Translations under genes and position numbers: made by a program
The notes under the pieces: model-generated
The model's input: only the letters and a program-made list of their open reading frames with translations
What the model was told of the DNA's origin: nothing
The model's database searches: none
IMG/VR virus record: IMGVR_UViG_3300042569_002782
Coordinates: 1-64,000 of that record
Strand: one strand, 5' to 3'
Origin: a virus
DNA: 64,000 bases
In this document: one piece after another, positions 1 to 64,000 of the stretch
Layout: each line of letters starts with the position of its first letter
Numbering within the stretch: the first letter of the stretch is position 1

Positions 1-281
1 TCAAAAAGCTGGTGTCCCTCGGTGCCAACTGTAGCATCGTCCCCATGGAAACTGGTACCGGGGCGGTTGCCGTATAACCGGCCAAATTCTGGTTCCGTAA
101 GCATAGTAACATGCTCAGAAGCGTTGGCTTCGGAACCCTCGTTGGCGTATTCGATTACGGTGTAACCCTGCGCCATCATCATCTTTGCAAAGCGTAATGC
201 CTTGCCAGTGAATGCACAATGGCTATATTGTTGGGTAGGTTGAGTGTGGAAAATTCCGATGAGGTGTAGGGTTGGTTTCAT
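1..281 (-). CDS. Putative glycosyltransferase, N-terminal part (3' end outside window)
   Basis: The frame opens with ATG at 281 and runs off the window edge after 93 codons. The visible N-terminus begins MKPTLHLIGIFHTQP and continues with HCAFTGKALRFAKMM, a glycine turn, VIEYANEGSEA and then EHVTML. In my recollection this pattern (hydrophobic strand, HTQ, YSHCAFT, long helix, acidic EHV) is the start of a GT-B-like glycosyltransferase found in many phages, which would modify virion, DNA or host glycans. It is the last minus-strand gene here and lies downstream of the fibre cluster, which suits a surface-sugar role. The catalytic half is not in the window, so substrate and activity cannot be judged. 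Confidence 0.55.
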   Translation of the reverse strand, partial: MKPTLHLIGIFHTQPTQQYSHCAFTGKALRFAKMMMAQGYTVIEYANEGSEANASEHVTMLTEPEFGRLYGNRPGTSFHGDDATVGTEGHQLF

Positions 282-388
282 TTTGTGGTTATTGGAAGTT
301 TTACAGTAAGGTGCTTAAAGTTAGTTGGTGCCCATGGTTAGGTGGGGTTCTGGGTGTGGCATGGCAGAGGCAGAAGGGGCCCAGGGTG

Positions 389-1339
389 CTACACCGTTGG
401 AGCGTTAACCTTGTACGGGTGGTCTGCGGCTAGGATGCTTTGTAAATTCCACCCCGCCACCGGACCGGCCAAATAACCCTCCACTAGCTGAACGGTGACA
501 AGGCTAGTGCCAGGGGGAAGAATAACAATCTCATATATCTCCCCAGTAAGTGGAATCGTGTTGTTGCCAAGCGCCCCGAGTTGCATCTGGAATGAAGCAT
601 TCCCAGTAGCAGCAGCAAATGTTTCTATGTTATTCTGGATTGAGACACCATTGATTCTGATTATTGACCGGTTTGCAGCTATTGCGCTGCCGGGGTTACC
701 GATATGCGAAATTATGACAGGCGTACCGCCTGGGTGTGCGTTGTCTGCTGTCTGATTTAATGCCGTGCTCTGACCCGAGGTTCCTCTTGATATTAGGACA
801 AGCGCTCTGTCGTTCCGGGAAGAACTAACTCTGTCATCGTAAATTAAGTAGAAACCCGTGTTGGCGGACACGCCAGCATTTGTTCCCAGTAAACCGTAAA
901 CTGCATTAGGGTTACTGCTGTTTCCGGCTTTCCACACAGCCACAATAGTTGCGCCTGCGCCAGCTGCAGTATGCAGGAAATTCCACGTTGCTGCCGAACT
1001 GGCAGAGGTAAGCCATTGGCTCCCGTTAAAAGTCAGACCGGCTTTACCGTTCAACGCATTTGGCGTAATGGTAGGCTGAGTTCCGCTAGTTGCTTGGTCA
1101 AAATTGCGCCCATTCCCTTTTCTGTCCCGCAGCTGAGAAACCCCTGTTGCGATCGTAGTTGTGGCCGTGTCATACGGCGCCCCCCACCACTCGGTGGCAG
1201 TTTGGGTTGGGGTCCATGGAGTTGTCCCCACCCTCCGCCTAGGAACAATAATCACCGGTTGCACCTCACGATTTGATAGCCCAGCGGCAGGGGTGATCCA
1301 TGGGGGAGGGAAACGCAATCCATCATTCCTCGATTCCAT
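389..1339 (-). CDS. LamG/concanavalin-like lectin-domain virion protein
   Basis: A 316-residue protein if translation starts at ATG 1339, which overlaps the stop region of the preceding gene by 17 nt; a longer frame reaches 1417 but would overlap the neighbour more. From about residue 75 the sequence has the alternating beta pattern of a LamG/concanavalin A-like jelly roll: LNGKAGLTFNGSQWL, then IVAVWKAG, GFYLIYDDR and a C-terminal GEIYEIVI strand. Such domains bind glycans and are common in phage tail fibres and receptor-binding tips. It is the distal gene of the fibre cluster, so a role in host recognition is inferred from position and fold. Confidence 0.55.
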   Translation of the reverse strand: MESRNDGLRFPPPWITPAAGLSNREVQPVIIVPRRRVGTTPWTPTQTATEWWGAPYDTATTTIATGVSQLRDRKGNGRNFDQATSGTQPTITPNALNGKAGLTFNGSQWLTSASSAATWNFLHTAAGAGATIVAVWKAGNSSNPNAVYGLLGTNAGVSANTGFYLIYDDRVSSSRNDRALVLISRGTSGQSTALNQTADNAHPGGTPVIISHIGNPGSAIAANRSIIRINGVSIQNNIETFAAATGNASFQMQLGALGNNTIPLTGEIYEIVILPPGTSLVTVQLVEGYLAGPVAGWNLQSILAADHPYKVNAPTV

Positions 1340-1988
1340 TAACCCAACCCGCGAGTTGCTGCCCGTTGGCGTCGCTTGTGGCCACTTGGCTAACCACAAA
1401 GTCAATAGGACCGGCATCCCCGGCGGCTTCGATCTCGCTGTACAACTGGGCTAACCTGGCGTCGTTGTGGAACGATGCTTGTAGCAGCGCTTCGTGTCTT
1501 GCGATTAGATTTGTGAACTGCGGCAAACGGTTATTTGCTGCCACCTGCTTCTCCGCGTATTGTAACTTCTCGGTGTAACCGTTCTCCTGGGGCCATAACA
1601 TCGCGTTGTAGCGGTCAGCATAGCCTTTGGCCAGTGTTTTCAGCTCAGCTATTGTGCGACGCTTAATGTTTTCGGAACGTACATAGGTTCCTTTGGGATG
1701 ACCATCGGGAGCCCCGCCAGGTTTCAAAACCAGGTTCCACCCTGAAGTCGTATCGTCAACATGGAATAGTTCTGGGTCAAATGGGACGGGTGTGAATGGC
1801 ACTAGCTCGTAATAGTCAGCAGGTTGGTCATGGGGGCGGCCATATAGAAATGGCCATCTACTACCAGCGGGGTTACGAACTTGACCGTCAGTAACAGCCA
1901 CAAAAAGCTTAACACTTTGGCCCTCTTGAGGGCCATCTTCGTAATACTCAATGCCGGTGATGGGATTAGTGGTGATAGCTGAGGTCAT
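1323..1988 (-). CDS. Unknown protein in fibre cluster
   Basis: A 221-residue protein starting MTSAITTNPITGIEYYEDG. The first half is rich in proline and aromatic residues (FTPVPFDPELFHVDD, TSGWNLVLKPGG). The second half is predicted helical (RRTIAELKTLAKGYADRYN and following). It lies between the collagen-like fibre and the lectin-like protein, 2 nt after the fibre gene stop, so it is probably co-translated with them. A beta N-terminus plus helical C-terminus next to a fibre could be a fibre-tip adaptor or assembly chaperone, but I recognise no family. Confidence 0.7.
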   Translation of the reverse strand: MTSAITTNPITGIEYYEDGPQEGQSVKLFVAVTDGQVRNPAGSRWPFLYGRPHDQPADYYELVPFTPVPFDPELFHVDDTTSGWNLVLKPGGAPDGHPKGTYVRSENIKRRTIAELKTLAKGYADRYNAMLWPQENGYTEKLQYAEKQVAANNRLPQFTNLIARHEALLQASFHNDARLAQLYSEIEAAGDAGPIDFVVSQVATSDANGQQLAGWVNGIEE

Positions 1989-1990
1989 GA

Positions 1991-4339
1991 TTAGGAATAA
2001 CGAACAATAACTGTAAAAATGTGACCAGAAGAGCCAGTGCCGACTGCGTTAAGGTTGAGCCCAAGAGTGTCCCCGGTTGTAAGGGTCAAGGGAGCGATTA
2101 AAGTAGATGTGACATCAGTGAAGTAACCAGCTACGGTACTTACTGCCGCCAGAGAAGCGTCAGCACTTAAGAGGTTTGACCTTGTGCCGCTGCGACGGGC
2201 GTAGAGCATTGCCTGACTTGTACTGCTGCCAGTGGAAACTGGAGAGCATTCCCAGTAAGCTGCTATAACCGTACACGCACGGAGAACTGTTGTTTCAACG
2301 TAGTTTGCCCCTGGGGTTGCAGTTTCACCCCTATTGGAAACAACAAGCTTAATAATGTCTGAGGGGACGAAAGTTCCACTCTGGATGGATAGTCCCCCGG
2401 ATAAAGTTGCTCCAGCAGCAACGCCGCCATTGTTGTAAATAACTTGGCCCGTGGTACCAGCGACTGGGCCTGTTGCCCCGGAAACCCCGATGACGCCTGT
2501 TGCCCCAGTAGCACCGATTGGGCCTGACACCCCAGTTATACCCTGGGGCCCAGTTGCTCCGGTGGTTCCGATCCCAGTGGCACCGATGATACCAGTTGCC
2601 CCTGTCACCCCGATAGGGCCAGTTGCTCCCGTAGATCCCTGGGCACCGTTCACTAGTGCTAGGAATAATGAATGGTTATTACTGAAGTTGGTTGTCCCTG
2701 ACCCGGAAGAATTCAGCAGGGATACAGGATATTGCCAGTAACTATTTGGGGTGCTAGGGTTTATGTTGGACGGTGTGCCATTAATCACCCAAGTTTGGTA
2801 ATTTGAACTATCGTTTCTATCTTGTATAGTAATTTTTTCAGTCTGAGTTAAACTCGATAAGAAAATATCGATGTCTGTGTTGTCATCCGTTAAATGACTA
2901 ATGTTTAATGCGGTTGAGTTGATTTGTGTGGCATTGTTCCAGATTAAGTTGCCCTGGCCGGGATCTCCCGTAGTGGCCGTAGTTTTGGCGCTGTACAGGA
3001 ATAGACTAGAAGAATACCCTTGGGGACCAGTGGCCCCTGTGCTACCCGATAAACCAGTTGCTCCCGTGGTTCCAACAGGCCCAGTGGCCCCCGTGGTTCC
3101 AACCCCGGTAGCTCCAGTTGCCCCTGAAACTCCAACAACGCCAGTTGCCCCTGTACTTCCTATTGCCCCTGCTACACCTGTAGCACCAGTTGCCCCGAAA
3201 CCTGTTGCCCCGGTTGCTCCTGTTGCCCCGGTCGCACCCGTTGTGCCAACAACGCCAGTTGCCCCGGTTGCCCCGGAAACCCCAATTCCTGCAGGTCCAG
3301 TCGCCCCCGTTGTACCAACAACGCCAGTTGCCCCGGTTGCCCCGAAACCTGATGCTCCCGTTGCCCCGGTCGCCCCATCTGCACCGGTAGCCCCGGTTGC
3401 TCCTGACGCTCCAAAACCTGACGCCCCAGTTGCTCCTATCGCACCGGTAGCTCCGGAAACTCCAATTCCGGTAGGTCCAGTTGCCCCCGTTGTGCCAACA
3501 ACGCCAGTTGCTCCTGACGCTCCAGTTGCTCCTGACGCCCCGAAACCTGATGCTCCGGTAGCACCGGTTGCTCCAGAAACCCCGGTAGCTCCGGTAGCAC
3601 CTGATGCCCCAAAACCAGTCGCACCATCCGCGCCGGTAGCTCCGGTAGCACCTGATGCCCCGGTTGCCCCAGACGCCCCGAAACCGGAAGCCCCGGTTGC
3701 TCCAGTCGCACCATCCGCACCGGTCGCACCGGTCGCTCCCGACGCTCCAAAACCAGTCGCACCAGTTATACCAATCGGCCCAGTTGCCCCAGTTGCTCCT
3801 GATGCCCCCGACGCTCCGAAACCGGAAGCTCCAGTTGCCCCGGTCTCCCCGGCAGCCCCGGTCTCCCCAATTGGGCCCGAAGCCCCAGTCGGACCGGCTA
3901 CTCCAGTAGGTCCAGTATCCCCACGGAAGCTAGACACCCATTGGCCACCTGCCAGACCAACATACCAAACCGAAAGATACGACGACAAGGTATCAAACCA
4001 TAGGGCGCCGTTTACAGGGTTCGGTGGGGCGGATGCCGATACGGAAGCACACGGGGTGCATCCACTAGAGGACGAAGTAACTTCCTTCCACTGCCCAAGG
4101 GTTCCAGGTTCTAGGACCCAAATATATAAAATTTCGCTTACAGTATTAAACCAAAAAGACCCTTGGAGAATTGGTGGCGCAGGTTGAGAAGCAGAGACGT
4201 AGATCGGGACTGTAGTCGGTTCAGGCTCAGATAGGTTAATCCATTGCCTCCCGTTCCAACGATAGTCAGATCCCTGCCATGTGAAAGTTTCACCTGGTGT
4301 GGGATTTGGTGGAAAATTTGTTGGAAAATTATTGGTCAT
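1991..4339 (-). CDS. Collagen-like tail fibre protein
   Basis: A 782-residue protein. An N-terminal module of about 140 residues carries tryptophan-rich motifs ([46 protein letters not shown]) that probably anchor the fibre to the tail. It is followed by long Gly-X-Y tracts, mostly [15 protein letters not shown]-type, interrupted by a globular insert of about 125 residues (coordinates near 2640-3020). A C-terminal beta domain of about 150 residues follows, ending in VIVRYS. Collagen-like triplets form trimeric rods in phage fibres. Codon use in the repeats varies, which suggests expansion followed by drift rather than a very recent amplification. Host recognition is the likely role. Confidence 0.8.
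2455..3930 (-). repeat. Gly-X-Y (collagen-like) coding repeat tract
   Basis: Two blocks of 9-nt coding periodicity (Gly-X-Thr or Gly-X-Ser triplets) flank a non-repetitive insert near 2640-3020. Higher-order units such as [15 protein letters not shown] recur about every 45-60 nt, so the tract is prone to unequal recombination and length change. Confidence 0.85.
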
Positions 4340-4340
4340 T

Positions 4341-4625
4341 TTAGACTTCAGGGGGTAGTGACCGTGGGTTCAAAGTACCGCCACTCGGTTGTATTTTCTG
4401 TATTAAAACACCAAGGTCATGATACACGTCAAAGATATCGACCATTTTGTAAGCTCGGACAACATCAACAATACCATCTTTTCGAATAACCGTGTGACAA
4501 TCCGAAGTTAATTGCCCAGGGATAATGTCATAGAGCTTAACATCTTCAGCAACGACTTTCACCTTTGACATTTGATTTGGGGTTAAACCTTTGGATACTT
4601 TTACCCTACTCTTTCCACAACTCAC
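4341..4625 (-). CDS. Small unknown protein, translationally coupled to the repeat ORF
   Basis: A 94-residue protein starting at GTG 4625; the GTG overlaps the TGA of the 33-codon ORF upstream (GTGA), a typical coupling junction. The sequence contains [20 protein letters not shown] and [19 protein letters not shown], a beta-rich pattern without transmembrane segments. Its first eight codons lie inside the 131-bp direct repeat. It sits between two fibre genes. I do not recognise the family. Confidence 0.6.
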
Positions 4626-4728
4626 AAAAGAAGCAGCGTCAGCAATGGTACAACCATCGTCAAAAACGCAATTAGAAAGCCCCCCACCTCATTGGCAAGG
4701 GGCCACAGACTATCAGGTTCCATGTTTG
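4598..4728. repeat. 131-bp direct repeat, copy 1
   Basis: Identical, by reading base for base, to 5656-5786 (offset 1058 bp). It contains a 33-codon hydrophobic ORF and a 10-bp GC-rich hairpin (GCCCCTTGCC / GGTGGGGGGC, loop AATGA, three G-U pairs) followed on the minus strand by CTTTC. It lies directly downstream of the fibre gene at 4775-5524. Confidence 0.95.
4622..4723 (-). CDS. 33-residue hydrophobic peptide, copy 1
   Basis: ATG at 4723 to TGA at 4622. The peptide is MEPDSLWPLANEV followed by a continuous hydrophobic stretch rich in L, I, V and F, so it would be a single-span membrane micro-protein. The same peptide is encoded by the second repeat copy at 5680-5781. Its length is similar to small photosystem or cytochrome b6f subunits, but I see no match to PetN, PetG, PsbM or PsaI. 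The DNA also forms a strong hairpin, so it may be a terminator with an incidental ORF. Identity of the two copies means there is no codon-level evidence either way. Confidence 0.35.
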   Translation of the reverse strand: MEPDSLWPLANEVGGFLIAFLTMVVPLLTLLLL

Positions 4729-4774
4729 ATTGCTCGTTTATCTTTTCGTCTTGGTTTCACAATTTCTTGAAAAT

Positions 4775-5524
4775 TTAATTTTTTGTACCTAGCATCCAAA
4801 CTTTTAAACCGGTTCCAGCATTTGTACTTCCGATCTGATTTATAAATATAGTGATTTCAGCGTCTACTGAGAGGCTAGTGGTGGACAATACTGCACTGTT
4901 TCCGCCTACTTCACTACCGGCCGCAATTACCGGAAGAACGGAGAAAATCGACACTCCTTGGGATTTAATGTCTACAATTAAGCTTGATCCAGTCGGTGCT
5001 GTATTGGTGCTTATTTTAACCCCGCTAAGGGTCATCGAGTAAGGGATACGAAAGGTGAATCTTAAGCCCGTTGTTAAGTTAGATGTTTCGTCTGAGCAAC
5101 AAAAGCCAATGTCCGCACCAGTATTTCCAGCAGGACCGATAACGCCAGTGGGTCCCGTCGCACCCGCCGCCCCTGTCGCACCAGTTAGTCCTATGGGGCC
5201 TGTTGCCCCGGAAATCCCAACTCCCGTCGCACCGGTATTACCCCCAGGGCCCGTTGGACCCGTGCTACCACTGGGGCCTGTTGGACCTGTTGGACCCGAA
5301 ACAGTACCTACAGACTTTTCAACGAAGTCAGTGTTTAAAATTCCGCCTTGAAACCAGTATTCTGTGAGTGAACCCCCAACAAAGACCCCAACGGTTAGAC
5401 CCAGATAGCGCACAATAGGTTCAATAGTTGCTAGCGCTTCAGCCTCGCTATTATACGGACCGTAACGTTCGTCAGTGGCTTTCGGAGCTTGAACTATTAG
5501 GTTGTCATTAAGATCGATTGCCAT
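4775..5524 (-). CDS. Short collagen-like tail fibre
   Basis: A 249-residue protein. The first 70 residues ([20 protein letters not shown], then [15 protein letters not shown] and a TEYWF motif) are closely similar to the start of the 1455-residue fibre upstream, so both probably dock at the same tail site. Residues about 75-140 are Gly-X-Y repeats ([19 protein letters not shown]), followed by a beta-sheet C-terminal head of about 110 residues ending in VWMLGTKN. This looks like an alternative or shortened fibre made by duplication of the anchor. It lies between the two copies of the 131-bp repeat. Confidence 0.75.
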
Positions 5525-5571
5525 TGTGACTAGTTAGTTATAAAAAATTGAACTTTTGCTACGTTATTGAA

Positions 5572-5655
5572 TTAAAGAGCCCCAGTACAAGTAAAGTCTT
5601 TGATCTTATCCCCATACACATTGGGGCTGCAATCTTTCCCAAAGAGATTCGCCAT
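5572..5655 (-). CDS. 27-residue small ORF after repeat copy 2
   Basis: ATG 5655 to TAA 5572, encoding MANLFGKDCSPNVYGDKIKD plus seven residues. The start is right behind the end of the 131-bp repeat, where the sequence AGTAGGGTAAAAG may act as the ribosome-binding region. In repeat copy 1 the same repeat end leads into the 94-codon gene instead, so this may be a decayed or alternative downstream partner. Support is limited to length, start context and a normal amino-acid mix. Confidence 0.3.
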   Translation of the reverse strand: MANLFGKDCSPNVYGDKIKDFTCTGAL

Positions 5656-5786
5656 CTTTTACCCTACTCTTTCCACAACTCACAAAAGAAGCAGCGTCAG
5701 CAATGGTACAACCATCGTCAAAAACGCAATTAGAAAGCCCCCCACCTCATTGGCAAGGGGCCACAGACTATCAGGTTCCATGTTTG
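5656..5786. repeat. 131-bp direct repeat, copy 2
   Basis: Second copy of the repeat at 4598-4728, with the same orientation and hairpin. It lies immediately downstream of the 1455-residue fibre gene, so each fibre gene with the shared N-terminal anchor is followed by one copy. Recombination between copies would remove about 1.06 kb containing the short collagen-like fibre. Confidence 0.95.
5680..5781 (-). CDS. 33-residue hydrophobic peptide, copy 2
   Basis: The same predicted single-span membrane peptide as at 4622-4723 (MEPDSLWPLANEV plus a hydrophobic tail), from ATG 5781 to TGA 5680. Upstream, 5782-5933 holds an A11 run and one GGGTAAAA octamer at 5831-5838, 50 nt before this ATG. A hydrophilic 50-60 codon ORF also crosses that stretch, but I could not support it. 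Confidence 0.35.
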   Translation of the reverse strand: MEPDSLWPLANEVGGFLIAFLTMVVPLLTLLLL

Positions 5787-5933
5787 TTTGTTTGTGGTGT
5801 CACTTTCATTTGGGTCTTCACTGAGAGAGTTTTTACCCCTCCCCATTTTTTTTTTTGGTACGTCAATCTGTGGCCGATTCTCCTCACTCAATGTATACAT
5901 TGCAATATAGAGTTGAGATGTTGGCGCGTTGAT

Positions 5934-8900
5934 TTATAGCTCCTCATTGTACGGCGTAAACCCGAATTTTCCGTCGTTTTCATAAAAGAACATTGCTCCG
6001 AATTCCACGTCGTAAGTCTGTGATTTGTCATCAAAGTAGAACTTTAATAGAGCATTGGAAGTGTATGGATCGACAAGGGTTAGATCCAGGTCTGGTGCTT
6101 CAATGGCGAATGTATATTTTCTCCAGAATGGAGGCACGTTGAACTTAGTGTGAAAGCCCCCGTCAACCTTGAAATTGTTGCCGCTTGTTCCGGCGTAGAA
6201 CTGGGTGAACAAAGTGACCGAGTTTTTTCTGTTTGATCTGGCCCAAAGGCATAAAAACATCTTTTTGCCTCTGAGCTTGTCTAGTTCTTCAGGGTAACCC
6301 ACTCTTGCTGCCCATGCTCTAAACTCGCAAGTTTGGAAAGTATATGACGTTACCCCCGTCTCAGCCGCCTTTTGGAACCTATAGATGTAGTAGGATGGGT
6401 TTATCTGCCCTGCAGTGTAAGACCCCTGGCCAGCTCGTAAATCAATAACAACATCATTTTTTGTTCGTCTGATTATATATATTGGCTTCTGAATGGAGGC
6501 ACTGGGGCCCAACTTTATAGAATTGGAGCGGTCGGCAAAGAAAAACTCCGTTTCTGCAGCAGCAGGGGAATATACAAGGGTGTCCGGCGGCAGGGGCCCT
6601 AGATTTACAATACTAAATGCGCGAGTTTGGGGCTTCAATATTGTTAGCAACCCGTACCTGGAAACAGGTTTAGTTATTCTAATCTGCTGCATGTACCCTT
6701 GGAAGAAGTCGGTTGCCCCCGAAAACCCCCCGCGACCCATGATTGGTCTGTTAAACCCGGAAATTATAAACCTTCCGCTAAACGAAATAGTTAGGCTTGG
6801 TTCGATGATATCGTCAATATATACCCTTGCCATACCCCTGGTTATGGTCATAACGAGTTTGGTGAAGATGTTGATTGGAATTGTGCGCAAACTGGTGGCG
6901 TCTATGGTTTGACCGCCTGTGCTACGATTCCTGGCCAGCGCTAACTTCCCATTCGCGTCAAGGATGAGTGCAAACGGCGCAGATTCAGACGTGGCTCCAA
7001 AGTCGATCAAGGTTTGACTTACATTGTTCCTAAGTGGATAAACTAAAAACTCTAAAGTGAGATCATCCGAACCAAAGTAAAACGGAGCAGTGGGATTGTT
7101 ATTATCAGCTACTCCCGGGGTTAGCAGCGCGTTCGTTCCATTAAAGAAAAAACTACCCGTACTAAACCTGAAGATGGAGTTGTTGATTGTGACGTTTGTG
7201 TTATTTAAGGTTAAGGCCCTTGTGCTTCTATCGACAAACTCATTTCCTTGAAGTAAAAGTACATTGCTAGGGAAATAAGTATCTATGTTGTCCTCGGTTC
7301 CTTCGGGTGTGAAATTAGCCTTAGAAGGGTTTTTTAGTAAATTTATAACGGGTTGTTCATTCTGTGAGAAGGTCTCAAATTGATTTTTTCTTTGGACAGT
7401 ATTCCCACTTAAGAGGGCATCATTGTATTCAAATTCAAACTCACTATTAATTGAATATACAGACTCTCTTGTGCAGCCGTCTAGACCGTTACCGGTTATC
7501 TTGAATCCCGTGCAACGCTCCAGGACAATAGAAGCGTAAGGCCTGATGTAAAGCCTTCTGCCGTTTGATTCGTACCTCCTAAGGTAAGTTGAACTTGACC
7601 CCCCGTTGTCGCATCCTCGCACCATGTTATTGGTGCCGATAACCCAATCTTTGCAGCTAATAGCTTTAATGTGAGTAGAAATATCCACGGGACTATCGGG
7701 CATATAGTATTTGCCCCTTGGCGGGACGCGCCGCCCACCTCGAAAAAAGAAGCAGCCGCTCACTGTCCAGTAATCGGAGCGATCAGCGCTTATTGCAGCG
7801 TACCCGCAGGTATCCCAGTAGACAGTGCTCCATACATTGTCTGGAGAGAACAAGGCGGTAACACCATGCTCATGAATGTATTCAATTCTTCCATTAGTGT
7901 AGGTATTAGCGGCAGTTCCGCCCCTCATTTGCAGGCCAATTCTTGTGTTGTAGATATAGAAACTCTGCAACCGTGAGTCGAACATATTGTCGGACGATAT
8001 GCCTACGTCACACGCATTAATAAAGAAGTTTTCAAAAATGTGGACGTTGCTAGGCCCATCAACTTTGACACCTGCAGCACCCCTAAAGTTTCTTACTGTG
8101 AAATTGCTCATCTTGACGCTCCATTCACACGCGACCCCATTGGCATATCTGCCGCCAAGAGGAGTGCCTGAAATGAGGCCTTCGGCGGAGATCGCCAGGC
8201 CGGAAGGCAATGCCTTTGCGCTAAAGGTGCAACCTGATACAGTAGCCTCAACCTGATAAGAATATGGCTGGCCCTTGACGGCAACAGGAAGATTCCAAAT
8301 CAAGGATGTCTTCAGCTGTGGTCTTGCTGCCCATGTGTTCCCTAAAAAGCTGATAAGCCCACTTACCGATTTTCCAGTTGAATCAGTGCCAATAAGGAAG
8401 AATGAGAAGTTTCCAGAAGTTGTAGGCGTCCCTGTTATAAGGGCCCTTATGCCATCGGTTGAAAGATTTAATCCCGGAGCGGGAGAAGTCGTGGTTGGGT
8501 ACCCGGGCTGATTGTTCCCGGTAGAACGAGCGGGGTCAATTTGCCAGGTGAACGGGCCAACTCCGCCGACAGGGTAAATAGTCCCTTGGTAGGCCACGCC
8601 TATAGCCGCGTCTGCAAGGCTGCCATACAATGATGGGTATGCGGTATTTTCAACCGTGAAGTCTATCAGGATTTCATCAATGAGAGTATTGGCCTCAAAG
8701 TTGACCGTACTGGTGGCACTTGTTATTGCTACTTTTAGCGTGTACTGTCCGAACGAGTTGGCAGTGGGGGTGCCGGTAACCTCTCCGGTAGTAAGGTTCA
8801 TTACCAGACCTTCAGGTCCATTCACTATCCACCAATAATGGGAAACGCCATCGTTGTTGAGAACATTGAAGGTATATTTATAGGCTTGATTTATGGTAGC

Positions 8901-10301
8901 GGGAGGAATACCAACTAAGGGCAATTCTATGTATTTCCCGGTAACCTCCAGGATGAGGTCTCGCTGCGCTGTGCTGCCGCTAGCATCAGCTACACGAATC
9001 GTTACAAACTGCTTGCCAATTACAGCTGTTGCTGCGTTACAGGTAACCCATCCAGACTCCGATACGGCAAACCCGGTAGGGATGGTGCCGCTTATAACAT
9101 CCCACTGGTAGGGGTTGGCGGGTGTGATCTGAGTATAAGTGGAAGTTCCTGGGCCAATGCCGGTAACATTGCCACCCATTGCCTTTAGCTGAAAGCCTGC
9201 ATACCAGGCATCACCATATTGGTGCGATGGTATCACCAGAGTCTCTAGCTCTAGGGGCTTGTTTTGCTTGGGGTCAGTGGGATCAATGACATATAGCTCA
9301 CCGTTAAACGCATAAGATCCTCCAACTCCTAAAGGGGAGGTTGCAATTCTGATGATTGGATACCATGACCCGAAGGCCATCTCATACCCATCGACCACGA
9401 TTCCATCCAACTTAGAGGCGTCTCCTCTCAGGGCAACAGCGCAGTTGTAGTCATTTGGCCGGTATAAGACGCAATCTGGATCCACATAAATGACCGTGGG
9501 GACAGCTACGTTGTAATCCCCAGCAAAACTGGAATCTTGGGCAGGATACACTAAAGTATTATTATTCCCCTGGATTGTTATTCTTGCGCCCACCTCAAGG
9601 TATCTTTTAATTCTGCAGTTTCCATTTATCTGGACGACACTGGTTCTTCCGACAAACCATTTACCAACCGTTGCTACGCTGTTTATGTTGTAAACTACGT
9701 CCAGGGCTTTTTGTATTGATGGGTAGTCGTCGGCAATTCTGTTACCAACACAGCCGAAAAAATCAGCAGAAATAAAGTCATCCCATACCCTTCTCCACAC
9801 TCCATTAGTGCCGGGGGCAGTCTCACCAACCCCGTTAAGAAAATTCTCAAGATTTGCCCTGGTCCCATTGTACGGAACCGTGGGACTTATGAAAGTTCCG
9901 CCATCGTGAAGTGATTTAGGGGTGTCTGCTTCCCACTGAAACCATCCGCTTCCCCGTGTGGTTTCGTATGGAGATGTTAAGATCAATACCGCTTCCTGAT
10001 AGGAAACATAAAACCTTTTAACAAACACCATCCCCGACGTTGGGGCGGTTTGAAGATCTGAAATTGACCCAATTATACCTGATCCCCCTGTCTTTTCAAC
10101 GAAGTCAGTATCTAAAATTCCGTTCCAAAACCAATACTCCGTAAGTTGCCCTGAAATGTACACCCCCGCAGTTAAACCCTGGTAGCGAATAATGGGCTCA
10201 ATGGCCGATAACGCTTCAGCCGTGCTGTCATAAGGACCATAGCGTTCGTCAGTTGCCTTAGGAGCTTGAACAATTAGGTTATCATTTAGATTGATTGCCA
10301 T
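5934..10301 (-). CDS. Large multidomain tail fibre (beta-helix, Ig-like and LamG)
   Basis: A 1455-residue protein. Residues 1-73 are the fibre anchor shared with the 249-residue fibre. Next comes a part typical of pectate-lyase-like beta-helix spikes (ADDYPSIQKALDVVYN, then VQINGNCRIKRYLEVGA). The middle has three or four Ig-like putative-domain repeats of the He_PIG type (PYQWDVISGTIPTGFAVSES, GLVMNLTTGEVTGTPTANSF, ALPSGLAISAEGLISGTP). A second beta-helix follows (NVHIFENFFINACDVGISSD), then a LamG domain around residues 1070-1210 (LTLEFLVYPLRNNVS) and a C-terminal beta domain. The architecture fits a polysaccharide-binding or degrading receptor-binding fibre. No catalytic residues could be assigned. 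Confidence 0.8.
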   Translation of the reverse strand: MAINLNDNLIVQAPKATDERYGPYDSTAEALSAIEPIIRYQGLTAGVYISGQLTEYWFWNGILDTDFVEKTGGSGIIGSISDLQTAPTSGMVFVKRFYVSYQEAVLILTSPYETTRGSGWFQWEADTPKSLHDGGTFISPTVPYNGTRANLENFLNGVGETAPGTNGVWRRVWDDFISADFFGCVGNRIADDYPSIQKALDVVYNINSVATVGKWFVGRTSVVQINGNCRIKRYLEVGARITIQGNNNTLVYPAQDSSFAGDYNVAVPTVIYVDPDCVLYRPNDYNCAVALRGDASKLDGIVVDGYEMAFGSWYPIIRIATSPLGVGGSYAFNGELYVIDPTDPKQNKPLELETLVIPSHQYGDAWYAGFQLKAMGGNVTGIGPGTSTYTQITPANPYQWDVISGTIPTGFAVSESGWVTCNAATAVIGKQFVTIRVADASGSTAQRDLILEVTGKYIELPLVGIPPATINQAYKYTFNVLNNDGVSHYWWIVNGPEGLVMNLTTGEVTGTPTANSFGQYTLKVAITSATSTVNFEANTLIDEILIDFTVENTAYPSLYGSLADAAIGVAYQGTIYPVGGVGPFTWQIDPARSTGNNQPGYPTTTSPAPGLNLSTDGIRALITGTPTTSGNFSFFLIGTDSTGKSVSGLISFLGNTWAARPQLKTSLIWNLPVAVKGQPYSYQVEATVSGCTFSAKALPSGLAISAEGLISGTPLGGRYANGVACEWSVKMSNFTVRNFRGAAGVKVDGPSNVHIFENFFINACDVGISSDNMFDSRLQSFYIYNTRIGLQMRGGTAANTYTNGRIEYIHEHGVTALFSPDNVWSTVYWDTCGYAAISADRSDYWTVSGCFFFRGGRRVPPRGKYYMPDSPVDISTHIKAISCKDWVIGTNNMVRGCDNGGSSSTYLRRYESNGRRLYIRPYASIVLERCTGFKITGNGLDGCTRESVYSINSEFEFEYNDALLSGNTVQRKNQFETFSQNEQPVINLLKNPSKANFTPEGTEDNIDTYFPSNVLLLQGNEFVDRSTRALTLNNTNVTINNSIFRFSTGSFFFNGTNALLTPGVADNNNPTAPFYFGSDDLTLEFLVYPLRNNVSQTLIDFGATSESAPFALILDANGKLALARNRSTGGQTIDATSLRTIPINIFTKLVMTITRGMARVYIDDIIEPSLTISFSGRFIISGFNRPIMGRGGFSGATDFFQGYMQQIRITKPVSRYGLLTILKPQTRAFSIVNLGPLPPDTLVYSPAAAETEFFFADRSNSIKLGPSASIQKPIYIIRRTKNDVVIDLRAGQGSYTAGQINPSYYIYRFQKAAETGVTSYTFQTCEFRAWAARVGYPEELDKLRGKKMFLCLWARSNRKNSVTLFTQFYAGTSGNNFKVDGGFHTKFNVPPFWRKYTFAIEAPDLDLTLVDPYTSNALLKFYFDDKSQTYDVEFGAMFFYENDGKFGFTPYNEEL

Positions 10302-10462
10302 TCTGGTATCTAATCAAGGGTTCTAGTTACTTAATCGAGTCAAGCTTTTGCTTTTACGCAACTTGGCGAGCTTTCCACCGAATATTGAAAATGCATTACA
10401 ATAAATTCTACCCGCTTTGCTGGTTTGAGTTAGGTGGGGGCACATGGGCACAAGACGTACCC

Positions 10463-11101
10463 TCATATTCTCTGAAACTCCATGTTTATAGTGTAAAAAC
10501 CTTTTTCTAATAGAAAAGAGCTTTCCTCTGGCGCGTAGTATGACTCGCTACTAAGGTCAATGAGCATACTAGGCACCGCACCTTGCTGCGTGGAGGCTGT
10601 TGTATTCAACTTAAAGCCGCTGGCAATAACGGATACGTTTGCAGTTGGAACTTTTACTGGGGAAAGTTCATCCCAGGTAGCCGCCACAACATAGTCAACA
10701 TTCGCATCAAGCTCTGGGCCATTGGTAATGTCAAACCAGCAGTAATACGGCGCTACGGTTGGGGCGGCATCTGCAATGCAAGTAGCTGAGGCTAGGAAAT
10801 CCTGCTGCCAAATGAGAACAGGAAGCCCGGGACTAGTAAAGTCCCATATTCCCACTGAATGATCTAAGGTAGACGGTTGGTTGATTCGGGGCATTGCGGT
10901 AGGGTCAGCCTGCGTCGGCTTGTATATCCCAATACGAGTAAGTTGTCGGTTAAAGTCCGTAGTGAAATGGTATCCTAGAATATAGGGTCCATCCGCCACT
11001 TCACGTTCGCTTACGTTTACGACAGGGGCCGTAGTGAACCCGAATGCCACATCTATAGTGGGTGATGGGCTTGTCCAATATGGATTTAGTATGAAGGGCA
11101 T
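10463..11101 (-). CDS. Beta-rich virion or fibre-associated protein
   Basis: A 212-residue protein starting at ATG 11101, 1 nt after the stop of the preceding gene; a longer frame extends to 11245 but would lie inside that gene. The sequence MPFILNPYWTSPSPTIDVAF is followed by TTAPVVNVSERE, ILGYHFTTDFNRQLTRIGIY and VDYVVAATWDELSP. This resembles a DUF4082-like/jelly-roll module (HFTTD, RIGIY, Y-V-V-A) found in surface proteins. It probably works with the preceding 375-residue protein, given the near-zero spacing. No firm family assignment. Confidence 0.6.
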   Translation of the reverse strand: MPFILNPYWTSPSPTIDVAFGFTTAPVVNVSEREVADGPYILGYHFTTDFNRQLTRIGIYKPTQADPTAMPRINQPSTLDHSVGIWDFTSPGLPVLIWQQDFLASATCIADAAPTVAPYYCWFDITNGPELDANVDYVVAATWDELSPVKVPTANVSVIASGFKLNTTASTQQGAVPSMLIDLSSESYYAPEESSFLLEKGFYTINMEFQRI

Positions 11102-11102
11102 A

Positions 11103-12230
11103 TTAAGAATTGAGTAGTTGTATAGTGCCGCTTGTATTCGTAGCGTAGTCACTGATATAAATTTTATAGTTGATGCCGGACCAATACCCATTCGGGGAAT
11201 TAACAGCTCGGGTGTTCGGGGGAAGGATGAAATTTCCGGCACCAATCGACCCTTGGTTTAAGGGGGTATTAAACCACTTTGTCTTTGTGGTATCTGCCGC
11301 AGGATGAGCGAACCAAATATATTCTGCTGAAGCGTCAAATGTAGCACCAATCGTCCCGCTTGCCGAAGCAAGGACTTTCGTAGTCGTGCCCGCTTCGATA
11401 CTGGTTGCGATTGACTCTGCGGATGGTGCTGCCGAGGATTTACCCCAGAAGTAAGGGTAGATACCGTTAATAGATGCCGAACTCGAAGTTAGAGCGCCAG
11501 AGGATTGGGGGGCATTGGCGGATAGTAATGCTGGGGGGCGAGCATCGGTAGACCCTTTATTAGTTTTCTTTGCTAGGCCCGATGCGAAACCGCCAGTACC
11601 ATCCCATGTTGTTGTGCCTGCCGTCACGGTTAGGTTATCGGTGTAATTGTGGGGGTACGAAAAGTTCGGGTTGTTCGGGTTAGTGTAGCCGAATTGGTCC
11701 GGTACATTCGCGTGTGGGGAACCCGATGGACTAGAAACGTTGCTTATCGTAGAGCCATCTTTCCTAAGGGTTAAAGATCCGAAGGCTCCTGCGTCGTTTT
11801 TGATTCCAGTGACTGTTAGTACCTGAGAAAGTGTAGACCCGATCTCTTTGATGCCGGATTGAGAAAAGGAAAGGGAAATTGTGGGGATTGTGTATGTTGG
11901 TTGCAAAGTGGGGAATAAAATCGCATCTAAAACCTGGACAAGGTTTCTCGTCTTCCACACAGATGCGGGCTGAGCGATTGCACCCCCGACAGGGACACTT
12001 TGTTCCGTATCGGGGACTAAGGTATTATATTGCGTTGACAGGTTTTGACCAGTTAAGGTAAGACCAACATTGGGGTCGATGGTCACCAGAGTTTCATCAC
12101 CGCCGCCTTGGGGAACAATTTCCCATGTCAAAGCTGCAGCGTTCCACTTGTATTGATTAACGCCGGGGACGGGGATTTCCGGGAATAATTGCCCATTGGT
12201 GGGGCTATCTGGGAAGACGATCACCGTCAT
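11103..12230 (-). CDS. Virion or fibre-associated beta protein
   Basis: A 375-residue protein. The start MTVIVFPDSPTNGQLF followed by YKWNAAALTWEIVPQG resembles the tryptophan-type anchor of the 782-residue collagen-like fibre ([17 protein letters not shown]), so it is likely another tail-attached protein. The remainder is Ser/Thr/Asn-rich with beta-sandwich features (SLSFSQSGIKEIGSTLSQV, FASGLAKKTNKGSTDA, EYIWFAHPA). A GGGTAAAA octamer at 12258-12265 precedes the ATG by about 27 nt, so the gene probably starts a late transcription unit. Confidence 0.65.
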   Translation of the reverse strand: MTVIVFPDSPTNGQLFPEIPVPGVNQYKWNAAALTWEIVPQGGGDETLVTIDPNVGLTLTGQNLSTQYNTLVPDTEQSVPVGGAIAQPASVWKTRNLVQVLDAILFPTLQPTYTIPTISLSFSQSGIKEIGSTLSQVLTVTGIKNDAGAFGSLTLRKDGSTISNVSSPSGSPHANVPDQFGYTNPNNPNFSYPHNYTDNLTVTAGTTTWDGTGGFASGLAKKTNKGSTDARPPALLSANAPQSSGALTSSSASINGIYPYFWGKSSAAPSAESIATSIEAGTTTKVLASASGTIGATFDASAEYIWFAHPAADTTKTKWFNTPLNQGSIGAGNFILPPNTRAVNSPNGYWSGINYKIYISDYATNTSGTIQLLNS

Positions 12231-12257
12231 TGCGAACTAGATGGGGGCACTGTCTAG

Positions 12258-12265
12258 TTTTACCC
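12258..12265 (-). promoter_or_regulatory. Putative late promoter octamer GGGTAAAA
   Basis: Minus-strand GGGTAAAA, last A 28 nt before the ATG at 12230. It belongs to the set of octamers described in the findings. Confidence 0.5.
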
Positions 12266-12274
12266 TTGTTGCGG

Positions 12275-12408
12275 TTAGTTTGGATAAAACATGGGGAATA
12301 GATGCCGGGTGTAAAAGTCCAGTTGTTGTTGGGCTGCTATAGCGAAATCCTTGGGACTTAGCCCATTTGAGCAGGGACTGCTCCTGTCATTGACCCTTGA
12401 AACGCCAT
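12275..12408 (-). CDS. 44-residue small protein with an apparent 1-nt frame break
   Basis: ATG 12408 opens MAFQGSMTGAVPAQMG and hits TAA at once. In the adjacent frame the sequence continues GLSPKDFAIAAQQQLDF and then YTRHLFPMFYPN to a stop at 12275. If the G3 run at 12362-12364 (CCC on the plus strand) had one more base, the two parts would join into one 44-residue protein. Its amphipathic helix is protein-like and it lies directly after the kinase gene. Sequencing error, pseudogene or slippage cannot be separated from one sequence. Confidence 0.45.
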
Positions 12409-12415
12409 ACCCCTA

Positions 12416-13783
12416 TTAGACTCCTTCATAATACATATTGATATACTTACGTGCGTTCTGATTGCTGACTTTCTCCCATACCCCCCTTCTAAATGATTCT
12501 GCCGAATGTTGAATGCCGAATGTTGCTATATCTTTAGCCTCACTCTTCGTCAGTCCGTCTTTTTCCATTTCTGTCATCACTTTATTGAAATTCCTTTCCA
12601 ACACATCAGCTTGTTTGCCTGTCGGGTAATTTGTCATCGCGAAGTTAGTCCCTGTCCATCCACCTAAAGCTTCAGATAAGGCTGCTTTCCAGTTTTTCTG
12701 AGATAACCCCAAATCAACAAACCTGGCCACCCCCTTATCATCAATAATTAAATTATCGCCCTTAGCATCATTGTGGGCATACCCTAGTTTATGCAATTTT
12801 CCCATAGTGATATTGTAAGCGTCATCTTTGTCAATGCCATTGATCTTTTGAGGGGCCTTGTAAAGGGGGACTCCTGGAACAACTTCCATAGCAATCATAC
12901 CTTTGTGGATGGTACCGTTATCCATGTTGCTATGGGCATTCTTTACGAATCTGGAGGCTATTAATTTGGGGCCCAAACCGACTTCCCCCAGTTTTTTAAT
13001 TAAGGTAGCCTCAGTTCTACCGATATCCCCAACCTTAACGCCAATTTCATTAGGCATTCCATCCGAGTATCCAAGTAACTTCTTCGTGGGTATCTTCAGG
13101 AATGCTCCATAGCCCCCTGCACCCAATACCCGGGAGCCTGATCCTTCAACTGCGCTCCACTTTACCTTATCTGCTTTCTCTGAGCCATCAATGCTTATAG
13201 TGCCTTCGGGGCCTAGCCTTTTCATTTTGTCTAATAACTTACTGGCGGCTTCTCTGACTTTTCTTACCTTATCTGCAGGGATATCACCATTCTTATGGGT
13301 AGTCATTGGGGCTGAGGGCCGAGTCCGTGCCACAGTTTCTTTAGGGGTCTTAGGAACTGGTTGATTCTTTAGTTTCTTGGCAGCATTTATTCTGCCTATA
13401 AGGGTGCGAAACCTTTGAATGGCTTGGCCAAAAAATAGTCCCAAGTTGTGTTCTTTGTCTTGAGTTTGCTTATTTATTGGTGGTGAATTCTTTCCCGTAG
13501 GGGGGTTCTTAATTGGGGGATTTTGGACAGGGGTAAAGGCAACTGGTTTGGTAACACCAAAAATCCTGTCCCTTACTTTTATCAGAGAACCCACAACAAC
13601 ATCAGGCAACTCGATAAGACAAGTCTTCACCCCTTCGATACAAGTTGCTGAGCAGCTTTTACCGATAGAGCACCTTTTACGACCACCCCCGACAGCATTT
13701 GATTTGGACTTCAGAATCTCAGAACTCGATGGCGCATTGCCGGAGGGTGCCGCAAAGTTGAATTGTCCTTCACCATTTACCAC
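12416..13783 (-). CDS. Protein kinase 1 with N-terminal Cys tag
   Basis: A 455-residue protein with a GTG start at 13783 and AAAGG just upstream. Residues 36-56 carry the tag KRCSIGKSCSATCIEGVKTC (C38, C44, C48, C55), shared with three other proteins in this window. A low-complexity linker with PPI/K-rich text follows. The kinase domain spans about residues 205-455: glycine loop GAGGYG (221-226), ATP lysine K250 in GVKVG, helix-C E258, catalytic loop HNDAKGDN (D339, N344) and metal-binding FVDLGL (D357). All key residues are present, so activity is likely, with Ser/Thr or small-molecule substrates unknown. The next upstream gene is a 59-residue helical partner. A sigma70-like promoter lies before the pair. 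Confidence 0.75.
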   Translation of the reverse strand: MVNGEGQFNFAAPSGNAPSSSEILKSKSNAVGGGRKRCSIGKSCSATCIEGVKTCLIELPDVVVGSLIKVRDRIFGVTKPVAFTPVQNPPIKNPPTGKNSPPINKQTQDKEHNLGLFFGQAIQRFRTLIGRINAAKKLKNQPVPKTPKETVARTRPSAPMTTHKNGDIPADKVRKVREAASKLLDKMKRLGPEGTISIDGSEKADKVKWSAVEGSGSRVLGAGGYGAFLKIPTKKLLGYSDGMPNEIGVKVGDIGRTEATLIKKLGEVGLGPKLIASRFVKNAHSNMDNGTIHKGMIAMEVVPGVPLYKAPQKINGIDKDDAYNITMGKLHKLGYAHNDAKGDNLIIDDKGVARFVDLGLSQKNWKAALSEALGGWTGTNFAMTNYPTGKQADVLERNFNKVMTEMEKDGLTKSEAKDIATFGIQHSAESFRRGVWEKVSNQNARKYINMYYEGV

Positions 13784-13792
13784 GCGGTGCCT

Positions 13793-13972
13793 TTAACCCA
13801 GATATTGCCAAGCAGTGACTACATCCTCAGATACCAACCCATCAATATCCATCTTTTGAGCAGCGTCTAGGGCCCTAAGGGATTCAACCCGCTTGGCAGG
13901 GTCTCTGCGTAACTTTTTGTAACGCTCCATGAGCTTTTGGTATTTGTCGTCGTTGCTTAGTTGAGATGCCAT
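13793..13972 (-). CDS. 59-residue helical partner of kinase 1
   Basis: ATG 13972 to TAA 13793. The protein MASQLSNDDKYQKLMERYKK continues LRRDPAKRVESLRALDAAQ and ends QYLG. It is homologous to the 59-residue protein at 57767-57946, which adjoins kinase 3: both have KYQKLM, RRDPA and AAQ at matching places and the same length. No signal peptide or membrane segment; predicted to be two helices. Because two kinases have the same kind of neighbour, I infer a functional pair such as a chaperone, docking factor or inhibitor. Confidence 0.65.
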   Translation of the reverse strand: MASQLSNDDKYQKLMERYKKLRRDPAKRVESLRALDAAQKMDIDGLVSEDVVTAWQYLG

Positions 13973-14021
13973 TTGTTATGGGGGAGTTTTGAGTTATCAG
14001 GCTGTTAAGCCGCATACACCT

Positions 14022-14051
14022 ATTATACCCCGTGGTCGCTGCCTTTGTCAA
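14022..14051 (-). promoter_or_regulatory. Sigma70-like promoter before the 59-residue gene and kinase 1
   Basis: Minus strand: -35 TTGACA at 14046-14051, 18-nt spacer, -10 TATAAT at 14022-14027. The hexamers are perfect consensus. The GGGG directly before TATAAT also gives GGGTATAA, close to the late octamer, so timing is ambiguous. It overlaps the end of the interrupted gene. Confidence 0.55.
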
Positions 14052-14173
14052 CCTTCCTCTCGGTCTTCTTCGGATTTGATGAAATCCTTAAGGTCTTTGA
14101 CATATACGCGAAGATCTTGGGCCTTTTGAAGATGCCAATGTTGTTTAGTTTTCAAGTAAAGCATCATGTGGTT

Positions 14174-14330
14174 TTGACTTCCTCCCCGCCGTGAACGGCG
14201 GAGATTCCTTCTACGCTGCGCATGGGGATGCCTCAGCGATCGGGTGGGTTGGCGCTTCACAGCCTGCTGCCACCAAAGCGGTGGACTGATGCGTGGCTCC
14301 ACGCCCGTTTCGACCCTCCGCCAGTCCGGC
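14174..14330 (-). ncRNA. Predicted omega-RNA region at the right end of the IS
   Basis: In this family the 3' end of tnpB and the right end are transcribed as the TnpB guide RNA, with the guide being the flanking DNA. The region contains the CCGCCG/CGGCGG hairpin and ends in TCAA at 14174. The adjoining guide on the minus strand would start AACCACATGATGCTTTAC. The 5' limit is only approximate. Confidence 0.45.
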
Positions 14331-15419
14331 GGCGAGAATGTTCAAGGCAGCGTTGATGTCACGGTCGTGGACCGTTCCGCAGCTCGGGCACTGCCACTCC
14401 CGAATCGAAAGATCCTTCTTGCCGTCGTGATGCCCGCAGGTTGAGCACACCTGGCTGGTGGGGGGCCATCGGTTGATGACCACCACTTCACGCCCGTACT
14501 GCTCAGCCTTGGACTCCAGCAGGATCCGCAGCTGACGCCAGCCTGCATCGGCAATCGAGCGGGCCAGCTTCCTGTTCTTCAGCATCCCCGACACATTCAG
14601 GTCTTCCAGCACCACCGTTTGGTTCTCACGGATGAGGCGGGTCGAAAGCTGATGCTGATAGTCGAGGCGCCGATCGCCAACCTTGGCGTGCAGCTTGGCC
14701 ACCTTGCGCCTGGCGATTACCAAGCGGTTGGAACCCCGTTGCTTGTGCTTCAGGTTGCGCTGTAGCCGCCGCAGTCGCTTGAGCGCAGAGCGCAGGAACT
14801 TCGGCGGGGCGAGCTTTTCACCGTCAGAAGTGACGGCGAGGGATACCAAGCCTAGGTCGATGCCAACCGCCCTGCCATTCGCTGGCAAAGGAGTCGGCTC
14901 AATATCCACAACGAAGCTGGCGAAGAATCGCCCACTTGCATCGCGGATGACGGTGACGCTGCTCGGATCCGAAGGCAGATCCCGGCTCCACTCAATCGGC
15001 ACCGGGCCGATCTTGCTGAGCGTCAGCGTCCTCCCCCCTGTGCGGAACACATGGGACATGAAGCAAACGGACTGCGCACCACGGCGCTTTTTGAAGCGTG
15101 GCGGCTTGACCTTCGCGCCCTTGCGCTTGCCTTTCAGGCTGGCCCACCAGTTGCGGTACGCCTGATCGAGGTTGCGCACGGACTGCTGCAGCACCACATT
15201 GCTGGGCTCCGCCAGCCACTGCCGCTCTGGCGTCTGCTTGGCCTGCGTGATGCAGAGCTTGGCCAGGACGGGGTAGCTGGTCTTTTGCCCAGCGGCATAC
15301 AGCTCACGGCTCTTGGCCAGGGCGTCGTTCCATACCACACGGGCGCAGCCGAACGCACGAGCCAGCGCCACCTGCTGATGCGGGTGGGGGTAGAGCCGGA
15401 AGCGGTAGCGTTGCTTCAT
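14211..15419 (-). CDS. tnpB: TnpB RNA-guided nuclease (IS605 OrfB)
   Basis: A 402-residue protein from ATG 15419 (MKQRYRFRLYPHPHQQ); an upstream in-frame start at 15461 is less likely because the family begins with this motif. An N-terminal helix-turn-helix/WED-like part is followed by a split RuvC nuclease: GIDLGLVSLAV (first Asp), VVLEDLNVSGM (Glu) and HDRDINAALNIL (last Asp). A zinc finger CSTCGHHD...CPSCG sits between the last two. All catalytic residues are present, so the protein should be an active guide-RNA endonuclease that helps retain or re-insert the element. GC-rich codons differ from the phage genes. Confidence 0.93.
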   Translation of the reverse strand: MKQRYRFRLYPHPHQQVALARAFGCARVVWNDALAKSRELYAAGQKTSYPVLAKLCITQAKQTPERQWLAEPSNVVLQQSVRNLDQAYRNWWASLKGKRKGAKVKPPRFKKRRGAQSVCFMSHVFRTGGRTLTLSKIGPVPIEWSRDLPSDPSSVTVIRDASGRFFASFVVDIEPTPLPANGRAVGIDLGLVSLAVTSDGEKLAPPKFLRSALKRLRRLQRNLKHKQRGSNRLVIARRKVAKLHAKVGDRRLDYQHQLSTRLIRENQTVVLEDLNVSGMLKNRKLARSIADAGWRQLRILLESKAEQYGREVVVINRWPPTSQVCSTCGHHDGKKDLSIREWQCPSCGTVHDRDINAALNILAAGLAEGRNGRGATHQSTALVAAGCEAPTHPIAEASPCAA

Positions 15420-15448
15420 ACCAACCACCATACCAAACTTGGGGTGCA

Positions 15449-15766
15449 ATGGCGCAACCACCGCTTAGGCGAGGAAGGCACAGCGTTTCTCGGCTTGTCG
15501 TTCATTTGGTCTTTGTGGTCAAGTATCGGCGCAAGGCGCTGAGCGGGGCGGCATTGGATCGGATGCACGAGGTCTGCCTGGGCATTGCCGAGCGGATGGG
15601 CTTCCAGCTGCTTGAGCTGAACGGCGAAGCAGACCATGTGCATCTGCTGGCGGGGCGCCCATCGAGCGTCTCAGGGAGTATGTGGAGTCTCAGGAAAAGC
15701 CGTCCTCAAGGACGGGGTTTGTGTCCCAGAACAGCCCCGTTATCAATGGCTTTAAGCAAGCTATGA
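15449..15766 (+). pseudogene. tnpA (Y1 HUH transposase), 3'-truncated
   Basis: Plus-strand frame, divergent from tnpB. The first about 70 residues match IS200-type TnpA: RLVVHLVFVVKYRRKALSG, then MGFQLLELNGEADHVHLLAG with the HUH-type His-Val-His. After GRPSSVSG the similarity stops and the frame runs through the end hairpin into phage DNA. A normal TnpA is about 130-150 residues with a catalytic tyrosine in a C-terminal helix, which is missing here. An internal deletion is inferred, and the element cannot transpose on its own TnpA. Confidence 0.8.
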
Positions 15767-15845
15767 ATTACTGGGTTCCACGGGCCCCTTATTGGGTTAT
15801 CCCATTCTCTTTTTGACATTTGACCTACCTACTATTCTATGGGCA

Positions 15846-16577
15846 TCACTTAATAACATTGAGACTTCTATTGAAGTACATCCTGCGGTCTTCCAACCCA
15901 TTATAACCACCATTTACTCTGCGGGTAACTTGTTCTACGGTGGGATTCTTATCACATAGGGCATTCATCCCATTGTTAAACCACCAAAAACCTGCCGAGG
16001 AAAATGGATACTTATCAGCTACATAATTAGCCCCTTGCATAACTTGTGGATCTTTGATAAAATTGGCAAAGTCCTGATAGTTTGCTCTACCTGTAAGCTG
16101 AATGTAACCGGCACCTTTGAAGCGGGGGCCATCCCCCGGTTGGGTATTTCCCAGATCTTTCCTACCTTCGTAATCCCAACCCGAAGCCAACTCTTTCTTC
16201 CAGCGACCACCACCAGATTCATGCGCAGTTTGACTAAGGAAATGACGAATTCTTTGCGGAGTTGTGATTGCAAATTCTTCTAGACATCTATTAAGTTCGG
16301 TTACTTCAGAATCTAAAATCAAGCTTGGGGCACATTGCCAAATATATGCCAGAGACTCTTTGGAAACATACTGCTTTGGGGTTGGTGGCCTAGTGGGAGT
16401 TGGTGGTTTGTAGGGTGTACGATATTTCCTTACCCAACTAGCCTCATCTGTAAATAGTTCGGGTTGTTTAGCAAAAACCGCCTTGGCAAAATCCAAAAAG
16501 GCACTTTCTTGAAGGGGGTTGTCTGTTCTACGGTTATTGACAAAATCTAAGAATTTCTCTGCAGTGAATTGGGGCAT
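15846..16577 (-). CDS. Endolysin, glycoside hydrolase family 19 (chitinase-like lysozyme)
   Basis: A 243-residue protein from ATG 16577 ([13 protein letters not shown]); the frame is open further upstream, but a late octamer 24 nt before this ATG supports it. Residues about 95-243 are a GH19 domain: [14 protein letters not shown] holds the catalytic Glu, then [19 protein letters not shown] and [17 protein letters not shown]19 phage enzymes cut the glycan chains of peptidoglycan for lysis. The N-terminal 70 residues ([17 protein letters not shown], then a [10 protein letters not shown] linker) may be a cell-wall binding module. No signal peptide is seen, so release probably needs a holin. Confidence 0.88.
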
Positions 16578-16600
16578 CTTGTTTCGGGTATCTATTGCTA

Positions 16601-16608
16601 TTTTACCC
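16601..16608 (-). promoter_or_regulatory. Putative late promoter octamer GGGTAAAA
   Basis: Minus-strand GGGTAAAA followed by TAGC; last A 24 nt before the endolysin ATG at 16577. It helps to choose that start. Confidence 0.55.
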
Positions 16609-16630
16609 GCCTCATCACATCCAGACCTAA

Positions 16631-17323
16631 CTACGTCAACCCTGGTCCTGCCCCTTGCTCCCCAGATGGGGTACATTTATTTCGATTATTTTGGGCCATC
16701 TGCGTCTCAGACTGCTCAGGTTTAGGGTTCTTTGGCATTTCTTCTTGGGAGTCTACCTTTGGTTGTGCTGTGGGCACTTTAGAGTCTTCCCTTGGCTTCC
16801 TTGGTGGCCATACCTTGCCAGTAGTCAACCCCTGTGGTGGTTCTTCAAATGAACGCAAACCCTTTAATTGCAGAGATCTAGGGCCAGGTTGTGGATTTTC
16901 GCTAGGGGTAGCTAAAGGCGGCAATTTACCGGACTCATTTTCTTTTAGTTTGCCTTGACTACCTTTTTGTTTCCCTGGCTTATTATCAATATCCATGGTT
17001 GATAAACCTTGGGCTCTGGTAGTTTTGTTTTCTTTGGGGGTTTCCCCACCGGTACTGCCCTTATCGAATTGCCTATCCCATGCACCGGACTCCAACATCT
17101 TAGAAACCCTATTTGCAGATTCCTGGGAGAATCCAATTGATTGTAAGGCCTCAGCATAGTCGCCCCTTTTGCAAGCAGATAATGAAATCGCAATTGCTTG
17201 CTTAGGATTTTCTACCACTGGGCCAGCCTTGCCAGCTTTGCCAAAACCAGAATGAAGTTTGCCAGCTTTGAACCGGCGCATTTCATCCCTGACGCAATTT
17301 TTATCGTCTGGATTGACTGGCAT
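16631..17323 (-). CDS. DUF6496-like protein with a long disordered tail
   Basis: A 230-residue protein. Residues 8-55 ([20 protein letters not shown], then [15 protein letters not shown]) match the pattern I know as DUF6496, a short basic domain common in bacteria and phages. Residues 56-85 are helical ([19 protein letters not shown]). The remaining 145 residues are P/K/Q/E-rich and probably unstructured. It lies between a sigma factor block and the endolysin. A DNA-binding or virion-internal role is possible, but nothing in the sequence decides it. Confidence 0.65.
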
Positions 17324-17329
17324 TTTTAA

Positions 17330-17539
17330 CTACCGAATTTCCAAAATTTTACCCTCTAGTTCCTCTATGTAGTCTAATAGGGCCGTGGTCTGAGCCGATA
17401 GCTTTATTAGTAGACAAGAACTTTCAACAAGGTATTCTTCCAGCTCTTGTCTGGATAGAAGATTAATTTTTTCCCTAATTTTGAAAGGAATTAGTTCCTT
17501 TTCTAGGGGTAATTCAATTTGTGGCCTTTGGAAGTCCAT
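17330..17539 (-). CDS. Small helical protein, unknown
   Basis: A 69-residue protein, MDFQRPQIELPLEKELIPFK followed by a helical part (INLLSRQELEEYLVESSCLL, then a second helix ending GKILEIR). Its start lies inside the end of the sigma factor gene (26-nt overlap), so it is probably translationally coupled to it. The LSRQELEEYL...LL pattern recalls short cyanobacterial and cyanophage helical adaptors, but I do not assign a family. Confidence 0.6.
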   Translation of the reverse strand: MDFQRPQIELPLEKELIPFKIREKINLLSRQELEEYLVESSCLLIKLSAQTTALLDYIEELEGKILEIR

Positions 17540-18194
17540 GGGCTATTTGTTTAAGGGATTGAAATTTTTCTGATGCCCAGTGGTGTTGGTCTTCCCCCAT
17601 GACTGCCTCACTGATGTAATCAACCATGAGATCCATCTCTTCGTCTGACAATACACTGAAAGCTTCAGCTAGATCATCTGATAAGAGCAGCGTCCGAGCC
17701 TCATCTGGGCTATAAACAAAGTCGGTATCTACCCAGTCTTCAGGTTGAGAGTCATAGGAGATGTGGTAGTTGTTTTCTGATAGTTGGCATTCCAGGACTC
17801 TAGCCTCGTCAATGTTTAACTTTTTGGCTATGTCGGTGTAGCTCATGTTTTCCTGTAAAAGCCCTAGGACCTCATTGCGATACTTGGCGATCCATCGGGG
17901 GGTTTTCACAAGCCTGGAATAATCTCGAAGAGCATGTTGGATGTATCCTCGGGCATTTTTCCAGGCGTAGGTGCTGAATTTAACGTGTTTGTCAGGGTCA
18001 AACCTGGTAGCAGCTACGCAAAGAGCAAAGTTTGCTATGGACTCTAGATCCTCCCTAGTGAGAGAACCTGTATTGCCACCTGTTAAACACTTGGCTCCAA
18101 AAGCTAATCGACCAGCAATCCAGCTATGCTCTTCGACTAGTTTCTTTTGGTCTCTGGATAGTCCAGGGTACGATTTGTACCTCTTTTTTGTCAT
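17514..18194 (-). CDS. RNA polymerase sigma factor, sigma70 family (A)
   Basis: A 226-residue protein. Residues 45-100 form sigma region 2: REDLESIANFALCVAATRFD, then HVKFSTYAWKNARGYIQHAL and DYSRLVKTPRW, the core-binding and -10 recognition segment. A helix-turn-helix-like part follows (ENMSYTDIAKKLNIDEARVL, about 117-136), then an acidic stretch and a C-terminal helical part. No complete region 4 is visible, as in phage late sigma factors of the gp55 type. It sits just after nrdA (3 nt) and is a candidate for recognition of the GGGTAAAW octamer; that link is inference. Confidence 0.8.
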   Translation of the reverse strand: MTKKRYKSYPGLSRDQKKLVEEHSWIAGRLAFGAKCLTGGNTGSLTREDLESIANFALCVAATRFDPDKHVKFSTYAWKNARGYIQHALRDYSRLVKTPRWIAKYRNEVLGLLQENMSYTDIAKKLNIDEARVLECQLSENNYHISYDSQPEDWVDTDFVYSPDEARTLLLSDDLAEAFSVLSDEEMDLMVDYISEAVMGEDQHHWASEKFQSLKQIAHGLPKATN

Positions 18195-18197
18195 GGG

Positions 18198-20138
18198 TTA
18201 AGCCTCGCAAGCTGTGCAATCTGTGTATTCTGGGGTGGTTTCTGTGGGCAGATTAAACTTTAAGACACTGTTTTCTTCTTTGTACTGCATGTACTCGGTA
18301 TAGCCCCCGATGTGCTTATCGTAAAGCCATAATTGAGGGACGGTTTTCCAGTCGTGGTTCCAGTAACCCTTGTCAATAGCCTCTTGTTTGTCCATCTCTT
18401 TATAAGTAATACCACAGCGGTAGAGTTCTTGTTTCAGGCTGTCGCACCAAGGGCACCCTTCCTTGGTAACGATGAGAGCTGGGGCTTTCTTTTTCTTCGT
18501 TAGAAGAGAACTCGACTTAAGGTAATAAAGAGATTTGAGACCCATTTTCCAAGCAGACAGGTGAAGACGCATAATATAATCTGCATCAGCTTCGGGGTCA
18601 ACAAACAGGTTTAGGGATTGCCCTTGGCAAATAAAGGGTTGACGATCAGCGGCTTGTTTCACAAGCTCAAACTGATCAACTTCCCGAGCTGTCTTAAACA
18701 CCTCTTTTTCCTTGTCCGTCAAGCAAGCAAGTCCTTGAACACTGCCCCTGGCTTCCAGAATCTCGTCCCACACTTCTGGCCCAACCCCTTTTTTACAAAG
18801 TAGGCTCTCAAGAATAGGGTTCTTCCGAACATATGAACCTTTGGCTTGCTTCGCTACGAAATAGTTCGAGGCAATGGGTTCAATTCCTTCCGACCCCGCT
18901 CCGCAAATAACACTATTTGTTTTTGTTGGAGCAACGGCTAACAAATGTGTATGGCGCTTCCCACTACCGACACACCACTCAGGTTCCCCCAGCTTGACTG
19001 CCAGCTCCCTTGAAGCAGTTTCGGCCTCTTGGAGGATCCATTTGTGAACCTGGGTATTAAGTTCCCTGGCTTCTTGGGACTTAAAGGGTAAGCCTCTTTT
19101 CTGATAGAGGGTATGCAGGCCCATGACCCCTAAGCCCAATGCACGAGACTTCTCAGCGAAACGGACCGAACGGCCCATCCCCACTTTGTCCTTAGCCTTG
19201 CGAATGAACTCGGAAACAACGGATTCTAGAAGGTGGACAGCAATCTGAGGCACTGAGCGGCCAGAAACAGGGGAGCGCCAATCCTTAAACTCGTCGTATT
19301 TCGATAAGTTAAGAGAGGAAAGGACACAAACAAAGGAATGGTTTTCGTCGGTATGAAGAAACACTTCGGAACACAAATTACTCGTCTTCACTGTCAGCCC
19401 TCTCTCAACGTAACAGGCAGGGTTCTGATTGTTGGCGTTGTCAATGAAGATAAGGTAAGGGCTACCTGAAATCATTCTTGTCTTGAGTACCTCTCCAAAA
19501 AGCTCTTGTTTTTCCTTGTTACCTGCGATCATGGATTCTATCCATTCGTCTGTGATCGTTAGGGCTATGTTACTGTCAATTTTTTGACGAGAGTCCCCGT
19601 TAGCATGATCTTTTGCTCTAAGGATTTCTGGCACGTCGGGGTGTGATATGGGCAGATACATCGCAAAGGATCCGCGACGAACACCCCCTTGGGAGACAAC
19701 TGAAGCGCATAAGTCGTATTGCCTAGCCCAAGGGACTATGCCTGTAGACTTTCCACCGCCAGAAATTGGAGTTCCTGCGGGCCTCACATCCCCAAAGTAC
19801 ACACCAACTCCTCCACCATTCTTACTCAAAGAAGCCACCTCCTTTAGATGGGAATAGATCGAGGATATACTATCGGTAAGATGTATAGAAAAACAACTTA
19901 TAGGTTGCCCACGATTGGTACCAAAGTTGGAACAAACTGGACTTGCAGGTCCGATAAAACCATTCCACAAACAGTGAAAGAGATCTTCTTCTAGGGTCGG
20001 ATCTTGATTGAGTTTGGCTGCTGTTGAGGACAATCTCGTCATCATATCACGAGGTGTCTCACCAGGTAGTAAGTACCCTGCAGACAATGTGTGCAAAGCC
20101 TCTTCAGACATCCATTCGGGGTGAGGTGTATTGGTCAT
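18198..20138 (-). CDS. nrdA: Ribonucleotide reductase large subunit with glutaredoxin domain
   Basis: A 646-residue class I NrdA that reduces ribonucleotides to deoxyribonucleotides with NrdB. Active-site residues are present: C82 (PISCF), the N254-x-C256-x-E258 triad (NLCSE), C271 (CVLSSLNL) and the radical-path YY at 538-539. The N-terminal ATP cone is absent. Residues about 552-622 form an inserted glutaredoxin domain (TKEGCPWCDSLKQELYRCG with CPWC 562-565, and the cis-Pro motif TVPQLW). The redox tail DCTACEA at 640-646 follows it. A built-in reductant is unusual. The ATG overlaps the stop of the homing endonuclease gene (ATGA). Confidence 0.92.
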   Translation of the reverse strand: MTNTPHPEWMSEEALHTLSAGYLLPGETPRDMMTRLSSTAAKLNQDPTLEEDLFHCLWNGFIGPASPVCSNFGTNRGQPISCFSIHLTDSISSIYSHLKEVASLSKNGGGVGVYFGDVRPAGTPISGGGKSTGIVPWARQYDLCASVVSQGGVRRGSFAMYLPISHPDVPEILRAKDHANGDSRQKIDSNIALTITDEWIESMIAGNKEKQELFGEVLKTRMISGSPYLIFIDNANNQNPACYVERGLTVKTSNLCSEVFLHTDENHSFVCVLSSLNLSKYDEFKDWRSPVSGRSVPQIAVHLLESVVSEFIRKAKDKVGMGRSVRFAEKSRALGLGVMGLHTLYQKRGLPFKSQEARELNTQVHKWILQEAETASRELAVKLGEPEWCVGSGKRHTHLLAVAPTKTNSVICGAGSEGIEPIASNYFVAKQAKGSYVRKNPILESLLCKKGVGPEVWDEILEARGSVQGLACLTDKEKEVFKTAREVDQFELVKQAADRQPFICQGQSLNLFVDPEADADYIMRLHLSAWKMGLKSLYYLKSSSLLTKKKKAPALIVTKEGCPWCDSLKQELYRCGITYKEMDKQEAIDKGYWNHDWKTVPQLWLYDKHIGGYTEYMQYKEENSVLKFNLPTETTPEYTDCTACEA

Positions 20139-20896
20139 TTTATTGAGTTCAGGAAAGTTGTCAAGGCTTGTAAGCTAGTTAGATTTAAATTTAACTCTGA
20201 ATTGCAGGCCTTAGGCCCAACTATTCTACCATTTGGACTTTTTCTGTTTTTGTTAAGACTCCACCACTCACGAATCCTACCGGAGTTGTCCGAAACGATA
20301 GCATAGTTGGGGTACCTTTTGCGAAGGAGTTCTTCAGACTCTTTTTTACCTTTTTTGTACTGGTTCCCCATTCTAGATAAAGACATTTTACGCTTGGCTT
20401 CGTCTGAAGCTTGTTTACCTTTTCTAGATTCTGACATTTTGCTCCTAGCTTCTGAGCTGTGTGTCCTGCCAAAAGAGGGATGGTCCTTCCCTCTACGCCC
20501 GTACATGGGATTTTTTTCCCCTTTATTATCAAACCCCATCTCTTTTAGAGCCTTTTTAACCCCCTCGGAGATAGCTAGTCTTTCTTTCTCTGTTCTAGGT
20601 CTACCCTTGTTATAGGCTTTAAGCCCAGTGGTGTCAAACTTGGTAGAAGTTTGGCAGGATCTGTTGACGAACTCAGGGTTAGAAACAACTTCAAACACGT
20701 TCTGCCATTGTATTTCTGCTTTAGTTGCTGCTTCAGGTGAGTTAAATATTCCTAAAATAATCCTAGAGTCAGGGTTGAAAGTTTTATCAGAGAAGGACCC
20801 TAAATACTGGTCATAAAGGTCGTTAGTGCTGTGTTTTCCTATGTAATTTCGGCCATTATGGCTACCCTCATAGCTCAGATAAACTAAATGCCACAT
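20135..20896 (-). CDS. GIY-YIG homing endonuclease with NUMOD3 motifs
   Basis: A 253-residue protein. The N-terminus has the GIY-YIG pattern as LVYLSY...RNYIGKH, with catalytic residues following (ESSDK region: SRIILGIFNSPEAATKAEIQ with the Glu). Residues 115-170 hold repeated NUMOD3 DNA-binding motifs: NPMYGRRGKDHPSFGRTHSS, then EARSKMSESRKGKQ and EAKRKMSLSRMG. The gene sits exactly between nrdB and nrdA with overlapping stop and start codons, the same place where T4 carries mobE. It is a free-standing selfish endonuclease that would cut relatives lacking it. Confidence 0.85.
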   Translation of the reverse strand: MWHLVYLSYEGSHNGRNYIGKHSTNDLYDQYLGSFSDKTFNPDSRIILGIFNSPEAATKAEIQWQNVFEVVSNPEFVNRSCQTSTKFDTTGLKAYNKGRPRTEKERLAISEGVKKALKEMGFDNKGEKNPMYGRRGKDHPSFGRTHSSEARSKMSESRKGKQASDEAKRKMSLSRMGNQYKKGKKESEELLRKRYPNYAIVSDNSGRIREWWSLNKNRKSPNGRIVGPKACNSELNLNLTSLQALTTFLNSIK

Positions 20897-21873
20897 TAGA
20901 TTAGCTCCAAATCCAGTGTTTTTAGATTTACCATGGAGTAGTCCTGTAGGGGTTTGGCCACATAGGAATCTCCTGACTTGGACTGACTAAAGAAATCATT
21001 ATTGGTGGCCCCAGCGGCGATAGGCTCGAACCACTTTCTTATTACATTGGCTCTTTCTTTATTGAAGTCTAACTTTTGTTCTAATCCCAGTGCCCGGAGG
21101 CGATTATTGGCCCGGAAAAGAATGTATTGTCTTAGGTTTTCTGGGTCAATGGTATCAAGGTGGCGGTCATCAAAGATTGTCTCAATGAAGGCAAATTCGT
21201 TCTTGATGACAGCCTCAAAGCCCTTGAAGATGTTATCCGCCTCTTCTTCAGTCAAGGGGTCTTCTTTTATAAGGGCCTTGAAAAGCTCAATGCCTGTGTC
21301 ACTATGCTGTTGCTCGTCGTTAATTGACCAGGAGATCAGTTGAGAAAGTCCTCTGTATTTCCCCTGGAGATTAAGAGAAAGCAATACAGAAAAGCTGCTA
21401 AATAATGAAACCCCCTCACCTGCACCACTGAAGATAGCAAGGGATTCTTTAATGTTACGGTCTTCTAAGAAAAAACTAATCTTCTTTTGGGCAACAGGGT
21501 CGCCAAGAAAGGCTTCGAACTCATCTAGGCCAAGTGTGTCTGACAGGAGATTATATGCGTGGGCATGGACCACTTCCGATAGGGAAAACATTCTTGCTGC
21601 TGCTGCAATCTCATGTTTAGGAAACCAGTCTGGGATCTTGGACCAGTATTCCCCGATGTGCGTCTCAAGAATGGTGAACCCCCTTAGGATTCCCCCAACA
21701 ATTTCTCTCTCATCTTGAGAGGCGCTCTGCCAATCCCGGATATCACTTTCGAGTGGAACTTCCTCGGGGCGCCACACGGATCCAAGTGCTTTCTGATATT
21801 GCTCGAAGAAGTAAGGAAACTCGAAGGTTCCGTTAATTTTGTAGGGTTCTCTGTATTCTCTGATGCTAGGCAT
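20896..21873 (-). CDS. nrdB: Ribonucleotide reductase small subunit
   Basis: A 325-residue class I beta subunit that makes the tyrosyl radical for NrdA. Diiron ligands are seen in DIRDW, ETHIGEYW and SEVVHAHAYNLL; in the last motif E, H (+3) and Y (+7) fit the E115/H118/Y122 arrangement of class Ia, so the radical tyrosine is kept. The second ligand set lies in NDEQQHSDTGIELF. The C-terminus ends with SMVNLKTLDLELI, the peptide that docks to NrdA. It shares 1 nt with the endonuclease gene and clearly belonged to an nrdB-nrdA operon before that insertion. Confidence 0.92.
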   Translation of the reverse strand: MPSIREYREPYKINGTFEFPYFFEQYQKALGSVWRPEEVPLESDIRDWQSASQDEREIVGGILRGFTILETHIGEYWSKIPDWFPKHEIAAAARMFSLSEVVHAHAYNLLSDTLGLDEFEAFLGDPVAQKKISFFLEDRNIKESLAIFSGAGEGVSLFSSFSVLLSLNLQGKYRGLSQLISWSINDEQQHSDTGIELFKALIKEDPLTEEEADNIFKGFEAVIKNEFAFIETIFDDRHLDTIDPENLRQYILFRANNRLRALGLEQKLDFNKERANVIRKWFEPIAAGATNNDFFSQSKSGDSYVAKPLQDYSMVNLKTLDLELI

Positions 21874-21939
21874 TGTGCTATGCTGTCATTTGGTCATGGA
21901 AATTGTTTGGTATTTGTTTGTTTTAAGGATAGTCAACTG

Positions 21940-22161
21940 TTAGTTGCTATAACCTTCGAGTTTGGCATACTTGGCCATCCGATCATTTTCTTTTACTGTC
22001 GCTTCGGTAAGCTCAATTTGAGCTTTTTGAAGCTGTTCGATGATTTGTTTGTTTTTCTTGTACTCCCCATACATAGCAATTCTACCGAGGATGTAAATCA
22101 GCGATAAATTACCGAGGACACTCCCTAACGCTACTGCCAGGGTCATTGTTAAGAACGTCAT
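21940..22161 (-). CDS. Small membrane protein with coiled coil
   Basis: A 73-residue protein. One N-terminal membrane helix (TLAVALGSVLGNLSLIYILG) is followed by a charged coiled-coil helix (KNKQIIEQLQKAQIELTEAT). The topology resembles Rz/spanin-like or small accessory lysis proteins, but the location in a metabolic block does not support lysis. It overlaps the preceding gene by 53 nt in another frame. Unknown function. Confidence 0.55.
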   Translation of the reverse strand: MTFLTMTLAVALGSVLGNLSLIYILGRIAMYGEYKKNKQIIEQLQKAQIELTEATVKENDRMAKYAKLEGYSN

Positions 22162-22348
22162 TTCTTCCGATAGAGAAATTTGTTGTGATTTTTACTTGTG
22201 GATTAGGAAACGTCCAGCAATCCCCATTACCGTCTAAAAAGACTACCCAGAGGAGATCATGTTCCTGTGAGTAGTCAATAAGGAAGTGAGCCCAACCCTT
22301 ACCTTTAGGTGTTTCCATAGGCAACGCAGGGTTAAGTTGTAAAATCAC
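22109..22348 (-). CDS. Small unknown protein
   Basis: A 79-residue protein with a GTG start at 22348 that overlaps the TGA of the 48-residue gene (GTGA). It contains PKGKGWAHFLIDYSQEHDLL and DGNGDCWTFPNPQVK, a compact beta pattern that resembles small cyanobacterial and cyanophage hypothetical proteins of similar size. No motif for a function is visible. Confidence 0.6.
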   Translation of the reverse strand: MILQLNPALPMETPKGKGWAHFLIDYSQEHDLLWVVFLDGNGDCWTFPNPQVKITTNFSIGRNDVLNNDPGSSVRECPR

Positions 22349-22491
22349 TTACCTTGCCCGCGATATTTCTTTTTAGGGTTTGGGTTAGCAGAGGTTGCAG
22401 AGAATTTCGTTCTTTTTGAGTTTCCCTGGTATGTCTTCTTTTCAGAGGGGACGATTTCCCGTTGATTGGTTAGTGATTTGACTTTTGCCAT
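22345..22491 (-). CDS. 48-residue basic peptide
   Basis: ATG 22491 to TGA 22345, encoding MAKVKSLTNQREIVPSEKK, then GNSKRTKFSATSANPNPKKK and YRGQGK. The lysine/arginine-rich, Ser/Thr-rich composition with the ending YRGQGK looks like small basic proteins I recall from cyanophages. It is probably nucleic-acid associated. It is placed between hli and the 79-residue gene and coupled to the latter by an overlap. Confidence 0.55.
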   Translation of the reverse strand: MAKVKSLTNQREIVPSEKKTYQGNSKRTKFSATSANPNPKKKYRGQGK

Positions 22492-22535
22492 TTTGAGTTG
22501 GTATTAGTTTGATTTGGTATGCGTCTAGGTGGAAA

Positions 22536-22739
22536 TCACCAAATACCGGGAATAATTTGCCCAGTAACAGCATAAGAGCCAAGAGCTGCGATAATTCCAA
22601 TCATAGCCAATCTCCCATTTAGGGCTTCACCGGCCTTATCCCACGCAACCATTGGCCTATAGCCTTCATCAACTAGGGTCATTTCGGGTTCGATGGCAAA
22701 ATGGTTAAGGACACCTTGGTCGTCTTTTGTGGTTGTCAT
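22536..22739 (-). CDS. hli: High-light-inducible protein
   Basis: A 67-residue protein. The C-terminal half has the chlorophyll a/b-binding helix signature: KAGEALNGRLAMIGIIAALG followed by SYAVTGQIIPGIW, with the E-x2-N-G-R-x-A-M-x-G core. Hli proteins bind chlorophyll and carotenoid in the thylakoid membrane and protect photosystem II under stress. Phage copies keep host photosynthesis going during infection. The gene has its own strong sigma70-like promoter at 22788-22815 and a leader with a TGAC microsatellite, which suggests early, host-polymerase transcription. Confidence 0.93.
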   Translation of the reverse strand: MTTTKDDQGVLNHFAIEPEMTLVDEGYRPMVAWDKAGEALNGRLAMIGIIAALGSYAVTGQIIPGIW

Positions 22740-22787
22740 TGTTGGTTGGTTAGTCAGTCAGTCAGTCACTTAGTCAGTAACACTGCC

Positions 22788-22815
22788 ATTATAGCAAGTC
22801 CTTAATGAAAGTCAA
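22788..22815 (-). promoter_or_regulatory. Sigma70-like promoter of hli
   Basis: Minus strand: -35 TTGACT at 22810-22815, 16-nt spacer, -10 TATAAT at 22788-22793 with TTGC before it. It shares the TTGACTTTC start and 16-nt spacing with promoters at 31246-31273 and 42047-42074. Confidence 0.75.
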
Positions 22816-22987
22816 CGGGTGGGTTGCTCTCGGGCGTGCTATCTTCAAGTTGGGCACGTTTCTTGAGGGCCTTCATTCTCTTATGTTCCTGCAACCATTT
22901 GGCAAAATAAGACAGCTCCCCTTCTGTATAGAGGGAAGGGTTCTTTAAGGCTCTCTTTACTAGTTTTGTTTTTTTTTTTTTAGTCAT
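22802..22987 (-). CDS. Small basic protein, unknown
   Basis: A 61-residue protein starting MTKKKKTKLVKRALKNPSLY and continuing ELSYFAKWLQEHKRMKALKK before an acidic end. It overlaps the AdoMet decarboxylase stop (ATGA-type, 4 nt) and its 3' end lies on the hli promoter. The sequence KNPSLYTEGELSYFAKWL is typical of short conserved cyanophage proteins, with function unknown. Confidence 0.6.
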   Translation of the reverse strand: MTKKKKTKLVKRALKNPSLYTEGELSYFAKWLQEHKRMKALKKRAQLEDSTPESNPPVDFH

Positions 22988-23310
22988 CGTGATAGTTCCT
23001 GTAATCTAATTTCTATGGGCTTGAAGTAATCAATGAGAATTTGCATCCCTGACTTAGGATCCATACTGCCGCAAGTATAGCAATCTAGCGCCACAGAACC
23101 CATTTCAGGGAAAGTGTGACAAGATATATGGCTTTCAGCCAATGCGTACACTATGGTAACACCTTGGGGTGTGAATTTATGGGAAAATTTATTTAAGACC
23201 GTGGCACCCATCGTAGCTACGGCTTTATCAAAAGCCAACTGAATGGCTAGTATGTTGTCCAAACGGGAAAATGAAATCCCGTACAAAGAGCAAATAACAT
23301 GTGTTCCCAA
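22984..23310 (-). CDS. speD: S-adenosylmethionine decarboxylase proenzyme
   Basis: A 108-residue prokaryotic-type AdoMet decarboxylase, which makes decarboxylated AdoMet for spermidine synthesis. The self-cleavage motif is clear: ALAESHISCHTFPE, where the Ser after ESHI becomes the pyruvoyl group, followed by GSVALDCYTCG with the conserved Cys. Length is close to the usual about 115-130 residues. Phage copies probably raise polyamines for DNA packaging or host physiology. It lies 1 nt after the thioredoxin-like gene and is co-transcribed with it. Confidence 0.9.
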   Translation of the reverse strand: MGTHVICSLYGISFSRLDNILAIQLAFDKAVATMGATVLNKFSHKFTPQGVTIVYALAESHISCHTFPEMGSVALDCYTCGSMDPKSGMQILIDYFKPIEIRLQELSR

Positions 23311-23311
23311 T

Positions 23312-23650
23312 TCACGGTACCTCCTTTGCCGCTAAAATTTGTTTGACCTTTTCACGAAATTCAGATAAAGTAGCAGCACCAACATGGTGCCCAAGGAATT
23401 TGCCATTACTCCTTAGAAATACATAAACTGGCAGGTCTATGGTATAATCTGCATTGATTGCATGTCTCTCTAGGCACTGGTAGACTCTAATTTTTGTTAG
23501 GTCGTTTCCATGACTGATAATGTCATCTAAGTCCGTTTCCTGATAAGCAATCTCTGGAAAGCCCTCGATAACAGACTTATCATGTCTGCTCATATGCTTG
23601 CAAATTTCGCAGTTTTTATCAAAAACTTTAGTGGCAATAACTGTGGTCAT
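23312..23650 (-). CDS. Thioredoxin-like protein
   Basis: A 112-residue protein with the active-site motif CEIC near the N-terminus (KVFDKNCEICKHMSRHD), the thioredoxin-type strand DLPVYVFLRSNGKFLGHHVG with a cis-Pro in LPV, and a C-terminal helix. The order and length fit a small thioredoxin fold. It may reduce phage enzymes such as NrdA or modify host redox signalling. An octamer GGGTAAAT lies 33 nt before its ATG, overlapping the end of the sigma factor gene. Confidence 0.75.
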   Translation of the reverse strand: MTTVIATKVFDKNCEICKHMSRHDKSVIEGFPEIAYQETDLDDIISHGNDLTKIRVYQCLERHAINADYTIDLPVYVFLRSNGKFLGHHVGAATLSEFREKVKQILAAKEVP

Positions 23651-23682
23651 TATCCCAAGGGGGTTTGTAGGATTTAAGGTAA

Positions 23683-23690
23683 ATTTACCC
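23683..23690 (-). promoter_or_regulatory. Putative late promoter octamer GGGTAAAT
   Basis: Last T 33 nt before the thioredoxin-like gene ATG at 23650; it covers the end of the upstream sigma gene region. Confidence 0.4.
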
Positions 23691-23692
23691 TA

Positions 23693-24268
23693 TCATCGAA
23701 AAAGATCGATAAGCTCAGGGTGCTTCTTCCGGAAAGATGTCGTGAACCTGGCCACGCAGCTACTTACCGCTTGTTTGGTTACTCCAAACTCCTTTGCGAT
23801 TTCGGATTGGGTCAACTTGGTGTGATTAAATAGGCCATACTTCGAGCAAATGATTTTGAACCCTTGCGTATCGGGTCCGCCGTAACGATCCAATAAAATT
23901 TTCTTAATTTGTGGAACATCGATTTTAGGGTTTATTTCACCCTCGTAGCCGACATCAACTTCATCAATACTTTCTGTGTACTTAGGGTGCTTGTTTTCTT
24001 TCCTAGCAGCCCCCTGGATGGCCTCACGGACCTTCCAAAACATCCAAGTCTTGGGAACTACATTACGGCTCAAATCAAAGGTTCTGATGCCATTGACGAT
24101 GCCGATTCTCCCCTCTTGGACAAGGTCTTTCTCCATGTGTTTGGGCACCATGAATAAATACATATTCACAAGTTTGTGAACCAATGGTGTGAATTGAACG
24201 ATAGTTTCCTCAATGGACTTCTCATCACCATTTACGGCTTTGCGGAAGGTTTCAATTGTGTAATCCAT
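23693..24268 (-). CDS. RNA polymerase sigma factor, sigma70 family (B)
   Basis: A 191-residue protein with both recognisable parts: region 2 (VQEGRIGIVNGIRTFDLSRN, then PKTWMFWKVREAIQGAARKE, about 50-92) and a region 4-like helix-turn-helix (KLTQSEIAKEFGVTKQAVSS, about 152-171). Its domain set is more complete than that of sigma factor A at 17514. It probably directs the host core polymerase to phage promoters. Two sigma factors of different layout in one phage suggest a staged programme. Confidence 0.85.
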   Translation of the reverse strand: MDYTIETFRKAVNGDEKSIEETIVQFTPLVHKLVNMYLFMVPKHMEKDLVQEGRIGIVNGIRTFDLSRNVVPKTWMFWKVREAIQGAARKENKHPKYTESIDEVDVGYEGEINPKIDVPQIKKILLDRYGGPDTQGFKIICSKYGLFNHTKLTQSEIAKEFGVTKQAVSSCVARFTTSFRKKHPELIDLFR

Positions 24269-24389
24269 TTTTCTCTCTCTTTGCTTGGTGTTTGGTCTTT
24301 TAGTGTCAATTTAGGGCATAGGTTAAACCCCTAGAGTCCTCCTGCCCAGCAATCAAATCAAGCTGATCCTTGAATAACTGCGTTTAATT

Positions 24390-24611
24390 TCAATCGTTAT
24401 TTGACGAATAGTTAGGGGGACCCGGTAGATTCTCCCGCATTACCCAAGCTGTGGCTGCTTTCTGGGACATCCATGCCTGTAGCAATTGCTTGCACAGACC
24501 TTGAAGGACTTTTAGATCAGTAGTGGAGTCTATAACTCTACCCATCCTCTCTAGTTCAAATTTTTGCCCCATAGTTAATTCCAAGGGGTTAACAATTCCG
24601 TCAGGATTCAT
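24390..24611 (-). CDS. NblA-like small protein (phycobilisome degradation adaptor candidate)
   Basis: A 73-residue protein. The core LELTMGQKFELERMGRVI, then DLKVLQGLCKQLLQAWMSQK and an A-T-A-W-V-M-R end, has the layout of NblA: short, two helices, L-x-L-T-x2-Q-x-F-x-L-x-R near the start and a second helix of L-x3-L-x2-Q-L-L pattern. Host NblA delivers phycobilisomes to Clp protease, and a freshwater cyanophage (Ma-LMM01) carries one. The second helix here is more divergent, so this is a candidate only. It overlaps the dCMP deaminase start by 4 nt. Confidence 0.5.
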   Translation of the reverse strand: MNPDGIVNPLELTMGQKFELERMGRVIDSTTDLKVLQGLCKQLLQAWMSQKAATAWVMRENLPGPPNYSSNND

Positions 24612-25084
24612 AGTGATTCATAGTATAAAACAGGTATTCCGGCCTCATAGAGGATGTCACTTGCTGTAGTTAGGCTATCTTTCCAGCTTCCGTGGTAGGA
24701 GTTCAAGTTAGGGCAGACGATTCTTTTGATCCCTGCACCAATGAGCACACTAGCACATCCGCTGCATGGCGGGAAAGTGATGAAAGCCGAACAGCCGTCA
24801 GTGGACACACCTTCTTTGGCCGCCCATACAATGGCATTTTTCTCAGCGTGAATGATTACATTATTTTTGAAATACTTGTCATTCAACCTTATCGCAGTAT
24901 CTGCTATTCCATTTGGGAAGCCATTGTACCCAGTAGAAACTATGCGATTTTCCTTGACCAAGACGCAACCGACTTTTTTGTAAGGGTCTTTGCTCCAGAG
25001 TTTAATGTCTTCAGCTAGCTGAATCCAGCGGAGATCCCATTTTGTAAGATGGGGGCTCTGATGATTCAATCTCTCGGTAGTCAC
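24608..25084 (-). CDS. dCMP deaminase
   Basis: A 158-residue zinc enzyme converting dCMP to dUMP, the substrate for ThyX. Motifs: KVGCVLVKENRIVSTGYNGF, HAEKNAIVWAA with the zinc His and catalytic Glu, and FPPCSGCASVLIGAGI with the two zinc cysteines. Length fits the family. Together with ThyX at 40.6 kb, RNR and MazG it forms a complete dTTP supply and clean-up pathway. Confidence 0.9.
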   Translation of the reverse strand: MTTERLNHQSPHLTKWDLRWIQLAEDIKLWSKDPYKKVGCVLVKENRIVSTGYNGFPNGIADTAIRLNDKYFKNNVIIHAEKNAIVWAAKEGVSTDGCSAFITFPPCSGCASVLIGAGIKRIVCPNLNSYHGSWKDSLTTASDILYEAGIPVLYYESL

Positions 25085-25352
25085 TTAAGGCTTCACTGAA
25101 TTGTTTGCAAATGTGTTTCTTCGTTGTAAAGACTTCTTCATCACAATTTGCTATTTCTGTATAGATATTCCACAGGGATTCCGTATGTGCCAAACCATAT
25201 TCCACTTGGAAGTAGGATAGAAGAATAGCAAGGTCAGGAAGGGAGCATGAGATGGTTCTCATCTCTTGGAAGGAGCAATCAGATGCCTTTAGTACGGGTC
25301 TATTTTTGGGTGGAATTGCCACTTTGTTGGGAGTACGGTCAGGGGCACTCAT
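25011..25352 (-). CDS. Unknown protein overlapping dCMP deaminase
   Basis: A 113-residue protein starting MSAPDRTPNKVAIPPKNRPV, with a helical middle (QMRTISCSLPDLAILLSYFQ, then EVFTTKKHICKQFSEALSD). Its C-terminal 74 nt overlap the deaminase gene in another frame; overlapping stop and start with MazG upstream (4 nt). No family recognised. Its place inside a tight run of coupled genes supports that it is real. Confidence 0.55.
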   Translation of the reverse strand: MSAPDRTPNKVAIPPKNRPVLKASDCSFQEMRTISCSLPDLAILLSYFQVEYGLAHTESLWNIYTEIANCDEEVFTTKKHICKQFSEALSDYREIESSEPPSYKMGSPLDSAS

Positions 25353-25678
25353 CGGTTATCTCCACTTCCTGCGATGACCCCTCTCTCCTTTCTAGATGCA
25401 AGTTTGTCAATGTTTTGCTGTGCGATTGCATTAAGATCGGTTCCCATTTCTGTGGCCAATTGGGCAACATACCAAAGCACATCCCCAAGCTCATCAGAAA
25501 CAGATTTTCGGACCTCGTCTGAAAGAATGCCGGAATTATCCCGGATAACCTTCTTAAGTTTATTTGCGATTTCGCCAGCTTCACCAACGAGGCCAAGAGC
25601 AGGGTAGGTGAATTCTGAGCCCATATTGGGGTAGATGGCGGTTTCCCGGGCTCGATTTTGATAATAGTTAAAATCCAT
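25349..25678 (-). CDS. mazG: MazG-like nucleotide pyrophosphohydrolase
   Basis: A 109-residue all-alpha NTP pyrophosphohydrolase. Metal motifs: GLVGEAGEIANKLKKVIRD (E-x2-E) and SDELGDVLWYVAQLATEMG (E-x2-D). Single-domain length is normal for phage MazG. In cyanophages it hydrolyses nucleotides such as dGTP/dCTP; an older proposal that it lowers ppGpp is disputed. A weak sigma70-like sequence (TTGACA, then TAAGGT) lies about 60 nt further upstream. Confidence 0.88.
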   Translation of the reverse strand: MDFNYYQNRARETAIYPNMGSEFTYPALGLVGEAGEIANKLKKVIRDNSGILSDEVRKSVSDELGDVLWYVAQLATEMGTDLNAIAQQNIDKLASRKERGVIAGSGDNR

Positions 25679-25805
25679 AGACGGTGTGTGGAGCGAAATT
25701 GTAACTGTTTTGGTGTCAAACCCTTGGTTTAACGATGAGACCTTAGCACAGATGGCACGTAGCTGTCAACACGAGCCCAGTCAGACCGATAGCAACCGAT
25801 GGCAA

Positions 25806-26309
25806 TCAGAACCCAACATCAATCTCCTGCGCATCACCAGATTCTACCATCTCAGACCATGAAATGCAAGCGACCCCAATCGTGAATCTAACTTGAGTAG
25901 GGGTACTTCCTGCAAATTGTGCAACTTTTTTAAGCAAAGTCTGGTAGTATCTCACTTCACCTTCGAAATCACTCACTTGGAGAGACGGAATAATGACGCA
26001 AAGCGATAGGTCGTGGCCCTCCGTAATGAACTCTAGTAAATGACTTTCCCTGTGGATGATGGATTGAATAATGTCATTTTTATCCCTTCTTAACCTAACT
26101 AGGATTTCATTCCATTCGGGGCTCGATTGGTTAAAATCACTAATGGCGTCATCACTAGCTGCAAAATTTCCAAAAGTTACTTGAGGTTCATCCGAAATCA
26201 ACGTGGTAACCACAATGTGAGTTAGGTAGACACCGTCTGCTGAGGATTTCCCCCTTTTCTGAACAGAATTCTGGAGGTAAATTGCCGGGTCAATGTGTTT
26301 GTTTGTCAT
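25806..26309 (-). CDS. Unknown protein
   Basis: A 167-residue protein. It starts MTNKHIDPAIYLQNSVQKRG and has beta strands (DGVYLTHIVVTTLISDEPQV, HDLSLCVIIPSLQV) with a helix SPEWNEILVRLRRDKNDIIQ. No known motif. It lies between MazG and a charged 145-residue protein in the replication and metabolism block. Confidence 0.6.
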   Translation of the reverse strand: MTNKHIDPAIYLQNSVQKRGKSSADGVYLTHIVVTTLISDEPQVTFGNFAASDDAISDFNQSSPEWNEILVRLRRDKNDIIQSIIHRESHLLEFITEGHDLSLCVIIPSLQVSDFEGEVRYYQTLLKKVAQFAGSTPTQVRFTIGVACISWSEMVESGDAQEIDVGF

Positions 26310-26315
26310 TTTGTT

Positions 26316-26753
26316 TCAGGGTTTTTCGTAAGTTATGCTTCCACCATTGTTGATGATTTTGATGGGGTCATTGTGAAGGACGGCTCTGGTGTTGTTTTCA
26401 GTCCTATTGAGTCTGACGTTACCCTCTTTGCCGAATAGGGGGTGTTTAGCCAACAGGTCCCTAACATGGCGTTTGGATTCAATGCTGAATGCCCCGAAAT
26501 AACGGTCAACTGCGTTGTTTTCTGAGCCAGACGTTGTTGTTAGAGGGTTGTTGGGTCTAGGTTTTTCCGATTGGTTGCCTTTGGGGTATTCCTCCTTTAG
26601 GTCACCTTTTGGTTGGCTTAGGTCATCCCTGGATTTTACCTTTCTTTGAAGACTCTTACCAATTGGAAAAGAACCAGCAGCATTTTTATAGCCACCTGTT
26701 GAATTCAACGGTGTTGGAGTATCCGGTAAGTTAGACTCAAATAGTTCCTTCAT
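26316..26753 (-). CDS. Unknown basic, partly disordered protein
   Basis: A 145-residue protein rich in Asn, Lys, Pro and Ser (KGDLKEEYPKGNQSEKPRPN) with a C-terminal folded part: RYFGAFSIESKRHVRDLLAK, then NRTENNTRAVLHNDP. It follows the helicase operon and its stop lies 7 nt before the next gene. A replication accessory role is possible by position only. Confidence 0.5.
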   Translation of the reverse strand: MKELFESNLPDTPTPLNSTGGYKNAAGSFPIGKSLQRKVKSRDDLSQPKGDLKEEYPKGNQSEKPRPNNPLTTTSGSENNAVDRYFGAFSIESKRHVRDLLAKHPLFGKEGNVRLNRTENNTRAVLHNDPIKIINNGGSITYEKP

Positions 26754-26775
26754 TGTGGGATACCACCAATGGACA

Positions 26776-27177
26776 TCAGGTTAAAGGTAACCGCAAGCTA
26801 GGCAAGAATCCGAGGCATAGCCCCGAAACTTTATCATTCACTCTCCTGACACCAACAATATAGTTGGAAGAAAAATACTCACCGGGTTGTGGGATAACGT
26901 AGTTATACTTGACAATCTGCCAAATTGGAACCAGAAAAAATGCATGTTCCAGGTCTTCGATGCCCTTTACACACAATTTAGCCAGGAGTCTAGGGGTATA
27001 GAGCTGGCAGTAGGTTTCTACTTCTTGTACAGTCCCGACTTTATCGTAAAGATTAGCGGGGTCATCGATGCAACTGAGACCTTCCGATTCTAGTTGTTCT
27101 TTAAGTCTTAGTTGCTTTTGGCATTCGTATGTAAATGAGTCCACGAAAGTATCCTGGTCGTTTGTATGTAAGTTCAT
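26776..27177 (-). CDS. Unknown protein coupled to the helicase gene
   Basis: A 133-residue protein whose ATG overlaps the stop of the helicase-like gene (ATGA). Helical N-terminus (TYECQKQLRLKEQLESEGLS), then LYTPRLLAKLCVKGIEDLEH and a hydrophobic strand FFLVPIWQIVKYNYVIPQPG. Translational coupling suggests a replication-associated role. No family recognised. Confidence 0.6.
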   Translation of the reverse strand: MNLHTNDQDTFVDSFTYECQKQLRLKEQLESEGLSCIDDPANLYDKVGTVQEVETYCQLYTPRLLAKLCVKGIEDLEHAFFLVPIWQIVKYNYVIPQPGEYFSSNYIVGVRRVNDKVSGLCLGFLPSLRLPLT

Positions 27178-30121
27178 ACTTTTACCCCCTTCGCTTCAAA
27201 CATTTTTTCGCAAGCTTCTTTCCTAAGAATTTCAGCCCTATCTGGTGAATAGCCCTCGTTTGCCATCCATTTGTCTTGGCATTTAGCTTTGGGATCAAGG
27301 ATCCTATTTTTGTAGACACCTTCGACTTCACCCAATAGCCCGATTGCCTCGCGGACTAGGTCCTCTTGGGCATAGCGGCAGTTTTCCCAGTTTTCGATGA
27401 TGTAGGAAGCTTCGCCACCAATTTTAAAGCCATCCCTAAGGACTAACTTTTCAATCATCTCCTTGATGATCATCAGGGAAGTTTTTTCTTTAGTTTCTTT
27501 CCTGGCGCCAGTAGTCTCATCAAAGAGCATTTCCCGGCCAAGTGAAATTGACTTCTTGACTGATTCCCACCTTAGCTCCCTGAATCCCTGATAGTAGTGA
27601 GTAGATGGCCTACCTACATTGCACCAGTTATCTTTAAGTAAAGGCATTAAGTGTTGGCAACTGGGGTCAACCCCCACAAAATAGAGGCTCTCTAAGTAAT
27701 CATAGAGGACGTTGGGTGTCAATTCTGGCATTCTTTCATCTATGTTTCCTGTGCGGATAAAATGAGCAAACGCCATAGCATTGACTAGGGCCTGGGTAAC
27801 ATCAGCCTTGAATCGAATTCTTTGCCGAGTCGTCCAATAACGGACTTCAACTTGGAGGCGATTGATGGTGGGATCGGAGTCGTCGTTGATGATGTCTAGG
27901 AACCTATCAGTACAAAGCCTTAAGCACCATAGATACAAAGCATCTTTGCTTACCCCTAGTTTTTCTTCGAGGAACGGTATATGAGACTTTGGCCTGAGGT
28001 CAGGGGTGCCTTCAGATACGGTGCCTTCCAGATTTTCCTTGTTTTTTGCTACCTCATATTCTCTGAATGTGCTGATTAGCTTGATGCGGTCAATACCTTG
28101 TATTAAAGAAAGGTCGTTAATCTTTCCCCAGGGGTTTACCCTGCTGAATGTTACCATTCAGAGTAGACTATATCTTCACCCTTCGTTTCCTTTAGGTTGG
28201 AAGGGGACACTCGTTTCGAGTCACTTGACCCTACTCCCTCTCGGGATAGCCGTTCGGCGTTTAGTAATTTATCCAACTGGTAACTATACTTGAGACCTAT
28301 TGAATAAATTCCATTTAGCACGGGATTGTCCTTATAGCAAGGAGTTCCCCCGTTTAGAGTGTGTTTTTTACTGAGCGTTACCGCCCAGGGGAACTAGAGA
28401 GTTAATCCCCGGATCGAGGTCATAAGCAAACTTACTATTCCAATCATTGGAGTTCAGGAGCATGACGGTTTTTGGCCAGATTTGCTCTGAAGTTTGGAAC
28501 TTGTCTTCTACTTGTAATACCATGTGTTCAAACGGTTTCGCTAATTCCGTCCCGGGATTTAACCCAGCTAAATGTTACCATTTAGAGCAGACTATATCAT
28601 ATTCCCTTAGGAATCTTCCCGTTTCGGATCGCTTGATCCTACTCTCTTTCGAGATAGTCGTTAGGCTTCGTATCCCCATGGTTTCATGCCTTTACAGCAG
28701 AAAACTCTGAAGATACCTTAGCACGGTAGGTTGCCCTTAAGTATCAAAGGGTATTCCCCGTTTAGAGAAGTTTTCTCTAGGACATTACTGACCTAGGGGG
28801 CTACTAGTTAACCCATTCGTAATCATAATCTTAGTCTCCTCAGCAGAAAGGAATTTCTTAAGAGAAGATAAGGATGTGTCGTCTTTATCCTATTGTTCGG
28901 TCAAACTTCGTTACAGTTCAACCCGAGGTTTCCCTCAGCTACAGGTTTCCCAGTAGAGCAGACTATATCTTCATCCCTACTTTCATAGGGAGCTTCGCGT
29001 TTCCCCTCACTTGAGGGTACGGAGTAAACTCCTAGTCGTTGAGCCTCTTTAACATGTTGGTACCATATTGAAGTTGGCTGCTGATTGCCCATTGTTTCAT
29101 CCTCTAGGATTATTAGTTAGTGTTGAGCCAACTACCCGAGGCTCTTAGGGGTTTCCAGCAAATAGCGAAGTTTTACTTGCGCAAAAGTCTACGCAATGTC
29201 ACTCATCGCAAAGGACTTAACACCAAATCGTTCTTCAGTGGACTTAAAAGTCCAGATCGAAAATCCGCATTTGGAAAAAGCAGCAGTCATACTGTTAAAG
29301 CATTCGGATTTCCCAAGTCCAGGGTCCTTACCAACTACAACCCCTGCCATACGGGCAGTATGTTGAACTGCCTTGTCCTTACCTGGTGGGAGGTGATTAG
29401 ATCTACCTACCCCAATCCTCCCAATAATTAGCTTGAGAATTTCTAACTCAGCTTCTGGAAAAATCGTAAATACATCCGACAATTTAACCTGACGAAGCAC
29501 AGGATCGAACCAATCCCTGTCCGGGACCCAAATCCGGGGATTAGTTACAACAGTTCCCCCCAACCTGGCCATCGGATCAAACGTATGGGCAAAATCAAAC
29601 TCTGGGTAGAAATTTTTCGATTGGCTGATTTTTTGCATCTTCAACAGACGGGCCGTAAAAGAAGCTAGATCGCTATCGCCTGGTTTCGGACGGTGTAGCG
29701 GCTCCCAGAAAGTTCGAACTTCATCTTCGCACAACCCAGGATAAAACACCTTCTCAATGTCTTCAAAATCTGCCATTTCGGTGATGTCTTGAAGTGGTTT
29801 GAAGGTATGGGGATACTTAATCCCTTTGACTTCCGGGGGGGCCGCAGGTTTTAGGATCCGGTGATTAACGTGGGGTGCCCCTTCTACGAGGTCTAGGATG
29901 TAACCCTTCGCCTTTAGTAGGGCAATACCCTTATTATACAACTCACTTACCCTGACAGGCTCTTTTTTCTTCTTACCTTTCTTGTCTTCGGAGTCTTTTG
30001 GATTCTCCCCCTCGTCTTTTTCTGAGGAAAAAACCCTAGCCTTCTTCAATTCTTGGGCTTGATTGAAAATGGCGATTTCTTGTTTGGTACTCCCTGTACC
30101 ACCTGAATAGGGGTCTGGCAT
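27174..30121 (-). CDS. Helicase-like P-loop ATPase, split by three group I introns
   Basis: Exons on the minus strand: 30121-29191, 28888-28811, 28552-28405 and 28128-27174 (931, 78, 148, 955 nt; 2112 nt, 703 residues). Exon 1 ends just after Walker A (GVVVGKDPGLGKSECF) and ...KSFAMSDIA. Exon 2 reads KDDTSLSSLKKFLSAEETKI, exon 3 TELAKPFEHMVLQVEDKF...TVMLLNSND (sensor-1-like Asn), exon 4 GKINDLSLIQGIDRIKLIST onward. Junction codons become TAT (Y), TGG (W) and ATG (M). The order Walker A, acidic DD, NSND resembles SF3/DUF5906-type replicative helicase-primases. All introns fall in the ATPase core. The gene follows a terminator and ends coupled to the 133-residue gene. Confidence 0.8.
28129..28404 (-). 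ncRNA. Group I intron 3 (276 nt)
   Basis: Starts TAACTCTC after exon ...GGGGAT and ends ...CCCCTG before GGGAAAG. Core seen on the minus strand: CTCTAAACGGGGGAACTCC (P/P4), CCCGTGCTAA (Q), GGCTAT with ATAGTC (P7, one G-U pair), GATATAGTCT (S), then P9 hairpin CTGAATGGTAACATTCAG. No ORF inside. P1 pairing GGGGA/TCCCC is good, but the base at the splice U is unpaired or shifted. Confidence 0.8.
28553..28810 (-). ncRNA. Group I intron 2 (258 nt)
   Basis: Starts TAACTAGTAGCCCC after exon ...AATGGGT (P1 GGGT with GCCC, terminal U-G) and ends ...AAATCCCG before GGACGG. Elements: CTCTAAACGGGGAATACCC, CCGTGCTAA, P7 GACTAT with ATAGTC, GATATAGTCT, P9 hairpin CTAAATGGTAACATTTAG. Very like intron 3 in all core boxes and in its first five bases, so the two are probably recent relatives. 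No ORF. Confidence 0.82.
28889..29190 (-). ncRNA. Group I intron 1 (302 nt)
   Basis: Starts AGACTTTTGCGCAAG after exon TTGCGT; exon TTGCGT pairs fully with GCGCAA, ending in the diagnostic U-G pair. Core: GCTGGAAACCCCTAAGAGCC (P/P4), GGGCAATCAGCAGCCAAC (Q), P7 GACTA with TAGTC, AGATATAGTCTG (S). Ends ...GAACAATAGG before ATAAAGAC. Different P and Q boxes from introns 2 and 3, so a separate lineage. No ORF. Confidence 0.85.
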
Positions 30122-30150
30122 TTGGTTTCTAAAGTAGTTTAGTGGTCGGA

Positions 30151-30180
30151 CAAAGAAAGACCCCGGTTGATGCCGGGGCT
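30151..30180 (-). terminator. Rho-independent terminator
   Basis: Minus strand: CCCCGG - CATCAA - CCGGGG followed by TCTTTCTTT, 33 nt after the stop of the 325-residue gene. It separates that gene from the helicase-like gene. Confidence 0.75.
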
Positions 30181-30212
30181 AGTTTTAATCCGGGTCAGTT
30201 CCCTCGTGGAGA

Positions 30213-31190
30213 TCAGAAAGCGAGAGAGAAGCTTTCGGGGTCTTCCACGAATGTTTGGCATCTCAGGACGCATTTTGCGGTTGGGAAGCCATTGTAGTCC
30301 CCATGCTCAGTGACTTTGAGCACAGCAGGAGAGTCAGGAGTAATAACTGGATCAGCAGCTAATGTCTTCTTGAGGGCATTGTTAGGTTCAACGATAGCCC
30401 AATCAGAGACCTCCCTTTCTTCGGTGACCCATTCACCTTCAACTTGAGTGCGAATCGGAGCAACAAAGGGCTCGGAAACTTGCACTTGCATGAAGTACTT
30501 GGTCCCGTATTGACCACCTTCTTTGGCACGGTAAGTCGTTACGTTGTACTCACCAAGGGGCAAATGTGCTACCTTAAGAAAAGGTCCAACCATGCGCTCG
30601 CCGGTACCGAGAGATTCACCGCGCTTGCTGAGGTCACTTGCGATTTGGACTTTTTCAGCAATTGCTTCGGGATTCTCACCGAGGAGCAGATCCAGTAGTT
30701 CTACTGAGATTTTATCTTCGTAGTCAGCGGAACGGATGGGAATTGGCAGCGTGTACAGGGTACCATCAGCGGTTGCTGAAACTGCGAGAGCAGGTTCTTT
30801 GTATTTGCCAATTTGTTCTTCCTTGAAGGAAAGTTTGGTTCCCTTCCCGATGTTTTCGGTGGTGATTTTATCTGTGCTTACTAGCAGGGGGATGTCACGA
30901 TCACCCCAACGGATGACTAGTCCTCTTTCTTCCGTAGAGAAGACAGTAGGAGAGTAAAGGCGCTTGAATACACCGTTTGCATCCGCACGAACAGTAAATG
31001 TGTTGGACTCCATGTCAAAATCTTCGCCAGTCAATGCTTTGAAGATAGTGGCAAGGCCCAGACGGTATGTCTCAGGGAGAGCTTTGTTCGGGATGTCGGT
31101 GTATGCCTTGACGTAGGTTTTAGACTCAAGGCGAGCGCGATTTTTGTCGTCGAGTTGAGGATTGATTTTAAGTGTTGTTACGGCCATTTT
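30213..31190 (-). CDS. Replication-associated protein, unknown
   Basis: A 325-residue protein from ATG 31190 (MAVTTLKINPQLDDKNRARL); an upstream in-frame start at 31241 lies on the promoter transcript but has no better context. The sequence is beta-rich (GVFKRLYSPTVFSTEERGLV, then GTKYFMQVQVSEPF, TEHGDYNGFPTAKCVLRC). It is preceded by a strong sigma70-like promoter and followed by a terminator, so it is an independent, probably early and abundant, transcript. A single-stranded DNA-binding or similar scaffold role is possible because of its place before the helicase, but no motif proves it. Confidence 0.55.
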   Translation of the reverse strand, partial: KMAVTTLKINPQLDDKNRARLESKTYVKAYTDIPNKALPETYRLGLATIFKALTGEDFDMESNTFTVRADANGVFKRLYSPTVFSTEERGLVIRWGDRDIPLLVSTDKITTENIGKGTKLSFKEEQIGKYKEPALAVSATADGTLYTLPIPIRSADYEDKISVELLDLLLGENPEAIAEKVQIASDLSKRGESLGTGERMVGPFLKVAHLPLGEYNVTTYRAKEGGQYGTKYFMQVQVSEPFVAPIRTQVEGEWVTEEREVSDWAIVEPNNALKKTLAADPVITPDSPAVLKVTEHGDYNGFPTAKCVLRCQTFVEDPESFSLAF

Positions 31191-31245
31191 GTTCTTTGAG
31201 TAGAATGTGTGGTCCCATGCTCTATTGCTTGGCACATTCATCTCT

Positions 31246-31273
31246 ATTGTAGTAAGGTGCCCCCGAAAGTCAA
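31246..31273 (-). promoter_or_regulatory. Sigma70-like promoter before the 325-residue gene
   Basis: Minus strand: -35 TTGACT at 31268-31273, 16-nt spacer, -10 TACAAT at 31246-31251. Same start TTGACTTTC and spacing as the hli and exonuclease promoters. Confidence 0.75.
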
Positions 31274-31282
31274 CGGGCCTAA

Positions 31283-33184
31283 TCAGAAGAGCCTGTTTGC
31301 CACAAAATACTCAAACCACTGATTTGCAATTACCATGCCCCCCAAGCCAAAAGTAGCGTATGCGGAATTTGAGTCACTTTTTGGTTTCTGCCCATAGGAA
31401 GTCAAGTACCGATAAAAATCCGACTTTGTTGAAACTTTGACTAACGAGCTATTGCCTGGATATTGTATGACCGCCGAGTTGAACTCCCTTTGTTCTGCTG
31501 CTGTAAGGGCCCTACCTAGGGGTTTTGCAGCAAGGTTAGGGTTGGGGTTGGGGTTGGGGGGAGGGTTGGTTAAAAATGTTGAGGGTTGGTTGGGTGGCCG
31601 GTTGAGGGTTGGTTGGGCGGGAGCCGGTTGAGTGGTCGGTTGTGATTGAGATATGGACTTGGCAGTTGCTGCCTCCTGAGAATTCAACTTAAACGAACCA
31701 GGACCCGTTGCAGCGTAGGCAAATACGTCATCCAATGACCAAGCATACCTGACCCAATTTTCTATAGAACCATACTTACCAACTAACCCCAGGGTATTAA
31801 CAGCAACATCCAACCAATTTTTACCAATTTGTGGGTTCATAAAAGTGCCGAGGCCATTCGTCCTTGAGGCTTGGATAGAAAGATTCACTCCGCCATCGCT
31901 TTGTTCGTACTCAACTGAGTTAACAATCCAATCTTCCATGGACCCCCCAGAGAACCCAGGAATAAATATTATGTCGCATGGTTTAATGCCAGTCAAAGCA
32001 GGGCACATAAACAAATTTGCAGAAAGTTTAGCAGTTCGTTCTCTTTGTAGAAGGTGCTTTTTAAATTCCCCCTCCTCATTACCTTCTAACCTCATTCCTG
32101 GTCTAGACATGGAGCCAAAGGTTCCACCTGCACCGTTTGTGTTTTTAGCGTTTTGTGTTACTTGATTTTTTAAGTCTTGGGTTGATTTAAAGGTAAATCC
32201 AGTTTCGCCCAGTGTTATATCAAATCTTTGAACTTTGGGGTTAGTGCTCCTGGTGTTTCGTCTGGTTTTTTGTCCGGGGGACCATTCTGAAGTTTTTGTC
32301 ATAGAGTCTATCATAGCAGGCCCTAAGAAATATCCAAACCGTATAGCCGGGTATGTATAAGATCGCTGGCCAGGTGGTCTATAGCCAACTAGCCTGGAGT
32401 AGTCGTCTTTAGTATAACCCATTTCCACTAACTTACCGTTTTCTAATTTTTTACCGAGCCAAGAATACGGAGGAAATATAACTACTCCAGGTAAATCACT
32501 AGACACATACCCACTATTTCCCGATGGCAATCTGCTCATTAAATTGTGGAAAAAAGCTATGTTTCCATTCTGTCCTACAATATTTTCAACCGACTGGGAG
32601 AATGTGGTTCCTTCGGAGTAATTTGACAGGACTTTAACTTTTCCTAGCTCCTCACCCACTTTGTCTGCGAAAGAAATTAAGGTTTTAGGAGTTGTATTAT
32701 TAGGGTAGAGACTATTAAGTGCCTCTTTTATGCCAAAAAGTTGTTCAACGCTATCTAATGCCCTAAGGAGGGTTACACCATTTTCAACAGTGACAAAGCT
32801 CTTTATGTAACCTTCACAGAGGCCATCCAACTCAGAGTAAAGGCGAACGGTGATGTCCATGTTGCGCCCATAGCTCTCTGTCTGTCCAGCCCACACAAAG
32901 GAAAACGCAATGGCAGGGCCACTCGGATAGTAGTACTTAACGACGATGGTCTTATCATATTTATCCCTAACGAGACGCTCATATTCCCTATAGGCTAATG
33001 CGCTAGGATTCCAACTCATGGACCCTGACGGTGTTTGGCCCTCCTCATGGATGTTGACTTTTACATTATAAACCAATGGTTGCGGCCCATCAGACCCTGG
33101 CCATTTCTCTGCGCCTTTAAAGAAGGTGATATTCTCGTCTCCCCAATAAACTTCGCAGCGTGGTATCAGTAAATCTCCGCCCAT
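31283..33184 (-). CDS. Tail hub / baseplate-like protein
   Basis: A 633-residue protein. The N-terminus (MGGDLLIPRCEVYWGDENIT, then GSMSWNPSALAYREYERLVR and IVVKYYYPSG) is beta-rich. The centre holds CPALTGIKPCDIIFIPGFSG followed by MEDWIVNSVEYEQSDGGVNL, a pattern like the last domain of tail hub/gpD-type proteins, where a locator loop and closing strand are followed by such an IVNSVEY strand. A proline-rich hinge (PPNPNPNPN) leads to a C-terminal domain of about 80 residues. It lies just downstream of the tape measure gene, as hub proteins commonly do. Confidence 0.55.
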   Translation of the reverse strand: MGGDLLIPRCEVYWGDENITFFKGAEKWPGSDGPQPLVYNVKVNIHEEGQTPSGSMSWNPSALAYREYERLVRDKYDKTIVVKYYYPSGPAIAFSFVWAGQTESYGRNMDITVRLYSELDGLCEGYIKSFVTVENGVTLLRALDSVEQLFGIKEALNSLYPNNTTPKTLISFADKVGEELGKVKVLSNYSEGTTFSQSVENIVGQNGNIAFFHNLMSRLPSGNSGYVSSDLPGVVIFPPYSWLGKKLENGKLVEMGYTKDDYSRLVGYRPPGQRSYTYPAIRFGYFLGPAMIDSMTKTSEWSPGQKTRRNTRSTNPKVQRFDITLGETGFTFKSTQDLKNQVTQNAKNTNGAGGTFGSMSRPGMRLEGNEEGEFKKHLLQRERTAKLSANLFMCPALTGIKPCDIIFIPGFSGGSMEDWIVNSVEYEQSDGGVNLSIQASRTNGLGTFMNPQIGKNWLDVAVNTLGLVGKYGSIENWVRYAWSLDDVFAYAATGPGSFKLNSQEAATAKSISQSQPTTQPAPAQPTLNRPPNQPSTFLTNPPPNPNPNPNLAAKPLGRALTAAEQREFNSAVIQYPGNSSLVKVSTKSDFYRYLTSYGQKPKSDSNSAYATFGLGGMVIANQWFEYFVANRLF

Positions 33185-33201
33185 TTTATCCCCCCCCTTG
33201 G

Positions 33202-36200
33202 TTATGCGTAATGGTTTCTCATTTGTTCAACTGCCATGCTAAGCCTCGTTACGACAATAGTTGCCAGTTCTTCTGGGTCTTGGCCCGGTTGTTGATAGAT
33301 GGTGATAGGGGCATTTATATTCATTCCTCCAAATCCCTCTGAGGAGTTCATGGTGTAGGTAGCTACCTTAGCCCCGGCAGGCATCATTTTTTTCTCCCAG
33401 GCTTCTGCTTGTTGGCGGGTAGAGAAAAACGCAGGATTTGACGAACCTGGGGCCATGGCCACGCTACCTTTGCCGGATAAGTCCTGTTGGGTGTACTGCC
33501 GTAGATACTGGTCATACATTTTTTTCAGTGTGTCATAGGACTTCACTGGTTGATTATAATAGCTTTTACCGGATAAAGTTGGGAATGATGCCCACTCCGG
33601 TGCTAATTTATTAATGGATGAGGGAGAAAAATCAAATGAAGATAAATTTATACCTCTGCGGGCTATTAATTGCAAAGCCATTCTATCTTGATCAACTTCT
33701 GTAAAGCGACCACCACCTAAACTCTTGTATGTGTCTGGCATTATCTGGTAAGCCCCAGCCGCAGCAGATGCGTACCCCCCCGACCTTATAACTTTGTCTG
33801 GGTGCCTAGACATGTCGGAAAACATACTTCCTCCAAATAAAGTTTGATAGCCCCTTGGGCCGGACGTTCCTTCCGCAAATCTAATTACCGATAATAGGGC
33901 TTTAAGTTTGGGGGACAATGACCCCATTGCTATGGTGCCAGATGATCCGGCCAGCAAATCCAGACCCATTAGACTACGGGATGAACTACTAGCCTGTTCA
34001 TTCTTCAGGGTGGTGCTAATCTGCTCCAAAGCAAATAACATACTATTTAGAATATCCATCTTGTTGCTAATTACAAAGAGGGCCGACTTTAGATTGCCTA
34101 AGGTAGTTGCGGATGTTTGGGTATTTTTTGCGGTTCTGGCGGTTTCAGTTGCGGTTCTGGCGGTGTTGGGGTTGATTTTGGCTATGTTTGTTGCTGTCTG
34201 GACATTGGATGTTGCGGCAGCAGTTATTTGAGCTGGAGACGGCCCCCCGGTGGCAGAAGTAGTTGAGCCACTTGGTTTTCCACCTAATATGGCCTTGGCT
34301 TCTTCTATGTAAGCCTTCAGTTCAACAATTCTATAAATGTCTAAGTTCTTTTTGGTATTAATTTCTGCTTGGGCCCCCGTAATACCTGATTTCAGGACAC
34401 CAGACCCCCTTAAACTATCGTTATAGGCATTGATTCTGGCCCTACTTGACATTTCCCCACGTTTGGCTTCATCAAAATCTTTCCAAGCCCCTGGCTGATT
34501 GAATTTCATTCTAACCCAAGCCAAAAGGGTAGCTAACCCCTTGAGTCCCATCTCTAGTGCCTGGAAAGCCAAAGTAAAAGGGGCCATGGCTATCCCCATA
34601 GCATTTATTCCAGGAACTGCTTTACCAAGAGCCCTACTCAAATCTCCGAATAATTTAAAAACGATCTCAACAGATTTCATCAACCCCTGGAAAGAACCCC
34701 AAATGTTCTTAAAAATTTCTGACAGTGGTTTCTCCAACAGTTGCCCAAATTTAGCACCTAATACAGCACCAAGCAAAGGTCCTACAATGGGAATCCACCC
34801 CAACAGCACTGACCCAATTGCAGCGCCAATCGCCGGACCAGCGCCAGATGCCAAAGAGTCAAATACATTCTTCCCTTGAAACAAAGAAATTATAGTCTGC
34901 AACGCAGCCCCAAATAAAAGGAGTCTCCCTGAAAGCCCTCTGAAGGTTTCTCCGATTTTAGCTATGTTGGTGGCCGCTACACCCCGAGCTAATCCCCCTA
35001 TATTAGCAGCCCCCCCCATAGCTAACCCTGATACCGACCGGGCCAACCCCAAACCAACCGACCGTGGTGCGCCGGAAATAACCCCCGGTAAACCCCTGAC
35101 AGTAGCCGAAGCCCTGGCCATTAACCTAGGGGCTGCACCCAAACCCCTCTCAATAAAGGTTCCAAGCCTACCAAATAATGATAACAATCCGAAAGTAATA
35201 ATCTGCTGAATGATGGGCATACCGACAGTTAATGCTGCCAATATGGACATTTGCATCGGGGCAGCTTGGAACAAGGTTTGTATCGTATTGCCAATTACCT
35301 TAAAGAGGGACTCAAATACTAACTTAACTCCTTCAGACCCTTTAGTCGCTTTCCAACCTTCAGCCAAACCTTCGGCGAATGGCCCTGTCGCCACAATATT
35401 TGTAGCTCCGGACATAATGTCGCCTAGCATTTTGATGGTTGATCCAATGGCACCGCCAATGGTTTTACCGATGAAATAGGGGAAATCTGTCTGGAATAGT
35501 TTTGCGAATAGGTCTTTAGTGATTCCCGCCAAATCCGCATTTGGCCTCATTAATTTTTCCCTGACGCCGTAGAATCCCTTTAAACCAAACTTATCGTCGA
35601 GGACCCTAATAAAATTAGTTAAGGCCAGAACAAAACCTCTTGCACCAGCCGTCTTCTTAATTGCTTGCCCTGCGGGGGAATTTAAACCCATACTATTGGC
35701 AATATTTTCGAATCCCTTGGTGTAGTAAATAAAGTTCCTATAAAAATCTTGAGCCGCATTCATCATGGGCATCATCAACTCAGCAATACTCCTCAATGGG
35801 TCCCAAATTTGGGGCAGTATCGCCGTCAACTCACTAAGTGGCAAACCGAAACCCTTTATGATTTTAGAAATTATTTCAAATAAACTATAGTCTTCTTCTG
35901 CTGCTAGTGCCGCATCTTTAACCACTTGCCCTTGTTTATTTAGGTAACGACCATACTCATCAATTGACTTGCCAATTTTACCAAATTTTCTACCAAGACC
36001 AAATAGACCTACCTCCGGGTCTAAGAAGGAAGATCTAAACGCTTCGAGGAAACCACTTGTCGAGTTTTTATATGCCTGAATGACCTCATTTGGTAGGATC
36101 ATGTCAAGCAATTCCATGACGACTCTAACCCGGTCAGGCCCCCCTGCTTTTGTGGCCGCTAGTTTCTTCTGCATCTCCGGGTCTTGGAATGCGCCTGTAA

Positions 36201-37188
36201 AGATAGGGTTGTTCCTAAAGGCTACATATTTTTGGAACATCTTCGGACCAATAGCCGGGGCATTAATCAATTGTTCGATGAGCTGGGGGGTTCCCAAAGG
36301 TGATTTAGTTGGGTTGCCCATACCAATCAATACGGACTTCTCTGTTAACTTCTGGATTAGAACTCCCAAAGAATCCATCTTATCGCCAACTTTAGCCCCA
36401 AACTCCTGGCCCAATTTTGTGAACCCCTTTGGGTCATTTCCCATTGCGGTCATTACCGTGTCAGAGAGCAACTTCCCCTGCTTAACGTAATCTTCAGTGG
36501 CCCCTGGTAAAGCAGCAGCAGATTGTGCGAGCTTGTAGTTAATTCTCTGCAGTTCTCTCATTGCTGAAGAGAAGTTTGGGAACATGTTCAGCCCCTTACG
36601 TTGACTGATGGCAAACAAACCCCCAGCAGCCTGGATATCTGACATTTCATCTTTAATTCGTTCCCCAAATGCGCTTGCAAAATACTGGAAGGGTTTCTCC
36701 ATTAGGTTGACACCCATTTGGAAGCCGCTCAGTATGGCCCCGGAAATTGTGTTGGCAATCTGGTAGCCCACGATCTGTGAGGCGAACCCATCACCACCAT
36801 ATCCACCACGGCCATAGCCCCTTCTACCATATCCACCACCGCCCCCGGTAGAGCGACCACCACCACCATAACCACCACCACCACTGCTACGTTGAGTCTG
36901 ATTCAATCTTTGGGCAGCAGCATTGGCAGCATTGAGGGCCCTGGTATAGCTATTCATTGCTGTAGTAGCTGCCCTTAGTTGAGGTGCCCTAGACGACAAT
37001 GAGTTGTTGAAGTTCCTACTATTGGTTGTCAATTGAGCCATCTGAGTATTCAGTGGCGCCACAGCTTGACCCAGGGTTTGGAAGTTTGTCCGTAGTTGGT
37101 TTAAGGCACTGTTAATCCGGTTTAACTCGGGAGTAATATTATCAGTAAAATTCCCGATTAAGGTAAATTGTCTTTGTGTATTACTCAT
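33202..37188 (-). CDS. Tape measure protein with C-terminal lysozyme domain
   Basis: A 1328-residue protein. N-terminal heptad-rich segment (ITPELNRINSALNQLRTNFQ), then a glycine-tyrosine-rich tract near residues 103-135 and long amphipathic helices. Hydrophobic stretches lie in the middle (SILAALTVGMPIIQQIITFG, GPAIGAAIGSVLLGWIPIVG). Residues about 1095-1190 form a muramidase-like domain: SVIRFAEGTSGPRGYQTLFG, then RHPDKVI and AAAGAYQIMPDTYKSL, as in GH104/phage lysozyme families with the catalytic Glu in FAEGT. The C-terminus INAPITIYQQPGQDPEELAT is typical of tape measures. It sets tail length and probably opens peptidoglycan during DNA entry. Confidence 0.85.
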   Translation of the reverse strand: MSNTQRQFTLIGNFTDNITPELNRINSALNQLRTNFQTLGQAVAPLNTQMAQLTTNSRNFNNSLSSRAPQLRAATTAMNSYTRALNAANAAAQRLNQTQRSSGGGGYGGGGRSTGGGGGYGRRGYGRGGYGGDGFASQIVGYQIANTISGAILSGFQMGVNLMEKPFQYFASAFGERIKDEMSDIQAAGGLFAISQRKGLNMFPNFSSAMRELQRINYKLAQSAAALPGATEDYVKQGKLLSDTVMTAMGNDPKGFTKLGQEFGAKVGDKMDSLGVLIQKLTEKSVLIGMGNPTKSPLGTPQLIEQLINAPAIGPKMFQKYVAFRNNPIFTGAFQDPEMQKKLAATKAGGPDRVRVVMELLDMILPNEVIQAYKNSTSGFLEAFRSSFLDPEVGLFGLGRKFGKIGKSIDEYGRYLNKQGQVVKDAALAAEEDYSLFEIISKIIKGFGLPLSELTAILPQIWDPLRSIAELMMPMMNAAQDFYRNFIYYTKGFENIANSMGLNSPAGQAIKKTAGARGFVLALTNFIRVLDDKFGLKGFYGVREKLMRPNADLAGITKDLFAKLFQTDFPYFIGKTIGGAIGSTIKMLGDIMSGATNIVATGPFAEGLAEGWKATKGSEGVKLVFESLFKVIGNTIQTLFQAAPMQMSILAALTVGMPIIQQIITFGLLSLFGRLGTFIERGLGAAPRLMARASATVRGLPGVISGAPRSVGLGLARSVSGLAMGGAANIGGLARGVAATNIAKIGETFRGLSGRLLLFGAALQTIISLFQGKNVFDSLASGAGPAIGAAIGSVLLGWIPIVGPLLGAVLGAKFGQLLEKPLSEIFKNIWGSFQGLMKSVEIVFKLFGDLSRALGKAVPGINAMGIAMAPFTLAFQALEMGLKGLATLLAWVRMKFNQPGAWKDFDEAKRGEMSSRARINAYNDSLRGSGVLKSGITGAQAEINTKKNLDIYRIVELKAYIEEAKAILGGKPSGSTTSATGGPSPAQITAAATSNVQTATNIAKINPNTARTATETARTAKNTQTSATTLGNLKSALFVISNKMDILNSMLFALEQISTTLKNEQASSSSRSLMGLDLLAGSSGTIAMGSLSPKLKALLSVIRFAEGTSGPRGYQTLFGGSMFSDMSRHPDKVIRSGGYASAAAGAYQIMPDTYKSLGGGRFTEVDQDRMALQLIARRGINLSSFDFSPSSINKLAPEWASFPTLSGKSYYNQPVKSYDTLKKMYDQYLRQYTQQDLSGKGSVAMAPGSSNPAFFSTRQQAEAWEKKMMPAGAKVATYTMNSSEGFGGMNINAPITIYQQPGQDPEELATIVVTRLSMAVEQMRNHYA

Positions 37189-38606
37189 CTATTTCCCCCT
37201 TGTCTTTGATCCTGAGGGTCTATACCCCCCCTAACATTTGGGTTAGATGCCGGTGTTTGTACGCCCGCAACCTGTCGGGCAGTTTCATTATTACTGGAAA
37301 GTAATTTAGAGACAGCATCAGACACAGCAGGCAAAATCGACGTTCGCCCAATTAACGCAATATTGGCAAGATCCCTGCCACTAGTAACCTGATAAGGTGG
37401 CACCTGAACAAATGAAACGTCAACCGTAGCCCTCGTTGTACTTCCCGATAAATCCCTCATCAATTCCTTTACATTAACGCTCTTAATCACAAAGTACCCG
37501 CCATCAGCACCGTTCAACCCATTTCCATACAGTTTATTATTTGCCTGGACGTAATAGACTGGGACTTTAATGTATTTGTTTTTGGTATCTAGGGCGAAAT
37601 TCATTAAATTTTCTAATCTAGCAATTTTATCCTCAACTGACCTGCCCCTTGAAAAACCCTCCACAAGGGCATCTGACAGTGTAAGGTCTCTCATGCTTTT
37701 TGACCCCGAGATAACGGGCGGCTGATTAGTACCAAACATAGGGACACGCTCGACTTGGGCTTCACTGTTCCATGAGATACTTTCCGGAGCACAAATGAAA
37801 TTCCAACCACCAGAGAGTGACTCCGCGAGAGACACACTAAGGTCAGAATTTGCAAAAAGATCCCCTAAAGGTAACCCCCCAGAACCTGACAAGTAATTAA
37901 AAAATTCTTCACTCCCTACTAAGGAAAACTTACCTTTAAAATCAGGCAGAGACAAGGCAAGATCCATCTCCTTAGAGAAAGCGGCAGCCGTGTCAAAATT
38001 TGATGCCGCTATATAACCCCCTGACGTTTCAGCAAAGGCCTCCCTAGCATTTAAACTTGCTTTTGATTTTGGATTAACTAACCAAGATGCAGATTCCCTA
38101 GCAGCCCCTGAAAGAGCTGGTATAATAGAAAAAGTTACATCAGGTCCATTTAACCCCTTTGTGAAAATTGTAGACCCATAATTAGCTACTGGTTCATTGG
38201 ATGCGCCTGGAAACCACCTGCTGGATTTCCCGCTACCTACTGCTACTCCACTTATGTCCCCCAATAGATTCTGAAATACGTTACTAGCTGCAGTCTGAGC
38301 TAAATTTATTCCAATATTCCCTAAAACTCCCCCTTCCCCTGATGGTGATAAAGTATCAGTCAAAAATTGATTGAAAAGTTGTCCCCCAGCAGAAAGAGCG
38401 CTCCTCTCGATTGATGGCAGAATATTATCGAATGCTGTAGGCTCCACCCCGAGAATCTGTCTCCATTCCTCTGGAGTTACTTGATTCAATGCGACGTTAA
38501 TAACAGACCCGCCTAAAGTTTGAACTATGCTATTCCCTAAGCTATTAATGGCCCCATTAGCCGTAATGGGGAATGTAGGGATCACCCCACCAGAAAAATT
38601 AGCCAT
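37185..38606 (-). CDS. Tail-associated structural protein
   Basis: A 473-residue protein from ATG 38606, which overlaps the upstream stop (TGATG). It has a Ser/Gly/Asn-rich N-terminal part, then SWNSEAQVERVPMFGTNQPP, DALVEGFSRGRSVEDKIARL and GYFVIKSVNVKELMRDLSGS with TRATVDVSFVQVPPYQV. The last part resembles LysM-free baseplate or tail tube initiator proteins that carry the phrase P-V-Y-Y-V and a D-V-S-F strand. It overlaps the tape measure start by 4 nt (ATGA). Role in tail or baseplate assembly is inferred from position. Confidence 0.6.
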   Translation of the reverse strand: MANFSGGVIPTFPITANGAINSLGNSIVQTLGGSVINVALNQVTPEEWRQILGVEPTAFDNILPSIERSALSAGGQLFNQFLTDTLSPSGEGGVLGNIGINLAQTAASNVFQNLLGDISGVAVGSGKSSRWFPGASNEPVANYGSTIFTKGLNGPDVTFSIIPALSGAARESASWLVNPKSKASLNAREAFAETSGGYIAASNFDTAAAFSKEMDLALSLPDFKGKFSLVGSEEFFNYLSGSGGLPLGDLFANSDLSVSLAESLSGGWNFICAPESISWNSEAQVERVPMFGTNQPPVISGSKSMRDLTLSDALVEGFSRGRSVEDKIARLENLMNFALDTKNKYIKVPVYYVQANNKLYGNGLNGADGGYFVIKSVNVKELMRDLSGSTTRATVDVSFVQVPPYQVTSGRDLANIALIGRTSILPAVSDAVSKLLSSNNETARQVAGVQTPASNPNVRGGIDPQDQRQGGNR

Positions 38607-39262
38607 CAGGACCACCCCCTATTGCGTACTTTTCGGTGTTGGGGCGCCTTCTTCTTATTTTTTATGTCGGTGTTCTTTTCTAAGGAATCCAACGATTTCT
38701 CGTCCATCCTATAGGTACACACCCAGCCCTGCTCAGTAGGTAAGATCTCAAATAGGAACTTGTATTTATCAAATTTAAATGAACCAGAAAAGGTTCCGTC
38801 CTCGTCCTGTAGGAAATTATTCTTTGGAGACGGAAAATTCCCGGACCTATCCCTTATCGTATCCACCTTCTCACCAAACACACTATAAATCACCGCTGAC
38901 AGAACCTTCTGGGCTCTTTCAGACGAACTCAAATTATCTTCAACAAAGTCTAATGATTCCTCTTGTCCATTAGAAAAAATACCACCCAAGTCAAGGTGCT
39001 CTATGGATTCAGGATCAGGCCAAAAATCAGGCTCTACTTTACTTAGCAATTCGATGGCTTCATCTAGCTCCCAATTTTCTAACTCACCATCTATAGAAAA
39101 CTTAGAAAAAGCCGACAGCAACGATACATCCCCATCCTGGAAGCAATGGCTAAAATGCTCAGAGTAAGTCTCAGGAACGCATTCAAAATCCCCACGACTA
39201 GCTTCGTAAAGAAGACGAGCCATAGGGAGTGCTTTTGCTAGGTATGCTGAATCGGGATTCAT
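38606..39262 (-). CDS. Unknown acidic protein at head of tail operon
   Basis: A 218-residue protein, acidic in its first half (NWELDEAIELLSKVEPDFWP, EESLDFVEDNLSSSERAQKV) and basic at the end (KNKKKAPQHRKVRNRGWS). It could be a tail assembly chaperone: such genes commonly precede the tape measure, and size and acidity fit, but no slippery sequence was found. A GGGTAAAA octamer 24 nt before the ATG suggests that it starts the tail transcript. Confidence 0.55.
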   Translation of the reverse strand: MNPDSAYLAKALPMARLLYEASRGDFECVPETYSEHFSHCFQDGDVSLLSAFSKFSIDGELENWELDEAIELLSKVEPDFWPDPESIEHLDLGGIFSNGQEESLDFVEDNLSSSERAQKVLSAVIYSVFGEKVDTIRDRSGNFPSPKNNFLQDEDGTFSGSFKFDKYKFLFEILPTEQGWVCTYRMDEKSLDSLEKNTDIKNKKKAPQHRKVRNRGWS

Positions 39263-39285
39263 TCATTGATGTTTATCTAAAGGAG

Positions 39286-39293
39286 TTTTACCC
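39286..39293 (-). promoter_or_regulatory. Putative late promoter octamer GGGTAAAA
   Basis: Last A 24 nt before ATG 39262; would drive the 38606-31283 tail gene series. Confidence 0.55.
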
Positions 39294-39361
39294 CCCCTAC
39301 CCATGGTTACCAGAACAAAATACCAAGAGTCAAATACCCAATGTCAAATACCAGACACCAA

Positions 39362-40330
39362 TCAAGTAGAAACCGGAATTTCCAAACAAATCTTAGCAAA
39401 GGCCTTTACTGCCTGGTCGTAATGGTCGTTCCTAGTATTATGCTCAGGATTGTTGATTTCGGAATAAAAAGCTTTGTCCCATAGCAACTCATCGATGTTC
39501 CATTTAGGGTTTGGTTCACACAAGTCAAACAACTCGATAGGGCTACCCTTAACAGCATTATCGCACATGTCACCGGCAGCAGCTTTATGTTTAGCTAGTT
39601 CCCTAGGGTGCCCAATGTCAACTTTCATCCTATGTTTAGCCCACTCAGCAACGCCAATTTCCCCGTTAAGTTGCTCTTGGATTTTTTCATTGGGGCGACA
39701 TGCTCGTGTGTTTGAGAAGTAAATTTGGTTCTTATCATCGCACAACTGAGTCCAATCTCTATCAACAGTGTGAAGCAAGATTTGGCGTTTGTGAATAACG
39801 TCGTTGGGTTCCCCCTTGTGGGATGCCCTACAGATACTGCCTGCTATGTCATCAGCTTCATAACCAAGACGCCAAAACCACGGAAAATACATTTGGCAGT
39901 AATTCCTACCTTCATTGTAGACAAACCAGAATGCATCTGATTTCTCACTCCGTGTCCCTTTATAGTGAGTGGCAAGTTCTTTGACATCGACTCCCCCAGC
40001 TGCCGCATAATCGACCCATGCTTGTTGAACTACTTCGGATTCTTTCATGAAATCGTCCCTCCAGTAGTTATTTGTTTCTGGATTGCGATAATCTGCAGCA
40101 AACACAATACGGTAAGGGTGTCTCTTCATGAACTGTGGACCGCGATTTACGAAAAGTGCCCAAGCTCCACGAACCAGCTTCTTTTCGACTTCTTTGCTGA
40201 AGGATCCTTCAATTTTTGATTCATACCAACCCAAAACGGCAAAGCACATGACGTTAAAGTCAATGACTAGAAGGGGGCTAGGGGAAGTCTTTAAGACGAT
40301 AGTTTTTTCGAGTTTGGGCCTGTCCGTCAT
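39362..40330 (-). CDS. 5'-3' exonuclease / RNase H-like (PIN-FLAP family)
   Basis: A 322-residue protein with the 5'-nuclease pattern: PLLVIDFNVMCFAVLG (first acidic residue), IVFAADYRNPETNNYWRDDF, then ELATHYKGTRSEKSDAFWFV, GYEADDIAGSI (the E-A-D-D metal site), LLHTVDRDWTQLCDD (second site) and AAGDMCDNAVKG in place of the usual GDxxDN helix-hairpin motif. Probably removes RNA primers or processes flaps in phage replication, like T4 RNase H. It is the last gene of an early operon with DUF551-like protein, ThyX and the DnaQ-type exonuclease. Confidence 0.8.
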   Translation of the reverse strand: MTDRPKLEKTIVLKTSPSPLLVIDFNVMCFAVLGWYESKIEGSFSKEVEKKLVRGAWALFVNRGPQFMKRHPYRIVFAADYRNPETNNYWRDDFMKESEVVQQAWVDYAAAGGVDVKELATHYKGTRSEKSDAFWFVYNEGRNYCQMYFPWFWRLGYEADDIAGSICRASHKGEPNDVIHKRQILLHTVDRDWTQLCDDKNQIYFSNTRACRPNEKIQEQLNGEIGVAEWAKHRMKVDIGHPRELAKHKAAAGDMCDNAVKGSPIELFDLCEPNPKWNIDELLWDKAFYSEINNPEHNTRNDHYDQAVKAFAKICLEIPVST

Positions 40331-40554
40331 CTTGGCATGGGGAGATCAATGTAGTGTGTTGGAAGTCCGACTTCCTGCTCTTGGAATCTGGAGTCTGGGA
40401 GGCTTAGCCATTCCCCGGACCTGAATTCCCACACATCACAATCTACCATGGAGAAAGTTCCGTCATTGGCAGGGAATGCTACGATGTAGTCTTTGTCTGT
40501 TGTGGGATAATCTTCGGCGATTTTCCAAAATCCTTTTACGATCTGATTGTTCAT
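40327..40554 (-). CDS. DUF551-like small protein
   Basis: A 75-residue protein: DYIVAFPANDGTFSMVDCDV, then EFRSGEWLS and the ending PTHYIDLPMPR. The layout (K-D-Y-I-V strand, W near the middle, terminal P-T-H-Y-x-x-L-P) fits DUF551, a short protein common in phages. Overlaps both neighbours by 4 nt, so it is translated as part of the operon. Function of the family is unknown. Confidence 0.7.
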   Translation of the reverse strand: MNNQIVKGFWKIAEDYPTTDKDYIVAFPANDGTFSMVDCDVWEFRSGEWLSLPDSRFQEQEVGLPTHYIDLPMPR

Positions 40555-41396
40555 TGATTTGAGAGTTGACTTTGAAGCGTAGTTACTATGGACTTGAGGT
40601 CTTCAATTTCCTCGTGCAGGATGGAGATTTCCCCCTTAAGCTTGGCAATTTGCTCATCGTGTTCCTTATCCTTGTAGAGAAGGCTGCCTGTTTGGGGATC
40701 AAACAACGAATCGTAAATCGTAGGGAATTGAGTCGCAAACACCGAACGTACAGCTCTGGCAAGTTCTACGTGTTCCCACTGAGCTACCCCTTGATCGTCC
40801 CTTACGTTGATGTAATGGATGAAAGAACGAACGTTACCGGTGATATAGAGACGGGTATATACACCTTCAGGGAGAACAAAACGTGCTAGTTCTTTGGCGA
40901 TACCCCGATCAAGAAGATTATTGTAAGCAGTGATAGCAGCTTTGTAAGCAAACTCAAACTCAGCCCACATGAAGTCAGTTAGACTATTATCTTCGGCGAC
41001 AAAACTATTTTGCCGGTTCTTGGTATCCTGAACTCTCGCTTCTTCGGGCATGTAGAATAGGTCCTTGTAGGTAGGGAGACCATTGGTGTAGTTCCCCATG
41101 AAACCTTGATCTTCATACCTCCCAGAAAATTGCTGAAAGCAAAAAGACCGGTGCCTTAGTGCCTGAATTGAGATAGCCAGAGGGGTGATGACTTCGACTG
41201 ACATTGTCGCATTTTCAAACACACTCCAATGTCCATGTTTAGCGCAATGCTTTAGTAGACCCGAGATTTTAGGGTTGCTTTGATCTTTGCTTGTCACCCT
41301 CGCAATGTATGCAATGTGCTCCTCAGCATTGGGGGTAACGGTAACGAGACGGGACTTGCTAGACCCCTCAATAAACCAGGGATTGTTATTTTCCAT
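40551..41396 (-). CDS. thyX: Flavin-dependent thymidylate synthase
   Basis: A 281-residue ThyX, converting dUMP to dTMP with FAD and NADPH. The signature R-H-R-x7-S is present as RHRSFCFQQFSGR. Further conserved parts: CAKHGHWSVFENATMSVEV, PEGVYTRLYITGNVRSFIHY and VRDDQGVAQWEHVELAR. I chose ATG 41396 rather than the TTG at 41408 that would overlap the upstream stop. The last about 40 residues form an added coiled coil (DEQIAKLKGEISILHEEIED), which may be for oligomer contacts. Confidence 0.93.
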   Translation of the reverse strand: MENNNPWFIEGSSKSRLVTVTPNAEEHIAYIARVTSKDQSNPKISGLLKHCAKHGHWSVFENATMSVEVITPLAISIQALRHRSFCFQQFSGRYEDQGFMGNYTNGLPTYKDLFYMPEEARVQDTKNRQNSFVAEDNSLTDFMWAEFEFAYKAAITAYNNLLDRGIAKELARFVLPEGVYTRLYITGNVRSFIHYINVRDDQGVAQWEHVELARAVRSVFATQFPTIYDSLFDPQTGSLLYKDKEHDEQIAKLKGEISILHEEIEDLKSIVTTLQSQLSNQ

Positions 41397-41404
41397 TAGT
41401 AAAT

Positions 41405-42025
41405 TCAAAAATTCAAATCAATTTCATCTGCGCTGGCTTTAGCCGGATCGTACAAACCAGACATTAATTCCAGTACTTTTAAGGTGGAAAGACAGTCGGA
41501 CATGGCATCGTGCGCCGGAAGTGCTGAGAGATTTGGCAACCTTTGCCACTTAAATCCATCCTTCTTATCGCTCCACTCACCACTCCACTCCGAGTATCTA
41601 TCCATGGCACAGGATACTCCTGAAGTCTTAGGGGGTTCGAGATTGTACTTCTTGTACAGGTGCCATAAAAGCTTCAAGTCAAAATCCGCGTTATAGGCAA
41701 TAAGGTGCTTGCCATCGAGGATAAACGACAGCATTTTGGCGATTTGCGGAAAAATCGGGGCATCCATAACCATTTCATTGGTGATTCCGTGGATGTCGAT
41801 TAGCTCTTGTGATAGTGGCTTACTCGGCTTCACAAGCATAGAAAAGGTTGGGCGACCCTGCATGTTGACGACAGAGATTTGCACGACTTCCGTATCAGGG
41901 CCCTTGCTGAGGATGCCAGTGGTCTCAACGTCCAGGATTAGGGATTTTCTGTCCCCTAGGCGCTCGTTAGCCCAATTTTCTGAGTTTTTCTTAAACTCTG
42001 CTAGTTTTTCTTCTGATGGTTTCAT
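41405..42025 (-). CDS. DnaQ-like 3'-5' exonuclease (DEDD family)
   Basis: A 206-residue protein with Exo I SLILDVETTGILS (D-x-E), Exo II HLIAYNADFDLKLL and Exo III PAHDAMSDCLSTLKVL (H-D-x3-D). This is the order of DEDDh exonucleases; length fits a stand-alone domain. It may proofread or degrade host DNA or RNA ends. First gene after the promoter at 42047-42074 and followed by thyX. Confidence 0.88.
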   Translation of the reverse strand: MKPSEEKLAEFKKNSENWANERLGDRKSLILDVETTGILSKGPDTEVVQISVVNMQGRPTFSMLVKPSKPLSQELIDIHGITNEMVMDAPIFPQIAKMLSFILDGKHLIAYNADFDLKLLWHLYKKYNLEPPKTSGVSCAMDRYSEWSGEWSDKKDGFKWQRLPNLSALPAHDAMSDCLSTLKVLELMSGLYDPAKASADEIDLNF

Positions 42026-42046
42026 TTTTGAGGTTTACTCATTGCT

Positions 42047-42074
42047 ATTGTAGCAAGTTGCCATGGAAAGTCAA
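42047..42074 (-). promoter_or_regulatory. Sigma70-like promoter of the exonuclease-thyX operon
   Basis: Minus strand: -35 TTGACT at 42069-42074, 16-nt spacer, -10 TACAAT at 42047-42052; same TTGACTTTC core as the two other promoters of this class. Lies 22 nt before ATG 42025. Confidence 0.75.
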
Positions 42075-42250
42075 TGCTCTTCCTCGTACTCCCTGCCGAT
42101 TCGCTCTCTCCACTCTAAAACCTTAGTGAAAGCATTGATTAGATCCGTAGAGAAACCTCTTACGTGCTCTATTTCCTCGGGGCCATCCCAAAGCTCAAAC
42201 TCATAGTATTCTTTGCCGTTGGAGAAGCCGTTTTTAATTTCGATTTTCAT
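42071..42250 (-). CDS. 59-residue acidic protein, unknown
   Basis: Starts at ATG 42250 (MKIEIKNGFSNGKEYYEFEL) and overlaps the end of the preceding gene by 17 nt; the frame is open to 42304 but that part lies inside the neighbour. A compact beta-alpha layout: YYEFELWDGPEEIEHVRGFS, then AFTKVLEWRERIGREYEEEH. Short proteins of this pattern are common in phages; function unknown. Confidence 0.55.
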   Translation of the reverse strand: MKIEIKNGFSNGKEYYEFELWDGPEEIEHVRGFSTDLINAFTKVLEWRERIGREYEEEH

Positions 42251-42599
42251 GATTAACTTTTGGTAGAATTCCGTAATCAGTTGACCCAAATAATCCCCTA
42301 TCAATTGATTTACCCCCCATCCTTCTGTAAGGGTAGACCAACCCGGTGAATCTTATTCGTTCGTTTTGGCTAGGTAACTTACCTATTTGCTGTAATTGCT
42401 TTTTAAGTATCCACATGTGGTCAATAGCTATAGATTCCCCAAATGGCACTGGGGTGACAATGAGATTAACAAGTAAGATGGAATCAAGATCTTTCCTCTT
42501 CTCATGACATTTGAATTCTTTCACCCTACCAGAGCATTCCACGGTGGTCCCATTTAAGAACTCAAGGTCGGTTCTTTGTCGGATTACGGAGTTTGACAT
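42234..42599 (-). CDS. Unknown beta protein (OB-like pattern)
   Basis: A 121-residue protein from ATG 42599 (MSNSVIRQRTDLEFLNGTTV). Beta strands with VECSGRVKEFKCHEKRKDLD, then LLVNLIVTPVPFGESIAIDH, RIRFTGLVYPYRRMGGKSID. The G-R-V-x-E-F and I-R-F-x-G-x-V strands with basic loops are compatible with an OB fold, so a nucleic-acid binding role is possible. A sigma70-like -10 (TATAAC, preceded by TTTACC at 16 nt) lies upstream and overlaps the plus-strand late octamer. Confidence 0.55.
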   Translation of the reverse strand: MSNSVIRQRTDLEFLNGTTVECSGRVKEFKCHEKRKDLDSILLVNLIVTPVPFGESIAIDHMWILKKQLQQIGKLPSQNERIRFTGLVYPYRRMGGKSIDRGLFGSTDYGILPKVNHENRN

Positions 42600-42639
42600 A
42601 GTACCACTCACTACAGTAGTTATAGCACATACGACTAAG

Positions 42640-42647
42640 GGGTAAAA
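42640..42647 (+). promoter_or_regulatory. Putative late promoter octamer GGGTAAAA in plus orientation
   Basis: Plus strand GGGTAAAA, last A 25 nt before ATG 42672 of the only complete native plus-strand gene. On the minus strand the same bases give TTTACCCC, part of the -35 region for the divergent 42599 gene. Confidence 0.55.
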
Positions 42648-42671
42648 GTATTGTTAGCAAACCAAGAAACC

Positions 42672-43424
42672 ATGACGATAGGTAAAACCACTTTTGGCCT
42701 CAATAAAGGTGAGTATTCCGATAAAATAACTAGGATCATTGATAACCATAGGACCAATAGCCGCTTGATTGGGGTTCCGAAAGATTTTGTTCTCCGTTCA
42801 TGCCGACTGACGGAACAGTGGATGAAGCTATCGAATGAGAACGATGTAGAAGTTTACATCCGTAGCATCGACATTGCTGGCGGAAGAAAAATTAAAATGA
42901 TTTCCCTAGAAAGAGGGACAACCAAACAGCCGGTTGGCAAACTAAAGCTGATAGACATGTTGTACCCACCTAAAAAAATCGGAACCGCCCCATCTCCGGA
43001 AGAGAAACATTATAATGCCGTTCGAGCATCAATGAGGCTAGCGGTCAATGATCAGTTAAAGGGATTTAGATCGTCTATTTCACTGCCAATTACCTGCATG
43101 ATAACTGGAAAGACCATTAGGAATGGGGTCAAGACAGACGTTGATCACGTTCTGTTGAGTTTCTCTGAAATTGCAGACTCTTTCATGGCTTCTAGAGGTT
43201 TGGTTTATGCTGATGTGCCCCTAGTGGGCCCTCCCACGGCTAAAAAGTTTAAAGACCAGCAACTATGGAAAGATTGGCAAGAGTTTCATAGGGGTGCTGC
43301 CAAATACGCATTGGTCTTAGCTAGTGCTAACCGAAGCAAAGGATGTGGAACTTATTGCACGCCCATGTCCCTAATTGGTTCATTTTCAAAACAAGGTCCT
43401 GAGGATTTGTCCTTAGATTTTTAA
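42672..43424 (+). CDS. Putative HNH-type nuclease on the opposite strand
   Basis: A 250-residue protein starting at ATG 42672 (MTIGKTTFGLNKGEYSDKIT); an in-frame TTG at 42651 is possible. Residues about 115-250 contain SLPITCMITGKTIRNGVKTD followed by VDHVLLSFSEIADSF, then QLWKDWQEFHRGAAKYALVL and SANRSKGCG. C-x2-T-G...D-V-D-H-V plus a later W-x2-F-H and A-N-x-S-K-G is the layout I know from HNH-like/DUF3223-type domains (beta-beta-alpha-metal). The gene is transcribed against all neighbours and has its own octamer, as for a mobile free-standing homing endonuclease. Family assignment is tentative. Confidence 0.55.
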   Translation: MTIGKTTFGLNKGEYSDKITRIIDNHRTNSRLIGVPKDFVLRSCRLTEQWMKLSNENDVEVYIRSIDIAGGRKIKMISLERGTTKQPVGKLKLIDMLYPPKKIGTAPSPEEKHYNAVRASMRLAVNDQLKGFRSSISLPITCMITGKTIRNGVKTDVDHVLLSFSEIADSFMASRGLVYADVPLVGPPTAKKFKDQQLWKDWQEFHRGAAKYALVLASANRSKGCGTYCTPMSLIGSFSKQGPEDLSLDF

Positions 43425-43748
43425 TCATGGACCAGGGGCAACATAAGTCTCAGTTAAGGGGACGCCCCTCCAGTCTTCTCCATCGAACAACCAGAGCATG
43501 GGTACACCGGGATCAGCACCGTCTGGTTGAACCCAAGATTCACCTAAGCAAGGGTCCGGAGTTGGGGGATTTTCACCCACTGCGGTGGGGCCAATTTTTA
43601 TAAGTTCAGTGCCAGCAGAGTCTGCAAAAAACAAACCAGGCTGTTCTATGTTCGTATTAACGGCAGGTTGTCCCTGCAGCAGAAGGGTTGGATCGGGTCG
43701 AACACCGAGGGTGCTCTTCCTGAGGATTTGAATAGGGGTGAAGGTCAT
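43425..43748 (-). CDS. Small virion protein with anchor module
   Basis: A 107-residue protein. The first 60 residues (RKSTLGVRPDPTLLLQGQPA, then NTNIEQPGLFFADSAG and LIKIGPTAV) are paralogous to the N-terminus of the 1607-residue protein at 47989-52812 (GLFFGTTDGRVIKVGPTAV). The second half (GESWVQPDGADPGVPMLWLF) also matches it (GESWLNTVDG). It appears to be a stand-alone copy of the tail-attachment module. It ends directly at the end of the convergent plus-strand gene. Confidence 0.7.
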   Translation of the reverse strand: MTFTPIQILRKSTLGVRPDPTLLLQGQPAVNTNIEQPGLFFADSAGTELIKIGPTAVGENPPTPDPCLGESWVQPDGADPGVPMLWLFDGEDWRGVPLTETYVAPGP

Positions 43749-43804
43749 TATAAGGGGTCAGTGTTTTTGTCTAAATGTTTTTGTAATTTCAAAGTAACAT
43801 ATAA

Positions 43805-46800
43805 TCATACTTTCGCTATTAAGATCATACCGTGATTTAGGTGTTCATTTATGATGGAGTTTCCTATTTGTGCGTATAAATAATACAAATCGTGAGCACC
43901 TGGGTCTAGTGCTCTTGCCCATTGGGATCCTGTAGTTTGGTTATCAACTTGGGTCTCCCCGTAAAAAGCATCATCTACTGGAAAGGGAGTATTAGCCAAA
44001 TTTAAATCCAACCCTGGTGCAACGTATGCCGTAGCCACGTTCGGCGGTGACTGAAAATTATTGTATATGTCTAGGAAACATGTTACAAGGGTATTTCCTG
44101 CTTGAATAAAGCTAATACGGGGAGCCACAGGGTAGACGCTACCTGGCACTAGCGCCCAATTATTCGCTGTTGGCGAGTTCCAACTGCTGCCGAAAAAGTA
44201 CACAGCTCTAGCATCATACAAGTTATAATAGTTAGCCAAGTATAATCTTGGGTAATCAGCAGAGTTCACATCGTATATGGCCCCACCGAGACGCATCGTC
44301 GAAGTGCCAGCCGTAGTTGTGCGGACTAATCCGACAAATCTTCTGGAAAGATCGCCTAATTTACAAATAATACCGTTTTGGCTGGACCGTGAAGGGGGGG
44401 ACTGGGGGTTCGCCCATGCCACGAAATCGACTAAAAGGTTGGGGGCCAACAAAGGGTTAGAAGCATTTCCGTTGTACACATAGATATCGTAAACTGTGTC
44501 AGGAGACGATGCAGGGGCTAAACTTCTCGTTAATACCCCTGAGAAAGGCACGATTTGCCAAACTTGTTCGGTAGTGTTGTATAGGGCTATTTCACTACCA
44601 TTGTAAGGGTGAATGTAAAGGTTGGTACTATTAAGCTGGTTGCTACTTGGGACAGGAGAGGATCCAGATAGGCTGAGTCTTAAATTTACAACGCTCTTGA
44701 TAGCAGAACTAACAGCATATGATAAACTATAAGGGGTGATAGCCGTGTCGGTAGACAGGAGTTGTTGAGATTCCTGGGTAGTGGACAATCGGATAATGCC
44801 CTGATCGGTTTCAGTTGCAGATCTGAAATTCGTATACCACTCTGGTGAGAAAATTGGGGCCCCGTCGATTTGACACCCAGACGAAAACTCCATGTTGGTT
44901 GTCACATTAAGAGAGTCTACGGTCAAAGCCGGGTAGTAAGTCGGCAAATCTACCCCCGAGAACGGATTTCCAATGTCGGAAATTCCTATGGTTGATCCCG
45001 TGCTCAAGTCAGTCAGTCCAGCAGGTGTTACAAAGAAACCTTCTTGGTTGAAACCGGTTGCATAAACTCGGCCACCAAGTTCATTAGTGAAATAATATGT
45101 GAACTGGTTTTGTGGGGACAAATCACCTTGATAACGGGGGAGAGCCTTCGTATAGTTTAAGAAACCAGCCCACTCCCAAGCATGGCCGAACATGCGTAAA
45201 ACTGATGGCCGCCTGAACTCAATGGGCCAGTTCGACAATAAGTTGGCTGCCCCATTAGGGACATAGCCTTTCATATCCACATTAGAAGCCGGGTTTAATT
45301 CCCTGGAGGCAGTTGGTACCGGCAGCAAAATGCTGGTAACTTGCGGGGCAGTGAAGCCGATGCCAATTAAAAATTGGTAAACACCCCTATAGTCGGTTGC
45401 CGTGGTGTACTGGGAAATAATCTTAGGGTCAGTGGACCAACAAGTAGTTAGATTATAGCCACAATTTGTAGTGGGTTGATTCCCATCTGTATCATTATCG
45501 AAATAAATTACGGGGGCTGTGTTGATGAAAAAGTCGTAAGCATTATAGTCAGATCGCATATGAACATAGGACTGACTCCACTTTTCGGTGTCAAAAGCAG
45601 CGTCCGAGTTTTTAACTACACATGTGAAGTGCTTATTTTGATATTTAACTGTTTCACCTGGCCTGTAGTAATTACCTGCAGTCCAGACATTAGAAGGGTT
45701 CGCTCTTTCCAGAATAACTTGGGCTTTCCTGACAACAGGGTCAGTTCCGATTGGGATGGGGCCCGATTTATTGACAATCACCATGTCAGAATCAGGAAGC
45801 AAGCCTATGATACCGCCACCAGAACCTAAAGTAGTTTGAATTACATAGTCTCTTAGGGGGGTGCGAGTGTTGCTATCAGTGTTGGTGGCATTAATACTAT
45901 AGCGTCTTTGGCTCAAAGAGCGACTATCTGTAAGGCGTCGGACATAGACCTTGCTGCCCACCAAATTAGGGGCACCGTCAACCCCCGGGAAATCCCCTCT
46001 CTGGTTCCCCATTGGAACGGTAATTTGGATGTTTTCAGGGTTTGAGGAACTCCAAGCCGCTGAGGATAAAGGTGCCCTCCAATCGGGTCCGCTTGAGTTC
46101 TCAATCCACAAGTAACTACCACTTGCAAAAGTATAATTCTTAGACGCAAGAACCTGTGGAACACCGGGGTAAACCTCCGAGTCAATTAATGGTTGAGCTA
46201 GAGTGATGTTAATGGCATTATTTGCTACACCGGCACTTACAACCCCTAAAGAAATGTTATTTACTACAGTAGTTTGATCCGTCATGTTTGTTGCCAGGTT
46301 TATTGTGGCAACGTTCCAGTTTGTATCTTGAGGGAATGCGTCTGTTTTATAACCCTCTGCCAAAGCAGCGCAACCTCCAAAAGAACTGTTAGAGTTTGTT
46401 GTAGAAATTTCACCGCCAGATTTCACCCAGTGGTGTATGCCTTGGCCAATGGCAAATACGGAAACCTCCTGAATGAACGCTTCATTGATGGCCTTAATGT
46501 GGAAGCTTCTCTTCGTAGGATCCATCCTAACATTATTAGGATCTAACGCAATATATGAGTCGTAATTGGCAATTGTATTGGTCCAAGTTTTAGGGCCTGA
46601 ATTATACTTCTGCCAACAGCTTAAGTCCCTCTGCAAACTAACTCCAGTAAACTGAGCTGTAACCATGGATTTAAATCCAGTCACATCATTACCGTCAGCA
46701 TTGATACCGCAAAGACCATAGGCCGACCGTACAGAGCAGTTGAAGATGTACGGAGACGCCCCCATGATGCCATCTGTATCTTGTTCTGGAGTGCCTGGTG

Positions 46801-47944
46801 GTTGAGGTGCAACAATCTCTGTTTCCCCGGGATTGACAGGAACGTCAGGGTAGGACTGAGCGAAAATTGTCTGAACTTTTGCATAGTAATCGTCCAAATC
46901 CGTATCAGAAACGAACGAAAAACAATCTAGGAGGTGATGACTATCGGAAAGACCTTCCTGGTCCTTGAAAGTGAAGTTAAAGAAGAATCCCCCACCAGTA
47001 ATCCTTAGGATAGACCCCCGATCGGTATCAATATCCCCCGTCTTTGGCGGGACGTATAGGGGTCTGATCACAGTTTTCCTCAGATCTTCACCGATGACTG
47101 ATACGCCCCTAGGAAGAATAACACCGGGGTAATTCACGCTATTCATGGCCCTTAATTGGGCGTCAGACGGAATGGTATCGTTTACCCAGGCTGAAACGGA
47201 CGCGCTACCAATGGCATTATCAATCAATGCAACCCCTGCAGCACACTTAATCACAAAACGATCGAATGACTGAGAATCCTGACCTAGGCCATTTTGAATT
47301 CTAGCTACTTCTAACGCAGCTCTTTGGAGGGTTTTGAAGGGTTTTTGAGCAGTGTAGCCAGCCTGCGTCATTTGGTTGGTGACAACTGGTGTTGCAGTAC
47401 CGTCGTAAATTCCGGTTACATAGATATCACTCCCGATTTGAGAGTTCACGTAGAGAGTATAAGTTCCTGTGAGAAGGGCTTCGTTTAGGTCAGCAGGGCC
47501 ATAGGATGTCTGGGTCCAATTGCCACCGTAATTTATAAATAGATTACCATTCTCACTGTTCCAATATAAACCACCTTCTGGGGCTCCCCCTAAGCTTGTT
47601 CCGATAACCGGGTTAGTAATGGAAATAGGCAATGCGGCTTTGAGGTTAGAAGCGTTAGTACCGTCCTCCACTAAGCCAAAGCCAGGGACCCTGCCCCAGG
47701 ATAAATTATTGCCACTCCTAAAAACTAGTTGGCCATTGACCAGTGGGGAATTGGGCCATTTATATGAATTAAATGCCGTAAGACTATTGGTCTTCACAAC
47801 TCCCACGGACGAATCAGATGAGAAATTTATGGTACCATCAGGTAAAATCTCAACTCCTACGCCTGCTTTAACACCTTGGACTTGGTCCTCAAGAACCTCA
47901 CCCTGGCTTGCATCCCCAGCTATGTATTGGGCTCTGGTTAACAT
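43805..47944 (-). CDS. Very large virion structural protein (fibre/baseplate, beta-helix-like)
   Basis: A 1379-residue protein, MLTRAQYIAGDASQGEVLED. After an N-terminal part with repeated NGQLVFRSGNNLSW strands, residues 190-560 are pectate-lyase-like: KPFKTLQRAALEVARIQNGL, GVILPRGVSVIGEDLRKTVI, then YGLCGINADGNDVTGFKSMV. The same blocks occur in the 1607-residue protein upstream (GISIVGLDLRKCVVCPSYVP, MCFNDFNGSNILGFKSVIV), so the two are old paralogs. Such large proteins are typical cyanophage virion components, probably wedge or fibre parts. A GGGTAAAA octamer lies 26 nt before the ATG. Confidence 0.75.
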   Translation of the reverse strand: MLTRAQYIAGDASQGEVLEDQVQGVKAGVGVEILPDGTINFSSDSSVGVVKTNSLTAFNSYKWPNSPLVNGQLVFRSGNNLSWGRVPGFGLVEDGTNASNLKAALPISITNPVIGTSLGGAPEGGLYWNSENGNLFINYGGNWTQTSYGPADLNEALLTGTYTLYVNSQIGSDIYVTGIYDGTATPVVTNQMTQAGYTAQKPFKTLQRAALEVARIQNGLGQDSQSFDRFVIKCAAGVALIDNAIGSASVSAWVNDTIPSDAQLRAMNSVNYPGVILPRGVSVIGEDLRKTVIRPLYVPPKTGDIDTDRGSILRITGGGFFFNFTFKDQEGLSDSHHLLDCFSFVSDTDLDDYYAKVQTIFAQSYPDVPVNPGETEIVAPQPPGTPEQDTDGIMGASPYIFNCSVRSAYGLCGINADGNDVTGFKSMVTAQFTGVSLQRDLSCWQKYNSGPKTWTNTIANYDSYIALDPNNVRMDPTKRSFHIKAINEAFIQEVSVFAIGQGIHHWVKSGGEISTTNSNSSFGGCAALAEGYKTDAFPQDTNWNVATINLATNMTDQTTVVNNISLGVVSAGVANNAINITLAQPLIDSEVYPGVPQVLASKNYTFASGSYLWIENSSGPDWRAPLSSAAWSSSNPENIQITVPMGNQRGDFPGVDGAPNLVGSKVYVRRLTDSRSLSQRRYSINATNTDSNTRTPLRDYVIQTTLGSGGGIIGLLPDSDMVIVNKSGPIPIGTDPVVRKAQVILERANPSNVWTAGNYYRPGETVKYQNKHFTCVVKNSDAAFDTEKWSQSYVHMRSDYNAYDFFINTAPVIYFDNDTDGNQPTTNCGYNLTTCWSTDPKIISQYTTATDYRGVYQFLIGIGFTAPQVTSILLPVPTASRELNPASNVDMKGYVPNGAANLLSNWPIEFRRPSVLRMFGHAWEWAGFLNYTKALPRYQGDLSPQNQFTYYFTNELGGRVYATGFNQEGFFVTPAGLTDLSTGSTIGISDIGNPFSGVDLPTYYPALTVDSLNVTTNMEFSSGCQIDGAPIFSPEWYTNFRSATETDQGIIRLSTTQESQQLLSTDTAITPYSLSYAVSSAIKSVVNLRLSLSGSSPVPSSNQLNSTNLYIHPYNGSEIALYNTTEQVWQIVPFSGVLTRSLAPASSPDTVYDIYVYNGNASNPLLAPNLLVDFVAWANPQSPPSRSSQNGIICKLGDLSRRFVGLVRTTTAGTSTMRLGGAIYDVNSADYPRLYLANYYNLYDARAVYFFGSSWNSPTANNWALVPGSVYPVAPRISFIQAGNTLVTCFLDIYNNFQSPPNVATAYVAPGLDLNLANTPFPVDDAFYGETQVDNQTTGSQWARALDPGAHDLYYLYAQIGNSIINEHLNHGMILIAKV

Positions 47945-47969
47945 CTGATTTTTTCATCTAGTATGGTTA

Positions 47970-47977
47970 TTTTACCC
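47970..47977 (-). promoter_or_regulatory. Putative late promoter octamer GGGTAAAA
   Basis: Minus-strand GGGTAAAA followed by TAACC; last A 26 nt before ATG 47944. It overlaps no coding sequence except the first bases of a 44-nt gap. Confidence 0.6.
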
Positions 47978-47988
47978 GCACCGGGTGT

Positions 47989-50900
47989 TTACTGTATGAT
48001 ACCAGCACCATCAGCAAGTTCTAGAACAATGCTGGGACCCCATTTCAAGAACGAGGGAGCACCATATTTACCTGACGGGCAAGTTATAAACTCAGCGTTA
48101 GTTATGACCCTGATGTTTATTGTGGTGCCTTCTGCGGGGCCTTCGGTGAATATTATTTTAGATCCCTCCACCCGGTATGAGTAGGCACTTTCGGGCGCAC
48201 CTGGGAAATAAGGTATCTGCATAGCCCCACCTAAACTCACCATGATACCCTGAGAACTCACCGAAGCAGCATTAACGGGTCTTGGCAAAGTTTCCCCAAC
48301 ATCAAAATATCCATAAGTCAAGTCAAACTCGGTTTTTACACCATTGAATTGACTAGAGATTGAATTTAAAGAATATACTTGAACGGGGTAAACCGATTGA
48401 ATAGCCCAGAAAGAGGAGGTACAAACAGTTCTAACATCGAATATAGTACCAACTGCAAGAGCCTCAGAGAAGGTAATCTCCATCTCCGAACCAGAAAGCC
48501 TGGTCATGGTGTAGGAATAGGGCTCCAAGGGGCCAACAGTCGTAAGAGGCAATTGCTCGGTACCACCTAAGAATACAAAAGTATTATTGGCATTGATGTC
48601 AAATGGGGTCAAATTAATTGTAGGATCTTTTGATACCAGAGTAAAGGAGAACCTGACGCCATCAATTTGTTGACCATCTTTAATCTTCAGGGGCACCATT
48701 TGCAAGGTTCTATTGTCGTCATCAGATGTAATGATTCTGATGTCACTTACTGCCCCCGGTAAAGGGGCTTCACTGAAGGTTATTTGATTACCATTAACTG
48801 TATAGTTATTGCCGGGCACTTGGGTGACAGCACCCAGGATTGCAAAAATAGAGTTAGCCGAAAGCTGAGATGGGGGAATAGGTACTCCACCTTTAGTTAA
48901 AGTGAAGGTTGTTGTTGTACCGTTGAATAGAGACGTAATCGAATCCGCTGAATATACGGTAACTTGCCCAGGAAACTCCACGAATGGCTGTTGCTCGTAA
49001 ATCTGTTGATTTATTGGGTTTGCGGAAGGATTGATTTGTTCGAAGTAGTTGGCTGTGAGGGCCTGTCTTTGGGGGCCAAAAATGATGATCTCACCCTTAT
49101 CGTTAACACCCGTAATTGTCAACCTGCCACTCCACAAAGTAGTTGCTTGAAAGTCAGCCGCTAATTTTCTTGAGATGTCATTTGTTTGGAATTTAGGTAA
49201 GCCACGGGAATAGTTATAGTGCCCAGTGTATGCCCACGTATGGGTATTAGCTATGACTATAGAGGGTTGATTGAACTCTACAGGCCACCTGCTGGTAGTT
49301 AGAGCGTATCCACCGGCTTCAGGGGTCAACGGTAGAGACCCAATACGCAAGAGCCTTTCTCCCCAATATTTAGGTTGGAGATAAGTCAGCAAAGACTCCG
49401 AGGAATACCCCATAATCTGAAAGAACCTTAGTATTGCCCTCTTGGTGTTGGACCAATTGGGGTCATACAACCCAGGTTCAGGGATTGGATTAGTGCTGCA
49501 AACTCTAACAGAAGTTTGAATGGGCCAAGGATTTGGAATGGTACCGGAAGTAAAGTAGAAACTATTACCAGAGTTAAGTCTGATGGCCCTGATTATAGAC
49601 CCGGAGATGCCTACTACTCGGACAAATTCATGATTGGTGTCATTTCCGATTCTAACGATGGAAACGGTTTGCCTTGGGTTCTGCAAAACACTGGCAGATA
49701 AGACAGAAAATTCAACTATTTCAGGTCCGTATCTTTGTGTGGGGCCGGGTAATTGTTCAGTTTGTATGACTTCCAATGGGCTTACTAGGAAAGTTTCTGG
49801 CCCGGTAATAGAGTCCTTGAGGCAAATGCCAAGAGACTCGGACCCATCATCATCGTCGTACTGATTATTAACTGGGTAGGTGGTGTAAGGATTGGTAGAC
49901 CCACGGAAGTAAGTAGAATTTGTATAAATGGACGAGTATTCATCAGCAGCATATGACCCCTGGAAAGTCTGACTGACCAAGTCCTGTCTTTCTAAGGTAC
50001 TAGTATCGACAAATGGAGAATTGGTTGATGTTGGGGATAGTTTCTCTGGGCCAGATGTGGGCTGGAAGTTACTAGCTTCCCCATAGTAAACTGAAGTCCA
50101 ATAATTATTTTCCGCAGCATACCAGTTTCTATTGGCATATGTGGTGTAGGTTCCCGATGGGTTATCAAAGGTAAGATAACTACCGCTATCAGGGTCATAA
50201 TTCTGCACCCAGGGCCTATCATAATCGGATGCTGTTATTGTAACGTAATATTCTATGTCCTGATTACCGTCCCCAATCAAATAATTAAACTGAGGTGAGG
50301 ACCCTAAAATTCCAGTCTCTACTGCATCAACAGTAAATATGCGGCCCCATCCCCCCAGTACCCCTGGGTCAAATTGGACATTTGGCCTTAAACTCGATGA
50401 CCCGAGAATCTGACTGCTTTGGTTGAGACGTAGAACATCACCTATTTGAGGGGAGATGGCATTAGATGATGTATTACTTAGCACCATACTGTAGGACTTC
50501 TCAATGTCACTACGTGGGTCATGGAATCGTCTAATATAGGGTACTCCTAAAACGGGAATCAAATTAACATCAGTCGGTATGGTACTATCTGATGACCTAA
50601 TTCTTAACTGGGCAAATCTAGCTGGGTCGTCCTGACCGGTATTAACTGTGGGACCACCGTCTGTGGCCAGGAAACCACGGTATGTGCATTCCTCCGTCTC
50701 CACCCAAATTGCACTGCCCGGCTTCAAAGAATAAGGTAGTAAATACCGTGGATCAAAATCCGCACTCAACTCGACTAGCTGAATTTCGGTATTAGTTGGA
50801 TCGATGTAGGAGCTTACTACTCTGGATCCTAGAGAAAGAATCTTTTTGTTTTCTGACTTCTCAACTTGACCGATAGTTAAAGCTAGGGGCCTCTGGATGC

Positions 50901-52812
50901 CCTCGAAGACAAATCCTTGAGCGTTATTTTGTGCCCCACTTATTGTATTAATACCAAGGAAACCCTCAGCTTTAAAAGCTACGGACCCGAAGTTACTTGT
51001 GCTGTTAGTTAGGCTGGTGATTCCCCCATTTAGTGACCATACACCAATTGCTGGACCAACGGTGTACACAGATTGTAGTTGAGCATAGGCTCCGTTCCTC
51101 ACTCTGAACCCAAAATGTCTAAAGTCTGTGTCTATGTCTACTATCCCCAGGCTAAGATTATCAGCTGTTTTCAGGTTCTGGTAGTAATAGCGTATGTTAT
51201 TAATGGGTACTGAGTTTAATTCCTGAAGTTGGTCTTCAATGGTAACATCTACTATAGATGCGGGCCTTTGCGATAGGGGCTTGGATAGATATGTATACTC
51301 AGTTAACGACCACCACTTCTGTTCAGACTCTAGAGTTGTATAAACCTCGTATGCCGTTGGGTCATTTTGTAAACTGACAGATGTGCAAGAATTAACAATG
51401 ACGGACTTAAACCCAAGGATGTTAGATCCGTTAAAATCATTAAAGCACATTCCGTAATCGGACTTTAAATTTACTTGATTGACATAGGAGGATGAATTTT
51501 TTGTAGTATTTGAATTGATATTGTTCGGGAAAGCCGTATCTGTGGGGCCCACGATGACAAAATCACCTGAATTAACCAATAAATTGCCGTCAGTGACTTT
51601 ACCACCGAAGAATACAGGGAAAGCCCTTTGAACCTTAGTGTAATACTCGGCTAAGTCATTTTTAGATGCCTCTTCAACTACTCTTAGTCTGTGGGCTGAC
51701 CTCAAGGTGAGAGAACAGTTGAAAATTACTGCCCTGGAATTAACATTAAGTGGAATTGATGTAAATGCAACACTGGGTGCCCCACCAAATGGCAATTGCT
51801 TTTCTGTGGATAACTGAAAAGTATATGTTGTTATGGGGATGGCATAGTATTCACCAGCAGAAAAGGATCCGGTGCTTTGGTCTATGCCAGTCGAGTACTG
51901 GGTGTCAACTAAATCATTCAATTCTAACCCATGCGGCCTCTTAGATCTAAATAACGCATAGGAATCCTGGTTGGTAACTTCGACCACTTCGATGTAGTTT
52001 ACTTTGTCATTAATTGAGAAGTTGGAAAGGGACGAGTTGCCTGATAGTTTAAAAATAGAAGTTGCAGGTTGATTAACTCCTGCCAATGCAGTGGGGAAAG
52101 TATGATTACGGTATGATGGTACATATGAAGGGCAAACTACGCACTTTCTCAAATCCAAGCCGACAATAGAGATGCCGGATGGCACTATAATGGACCCGCT
52201 CTCAGTGTTAAATTTGCTTAAATCAGATGTGGAAATATCTCCCGTTCCATAATTTGACAGGTTAAGAGAAAAATCCGATAGGCTTTGCCCAGGGCCATTA
52301 TTGGCAGTGAATCTTGACGACGCCAAAAAGATTGTGTACCTATTAGATTCACTCTTCTGGGATAAACCAGCCAGTACGTTGCTGATATAAATTTTCGATA
52401 GCTCCAGGATAGCCCTTGTTAATGTCTGGTAGGGCAATGCTTGTCCATCATTGGCAATGGCATCCGAGGAGAACTGAAATTCCGGGGCTACAAATACCAC
52501 GTTACCATTACCCCCAAGAAAAGGCGCTGCGATAGACCTCCATGACCTTACAGCATCGCCTACATTCAAAGTACCGTCAACGGTATTCAACCAGGATTCA
52601 CCCCTCTCTGGGGTGCTTGTAGGGGCATCTGGTAGAACTGCCGTAGGACCAACTTTAATTACTCTTCCATCTGTTGTTCCAAAGAATAATCCCGGTTCTT
52701 GGCTATTGGTGTTCAAACCGATTTCGCCGGGTTGCAGTTGGTTGGTAGGACGCTTACCCAGGAGACTGGATTTTGCGAAAATAATTTTGTTTGCTGATTG
52801 TTCTCTGGTCAT
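47989..52812 (-). CDS. Very large virion structural protein (fibre/baseplate paralog)
   Basis: A 1607-residue protein. Anchor module at residues 1-75 (LQPGEIGLNTNSQEPGLFFG) shared with the 107-residue protein. Central beta-helix-like part paralogous to the 1379-residue protein, with YYTKVQRAFPVFFGGKVTDG matching its DDYYAKVQTIFAQSY. The last about 310 residues are three tandem beta repeats, each with an opening S-x2-S-x-F-N-G-x3-T-x-F-x-L-T type strand, an x-F-x-x-L-G-G-x3-Q-x-P turn and a closing I-x-F-S-E-A-x2-x-G strand. Role in host contact or baseplate structure is inferred. An octamer lies 41 nt before the ATG. Confidence 0.75.
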   Translation of the reverse strand: MTREQSANKIIFAKSSLLGKRPTNQLQPGEIGLNTNSQEPGLFFGTTDGRVIKVGPTAVLPDAPTSTPERGESWLNTVDGTLNVGDAVRSWRSIAAPFLGGNGNVVFVAPEFQFSSDAIANDGQALPYQTLTRAILELSKIYISNVLAGLSQKSESNRYTIFLASSRFTANNGPGQSLSDFSLNLSNYGTGDISTSDLSKFNTESGSIIVPSGISIVGLDLRKCVVCPSYVPSYRNHTFPTALAGVNQPATSIFKLSGNSSLSNFSINDKVNYIEVVEVTNQDSYALFRSKRPHGLELNDLVDTQYSTGIDQSTGSFSAGEYYAIPITTYTFQLSTEKQLPFGGAPSVAFTSIPLNVNSRAVIFNCSLTLRSAHRLRVVEEASKNDLAEYYTKVQRAFPVFFGGKVTDGNLLVNSGDFVIVGPTDTAFPNNINSNTTKNSSSYVNQVNLKSDYGMCFNDFNGSNILGFKSVIVNSCTSVSLQNDPTAYEVYTTLESEQKWWSLTEYTYLSKPLSQRPASIVDVTIEDQLQELNSVPINNIRYYYQNLKTADNLSLGIVDIDTDFRHFGFRVRNGAYAQLQSVYTVGPAIGVWSLNGGITSLTNSTSNFGSVAFKAEGFLGINTISGAQNNAQGFVFEGIQRPLALTIGQVEKSENKKILSLGSRVVSSYIDPTNTEIQLVELSADFDPRYLLPYSLKPGSAIWVETEECTYRGFLATDGGPTVNTGQDDPARFAQLRIRSSDSTIPTDVNLIPVLGVPYIRRFHDPRSDIEKSYSMVLSNTSSNAISPQIGDVLRLNQSSQILGSSSLRPNVQFDPGVLGGWGRIFTVDAVETGILGSSPQFNYLIGDGNQDIEYYVTITASDYDRPWVQNYDPDSGSYLTFDNPSGTYTTYANRNWYAAENNYWTSVYYGEASNFQPTSGPEKLSPTSTNSPFVDTSTLERQDLVSQTFQGSYAADEYSSIYTNSTYFRGSTNPYTTYPVNNQYDDDDGSESLGICLKDSITGPETFLVSPLEVIQTEQLPGPTQRYGPEIVEFSVLSASVLQNPRQTVSIVRIGNDTNHEFVRVVGISGSIIRAIRLNSGNSFYFTSGTIPNPWPIQTSVRVCSTNPIPEPGLYDPNWSNTKRAILRFFQIMGYSSESLLTYLQPKYWGERLLRIGSLPLTPEAGGYALTTSRWPVEFNQPSIVIANTHTWAYTGHYNYSRGLPKFQTNDISRKLAADFQATTLWSGRLTITGVNDKGEIIIFGPQRQALTANYFEQINPSANPINQQIYEQQPFVEFPGQVTVYSADSITSLFNGTTTTFTLTKGGVPIPPSQLSANSIFAILGAVTQVPGNNYTVNGNQITFSEAPLPGAVSDIRIITSDDDNRTLQMVPLKIKDGQQIDGVRFSFTLVSKDPTINLTPFDINANNTFVFLGGTEQLPLTTVGPLEPYSYTMTRLSGSEMEITFSEALAVGTIFDVRTVCTSSFWAIQSVYPVQVYSLNSISSQFNGVKTEFDLTYGYFDVGETLPRPVNAASVSSQGIMVSLGGAMQIPYFPGAPESAYSYRVEGSKIIFTEGPAEGTTINIRVITNAEFITCPSGKYGAPSFLKWGPSIVLELADGAGIIQ

Positions 52813-52852
52813 TGCTAAAGAGCTTTCTATTTGAGCGCAAAGGCGCCCCTAT

Positions 52853-52860
52853 TCTTACCC
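52853..52860 (-). promoter_or_regulatory. Putative late promoter octamer GGGTAAGA
   Basis: Variant octamer (one base different), last A 41 nt before ATG 52812; the downstream sequence is ATAGGGGCGCC. Confidence 0.4.
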
Positions 52861-54058
52861 TTAATCCTTAGAGTAGTCTTTGACTCCGTCATACAAAATG
52901 TCGATAACTTTGGCAGCGTCCTTGTTTGATAGCTTGGCCCATGGGCCTTTCTCGTATGACTTCAGGGGCTGCCCAACCCGGGACACAATCATCTGGGTAA
53001 TTTCGTTGTTAGAGATGCCGTGACTCCTGAGCGCGTCGTAGACTTTGGGTAAATTATCTCTCATTTTTAATAGATTTTGAGGGGCATCTCTCTTGATTGA
53101 CCCTTTATACGTCCCCATTTGGGGGTCTGTTTTTGATCTATGGTCCCCAGAAGTCAAGGGATCGGTTTTTCTAAGGTCGAAAGTCGAACTTTTTGGCAAA
53201 AACGCTTTATTAGTAAAAACCCCTAGTGCTTCAGATAACGCGGCTTTAACGCTTTGCTGAGATAAGCCCATATCAACAAACCTGGACTTACCGTTTTTAT
53301 CGATTAAGACATTATCTCTATGGGCATCATTGTGGGCTATTCCGAGTTTATGAATCCGTGATCTCAGGAACCAGTAAGCGTCCCCTATAGTGGTTTTTCC
53401 AACTTTGTCTGAAGACTTACTAAAGTTACCATAACTCTCACCTGGCACCAGGCCCATAACTATACGACCATTTATGATGTAAACACCACCCTCTGCCTTT
53501 GGTTTGCCTTTGGCTATTTCCCCCATATATCAGTTTAGGGCCTAGACCGGCTTTCCCTAAGATTTGAGTTATTTCCGCTTCCGTTGTACTTACCTGGCCA
53601 CGTTTAACGGCATAGCTCGGGTTTCCCTTTATCAAGAGCACAGTACCAAACCCACCTTCCCCTAATTTGGTTCCTTTACTTAGGGACCCCGACCAGTCAA
53701 ATTGATCCTTAGTACCATTAATGACCCTGCCTACCTTGAAACTAGAGTCAAAATCAGAAGCATCATCTCTGGCCCATTGTGTGTTGCCAGTAATTATTTT
53801 TCCTGGCTTCTTGATTGACTCTTGATTTACTTTGGGTACAGATTTTGTGCTTGCTTTTGTGTTTGGTTCCACCCTCGCCAAGTAGTCTTCCAGACTTTCC
53901 TTGGCATCATCGATGAAACTAGCATCAATAGACCCGGATATACGGTCAATAGATTTAGATATGTCATCCCCAAAATCAACCCTACAAACCTTTAGTCGGG
54001 CTATACATGTTGACCCGCATGATTTTCCTATATCACACCTATCCCCTTTACCAAACAC
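52861..54058 (-). CDS. Protein kinase 2 with Cys tag, broken by a 1-nt frame shift
   Basis: The frame starts at GTG 54058: MFGKGDRCDIGKSCGSTCIA with tag Cys C8, C14, C18, C25, then the N-lobe (glycine loop GEGGFG 133-138, K152 in SYAVKRG). It runs into a wrong ending after GPKLIY. The C-lobe is in the +1 frame: GEIAKGKPKAEGGVYIINGR, catalytic loop HNDAHRDN, metal-binding RFVDMGL, ending at 52861. Removing one base of the G5 run (plus-strand C5, 53520-53524) restores 398 residues aligned with kinases 1 and 3. It may be a sequencing error, a recent mutation or a +1 slippage site. All catalytic residues are present if joined. Confidence 0.7.
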
Positions 54059-54062
54059 GGAC

Positions 54063-54497
54063 TCAGCCCCCGTTTAGTAAAGTCTCTAGTCTAGCGATTC
54101 GGTTTGATACTGTGTCTATCTTTTCGGAATACGACAATTCTTCACCCGTGGCGATTCGGTGATCATCGGTATTCTTTCTGGCTAGGTCCAAGGTAGCCAT
54201 CTTGGCATCAATGTCTTCGCGCTTCTTGACTAGTTCCTTAACTTGCTTCATTTGTTCTTGCAAGGATTGAAACGCACCCCTCTGACGGGAGATTTTCATT
54301 TTCTCGTTTAGGGACTCTATTTGGCTGGTTAAATCCGTATGCTTTTTCCCAAGGTCTCCATACTCGCTATAACTAGGTCGAAGGCCCAGGACTACTGTAG
54401 GCTCCATTACGGTACCTTTGGCATAATCTGTGGGCTTATGGGAATAAGCTTGGATCGCCTTATCGTATGCTTCTTTTGAGATTTTATCTTTTCTCAT
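54063..54497 (-). CDS. Coiled-coil protein upstream of kinase 2
   Basis: A 144-residue protein, mostly charged helix: GKKHTDLTSQIESLNEKMKI, FQSLQEQMKQVKELVKKRED and DTVSNRIARLETLLNGG, with heptad spacing. It starts 23 nt after a GGGTAAAA octamer and its stop is 4 nt before the kinase 2 GTG. Likely a structural or docking partner in the head-side region. No family recognised. Confidence 0.65.
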   Translation of the reverse strand: MRKDKISKEAYDKAIQAYSHKPTDYAKGTVMEPTVVLGLRPSYSEYGDLGKKHTDLTSQIESLNEKMKISRQRGAFQSLQEQMKQVKELVKKREDIDAKMATLDLARKNTDDHRIATGEELSYSEKIDTVSNRIARLETLLNGG

Positions 54498-54519
54498 TTT
54501 AAGAGTCCATTATGTTTTC

Positions 54520-54527
54520 TTTTACCC
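54520..54527 (-). promoter_or_regulatory. Putative late promoter octamer GGGTAAAA
   Basis: Last A 23 nt before ATG 54497; the first G overlaps the stop codon of the upstream gene. Confidence 0.55.
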
Positions 54528-54917
54528 TAATTGAAGTCGATGTTTTTTCTGGCCATAATGTCCATGGCTTCATTCCATTTAAATCGATTCGACCACCAGG
54601 AAGACGATGATGGTCCTTTAGCAATATTTTTTGCGTGACGGGCTTTGAATTTTTTACGCTTCATCTTCATGCGTTCAGATTCACCTTCTTTAGGTGACCC
54701 AGCGGTTTCTGCGCCCTTTTGGCCAAATTTTTTTCAATTCTTCCTCACCATCATGGCACCATTTGACCACATGGCTTTTATCATCGCCAGGTTTTGTGGG
54801 GCGAGGTTTATTACAAGCCATTTTAGACTTATCGTAAGTCTCCCCAAACTGCTCAGCAAACATGTTATAGAATGCCTCTAGGGCTTCATCGCTGAAATTT
54901 GCACTACCGTAAAGCAT
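54527..54917 (-). CDS. Head-region protein with an apparent 1-nt frame break
   Basis: ATG 54917 opens MLYGSANFSDEALEAFYNMF and runs to DDKSHVVKWCHDGEEELKK, then into an A7 run (plus-strand T7, 54728-54734). The next frame continues FGQKGAETAGSPKEGESERM, then KFKARHAKNIAKGPSSSSWW and KWNEAMDIMARKNIDFN to a stop at 54527. With six A the two parts give one 129-residue protein. The C-terminal motif F-K-A-R-H-A-K-N-I-A-K-G-x4-S-W-W resembles a phrase I recall in phage structural or portal-region proteins. Function unknown. Confidence 0.6.
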
Positions 54918-55333
54918 TACTCTTTCTCTCCATGTTTCAAATAGTCTGCAATTGCTGTTAAACTGTGGGAAGCTTCTGAAATTTTTGATGCTATCCAGGG
55001 GTCTGAGTTGCTATTGGGGGTGATCATTCCTAAGGAAGTGGCGATACTATCCTGCATTGATTTTAACTGGGCAATTAGCATACCGCCATTAGGTTCGAAA
55101 TCAGCGTCCCCTTCCCCCATGGTAAAAGTCGATGGTTTTGTGATGGGTTCTTTTTCCATACCAGGGGCAATGGCCATCTTATCCATTGGGGTAAGGTTGG
55201 GCTTTTGACCCCCTGATGCTTCACCAGATCTAGTCGCCCTGGAACCTTTAGCACCTTTGGCAGCATTCTCCACAAAATTCAAGTCAAAGCCCAAACCTTG
55301 GAGACGTTTCCAATCGTACTCAGAAATAGTCAT
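54917..55333 (-). CDS. Unknown protein with YDW-LQGLGFDL N-terminal tag
   Basis: A 138-residue protein. The first 22 residues, SEYDWKRLQGLGFDLNFVEN, are nearly the same as the start of the 166-residue protein at 56157-56657. The rest is different: a low-complexity linker, then a helical end (IAQLKSMQDSIATSLGMITP, ASKISEASHSLTAIADYLKH). A shared tag on unrelated bodies suggests a docking peptide, for example for the capsid or tail. An octamer variant GGGTAACA lies 22 nt before the ATG. Confidence 0.65.
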   Translation of the reverse strand: MTISEYDWKRLQGLGFDLNFVENAAKGAKGSRATRSGEASGGQKPNLTPMDKMAIAPGMEKEPITKPSTFTMGEGDADFEPNGGMLIAQLKSMQDSIATSLGMITPNSNSDPWIASKISEASHSLTAIADYLKHGEKE

Positions 55334-55354
55334 TTTATCTCAGGAAGTAATTAA

Positions 55355-55362
55355 TGTTACCC
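55355..55362 (-). promoter_or_regulatory. Putative late promoter octamer GGGTAACA
   Basis: One-base variant, last A 22 nt before ATG 55333. Confidence 0.4.
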
Positions 55363-55423
55363 TGTGCGCGACAAGGATGCAATGCCAGGGGGCTCAATTA
55401 ACATAAAAAATACCGTGGGTCAC

Positions 55424-56143
55424 CTAGCGAGGCCACCATTTAAATAATTTCCGGAGCGGTGATGGCTGAATGAACCGTGTCCTCATAATTTCAGAAATCT
55501 CTAAGTATAGGCCCTCCAATGTGTCCTTATTGCTTTTTATTGTTAAATCAAATTTATTCCTCTCTTCAGTACCATACTGAACTGACAAGATTCCAATTGG
55601 CAAATTACCCACTTTAACCATCCTATTATAGAAACAGTCAATCCCATTCCTAGACAGATAGTCCTTACAAGCTTGGGGCAACTCCTCACTAAATTTCACA
55701 GTCAACCAATCATTTTCCTTAATCATGGCTTCAATTTCCCTTATGAAACTGCCTATTTGAATATCCTTTACCGGAGAAGCCATAGCAGCGCTATCTTTAG
55801 CTGTGTAGGTATTGGTGGTGGACATTTTTTGGAGGTGGTACCCCGTAAAATCAACTTGTCCATTATGGAAGGAACACAAAATAACCCTAGAAGCATTAGT
55901 TATGATACCAATTTGAGCCAAACAAGTGTTGATTTCCTTTTCTTTCTCGATATGATTTAGAAAGACATCCAGTTTATTTATAGTCCTAGGGGCAATCACC
56001 TTAGTAACAAGGGCCCAAAGGGCAAACCCAAGGAACAACACGGAATCGCCGGTAAAAGTGAAATTGACTGGGGCTTGGGGGGCAGGTTGAGGAGCAGGTT
56101 GCGGAGCAGGGGCTCCTTGTCTGATATTGGTTAGAGTGGTCAT
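55424..56143 (-). CDS. Membrane-anchored GAF-like protein
   Basis: A 239-residue protein from ATG 56143 (MTTLTNIRQGAPAPQPAPQP); an upstream in-frame ATG at 56215 would lie inside the neighbouring gene. After a Pro/Ala-rich leader comes one membrane helix (SVLFLGFALWALVTKVIAP), then a helix and a GAF-like alpha/beta domain: LAQIGIITNASRVILCSFHN, MVKVGNLPIGILSVQYGTEE. The F-H-N-G and G-I-L-S-V-Q-Y strands fit GAF. It could be a small-ligand sensor at the membrane or in the virion; the ligand is unknown. Confidence 0.6.
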   Translation of the reverse strand: MTTLTNIRQGAPAPQPAPQPAPQAPVNFTFTGDSVLFLGFALWALVTKVIAPRTINKLDVFLNHIEKEKEINTCLAQIGIITNASRVILCSFHNGQVDFTGYHLQKMSTTNTYTAKDSAAMASPVKDIQIGSFIREIEAMIKENDWLTVKFSEELPQACKDYLSRNGIDCFYNRMVKVGNLPIGILSVQYGTEERNKFDLTIKSNKDTLEGLYLEISEIMRTRFIQPSPLRKLFKWWPR

Positions 56144-56156
56144 AGAATTTGGTAAA

Positions 56157-56657
56157 TTATTTGGTTTGAGAGTGCTTTTTCCAAAGGTCGTTATCAGCCT
56201 GGCGAGCCTTACCAACTCCTGTAATAAATGAATTCACTCTGGCTAATGCCCATTGCTGCGGGGATACTCCGGGTCGGTGGCCGGAACGCCATGCTGCGAT
56301 CCCCCTACTGTATACTTCTCCCAGAATACTAGTAGAAATGCCAGACTTTTCCGATTTTGCTTTTAGTGCTTTGCTAGACCCCTCTGAATACTTATCATCG
56401 AAGGCTTTAGTTGCGGGGGATTCAGGGATTTTTTTGTTTCTTTTTCTGAACTTATCGTCAGATTCCCAATCTTTGTATAGGTCTTTGGGTGATACTCTAG
56501 GGTCTTTAGCCTTTTGCATTGTATCTTTGGCTTCTTCCTTGGCGATTGTTTGTTCCTTAGGGGTCAATCCTTTTTTATACCTGGCGGGTAGGGCCATCTC
56601 TACAAACTGCAAATCAAAGCCAAGACCTTGTAGGCGGTTCCAGTCGTATTCCATCAA
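56157..56657 (-). CDS. DUF5824-like protein with YDW tag
   Basis: A 166-residue protein. Tag EYDWNRLQGLGFDLQFVEMA at residues 3-22, shared with the 138-residue protein at 54917-55333. Residues about 95-160 (KSGISTSILGEVYSRGIAAW followed by RPGVSPQQWALARVNSFITG) match the pattern I know as DUF5824, widespread in T4-like and other large phages, where it occurs in or near virion proteins. Basic linker between. It overlaps the next upstream gene by 4 nt. Likely virion-associated. Confidence 0.65.
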   Translation of the reverse strand: MMEYDWNRLQGLGFDLQFVEMALPARYKKGLTPKEQTIAKEEAKDTMQKAKDPRVSPKDLYKDWESDDKFRKRNKKIPESPATKAFDDKYSEGSSKALKAKSEKSGISTSILGEVYSRGIAAWRSGHRPGVSPQQWALARVNSFITGVGKARQADNDLWKKHSQTK

Positions 56658-57370
56658 TTGCCATCCGGTAAACCACTACCACCATTTTCAAGCCTTTGCC
56701 TGACAGTTTCCGGTAAACCAGATTCCCATTTGTTTTTGATCGCGATGCGGATGATAGCAGCCATGACTTTACGTGGATCAGCAGTGCGACCTACGGATGA
56801 CCATGCAGCAGCGACATCTTGGGGACTGGCAATTGGGAAAGACATTCCGGGGCCTGCGAATTCCCCCTTTGTTTTTTCTGCCTTTAGTTTTTCCCTGGAC
56901 TCAGCATCCCATTCCCTGAATTTTGCTGAATTGCCTGATTTCGCGTTACATGAGCTACATTTACAATTACCCGATTGGCAAGACTTGCATCCGCCTTCTT
57001 TGAACGGTTGGGGGATTGACATCAGTTCAGTATCGTCTGCAAAATTATATTCTTTTCTTTTAAGTTCTTTGAAAGAATCCATTCTAGCTTTGCGGCGACC
57101 CATGATTTCCTTCATGGCATCAGCTCCGTCAGCGTGGCTATCATAGTCCCTATTGACTAGGTTGGCCCTCCGTTCTCTGATGGCCTTATTGCCCTTTAGA
57201 ATAGCCTCCTTGTGCATCGACAAGCCACCTTCAGGAGTGGGGGACCATTTACGGCCGATTTTATTCCTTTTCATCAACTGATCAGTAGAAATGGCATTAC
57301 TGGCATTTAACTGTCCCCCGACACCCGGCAAGAGTACAGAGGAGAAATCCATGTGTTCTCCGTAAGGCAT
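56654..57370 (-). CDS. Unknown protein with Cys cluster and DUF6582-like end
   Basis: A 238-residue protein. The N-terminal 100 residues are basic and helical (KEAILKGNKAIRERRANLVN). A Cys-rich knot at about residues 124-145 (GGCKSCQSGNCKCSSCNAKS) may bind zinc or an Fe-S cluster. The C-terminal about 60 residues (FPIASPQDVAAAWSSVGRTA, then AAIIRIAIKNKWESGLPETV) match the layout of DUF6582, often found near phage head genes. A GGGTAAAA octamer lies 24 nt before the ATG. Confidence 0.6.
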   Translation of the reverse strand: MPYGEHMDFSSVLLPGVGGQLNASNAISTDQLMKRNKIGRKWSPTPEGGLSMHKEAILKGNKAIRERRANLVNRDYDSHADGADAMKEIMGRRKARMDSFKELKRKEYNFADDTELMSIPQPFKEGGCKSCQSGNCKCSSCNAKSGNSAKFREWDAESREKLKAEKTKGEFAGPGMSFPIASPQDVAAAWSSVGRTADPRKVMAAIIRIAIKNKWESGLPETVRQRLENGGSGLPDGN

Positions 57371-57393
57371 AAGAGTAGTTAGAAACTTATTTC

Positions 57394-57401
57394 TTTTACC
57401 C
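57394..57401 (-). promoter_or_regulatory. Putative late promoter octamer GGGTAAAA
   Basis: Last A 24 nt before ATG 57370; overlaps the GGG TAA end of the membrane protein gene. Confidence 0.55.
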
Positions 57402-57716
57402 TTTGCCTTCGGTATTTGTATCTGAGTTGCTATCTAAACTATTGTCCTTATTGTTTGACTTACCGGAACTCCCCCTGGCAGCCATTCCCAAAGCAGCAGC
57501 GGGTACTAGCAACGCTAAAAAGACATTGGCTGCGGATTTGGCAGTTTCGGAGAAACTATCGGATATTCCTAAGCAAAAAGCTGAGTAGGAGTCATTTGGT
57601 GATTTCCTTAGGTTATTGCGGCACGATATATTTTCATACCCTATCATGGCAATTTGTGCTACAAAAATAGCCACCAAAGCTTTAACTAAAAATGCCCTCT
57701 CGTTGAATTCTTTCAT
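57396..57716 (-). CDS. Small two-span membrane protein (holin candidate)
   Basis: A 106-residue protein with two hydrophobic segments, FLVKALVAIFVAQIAMIGYE and NVFLALLVPAAALGMAARG, and a hydrophilic, charged C-terminus (GKSNNKDNSLDSNSDTNTEG). Size and topology fit a class II-type holin, but it is 41 kb from the endolysin gene and in the head-side block, so a virion or host-membrane role is equally possible. An octamer GGGTAAAT lies 24 nt before its ATG. Confidence 0.5.
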   Translation of the reverse strand: MKEFNERAFLVKALVAIFVAQIAMIGYENISCRNNLRKSPNDSYSAFCLGISDSFSETAKSAANVFLALLVPAAALGMAARGSSGKSNNKDNSLDSNSDTNTEGKG

Positions 57717-57739
57717 TGCCCTACAGCGAATCTACTTAG

Positions 57740-57747
57740 ATTTACCC
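57740..57747 (-). promoter_or_regulatory. Putative late promoter octamer GGGTAAAT
   Basis: Last T 24 nt before ATG 57716 of the membrane protein. Confidence 0.5.
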
Positions 57748-57766
57748 TTTGCTGACTGGTTAATTC

Positions 57767-57946
57767 TCAAAGATAGCGCATCCCTTCGATTACTTCGGGT
57801 GATACTTTACCTGAACTCTTTAATTCTTGGGCTGCCTTAAGGAGGGTTTGAGCCTTTCCTAAATCAGCAGGGTCTCTGCGGGCGACTTTATAAGCCCCCA
57901 TTAATTTTTGGTATTTTTTATCGGATTCAGACATTTTACTTGCCAT
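57767..57946 (-). CDS. 59-residue helical partner of kinase 3
   Basis: ATG 57946 overlaps the TGA of kinase 3 by one base (TGATG). The protein MASKMSESDKKYQKLMGAYK continues ARRDPADLGKAQTLLKAAQ and ends GMRYL. It has the same length and conserved KYQKLM, RRDPA and AAQ blocks as the 59-residue protein beside kinase 1. The tight coupling to the kinase stop supports a fixed stoichiometric pair. Confidence 0.65.
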   Translation of the reverse strand: MASKMSESDKKYQKLMGAYKVARRDPADLGKAQTLLKAAQELKSSGKVSPEVIEGMRYL

Positions 57947-59145
57947 CAGACCCCATCATATAGAAGGTCAATGTATTTCTTAGCCTGTATGTCAGAGATT
58001 TTTGACCAGGATGAGTTGGTATTGAAATACTCATCTTTTTGCCTAATGTTGGTATTTTGAAATTTTCTAACGTCAGAATCTGACAAACTATCGGCTTTCA
58101 TGGCTTCTACTACTGTTCTGATATTTGAACTAATTAAGTTAAAAATTTTTCCCCTACCATAGGCATCCAATTGTCGTTCAGCTTCAAAGTCTGCCCCCGT
58201 CCTACTAGCACCACCTAAAGCCTCTGCAAGAGCTGCTTTACGGGAAACCTGGGCTAGCCCTAAGTCAACGAATCTTGCCACACCCTTACTATCAATCATC
58301 GTATTACCACCGTGGGTATCATTATGGGCTACACCCAACCTGTGAATTTTAGCCCTAGCTGTCCAGTAAGCGTCCCTTGTCTCTATGCCATTGACGACGT
58401 TGGGGGACTTGCCAAGCCGGGTCCCTTGTACCACCCCCATCGCGATTCTGCCTGTGGCCACCATGTATTTTCCAGCCCCGAACTCTCCGTGCTGGGCAGC
58501 AATAAATTTAGGTCCCATGTTAGCTTTGCCGACAATCTTGAGAGCTTCTGCTTCATGGAGACCTATTTCCCCAGCCTTAATACCTACATTCCTACCTAAC
58601 GCACCGTTCGGAACTTTGAAGAACGCTCCAAACATGCCCTCACCCATTTGAACTGCATTAGGGTTACCTACGGCGTTCCAATCAATGGATTTAGCTGCTT
58701 TACTACCGTCAACGTCCCTAAGTTTGAAACCAGGGGCGTCTATTACGTCGTAGACTTCTTTAGCTTTTGCGGGGAGGTTAACTACGGGGGCCTTAGCCGT
58801 GGGTTTTGCTACTTGGACTTCTGCTGCGGGCTTTGCCATGGGGGCCTTAGCCGCCGGAACCTTCGCTACCGGTTTTGCTACTTGGACTTCTGCTGCGGGG
58901 GGGCCCACTAGTGGTAACTTACGTTGGGCCAATATCTGATTAGCAACCTTAGTAATCACGGGGTTTAAAGCCCAAGGGATATCAACCATACAAACATGGT
59001 AGCCAGGGATACAGGACGCCCCGCAAGATTTACCCATCTTGCACTTTTTTTTCTTTAATTTAGGCAAATCAGAGCCACCTAGCCTAGCTATTTGGCCCCT
59101 CTTAGCGGCATTAATTTGAGCTTCTGTTCTTCCTAGGACTGCCAT
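57946..59145 (-). CDS. Protein kinase 3 with N-terminal Cys tag
   Basis: A 399-residue protein. Tag at 34-52: KCKMGKSCGASCIPGYHVC (C35, C41, C45, C52). The linker (about 80-127) has imperfect V-A-K-P-x-A-K repeats. Kinase domain about 150-399: MGEGMFGAFFKVP loop (168-173), ATP lysine K190 in NVGIKAGEIG, helix-C Glu in LHEAEAL, catalytic loop HNDTHGGN (D276, N281) and RFVDLGL (D294). The HND version and D-L-G instead of D-F-G are common to all three phage kinases. An octamer lies 26 nt before the ATG and the partner gene follows directly. Confidence 0.78.
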   Translation of the reverse strand: MAVLGRTEAQINAAKRGQIARLGGSDLPKLKKKKCKMGKSCGASCIPGYHVCMVDIPWALNPVITKVANQILAQRKLPLVGPPAAEVQVAKPVAKVPAAKAPMAKPAAEVQVAKPTAKAPVVNLPAKAKEVYDVIDAPGFKLRDVDGSKAAKSIDWNAVGNPNAVQMGEGMFGAFFKVPNGALGRNVGIKAGEIGLHEAEALKIVGKANMGPKFIAAQHGEFGAGKYMVATGRIAMGVVQGTRLGKSPNVVNGIETRDAYWTARAKIHRLGVAHNDTHGGNTMIDSKGVARFVDLGLAQVSRKAALAEALGGASRTGADFEAERQLDAYGRGKIFNLISSNIRTVVEAMKADSLSDSDVRKFQNTNIRQKDEYFNTNSSWSKISDIQAKKYIDLLYDGV

Positions 59146-59170
59146 TGAAATTAGGGTATTTATGCTTTAA

Positions 59171-59178
59171 ATTTACCC
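59171..59178 (-). promoter_or_regulatory. Putative late promoter octamer GGGTAAAT
   Basis: Last T 26 nt before ATG 59145 of kinase 3; the GGG TAA is also the end of the acidic protein gene. Confidence 0.5.
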
Positions 59179-59805
59179 AATTTGCTCTTTGTCGTTGTAT
59201 TCCCCGTCTTCATCTTCATCATCTTCATCATCATCGTCGTCCTCATCATCATTACCGTCTTCATCACTACCTTCGCTAAGGATCTCATCGATTAGGGTAT
59301 CAATTTCATCTTCATTTAGTTCTTCTTCCCCTTCGACTTCGGACTCCCCATAAGGGTCTTCTTCGTATTGAGTTTCGTTGTCGTTGTCGTCAGAGTCACT
59401 TTCTGCGTCATCGTCAGAATCGCCCTCATCCGAACCCCAAATCTCTTCAGAAAGGCGTTCAAATTCTTCATCGGTTAGGAATGTTGAGTTTTCATCTGAA
59501 TCTTTAATATCATCGGCATCTTCGGCATCGTCATCAACTTCACCGGCACCATCGTCTGGGCTAGCCGGAAAATAATCGTCGGGATTGAATGGCTGGTTGG
59601 GTTTAAAGTCACGGGACATACCATCATTAGCCTTCCAAAGCCCGGTATGCTGAATCCAGGGAGAGGTATTATGGACTACGTTAGTTGGCAACCCATTAAT
59701 AGGGTCAATTTCGTGATCTTCAGGGTTTGACAATTGAGCTGCATAAGCTGCGCGGAAAGCTTCAATGGCATCCTGTTCAAAATCGCCGTTGATTCTATTC
59801 GTCAT
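59173..59805 (-). CDS. Very acidic protein
   Basis: A 210-residue protein. The first 80 residues look folded (FEQDAIEAFRAAYAAQLSNP, then VVHNTSPWIQHTGLWKANDG). From about residue 80 it is almost only Asp, Glu, Ser and Asn with short hydrophobic islands (TFLTDEEFERLSEEIWG, NEDEIDTLIDEILSEG). Acidic proteins near head genes can be scaffolds, histone-like mimics or decoys; the islands look like short linear docking motifs. No family known to me. The gap 59806-59976 upstream shows only G-rich low complexity. Confidence 0.65.
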   Translation of the reverse strand: MTNRINGDFEQDAIEAFRAAYAAQLSNPEDHEIDPINGLPTNVVHNTSPWIQHTGLWKANDGMSRDFKPNQPFNPDDYFPASPDDGAGEVDDDAEDADDIKDSDENSTFLTDEEFERLSEEIWGSDEGDSDDDAESDSDDNDNETQYEEDPYGESEVEGEEELNEDEIDTLIDEILSEGSDEDGNDDEDDDDDEDDEDEDGEYNDKEQIG

Positions 59806-59976
59806 TTGTTTGAGGGGGTCGGTATTGGGGAGTTTAAGTGTTGGGGGGGGGTGTTGGGGGTGTTGGGCCCTGGTCCATTCAGCTTTCAGTTTTTAGGCTT
59901 ATTTCAGCAAATGTTGAAAGTGTACCCCGAGACATACTTAGACCAATGATTATTACCCATCGTGCTGGCGGTGGGG

Positions 59977-60336
59977 TCACCACTTTTCAATTTTACCAGA
60001 GATATCTTGCAATAACTTGCTATTGCCTTGGAGTTTCTCTTCATATTGCCTTATGGTGGCCTTGACTTCGGCCTTTAATTTACCCTCTTTAATGAGACGT
60101 TCCTTTCTCTCATCGTCGGTTTCTTCCTTTTCAGCATGATTTCCGTCAGCATCATGATTTCCGTCGGCATTGTCAGCATCATCAATAACCACGGGGTGAA
60201 TCTCATGAGTTAACCTATCTAGGAGTTTATCCATAGAGTCTTTCAAGCCTTTCCTACATACGGAATCGGCAGAAATTTCCATGGGGCCGCAAGGAATCCT
60301 GTATAAGTCTCTAATTTTAGCCTCAGTTTTGTCCAT
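59977..60336 (-). CDS. Unknown helical protein
   Basis: A 119-residue protein. It starts MDKTEAKIRDLYRIPCGPME and has an acidic N/D/H-rich middle (DDADNADGNHDADGNHAEKE) with a small internal repeat, then a coiled-coil end (KATIRQYEEKLQGNSKLLQD). It is 1 nt from the upstream gene. Function unknown; a scaffold-type role is possible by position. Confidence 0.55.
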   Translation of the reverse strand: MDKTEAKIRDLYRIPCGPMEISADSVCRKGLKDSMDKLLDRLTHEIHPVVIDDADNADGNHDADGNHAEKEETDDERKERLIKEGKLKAEVKATIRQYEEKLQGNSKLLQDISGKIEKW

Positions 60337-60337
60337 G

Positions 60338-60673
60338 TCAAGCCCCTTCTCTAGGTTTTAAAATCCATTCATTTTCGTAATCCGTGTAATGGATACCTTT
60401 TCTTTTTTCTAATCTCCTGGCAGGGTCTTTCTTGTTGGCTTCCCTCATACCGTTTACCATGGTGTCCCTCATGGCCCTAAGTTTTTCCTTAGGCACTTCA
60501 CAGTGTGGGCTGTCCCTGTAGCTTCTATACCATTTACAAACTTCTGAGGGGTCATCAGATTGCAACATCATGTTCCAGATTCCCATTTCTTGATTGCCCG
60601 ATAATGTATTGGGAGGTAGTTTTCCTTCTAGGTCTTCACGGGGCGGTCTATTAAATCTTGTGTCTCTTCTCAT
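60338..60673 (-). CDS. Unknown basic protein
   Basis: A 111-residue protein, MRRDTRFNRPPREDLEGKLP, with MGIWNMMLQSDDPSEVCKWY, RSYRDSPHC and a basic end (ARRLEKRKGIHYTDYENEWI). Overlaps the upstream 60-residue gene by 4 nt (ATGA). Not recognised. Confidence 0.55.
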   Translation of the reverse strand: MRRDTRFNRPPREDLEGKLPPNTLSGNQEMGIWNMMLQSDDPSEVCKWYRSYRDSPHCEVPKEKLRAMRDTMVNGMREANKKDPARRLEKRKGIHYTDYENEWILKPREGA

Positions 60674-60852
60674 TGGGTAGCTACCAGTAGGGCTTCCATT
60701 AGTTCATTTTTGATAAACTCAGATGATTCCATGTCCCCTCTTTTTCTCTCTAAATCGGATAAGGCAGACAGGGCTTTTGCATATTTATCGAAGTTTTCTT
60801 TATCGGAAGGTGCCTTACGAATTAAGACCTGGGCTTTTTCGATGCTATCCAT
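60670..60852 (-). CDS. 60-residue helical protein beside the metallopeptidase
   Basis: MDSIEKAQVLIRKAPSDKEN, then FDKYAKALSALSDLERKRGD and a helix ending ALLVATQ. It begins 3 nt after the metallopeptidase stop. Size, helical content and position recall the 59-residue partners of kinases 1 and 3, but direct sequence similarity is weak (only a K-Y/K-A pattern), so a common origin is not claimed. Confidence 0.55.
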   Translation of the reverse strand: MDSIEKAQVLIRKAPSDKENFDKYAKALSALSDLERKRGDMESSEFIKNELMEALLVATQ

Positions 60853-60855
60853 AGT

Positions 60856-61737
60856 TTATCTCAGTAAGTTCCCTTCCCTTAGAACAGACTCCACCAGTTC
60901 ATATTCTGCTGGAAAAAGTTTTTTCATTTTGGGTCCAGCGAATATGTAACTTGAGAATAGCTCAGCATAGTGCTCTAGTTGATTTGTTTTACTGTACGTG
61001 CTAACTCTTTTGAAGCTATCGGGAATTCCAACTTCTTTCGCTTTGAAGTGGGCGTGGTGCCCTAGTTCGTGAACTAATGTCACCAGTGTATTATTGCTGG
61101 CTGACCCTGGAGCTTTACCCATAGTATGTGGCAGTTCTTTACCTTGGGCGGCACTGGATAAATGCTTTTCGGCAGTGGCCTTGATTTTCTTTACTTGTGG
61201 GGTAAACCCTGGAGCTGACCGAATAACTGTGACCCCTTCTTTATACGCTAACCCGCCCCAAGTCTTATTGTAGATTTTCTGCGAGATGGTGAAATCTGGG
61301 TTTTTGAAGTACCCCGAAAATGCGCTTCTGAAGGCTTCTTTGTTGCCTGCAATGTCCTTCCAGTCCATGAATAGGGTCTTAGTCTTATTGAAAATCCTCT
61401 GGAGAACTTCTACTCTGCGAGGGGCGTCTGGGTCCAGGTTTTTTAAATCCCGGATGGCGCCCATGATGGAGTTCCTGTTAAAGTCTATCTTTAGGTCGGG
61501 GTGAGCTTTTACTTCGCCACTTCTCATTAGCTTGATGAATTTCCCAAGGGAATCTGCAATATATGGGCTTAATTCAACTCTGCAAACTAAACCCCGTTGA
61601 ATGCAAGTTGAGCGACAAGATTTCCCTAAAGAACATCTTTTCTTCCCGGACCCCCCCCATCTCTGGGGTGCGCCTAGGTGCTGAATAGTTCCAGCAATTG
61701 CAAAATCAAATTCTTTAGGGTTATCTATTTCGATCAT
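60856..61737 (-). CDS. Zinc-metallopeptidase-like protein with Cys tag
   Basis: A 293-residue protein. It carries the same tag as the three kinases: KRCSLGKSCRSTCIQRGLVC (C35, C41, C45, C52, identical spacing). The C-terminal half has a gluzincin-type zinc site: LVTLVHELGHHAHFKA (H223, E224, H227) with a later Glu in LEHYAELFSSY (E259). The middle (AYKEGVTVIRSAPGFTP, then ATAEKHLS) resembles the entry region of anthrax-lethal-factor-like and phage effector peptidases. It lies near the packaging genes, so virion packaging and delivery to the host is a plausible role. Octamer GGGTAAAT at 61803-61810 is 66 nt upstream. Confidence 0.7.
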   Translation of the reverse strand: MIEIDNPKEFDFAIAGTIQHLGAPQRWGGSGKKRCSLGKSCRSTCIQRGLVCRVELSPYIADSLGKFIKLMRSGEVKAHPDLKIDFNRNSIMGAIRDLKNLDPDAPRRVEVLQRIFNKTKTLFMDWKDIAGNKEAFRSAFSGYFKNPDFTISQKIYNKTWGGLAYKEGVTVIRSAPGFTPQVKKIKATAEKHLSSAAQGKELPHTMGKAPGSASNNTLVTLVHELGHHAHFKAKEVGIPDSFKRVSTYSKTNQLEHYAELFSSYIFAGPKMKKLFPAEYELVESVLREGNLLR

Positions 61738-61802
61738 TAGTCCTCGTACCTGCCTATGGGGAATTTAATAGATGACGGGGTATATAGTAGTCTATGAATA
61801 AG

Positions 61803-61810
61803 ATTTACCC
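61803..61810 (-). promoter_or_regulatory. Possible late octamer GGGTAAAT, distant
   Basis: Same octamer as the others but 66 nt before the metallopeptidase ATG at 61737, outside the usual distance. Confidence 0.3.
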
Positions 61811-61836
61811 AGAGTCACACTAACTCCCCCCACCCA

Positions 61837-62658
61837 TTAAGCTTCGTATGCCTCCAAGATTTCTGCTATGATGCCGTTCCTGACGATGTCCCCTCTTTCA
61901 AATTTAACTCTCCCCACCCCTCTAATGGAGGAAAGCCGGTGATAGCAATCTAAAAGTCCATTTTCAGGTTTAAATACATCTAAGTCAATTTGCCTTGTGT
62001 CACCTGTAATGACAACTTTCGAGTCTTTTCCAACCCTACTGAGGACGGTTTTAACATTTTCTGGTAATGAGTTTTGGGCCTCATCAAAAAGAATTAGGCA
62101 CTCATTTAGTGATCTCCCCCTCAAATCCTCTAGGAGTGTGGGTTCTACAATCTTTTTATCTACAAGGTAATCCGCAGCCCCCTTGCTTCTAGTCATTACA
62201 ACCAAATTGTCATAAACAGGTCCCACCAGTGGCTTCATTTTTTCTTCCAGGGTTCCAGGAAGAGCCCCCCTATTTCTTTGGTGAGAACAGCCTACGTCAC
62301 TTCTAATGTAATAAATTTTTTGAATGTTACCCTTAGAAATTTCACTTAATCCCCACCATAGCGCCACTAAGGTTTTTCCAACTCCTGATGGGCCTATAGC
62401 AATGGTGACTGTATTCTTATTTAAAGAAGACCACAAGTCCTCCTGATGGTTTGTTTTCGGGTAAAAGGGTAGAACATCCATTCCCCTATAAGAGTGCTCA
62501 ACCATTTGGGCGGACTCTGCGCGGCGCGATTTGCGCTTGTCTTTTGATCTCAACATTTGGTAAAGAGGGTTAATGACAACTGTGGATAACGTGTATGCTT
62601 CGTTGCTAATTTGGATTACATGGTCCTCACCCCCTTCTAAACTAATAGGCAGAGTCAT
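61837..62658 (-). CDS. phoH: PhoH-like P-loop ATPase
   Basis: A 273-residue protein of the PhoH family, predicted RNA-associated NTPase widely used as a cyanophage marker. Walker A GPSGVGKTLVALWWG, then YYIRSDVGCSHQRNRGALPG, Walker B LNECLILFDEAQNSLPENVK and the later KVVITGDTRQIDL with sensor Thr and Asp. An extra N-terminal part of about 75 residues (DVLPFYPKTNHQEDLWSSLN precedes Walker A). GGGTAAAA octamer 27 nt before the ATG. Confidence 0.92.
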   Translation of the reverse strand: MTLPISLEGGEDHVIQISNEAYTLSTVVINPLYQMLRSKDKRKSRRAESAQMVEHSYRGMDVLPFYPKTNHQEDLWSSLNKNTVTIAIGPSGVGKTLVALWWGLSEISKGNIQKIYYIRSDVGCSHQRNRGALPGTLEEKMKPLVGPVYDNLVVMTRSKGAADYLVDKKIVEPTLLEDLRGRSLNECLILFDEAQNSLPENVKTVLSRVGKDSKVVITGDTRQIDLDVFKPENGLLDCYHRLSSIRGVGRVKFERGDIVRNGIIAEILEAYEA

Positions 62659-62684
62659 TTGTGAAAGGGAACTCTACGACCTTA

Positions 62685-62692
62685 TTTTACCC
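62685..62692 (-). promoter_or_regulatory. Putative late promoter octamer GGGTAAAA
   Basis: GGGTAAAA followed by TAAGG, last A 27 nt before phoH ATG 62658 and just after a terminator. Confidence 0.6.
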
Positions 62693-62705
62693 TGCCCCCT
62701 GGCAA

Positions 62706-62727
62706 AAAGCCCCCGTTAGAGGGCTAA
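62706..62727 (-). terminator. Rho-independent terminator after the terminase unit
   Basis: Minus strand: AGCCC - TCTAACGG - GGGCT followed by TTTTTG, 7 nt after the stop at 62732. It separates the terminase unit from phoH. Confidence 0.7.
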
Positions 62728-62731
62728 TGCA

Positions 62732-62981
62732 TCAGAGAGACCACCATTTATCGTGGTTGAGCAACCACTCTATGTACTCATTCATGGACCCTTTCGACGA
62801 ATAAGTCAAATCCATTAGCGCCACCACACCATCGGGAGTAGGAGTCTTTCGGGATTGTGTATTGGGGTCTTTTTTTCGCTTGATCAAGGTACTTATCCGA
62901 GGCAAGGTCTGTAATGAGGCAACGAGTGCCGTGAAGCTCCTGCATGATAGCAGGGTTTTTGTCAGTTGGTGAAATAGCCAT
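62732..62981 (-). CDS. Small protein with an apparent 1-nt frame break
   Basis: ATG 62981 opens MAISPTDKNPAIMQELHGTR and LITDLASDKYLDQAKK, then passes an A7 run (plus-strand T7, 62870-62876). The +1 frame continues DPNTQSRKTPTPDGVVALMD and SSKGSMNEYIEWLLNHDKWW to the stop at 62732. With six A the result is one 82-residue protein; each part alone ends or starts in non-protein-like sequence. It lies between terL and a terminator. Function unknown. Confidence 0.5.
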
Positions 62982-63039
62982 TTTGATACTGTTGGTAACA
63001 ACAGCAACTTTTTATGCGGTTGCGAATCGCAATTTGCCA

Positions 63040-64000
63040 TCATGTGACGGTGGGTAGTAGTTGACTGTAGCTAACTAAGATTGCACATAGGGTGTCGGAC
63101 GGGGGCCCCAATGGAATCTGGGGGTCATCACATCTATTCAAAGTGCTTTGGATATTGGGATTGGAAGATTTCACTCTCCCTGAGTCTAGCATATGGGAGA
63201 TAGCGTTTAATGTGGGTTGCCTCGGCTTGCTACCTACGCAAACCTCTAACCCCAAACCCCGTAGGTACACAGTCCAAGCTGCACTTGCCATGGCGGATTC
63301 AAGTACAATTTCTTCCGCTCCGTATGCCTTAACTGCTAGACTTAGGATTACTCCGACAGTTTTCAAGTCCCAATTGCCTTCGTAAGTGTCAAGAACATAC
63401 ATGTAGTCTCTTCCCCTTGTAACCCCTGCGATGCAAATACCCGTTTTATCAATGTTGTCGGCACTGAAAGCAGGATCAACAGAAATAATTACTTTATCTA
63501 ATGGAGGGATTTCTGGTGTCGGTGAGCATCCCTTATAGAGCCAGGAGAACTTTTCATCTCCTATGTTTCTTTTGAGGTCTTTCAAATTTTCGGGGGACTG
63601 GTATTGGTTGGCATTTCCTAAGGTTCCCCCAATGGGCCTGCCCAGAATGTCAGCCTCTGCCTCTTCTTTACTTTCAATAATTGCTGACAGATTAATGTGG
63701 ACGGCTCCTTTTGGGTTTGATACGGGGTCAAAGACACCGAATTTATCTAAGAAGTAGCCGAAAATGTCTTCATCACCCCATCTTGACCCAAGAACAACAA
63801 TGGCACTGTTTTGGTGGCGCCGGGTCATAATTTCCTCTTCTATCCAATCTTTATTCACTGTTATATCCGAGGACTTGTGATAGTCATCGATCAACCAGAC
63901 CCCAGGCACTTTAGAATCGGGATTGATGTTCCCATAAGCAAACCCACATACAGAGCCCCCAGGAGCAGACGGCACGACATGATAAGGATCCAGGTCAATT
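63040..64000 (-). CDS. terL: Terminase large subunit, C-terminal two-thirds (5' end outside window)
   Basis: The frame is open from the window edge (...DLDPYHVVPSAPGGSVCGFA). Walker B and following motif: GVWLIDDYHKSSDITVNKDW, then the coupling motif SAIVVLGSRWGDEDIFGYFL. RuvC/RNase H-fold nuclease domain: VIISVDPAFSADNIDKTGIC with first Asp, YVLDTYEGNWD, then EEIVLESAMASAAW with Glu and a later Asp-containing end. This motor packages phage DNA into the prohead and cuts it. Stop at 63040. Confidence 0.92.
   Translation of the reverse strand, partial: IDLDPYHVVPSAPGGSVCGFAYGNINPDSKVPGVWLIDDYHKSSDITVNKDWIEEEIMTRRHQNSAIVVLGSRWGDEDIFGYFLDKFGVFDPVSNPKGAVHINLSAIIESKEEAEADILGRPIGGTLGNANQYQSPENLKDLKRNIGDEKFSWLYKGCSPTPEIPPLDKVIISVDPAFSADNIDKTGICIAGVTRGRDYMYVLDTYEGNWDLKTVGVILSLAVKAYGAEEIVLESAMASAAWTVYLRGLGLEVCVGSKPRQPTLNAISHMLDSGRVKSSNPNIQSTLNRCDDPQIPLGPPSDTLCAILVSYSQLLPTVT

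Follow-up and report, generated by a model that had tools for sequence, protein, structure and literature searches.

Thirteen predicted group I introns in the major capsid protein gene of a phage, and three in its primase gene

Does one phage gene hold several group I introns, where exactly do they end, and how did they come to be there? These questions are raised by the minus strand of the window, the 64,000 nucleotides that form positions 1-64,000 of the 110,489-base record IMGVR_UViG_3300042569_002782, for which a preliminary description had proposed three group I introns within one gene. A search of the 64-kb window with Rfam covariance models gave three matches to RF00028 on the minus strand, at 28.1-29.2 kb, all above the gathering score of 50 bits (intron 1, 28939-29220, 83.2 bits, E 1.2e-19; intron 2, 28568-28820, 58.0 bits; intron 3, 28144-28414, 64.7 bits), and no other Rfam family at threshold. 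Because all three matches exceed the threshold the cores are real, and we conclude that the gene holds three group I intron cores. The 5' strand of P7 reads GACTA in introns 1 and 2, as had been described, and GGCTA in intron 3, for which GACTA had also been given. Splice-aware alignment to the contiguous coding sequence of an intron-less relative, L012 (introns allowed; 67% identity in the best segment, 674 residues), places the exons and introns as follows:

29191..30121, minus strand: primase exon 1, 931 nt, with the start codon at 30121
28889..29190, minus strand: primase intron 1 (group I), 302 nt, no endonuclease ORF, P1 of 6 bp
28811..28888, minus strand: primase exon 2, 78 nt
28520..28810, minus strand: primase intron 2 (group I), 291 nt, 3' end moved from 28553 to 28520
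28405..28519, minus strand: primase exon 3, 115 nt
28096..28404, minus strand: primase intron 3 (group I), 309 nt, 3' end moved from 28129 to 28096
27174..28095, minus strand: primase exon 4, 922 nt, with the stop codon at 27174

The junctions are accordingly 29191/28888, 28811/28519, and 28405/28095. P1 pairing, from which splice sites had previously been chosen, was a sound guide to the 5' sites. All three 5' sites and the first 3' site agree with the alignment to L012, and the 3' ends of introns 2 and 3 had been set 33 nt too early. We rejected those two earlier ends, which fell inside the P9 tails, because each would add 11 residues that are absent from L012. Exon lengths of 931 and 78 nt stand, and those given as 148 and 955 nt become 115 and 922 nt. 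With introns 2 and 3 each extended by 33 nt at the 3' end, the product has 681 and not 703 residues (931 + 78 + 115 + 922 = 2046 nt, in place of 2112 nt); alignment to intron-less homologues thus upholds the introns and shortens the protein. With the corrected junctions, the protein resembles that of L012 at ITNG-(L/I)(L/F)QVE and DLDPGIIDRIKLI.

The gene had been called helicase-like; profile matches and annotated relatives identify it as a phage DNA primase. The PHROG family phrog_25243, 'DNA primase', matches both outer exons, exon 1 over profile positions 11-273 of 610 (E 7.1e-55) and exon 4 over positions 342-585 of 610 (E 2.9e-44), and the relative is annotated as a primase in nine of the nine phage records that contain one. 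The Pfam search returned only DUF5906, below threshold (19.4 bits vs. a cut-off of 27.6). In all nine phage records the relative aligns in one piece, and homologues in which the intervening sequences are translated were not found among them. Exon 1 carries VVGKDPGLGKS, which we take to be a Walker A-like motif, and intron 3 lies after VMLLNSND, presumably the sensor-1 region, contrary to the earlier placement of all insertions ahead of the sensor. The best match in a cultured phage is the primase of Synechococcus phage S-CBWM1, whose host is Synechococcus CBW1002 (gene in one piece; 54.1% identity along the full protein); to judge by its relatives, the virus probably infects a cyanobacterium.

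Alignment of the spliced primase to five further relatives (six loci in all, L012-L017) shows that the introns come and go at exact positions. L012 has none, L013 has intron 2 only, and L014-L017 have all three, so that introns 1 and 3 are each absent in two loci (L012 and L013) and intron 2 is absent in L012 and present in L013. The absence of exactly these stretches from relatives, together with the Rfam matches, bears out the proposal of three group I introns in one gene. Intron 3 also occurs as long alleles, of 802 nt in L014 and L015 and of 941 nt in L016, that carry two different ORFs (L014 vs. L016), endonuclease-like as judged by appearance; the three introns in the window contain no endonuclease genes. 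Over about 150 nt the primase introns match phage introns of the T4 td type at 72-76% identity, including the thymidylate synthase introns of Salmonella phage Melville. From T4 td-type introns they differ in host gene, and in that the three in the window have no endonuclease gene.

The second and larger part of the answer lies outside the window. Over all 110,489 bases of the record, RF00028 gave 17 matches, the three in the primase gene and 14 within 80,001-85,677, where the following gene lies:

79833..85616 of the record, minus strand, outside the window: major capsid protein (MCP) gene, 5,784 nt, with 13 group I introns and 14 exons

Splice-aware alignment to the contiguous 1,059-nt MCP coding sequence of L030, in which all 13 introns are absent, places the introns at sites 9, 36, 41, 93, 150, 160, 192, 273, 281, 318, 356, 895, and 927 (L030 coordinates). 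They total 4,725 of the 5,784 nt and leave a joined coding sequence of 1,059 nt in exons of 9, 27, 5, 52, 57, 10, 32, 81, 8, 37, 38, 539, 32, and 132 nt, the smallest being 5, 8, 9, and 10 nt. Spliced in silico, the sequence has no internal stop and encodes a protein 99% identical to that of L030, with three differences (residues 110, 160, and 294). All 13 introns match RF00028; one, with 46.0 bits (E 3.9e-9), falls short of the 50-bit gathering score, which the other 12 reach or exceed. With codon-shuffled references, ten of ten alignments score between -559 and -612, vs. 1905 for the real reference. The largest exon matches phrog_1005, major head protein (E 1.5e-24), and is 59.0% identical to the MCP of S-CBWM1, and the gene is flanked by head genes, with a portal protein and a head maturation protease upstream. 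By homology and gene neighbourhood, the thirteen-intron gene is the major capsid protein gene. To judge by sample numbering, the contigs of L030 and of L042, a further relative, might come from metatranscriptomes, in which case they would show spliced messages directly; we do not count them as evidence of splicing.

In group I introns a guide pairs with the end of the upstream exon, G attacks after a U, and the exons join after the terminal G of the intron. All 16 introns of the record (three primase and 13 MCP) have a P1 helix of 4-7 bp with a U.G pair at the 5' splice site, and the summed P1 score of the 16 is 139, vs. a mean of 83.2 (sd 8.7, maximum 120) in a control in which exon ends in U were drawn at random, with none of 2000 draws as high. 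The guide pairing is only 4 bp at eight of the 13 MCP introns, and two guides each occur twice, GAAU in the introns at sites 9 and 93 and GGAU in those at sites 36 and 318. The 5-nt exon 3, at 85031-85035 of the record, is bounded by sites 36 and 41 and reads CCCAT in six regions (this record, L018, L020, L051, L052, and L053), which are all those found with both introns, this record and L018 being identical; the guide of the intron that follows pairs with the last four letters of the exon (CCAU with GUGG). Terminal G is found in 15 of the 16 introns, in an alignment that favours G, and the one at MCP site 93 ends in A. Over this record and its relatives, U precedes the intron in 178 of 178 cases and the intron ends in G in 174 of 178, counts that are biased because the alignment scoring favours introns that follow a U and end in G. 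We infer from these sequences that the primase and MCP messages are spliced. In four records (this one, L018, L020, and L051) the last letter of the site-93 intron (MCP intron 4) is A, where other strains have G; a working group I intron should not end in A. As read from the sequence, splicing at a nearby alternative 3' site, behind GTTAAG, would leave the frame intact and lengthen the protein by four residues.

MCP relatives in IMG/VR differ widely in intron content. Among the best 80 of 239 loci, 37 show one or more gaps that contain an intron motif, 28 show no gap, and 15 show only motif-less gaps, mostly near the 3' end of the gene, that we take as alignment noise; a second query supplied the best 80 of 260 loci, overlapping the first set. 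Gaps without the S-box motif were dropped from the intron counts. This filter removed the site-318 intron of this record, whose S-box reads AATATAGTC, and likewise those of L018 and L020; counts per locus are minima, as some contigs are fragments. In the best 80 of 239 loci, 178 introns fall on 18 labels, which we reduced to 15 sites by leaving out labels 76 (L046), 889 (L047), and 892 (L050). L046, the source of label 76, is a disordered fragment with a negative alignment score, and the endonuclease of L050, the source of label 892, belongs to the site-895 group (60-75% identity). The largest counts are 13 (this record and L018), 12 (L053), at least 11 (L051, incomplete), and 11 (L052, by alignment). 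Intron sets differ even between near-identical genes. L023, with introns at 9, 36, 75, 93, 318, and 895, and L043, with introns at 9, 41, 281, and 303, belong to one group with exons 98.6-100% identical (last 700 nt) and yet carry different sets. L042 lacks exactly the introns that L028 has at 93, 318, and 895, and the two are at least 99% identical in each compared piece (exon mismatches 0/225 and 1/578).

The MCP introns also include endonuclease-sized alleles. Introns longer than 600 nt with an ORF number 45, at ten of the 15 sites; none was found at sites 75, 150, 160, 192, and 927 among the alleles seen. In this record two of the 13 MCP introns contain endonuclease genes, which match PHROG homing endonucleases (E 4.8e-30 and 6.3e-21). 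Pfam weakly supports the nuclease identity of the intron ORFs: two of nine scanned, the site-36 ORF being left out, pass the cut-off, both with NUMOD3. Comparison of 27 distinct ORFs shows 56-99% identity in 30 of 37 same-site pairs, and the other seven all fall at site 895, where the endonucleases of L020 and L053 differ (30-36% identity). Of the 314 different-site pairs, 156 have E < 1e-5, and none exceeds 40.9% identity over at least 100 residues; this rules out that endonucleases of different sites are unrelated, and by sequence similarity the intron ORFs are one diverged family. The leader peptide of the endonuclease follows the genome for one group of sites, and at sites 9, 41, and 93 the ORFs start otherwise. 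The site-895 alleles and the two ORFs of primase intron 3 indicate that ribozyme and endonuclease do not always travel together. Since the endonucleases of different sites are distant relatives, movement between sites also occurred, and homing alone leaves the first arrival unexplained.

Introns resemble one another by site more than by genome. In a comparison of 77 of 149 eligible introns, from 15 regions picked to thin near-copies, introns at the same site in different genomes vs. at different sites in the same genome are 89.6% vs. 20.9% identical in the 5' part, 74.3% vs. 57.2% in the core, and 90.1% vs. 70.9% in the 3' part. Intragenomic copying is therefore not favoured as the main source of the array. 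Similarity by site would fit site-specific homing lineages in which core modules were to some extent exchanged between introns of one genome.

We propose, with a probability of about 0.87, that the three primase and 13 MCP elements are autocatalytic introns gained by repeated site-specific homing, with endonucleases often lost later; the thirteen-intron MCP gene is apparently the result of homing introns invading the gene site by site. The evidence consists of the intron cores, presence and absence at exact sites, intact spliced frames, long alleles, and similarity by site. According to this proposal, one long capsid message would be transcribed, and each ribozyme would excise its own intron from the pre-mRNA: the internal guide sequence would pair with the 4-7 nt that end the upstream exon, G would attack after U, and the exons would be joined behind the G with which the intron ends. 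An intron that carries a gene for an HNH-type endonuclease would cut an intron-less allele at one site and be copied in; the endonuclease gene would often be deleted later, leaving a bare ribozyme of about 240-280 nt; and homing would be repeated at about 15 MCP sites by radiating, related endonucleases, until 13 introns were present in one genome. Both the endonuclease cutting and the order of events are inferred.

Two other readings deny that the array is an intact, functioning gene. That it is an artefact of short-read assembly from repeated intron sequences, or a dead copy, we regard as extremely improbable. The MCP introns do share near-identical blocks, and some fragments among the relatives look chimaeric (an internal stretch of the MCP gene recurs as the last 96 nt of L030, and the pieces of L046 are out of order), but the exons, taken in order, join to an intact MCP that differs from that of L030 at three residues, and the record's ORF lists show no second MCP gene. 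Moreover, a second record, of 279,339 bases, contains the 5,784-nt MCP region letter for letter (L018); its primase locus, L017 (12,945 nt), matches the window exactly, and the record may be of the same strain. Other combinations of introns at the same sites are found in L020, L051, L052, and L053, with exons 96.6-97.9% identical to this record for L020, L051, and L053 (first 850 nt). It is very unlikely, too, that some elements no longer splice and that the array is a decaying relic in a phage with low capsid output or with a helper. The A-ended site-93 intron in four records and the 4-bp guide pairings at eight of 13 MCP introns would agree with decay, but the frame is intact and its product 99% identical to that of L030, and the A-ended allele is shared by records with exon differences of up to 3.1%, which indicates that it persists.

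A further reading accepts working introns and differs in how they spread: by reverse splicing into the abundant capsid message at 4-6 nt guide matches, after which the inserted ribozymes would be reverse transcribed and recombined back. It would account for the gathering of many ribozymes, related in their cores, in a single highly expressed gene, for the 4-bp guide pairings of several introns, and for cores within this genome being somewhat more alike (median 65.2% identity) than pairs unrelated in site and genome (53.8%). Three results make it unlikely, however: introns are most alike at the same site across genomes, endonuclease-sized alleles occur at ten of 15 sites, and this record, possibly an incomplete fragment, contains no match to a reverse transcriptase.

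If homing did build the array, the MCP gene might be a battlefield of capsid-targeted HNH intron endonucleases, with about 15 sites, on which 13 stacked introns amount in effect to immunity; we offer this as a speculation that is doubtful at present. Were it true, each acquired intron would arm the genome against intron-less rivals and close its own site, the target being the one gene that every rival must express. The price would be a capsid output that passes through 13 ribozymes acting in order, the guide of one of them requiring all of a 5-nt exon for its pairing; shared guides, moreover, would allow in-frame exon skipping and shorter capsid isoforms. A precedent is gp210 of PhiPA3, an intron endonuclease that, in the part of the text consulted, cuts an essential gene of a rival phage (PMC11620839). 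That case differs in involving one intron, with competition demonstrated by experiment, whereas competition is here proposed only.

Several introns in one phage gene are not new. Twort orf142 is said to be a phage gene with several group I introns. Excerpts on the Bastillevirinae describe two or three group I introns per gene in polymerase and terminase genes (PMC11878797). As far as these excerpts go, those systems resemble ours in having several self-splicing introns per gene, small exons, and endonuclease genes in some introns, and they differ in having at most three introns per gene, vs. three (primase) and thirteen (MCP) here, exons here being as short as 5 nt and most introns here lacking an endonuclease gene. 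Three introns per phage gene are thus already known, and the primase gene is a further case.

The MCP gene goes beyond this. In crAss-like phages of the Zeta group, according to the sections seen, there are up to 14 introns per genome, and the MCP gene is in five fragments, with group I signature domains in three of four insertions (PMC7886860); there, as here, several insertions split the MCP gene, but they number four vs. 13 introns and belong to a different phage lineage. Jug phages are described, in the portion available, as having 18.5 group I introns per genome on average, some backed by metatranscriptome reads (PMC12363816), and differ in that the introns are distributed over many genes (terL in two or three fragments) and not stacked in one. 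Mycobacteriophage LittleE has, in the passages available, an efficiently removed capsid-gene intron, group I being termed 'likely' (PMC3706429); the capsid gene is interrupted as here, but by one intron only. We found no phage gene with more than four insertions in the open-licence PMC text. We conclude that the MCP gene combines known parts in a stacking that is unprecedented as far as seen in that text. Some fungal mitochondrial genes have even more introns.

If splicing is confirmed, one viral gene would contain far more self-splicing introns than the phage genes that we found in print, and MCP exons would be at or near the shortest length still able to form a guide helix. The array is natural and variable, with about 15 sites and many allele combinations at under 1-4% exon divergence, and would serve to test how introns are gained, how endonucleases are lost, how splice sites are chosen among related ribozymes, and whether a load of introns is costly or beneficial. 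It also bears on annotation: gene calling in such phages loses the capsid gene, as 13 of the 14 exons here are too short or broken for a one-gene call.

The major capsid protein (MCP) gene, which lies in the same record beyond the window, contains 13 group I introns:

record 79833-85616 (2834-8617 of the fetched stretch L010), minus strand: the interrupted MCP gene, whose exons range from 5 to 539 nt
record 84439-84715: the site 93 intron of this gene, the site being numbered on the uninterrupted MCP coding sequence of L030, a locus of a relative

The site 93 intron has a terminal A, not G, in four records (the present record and those of the relatives' loci L018, L020, and L051), and a terminal G in other strains. 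Among the loci nearest to the present phage, the sole uninterrupted MCP is that at L030 4177-5235; in a further relative's locus, L042 (whole), three MCP introns are cleanly absent. L030 and L042 may be either DNA alleles or contigs derived from spliced RNA.

At the site of primase intron 3, the most downstream of the introns in that gene, the endonuclease-like ORF of one relative (L014) differs from that of another (L016). The minus-strand ORF at window 20135-20896 contains a NUMOD3 motif and is a candidate free-standing homing endonuclease; both flanking ORFs resemble, by eye, ribonucleotide reductase subunits. The minus-strand gene at window 14211-15461 resembles IS605 OrfB/TnpB (PF01385, PF07282).

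Several minus-strand ORFs in the window have in common a cysteine-rich motif, roughly C.(I/L/M)GKSC..(S/T)CI:

window 12416-13783, minus strand: ORF with the motif
window 52861-53526 with 53438-54058, minus strand: copy split over two frames
window 57946-59145, minus strand: ORF with the motif
window 60856-61737, minus strand: ORF with the motif

In searches of the PHROG phage protein families, one of these ORFs weakly matched a kinase family (phrog_18305, E 0.0016) and another gave no match.

Two genes encode collagen-like Gly-X-Y proteins with GATGATG... repeats, which are probably fibre proteins:

window 1991-4339, minus strand: collagen-like repeat protein
window 4775-5524, minus strand: collagen-like repeat protein
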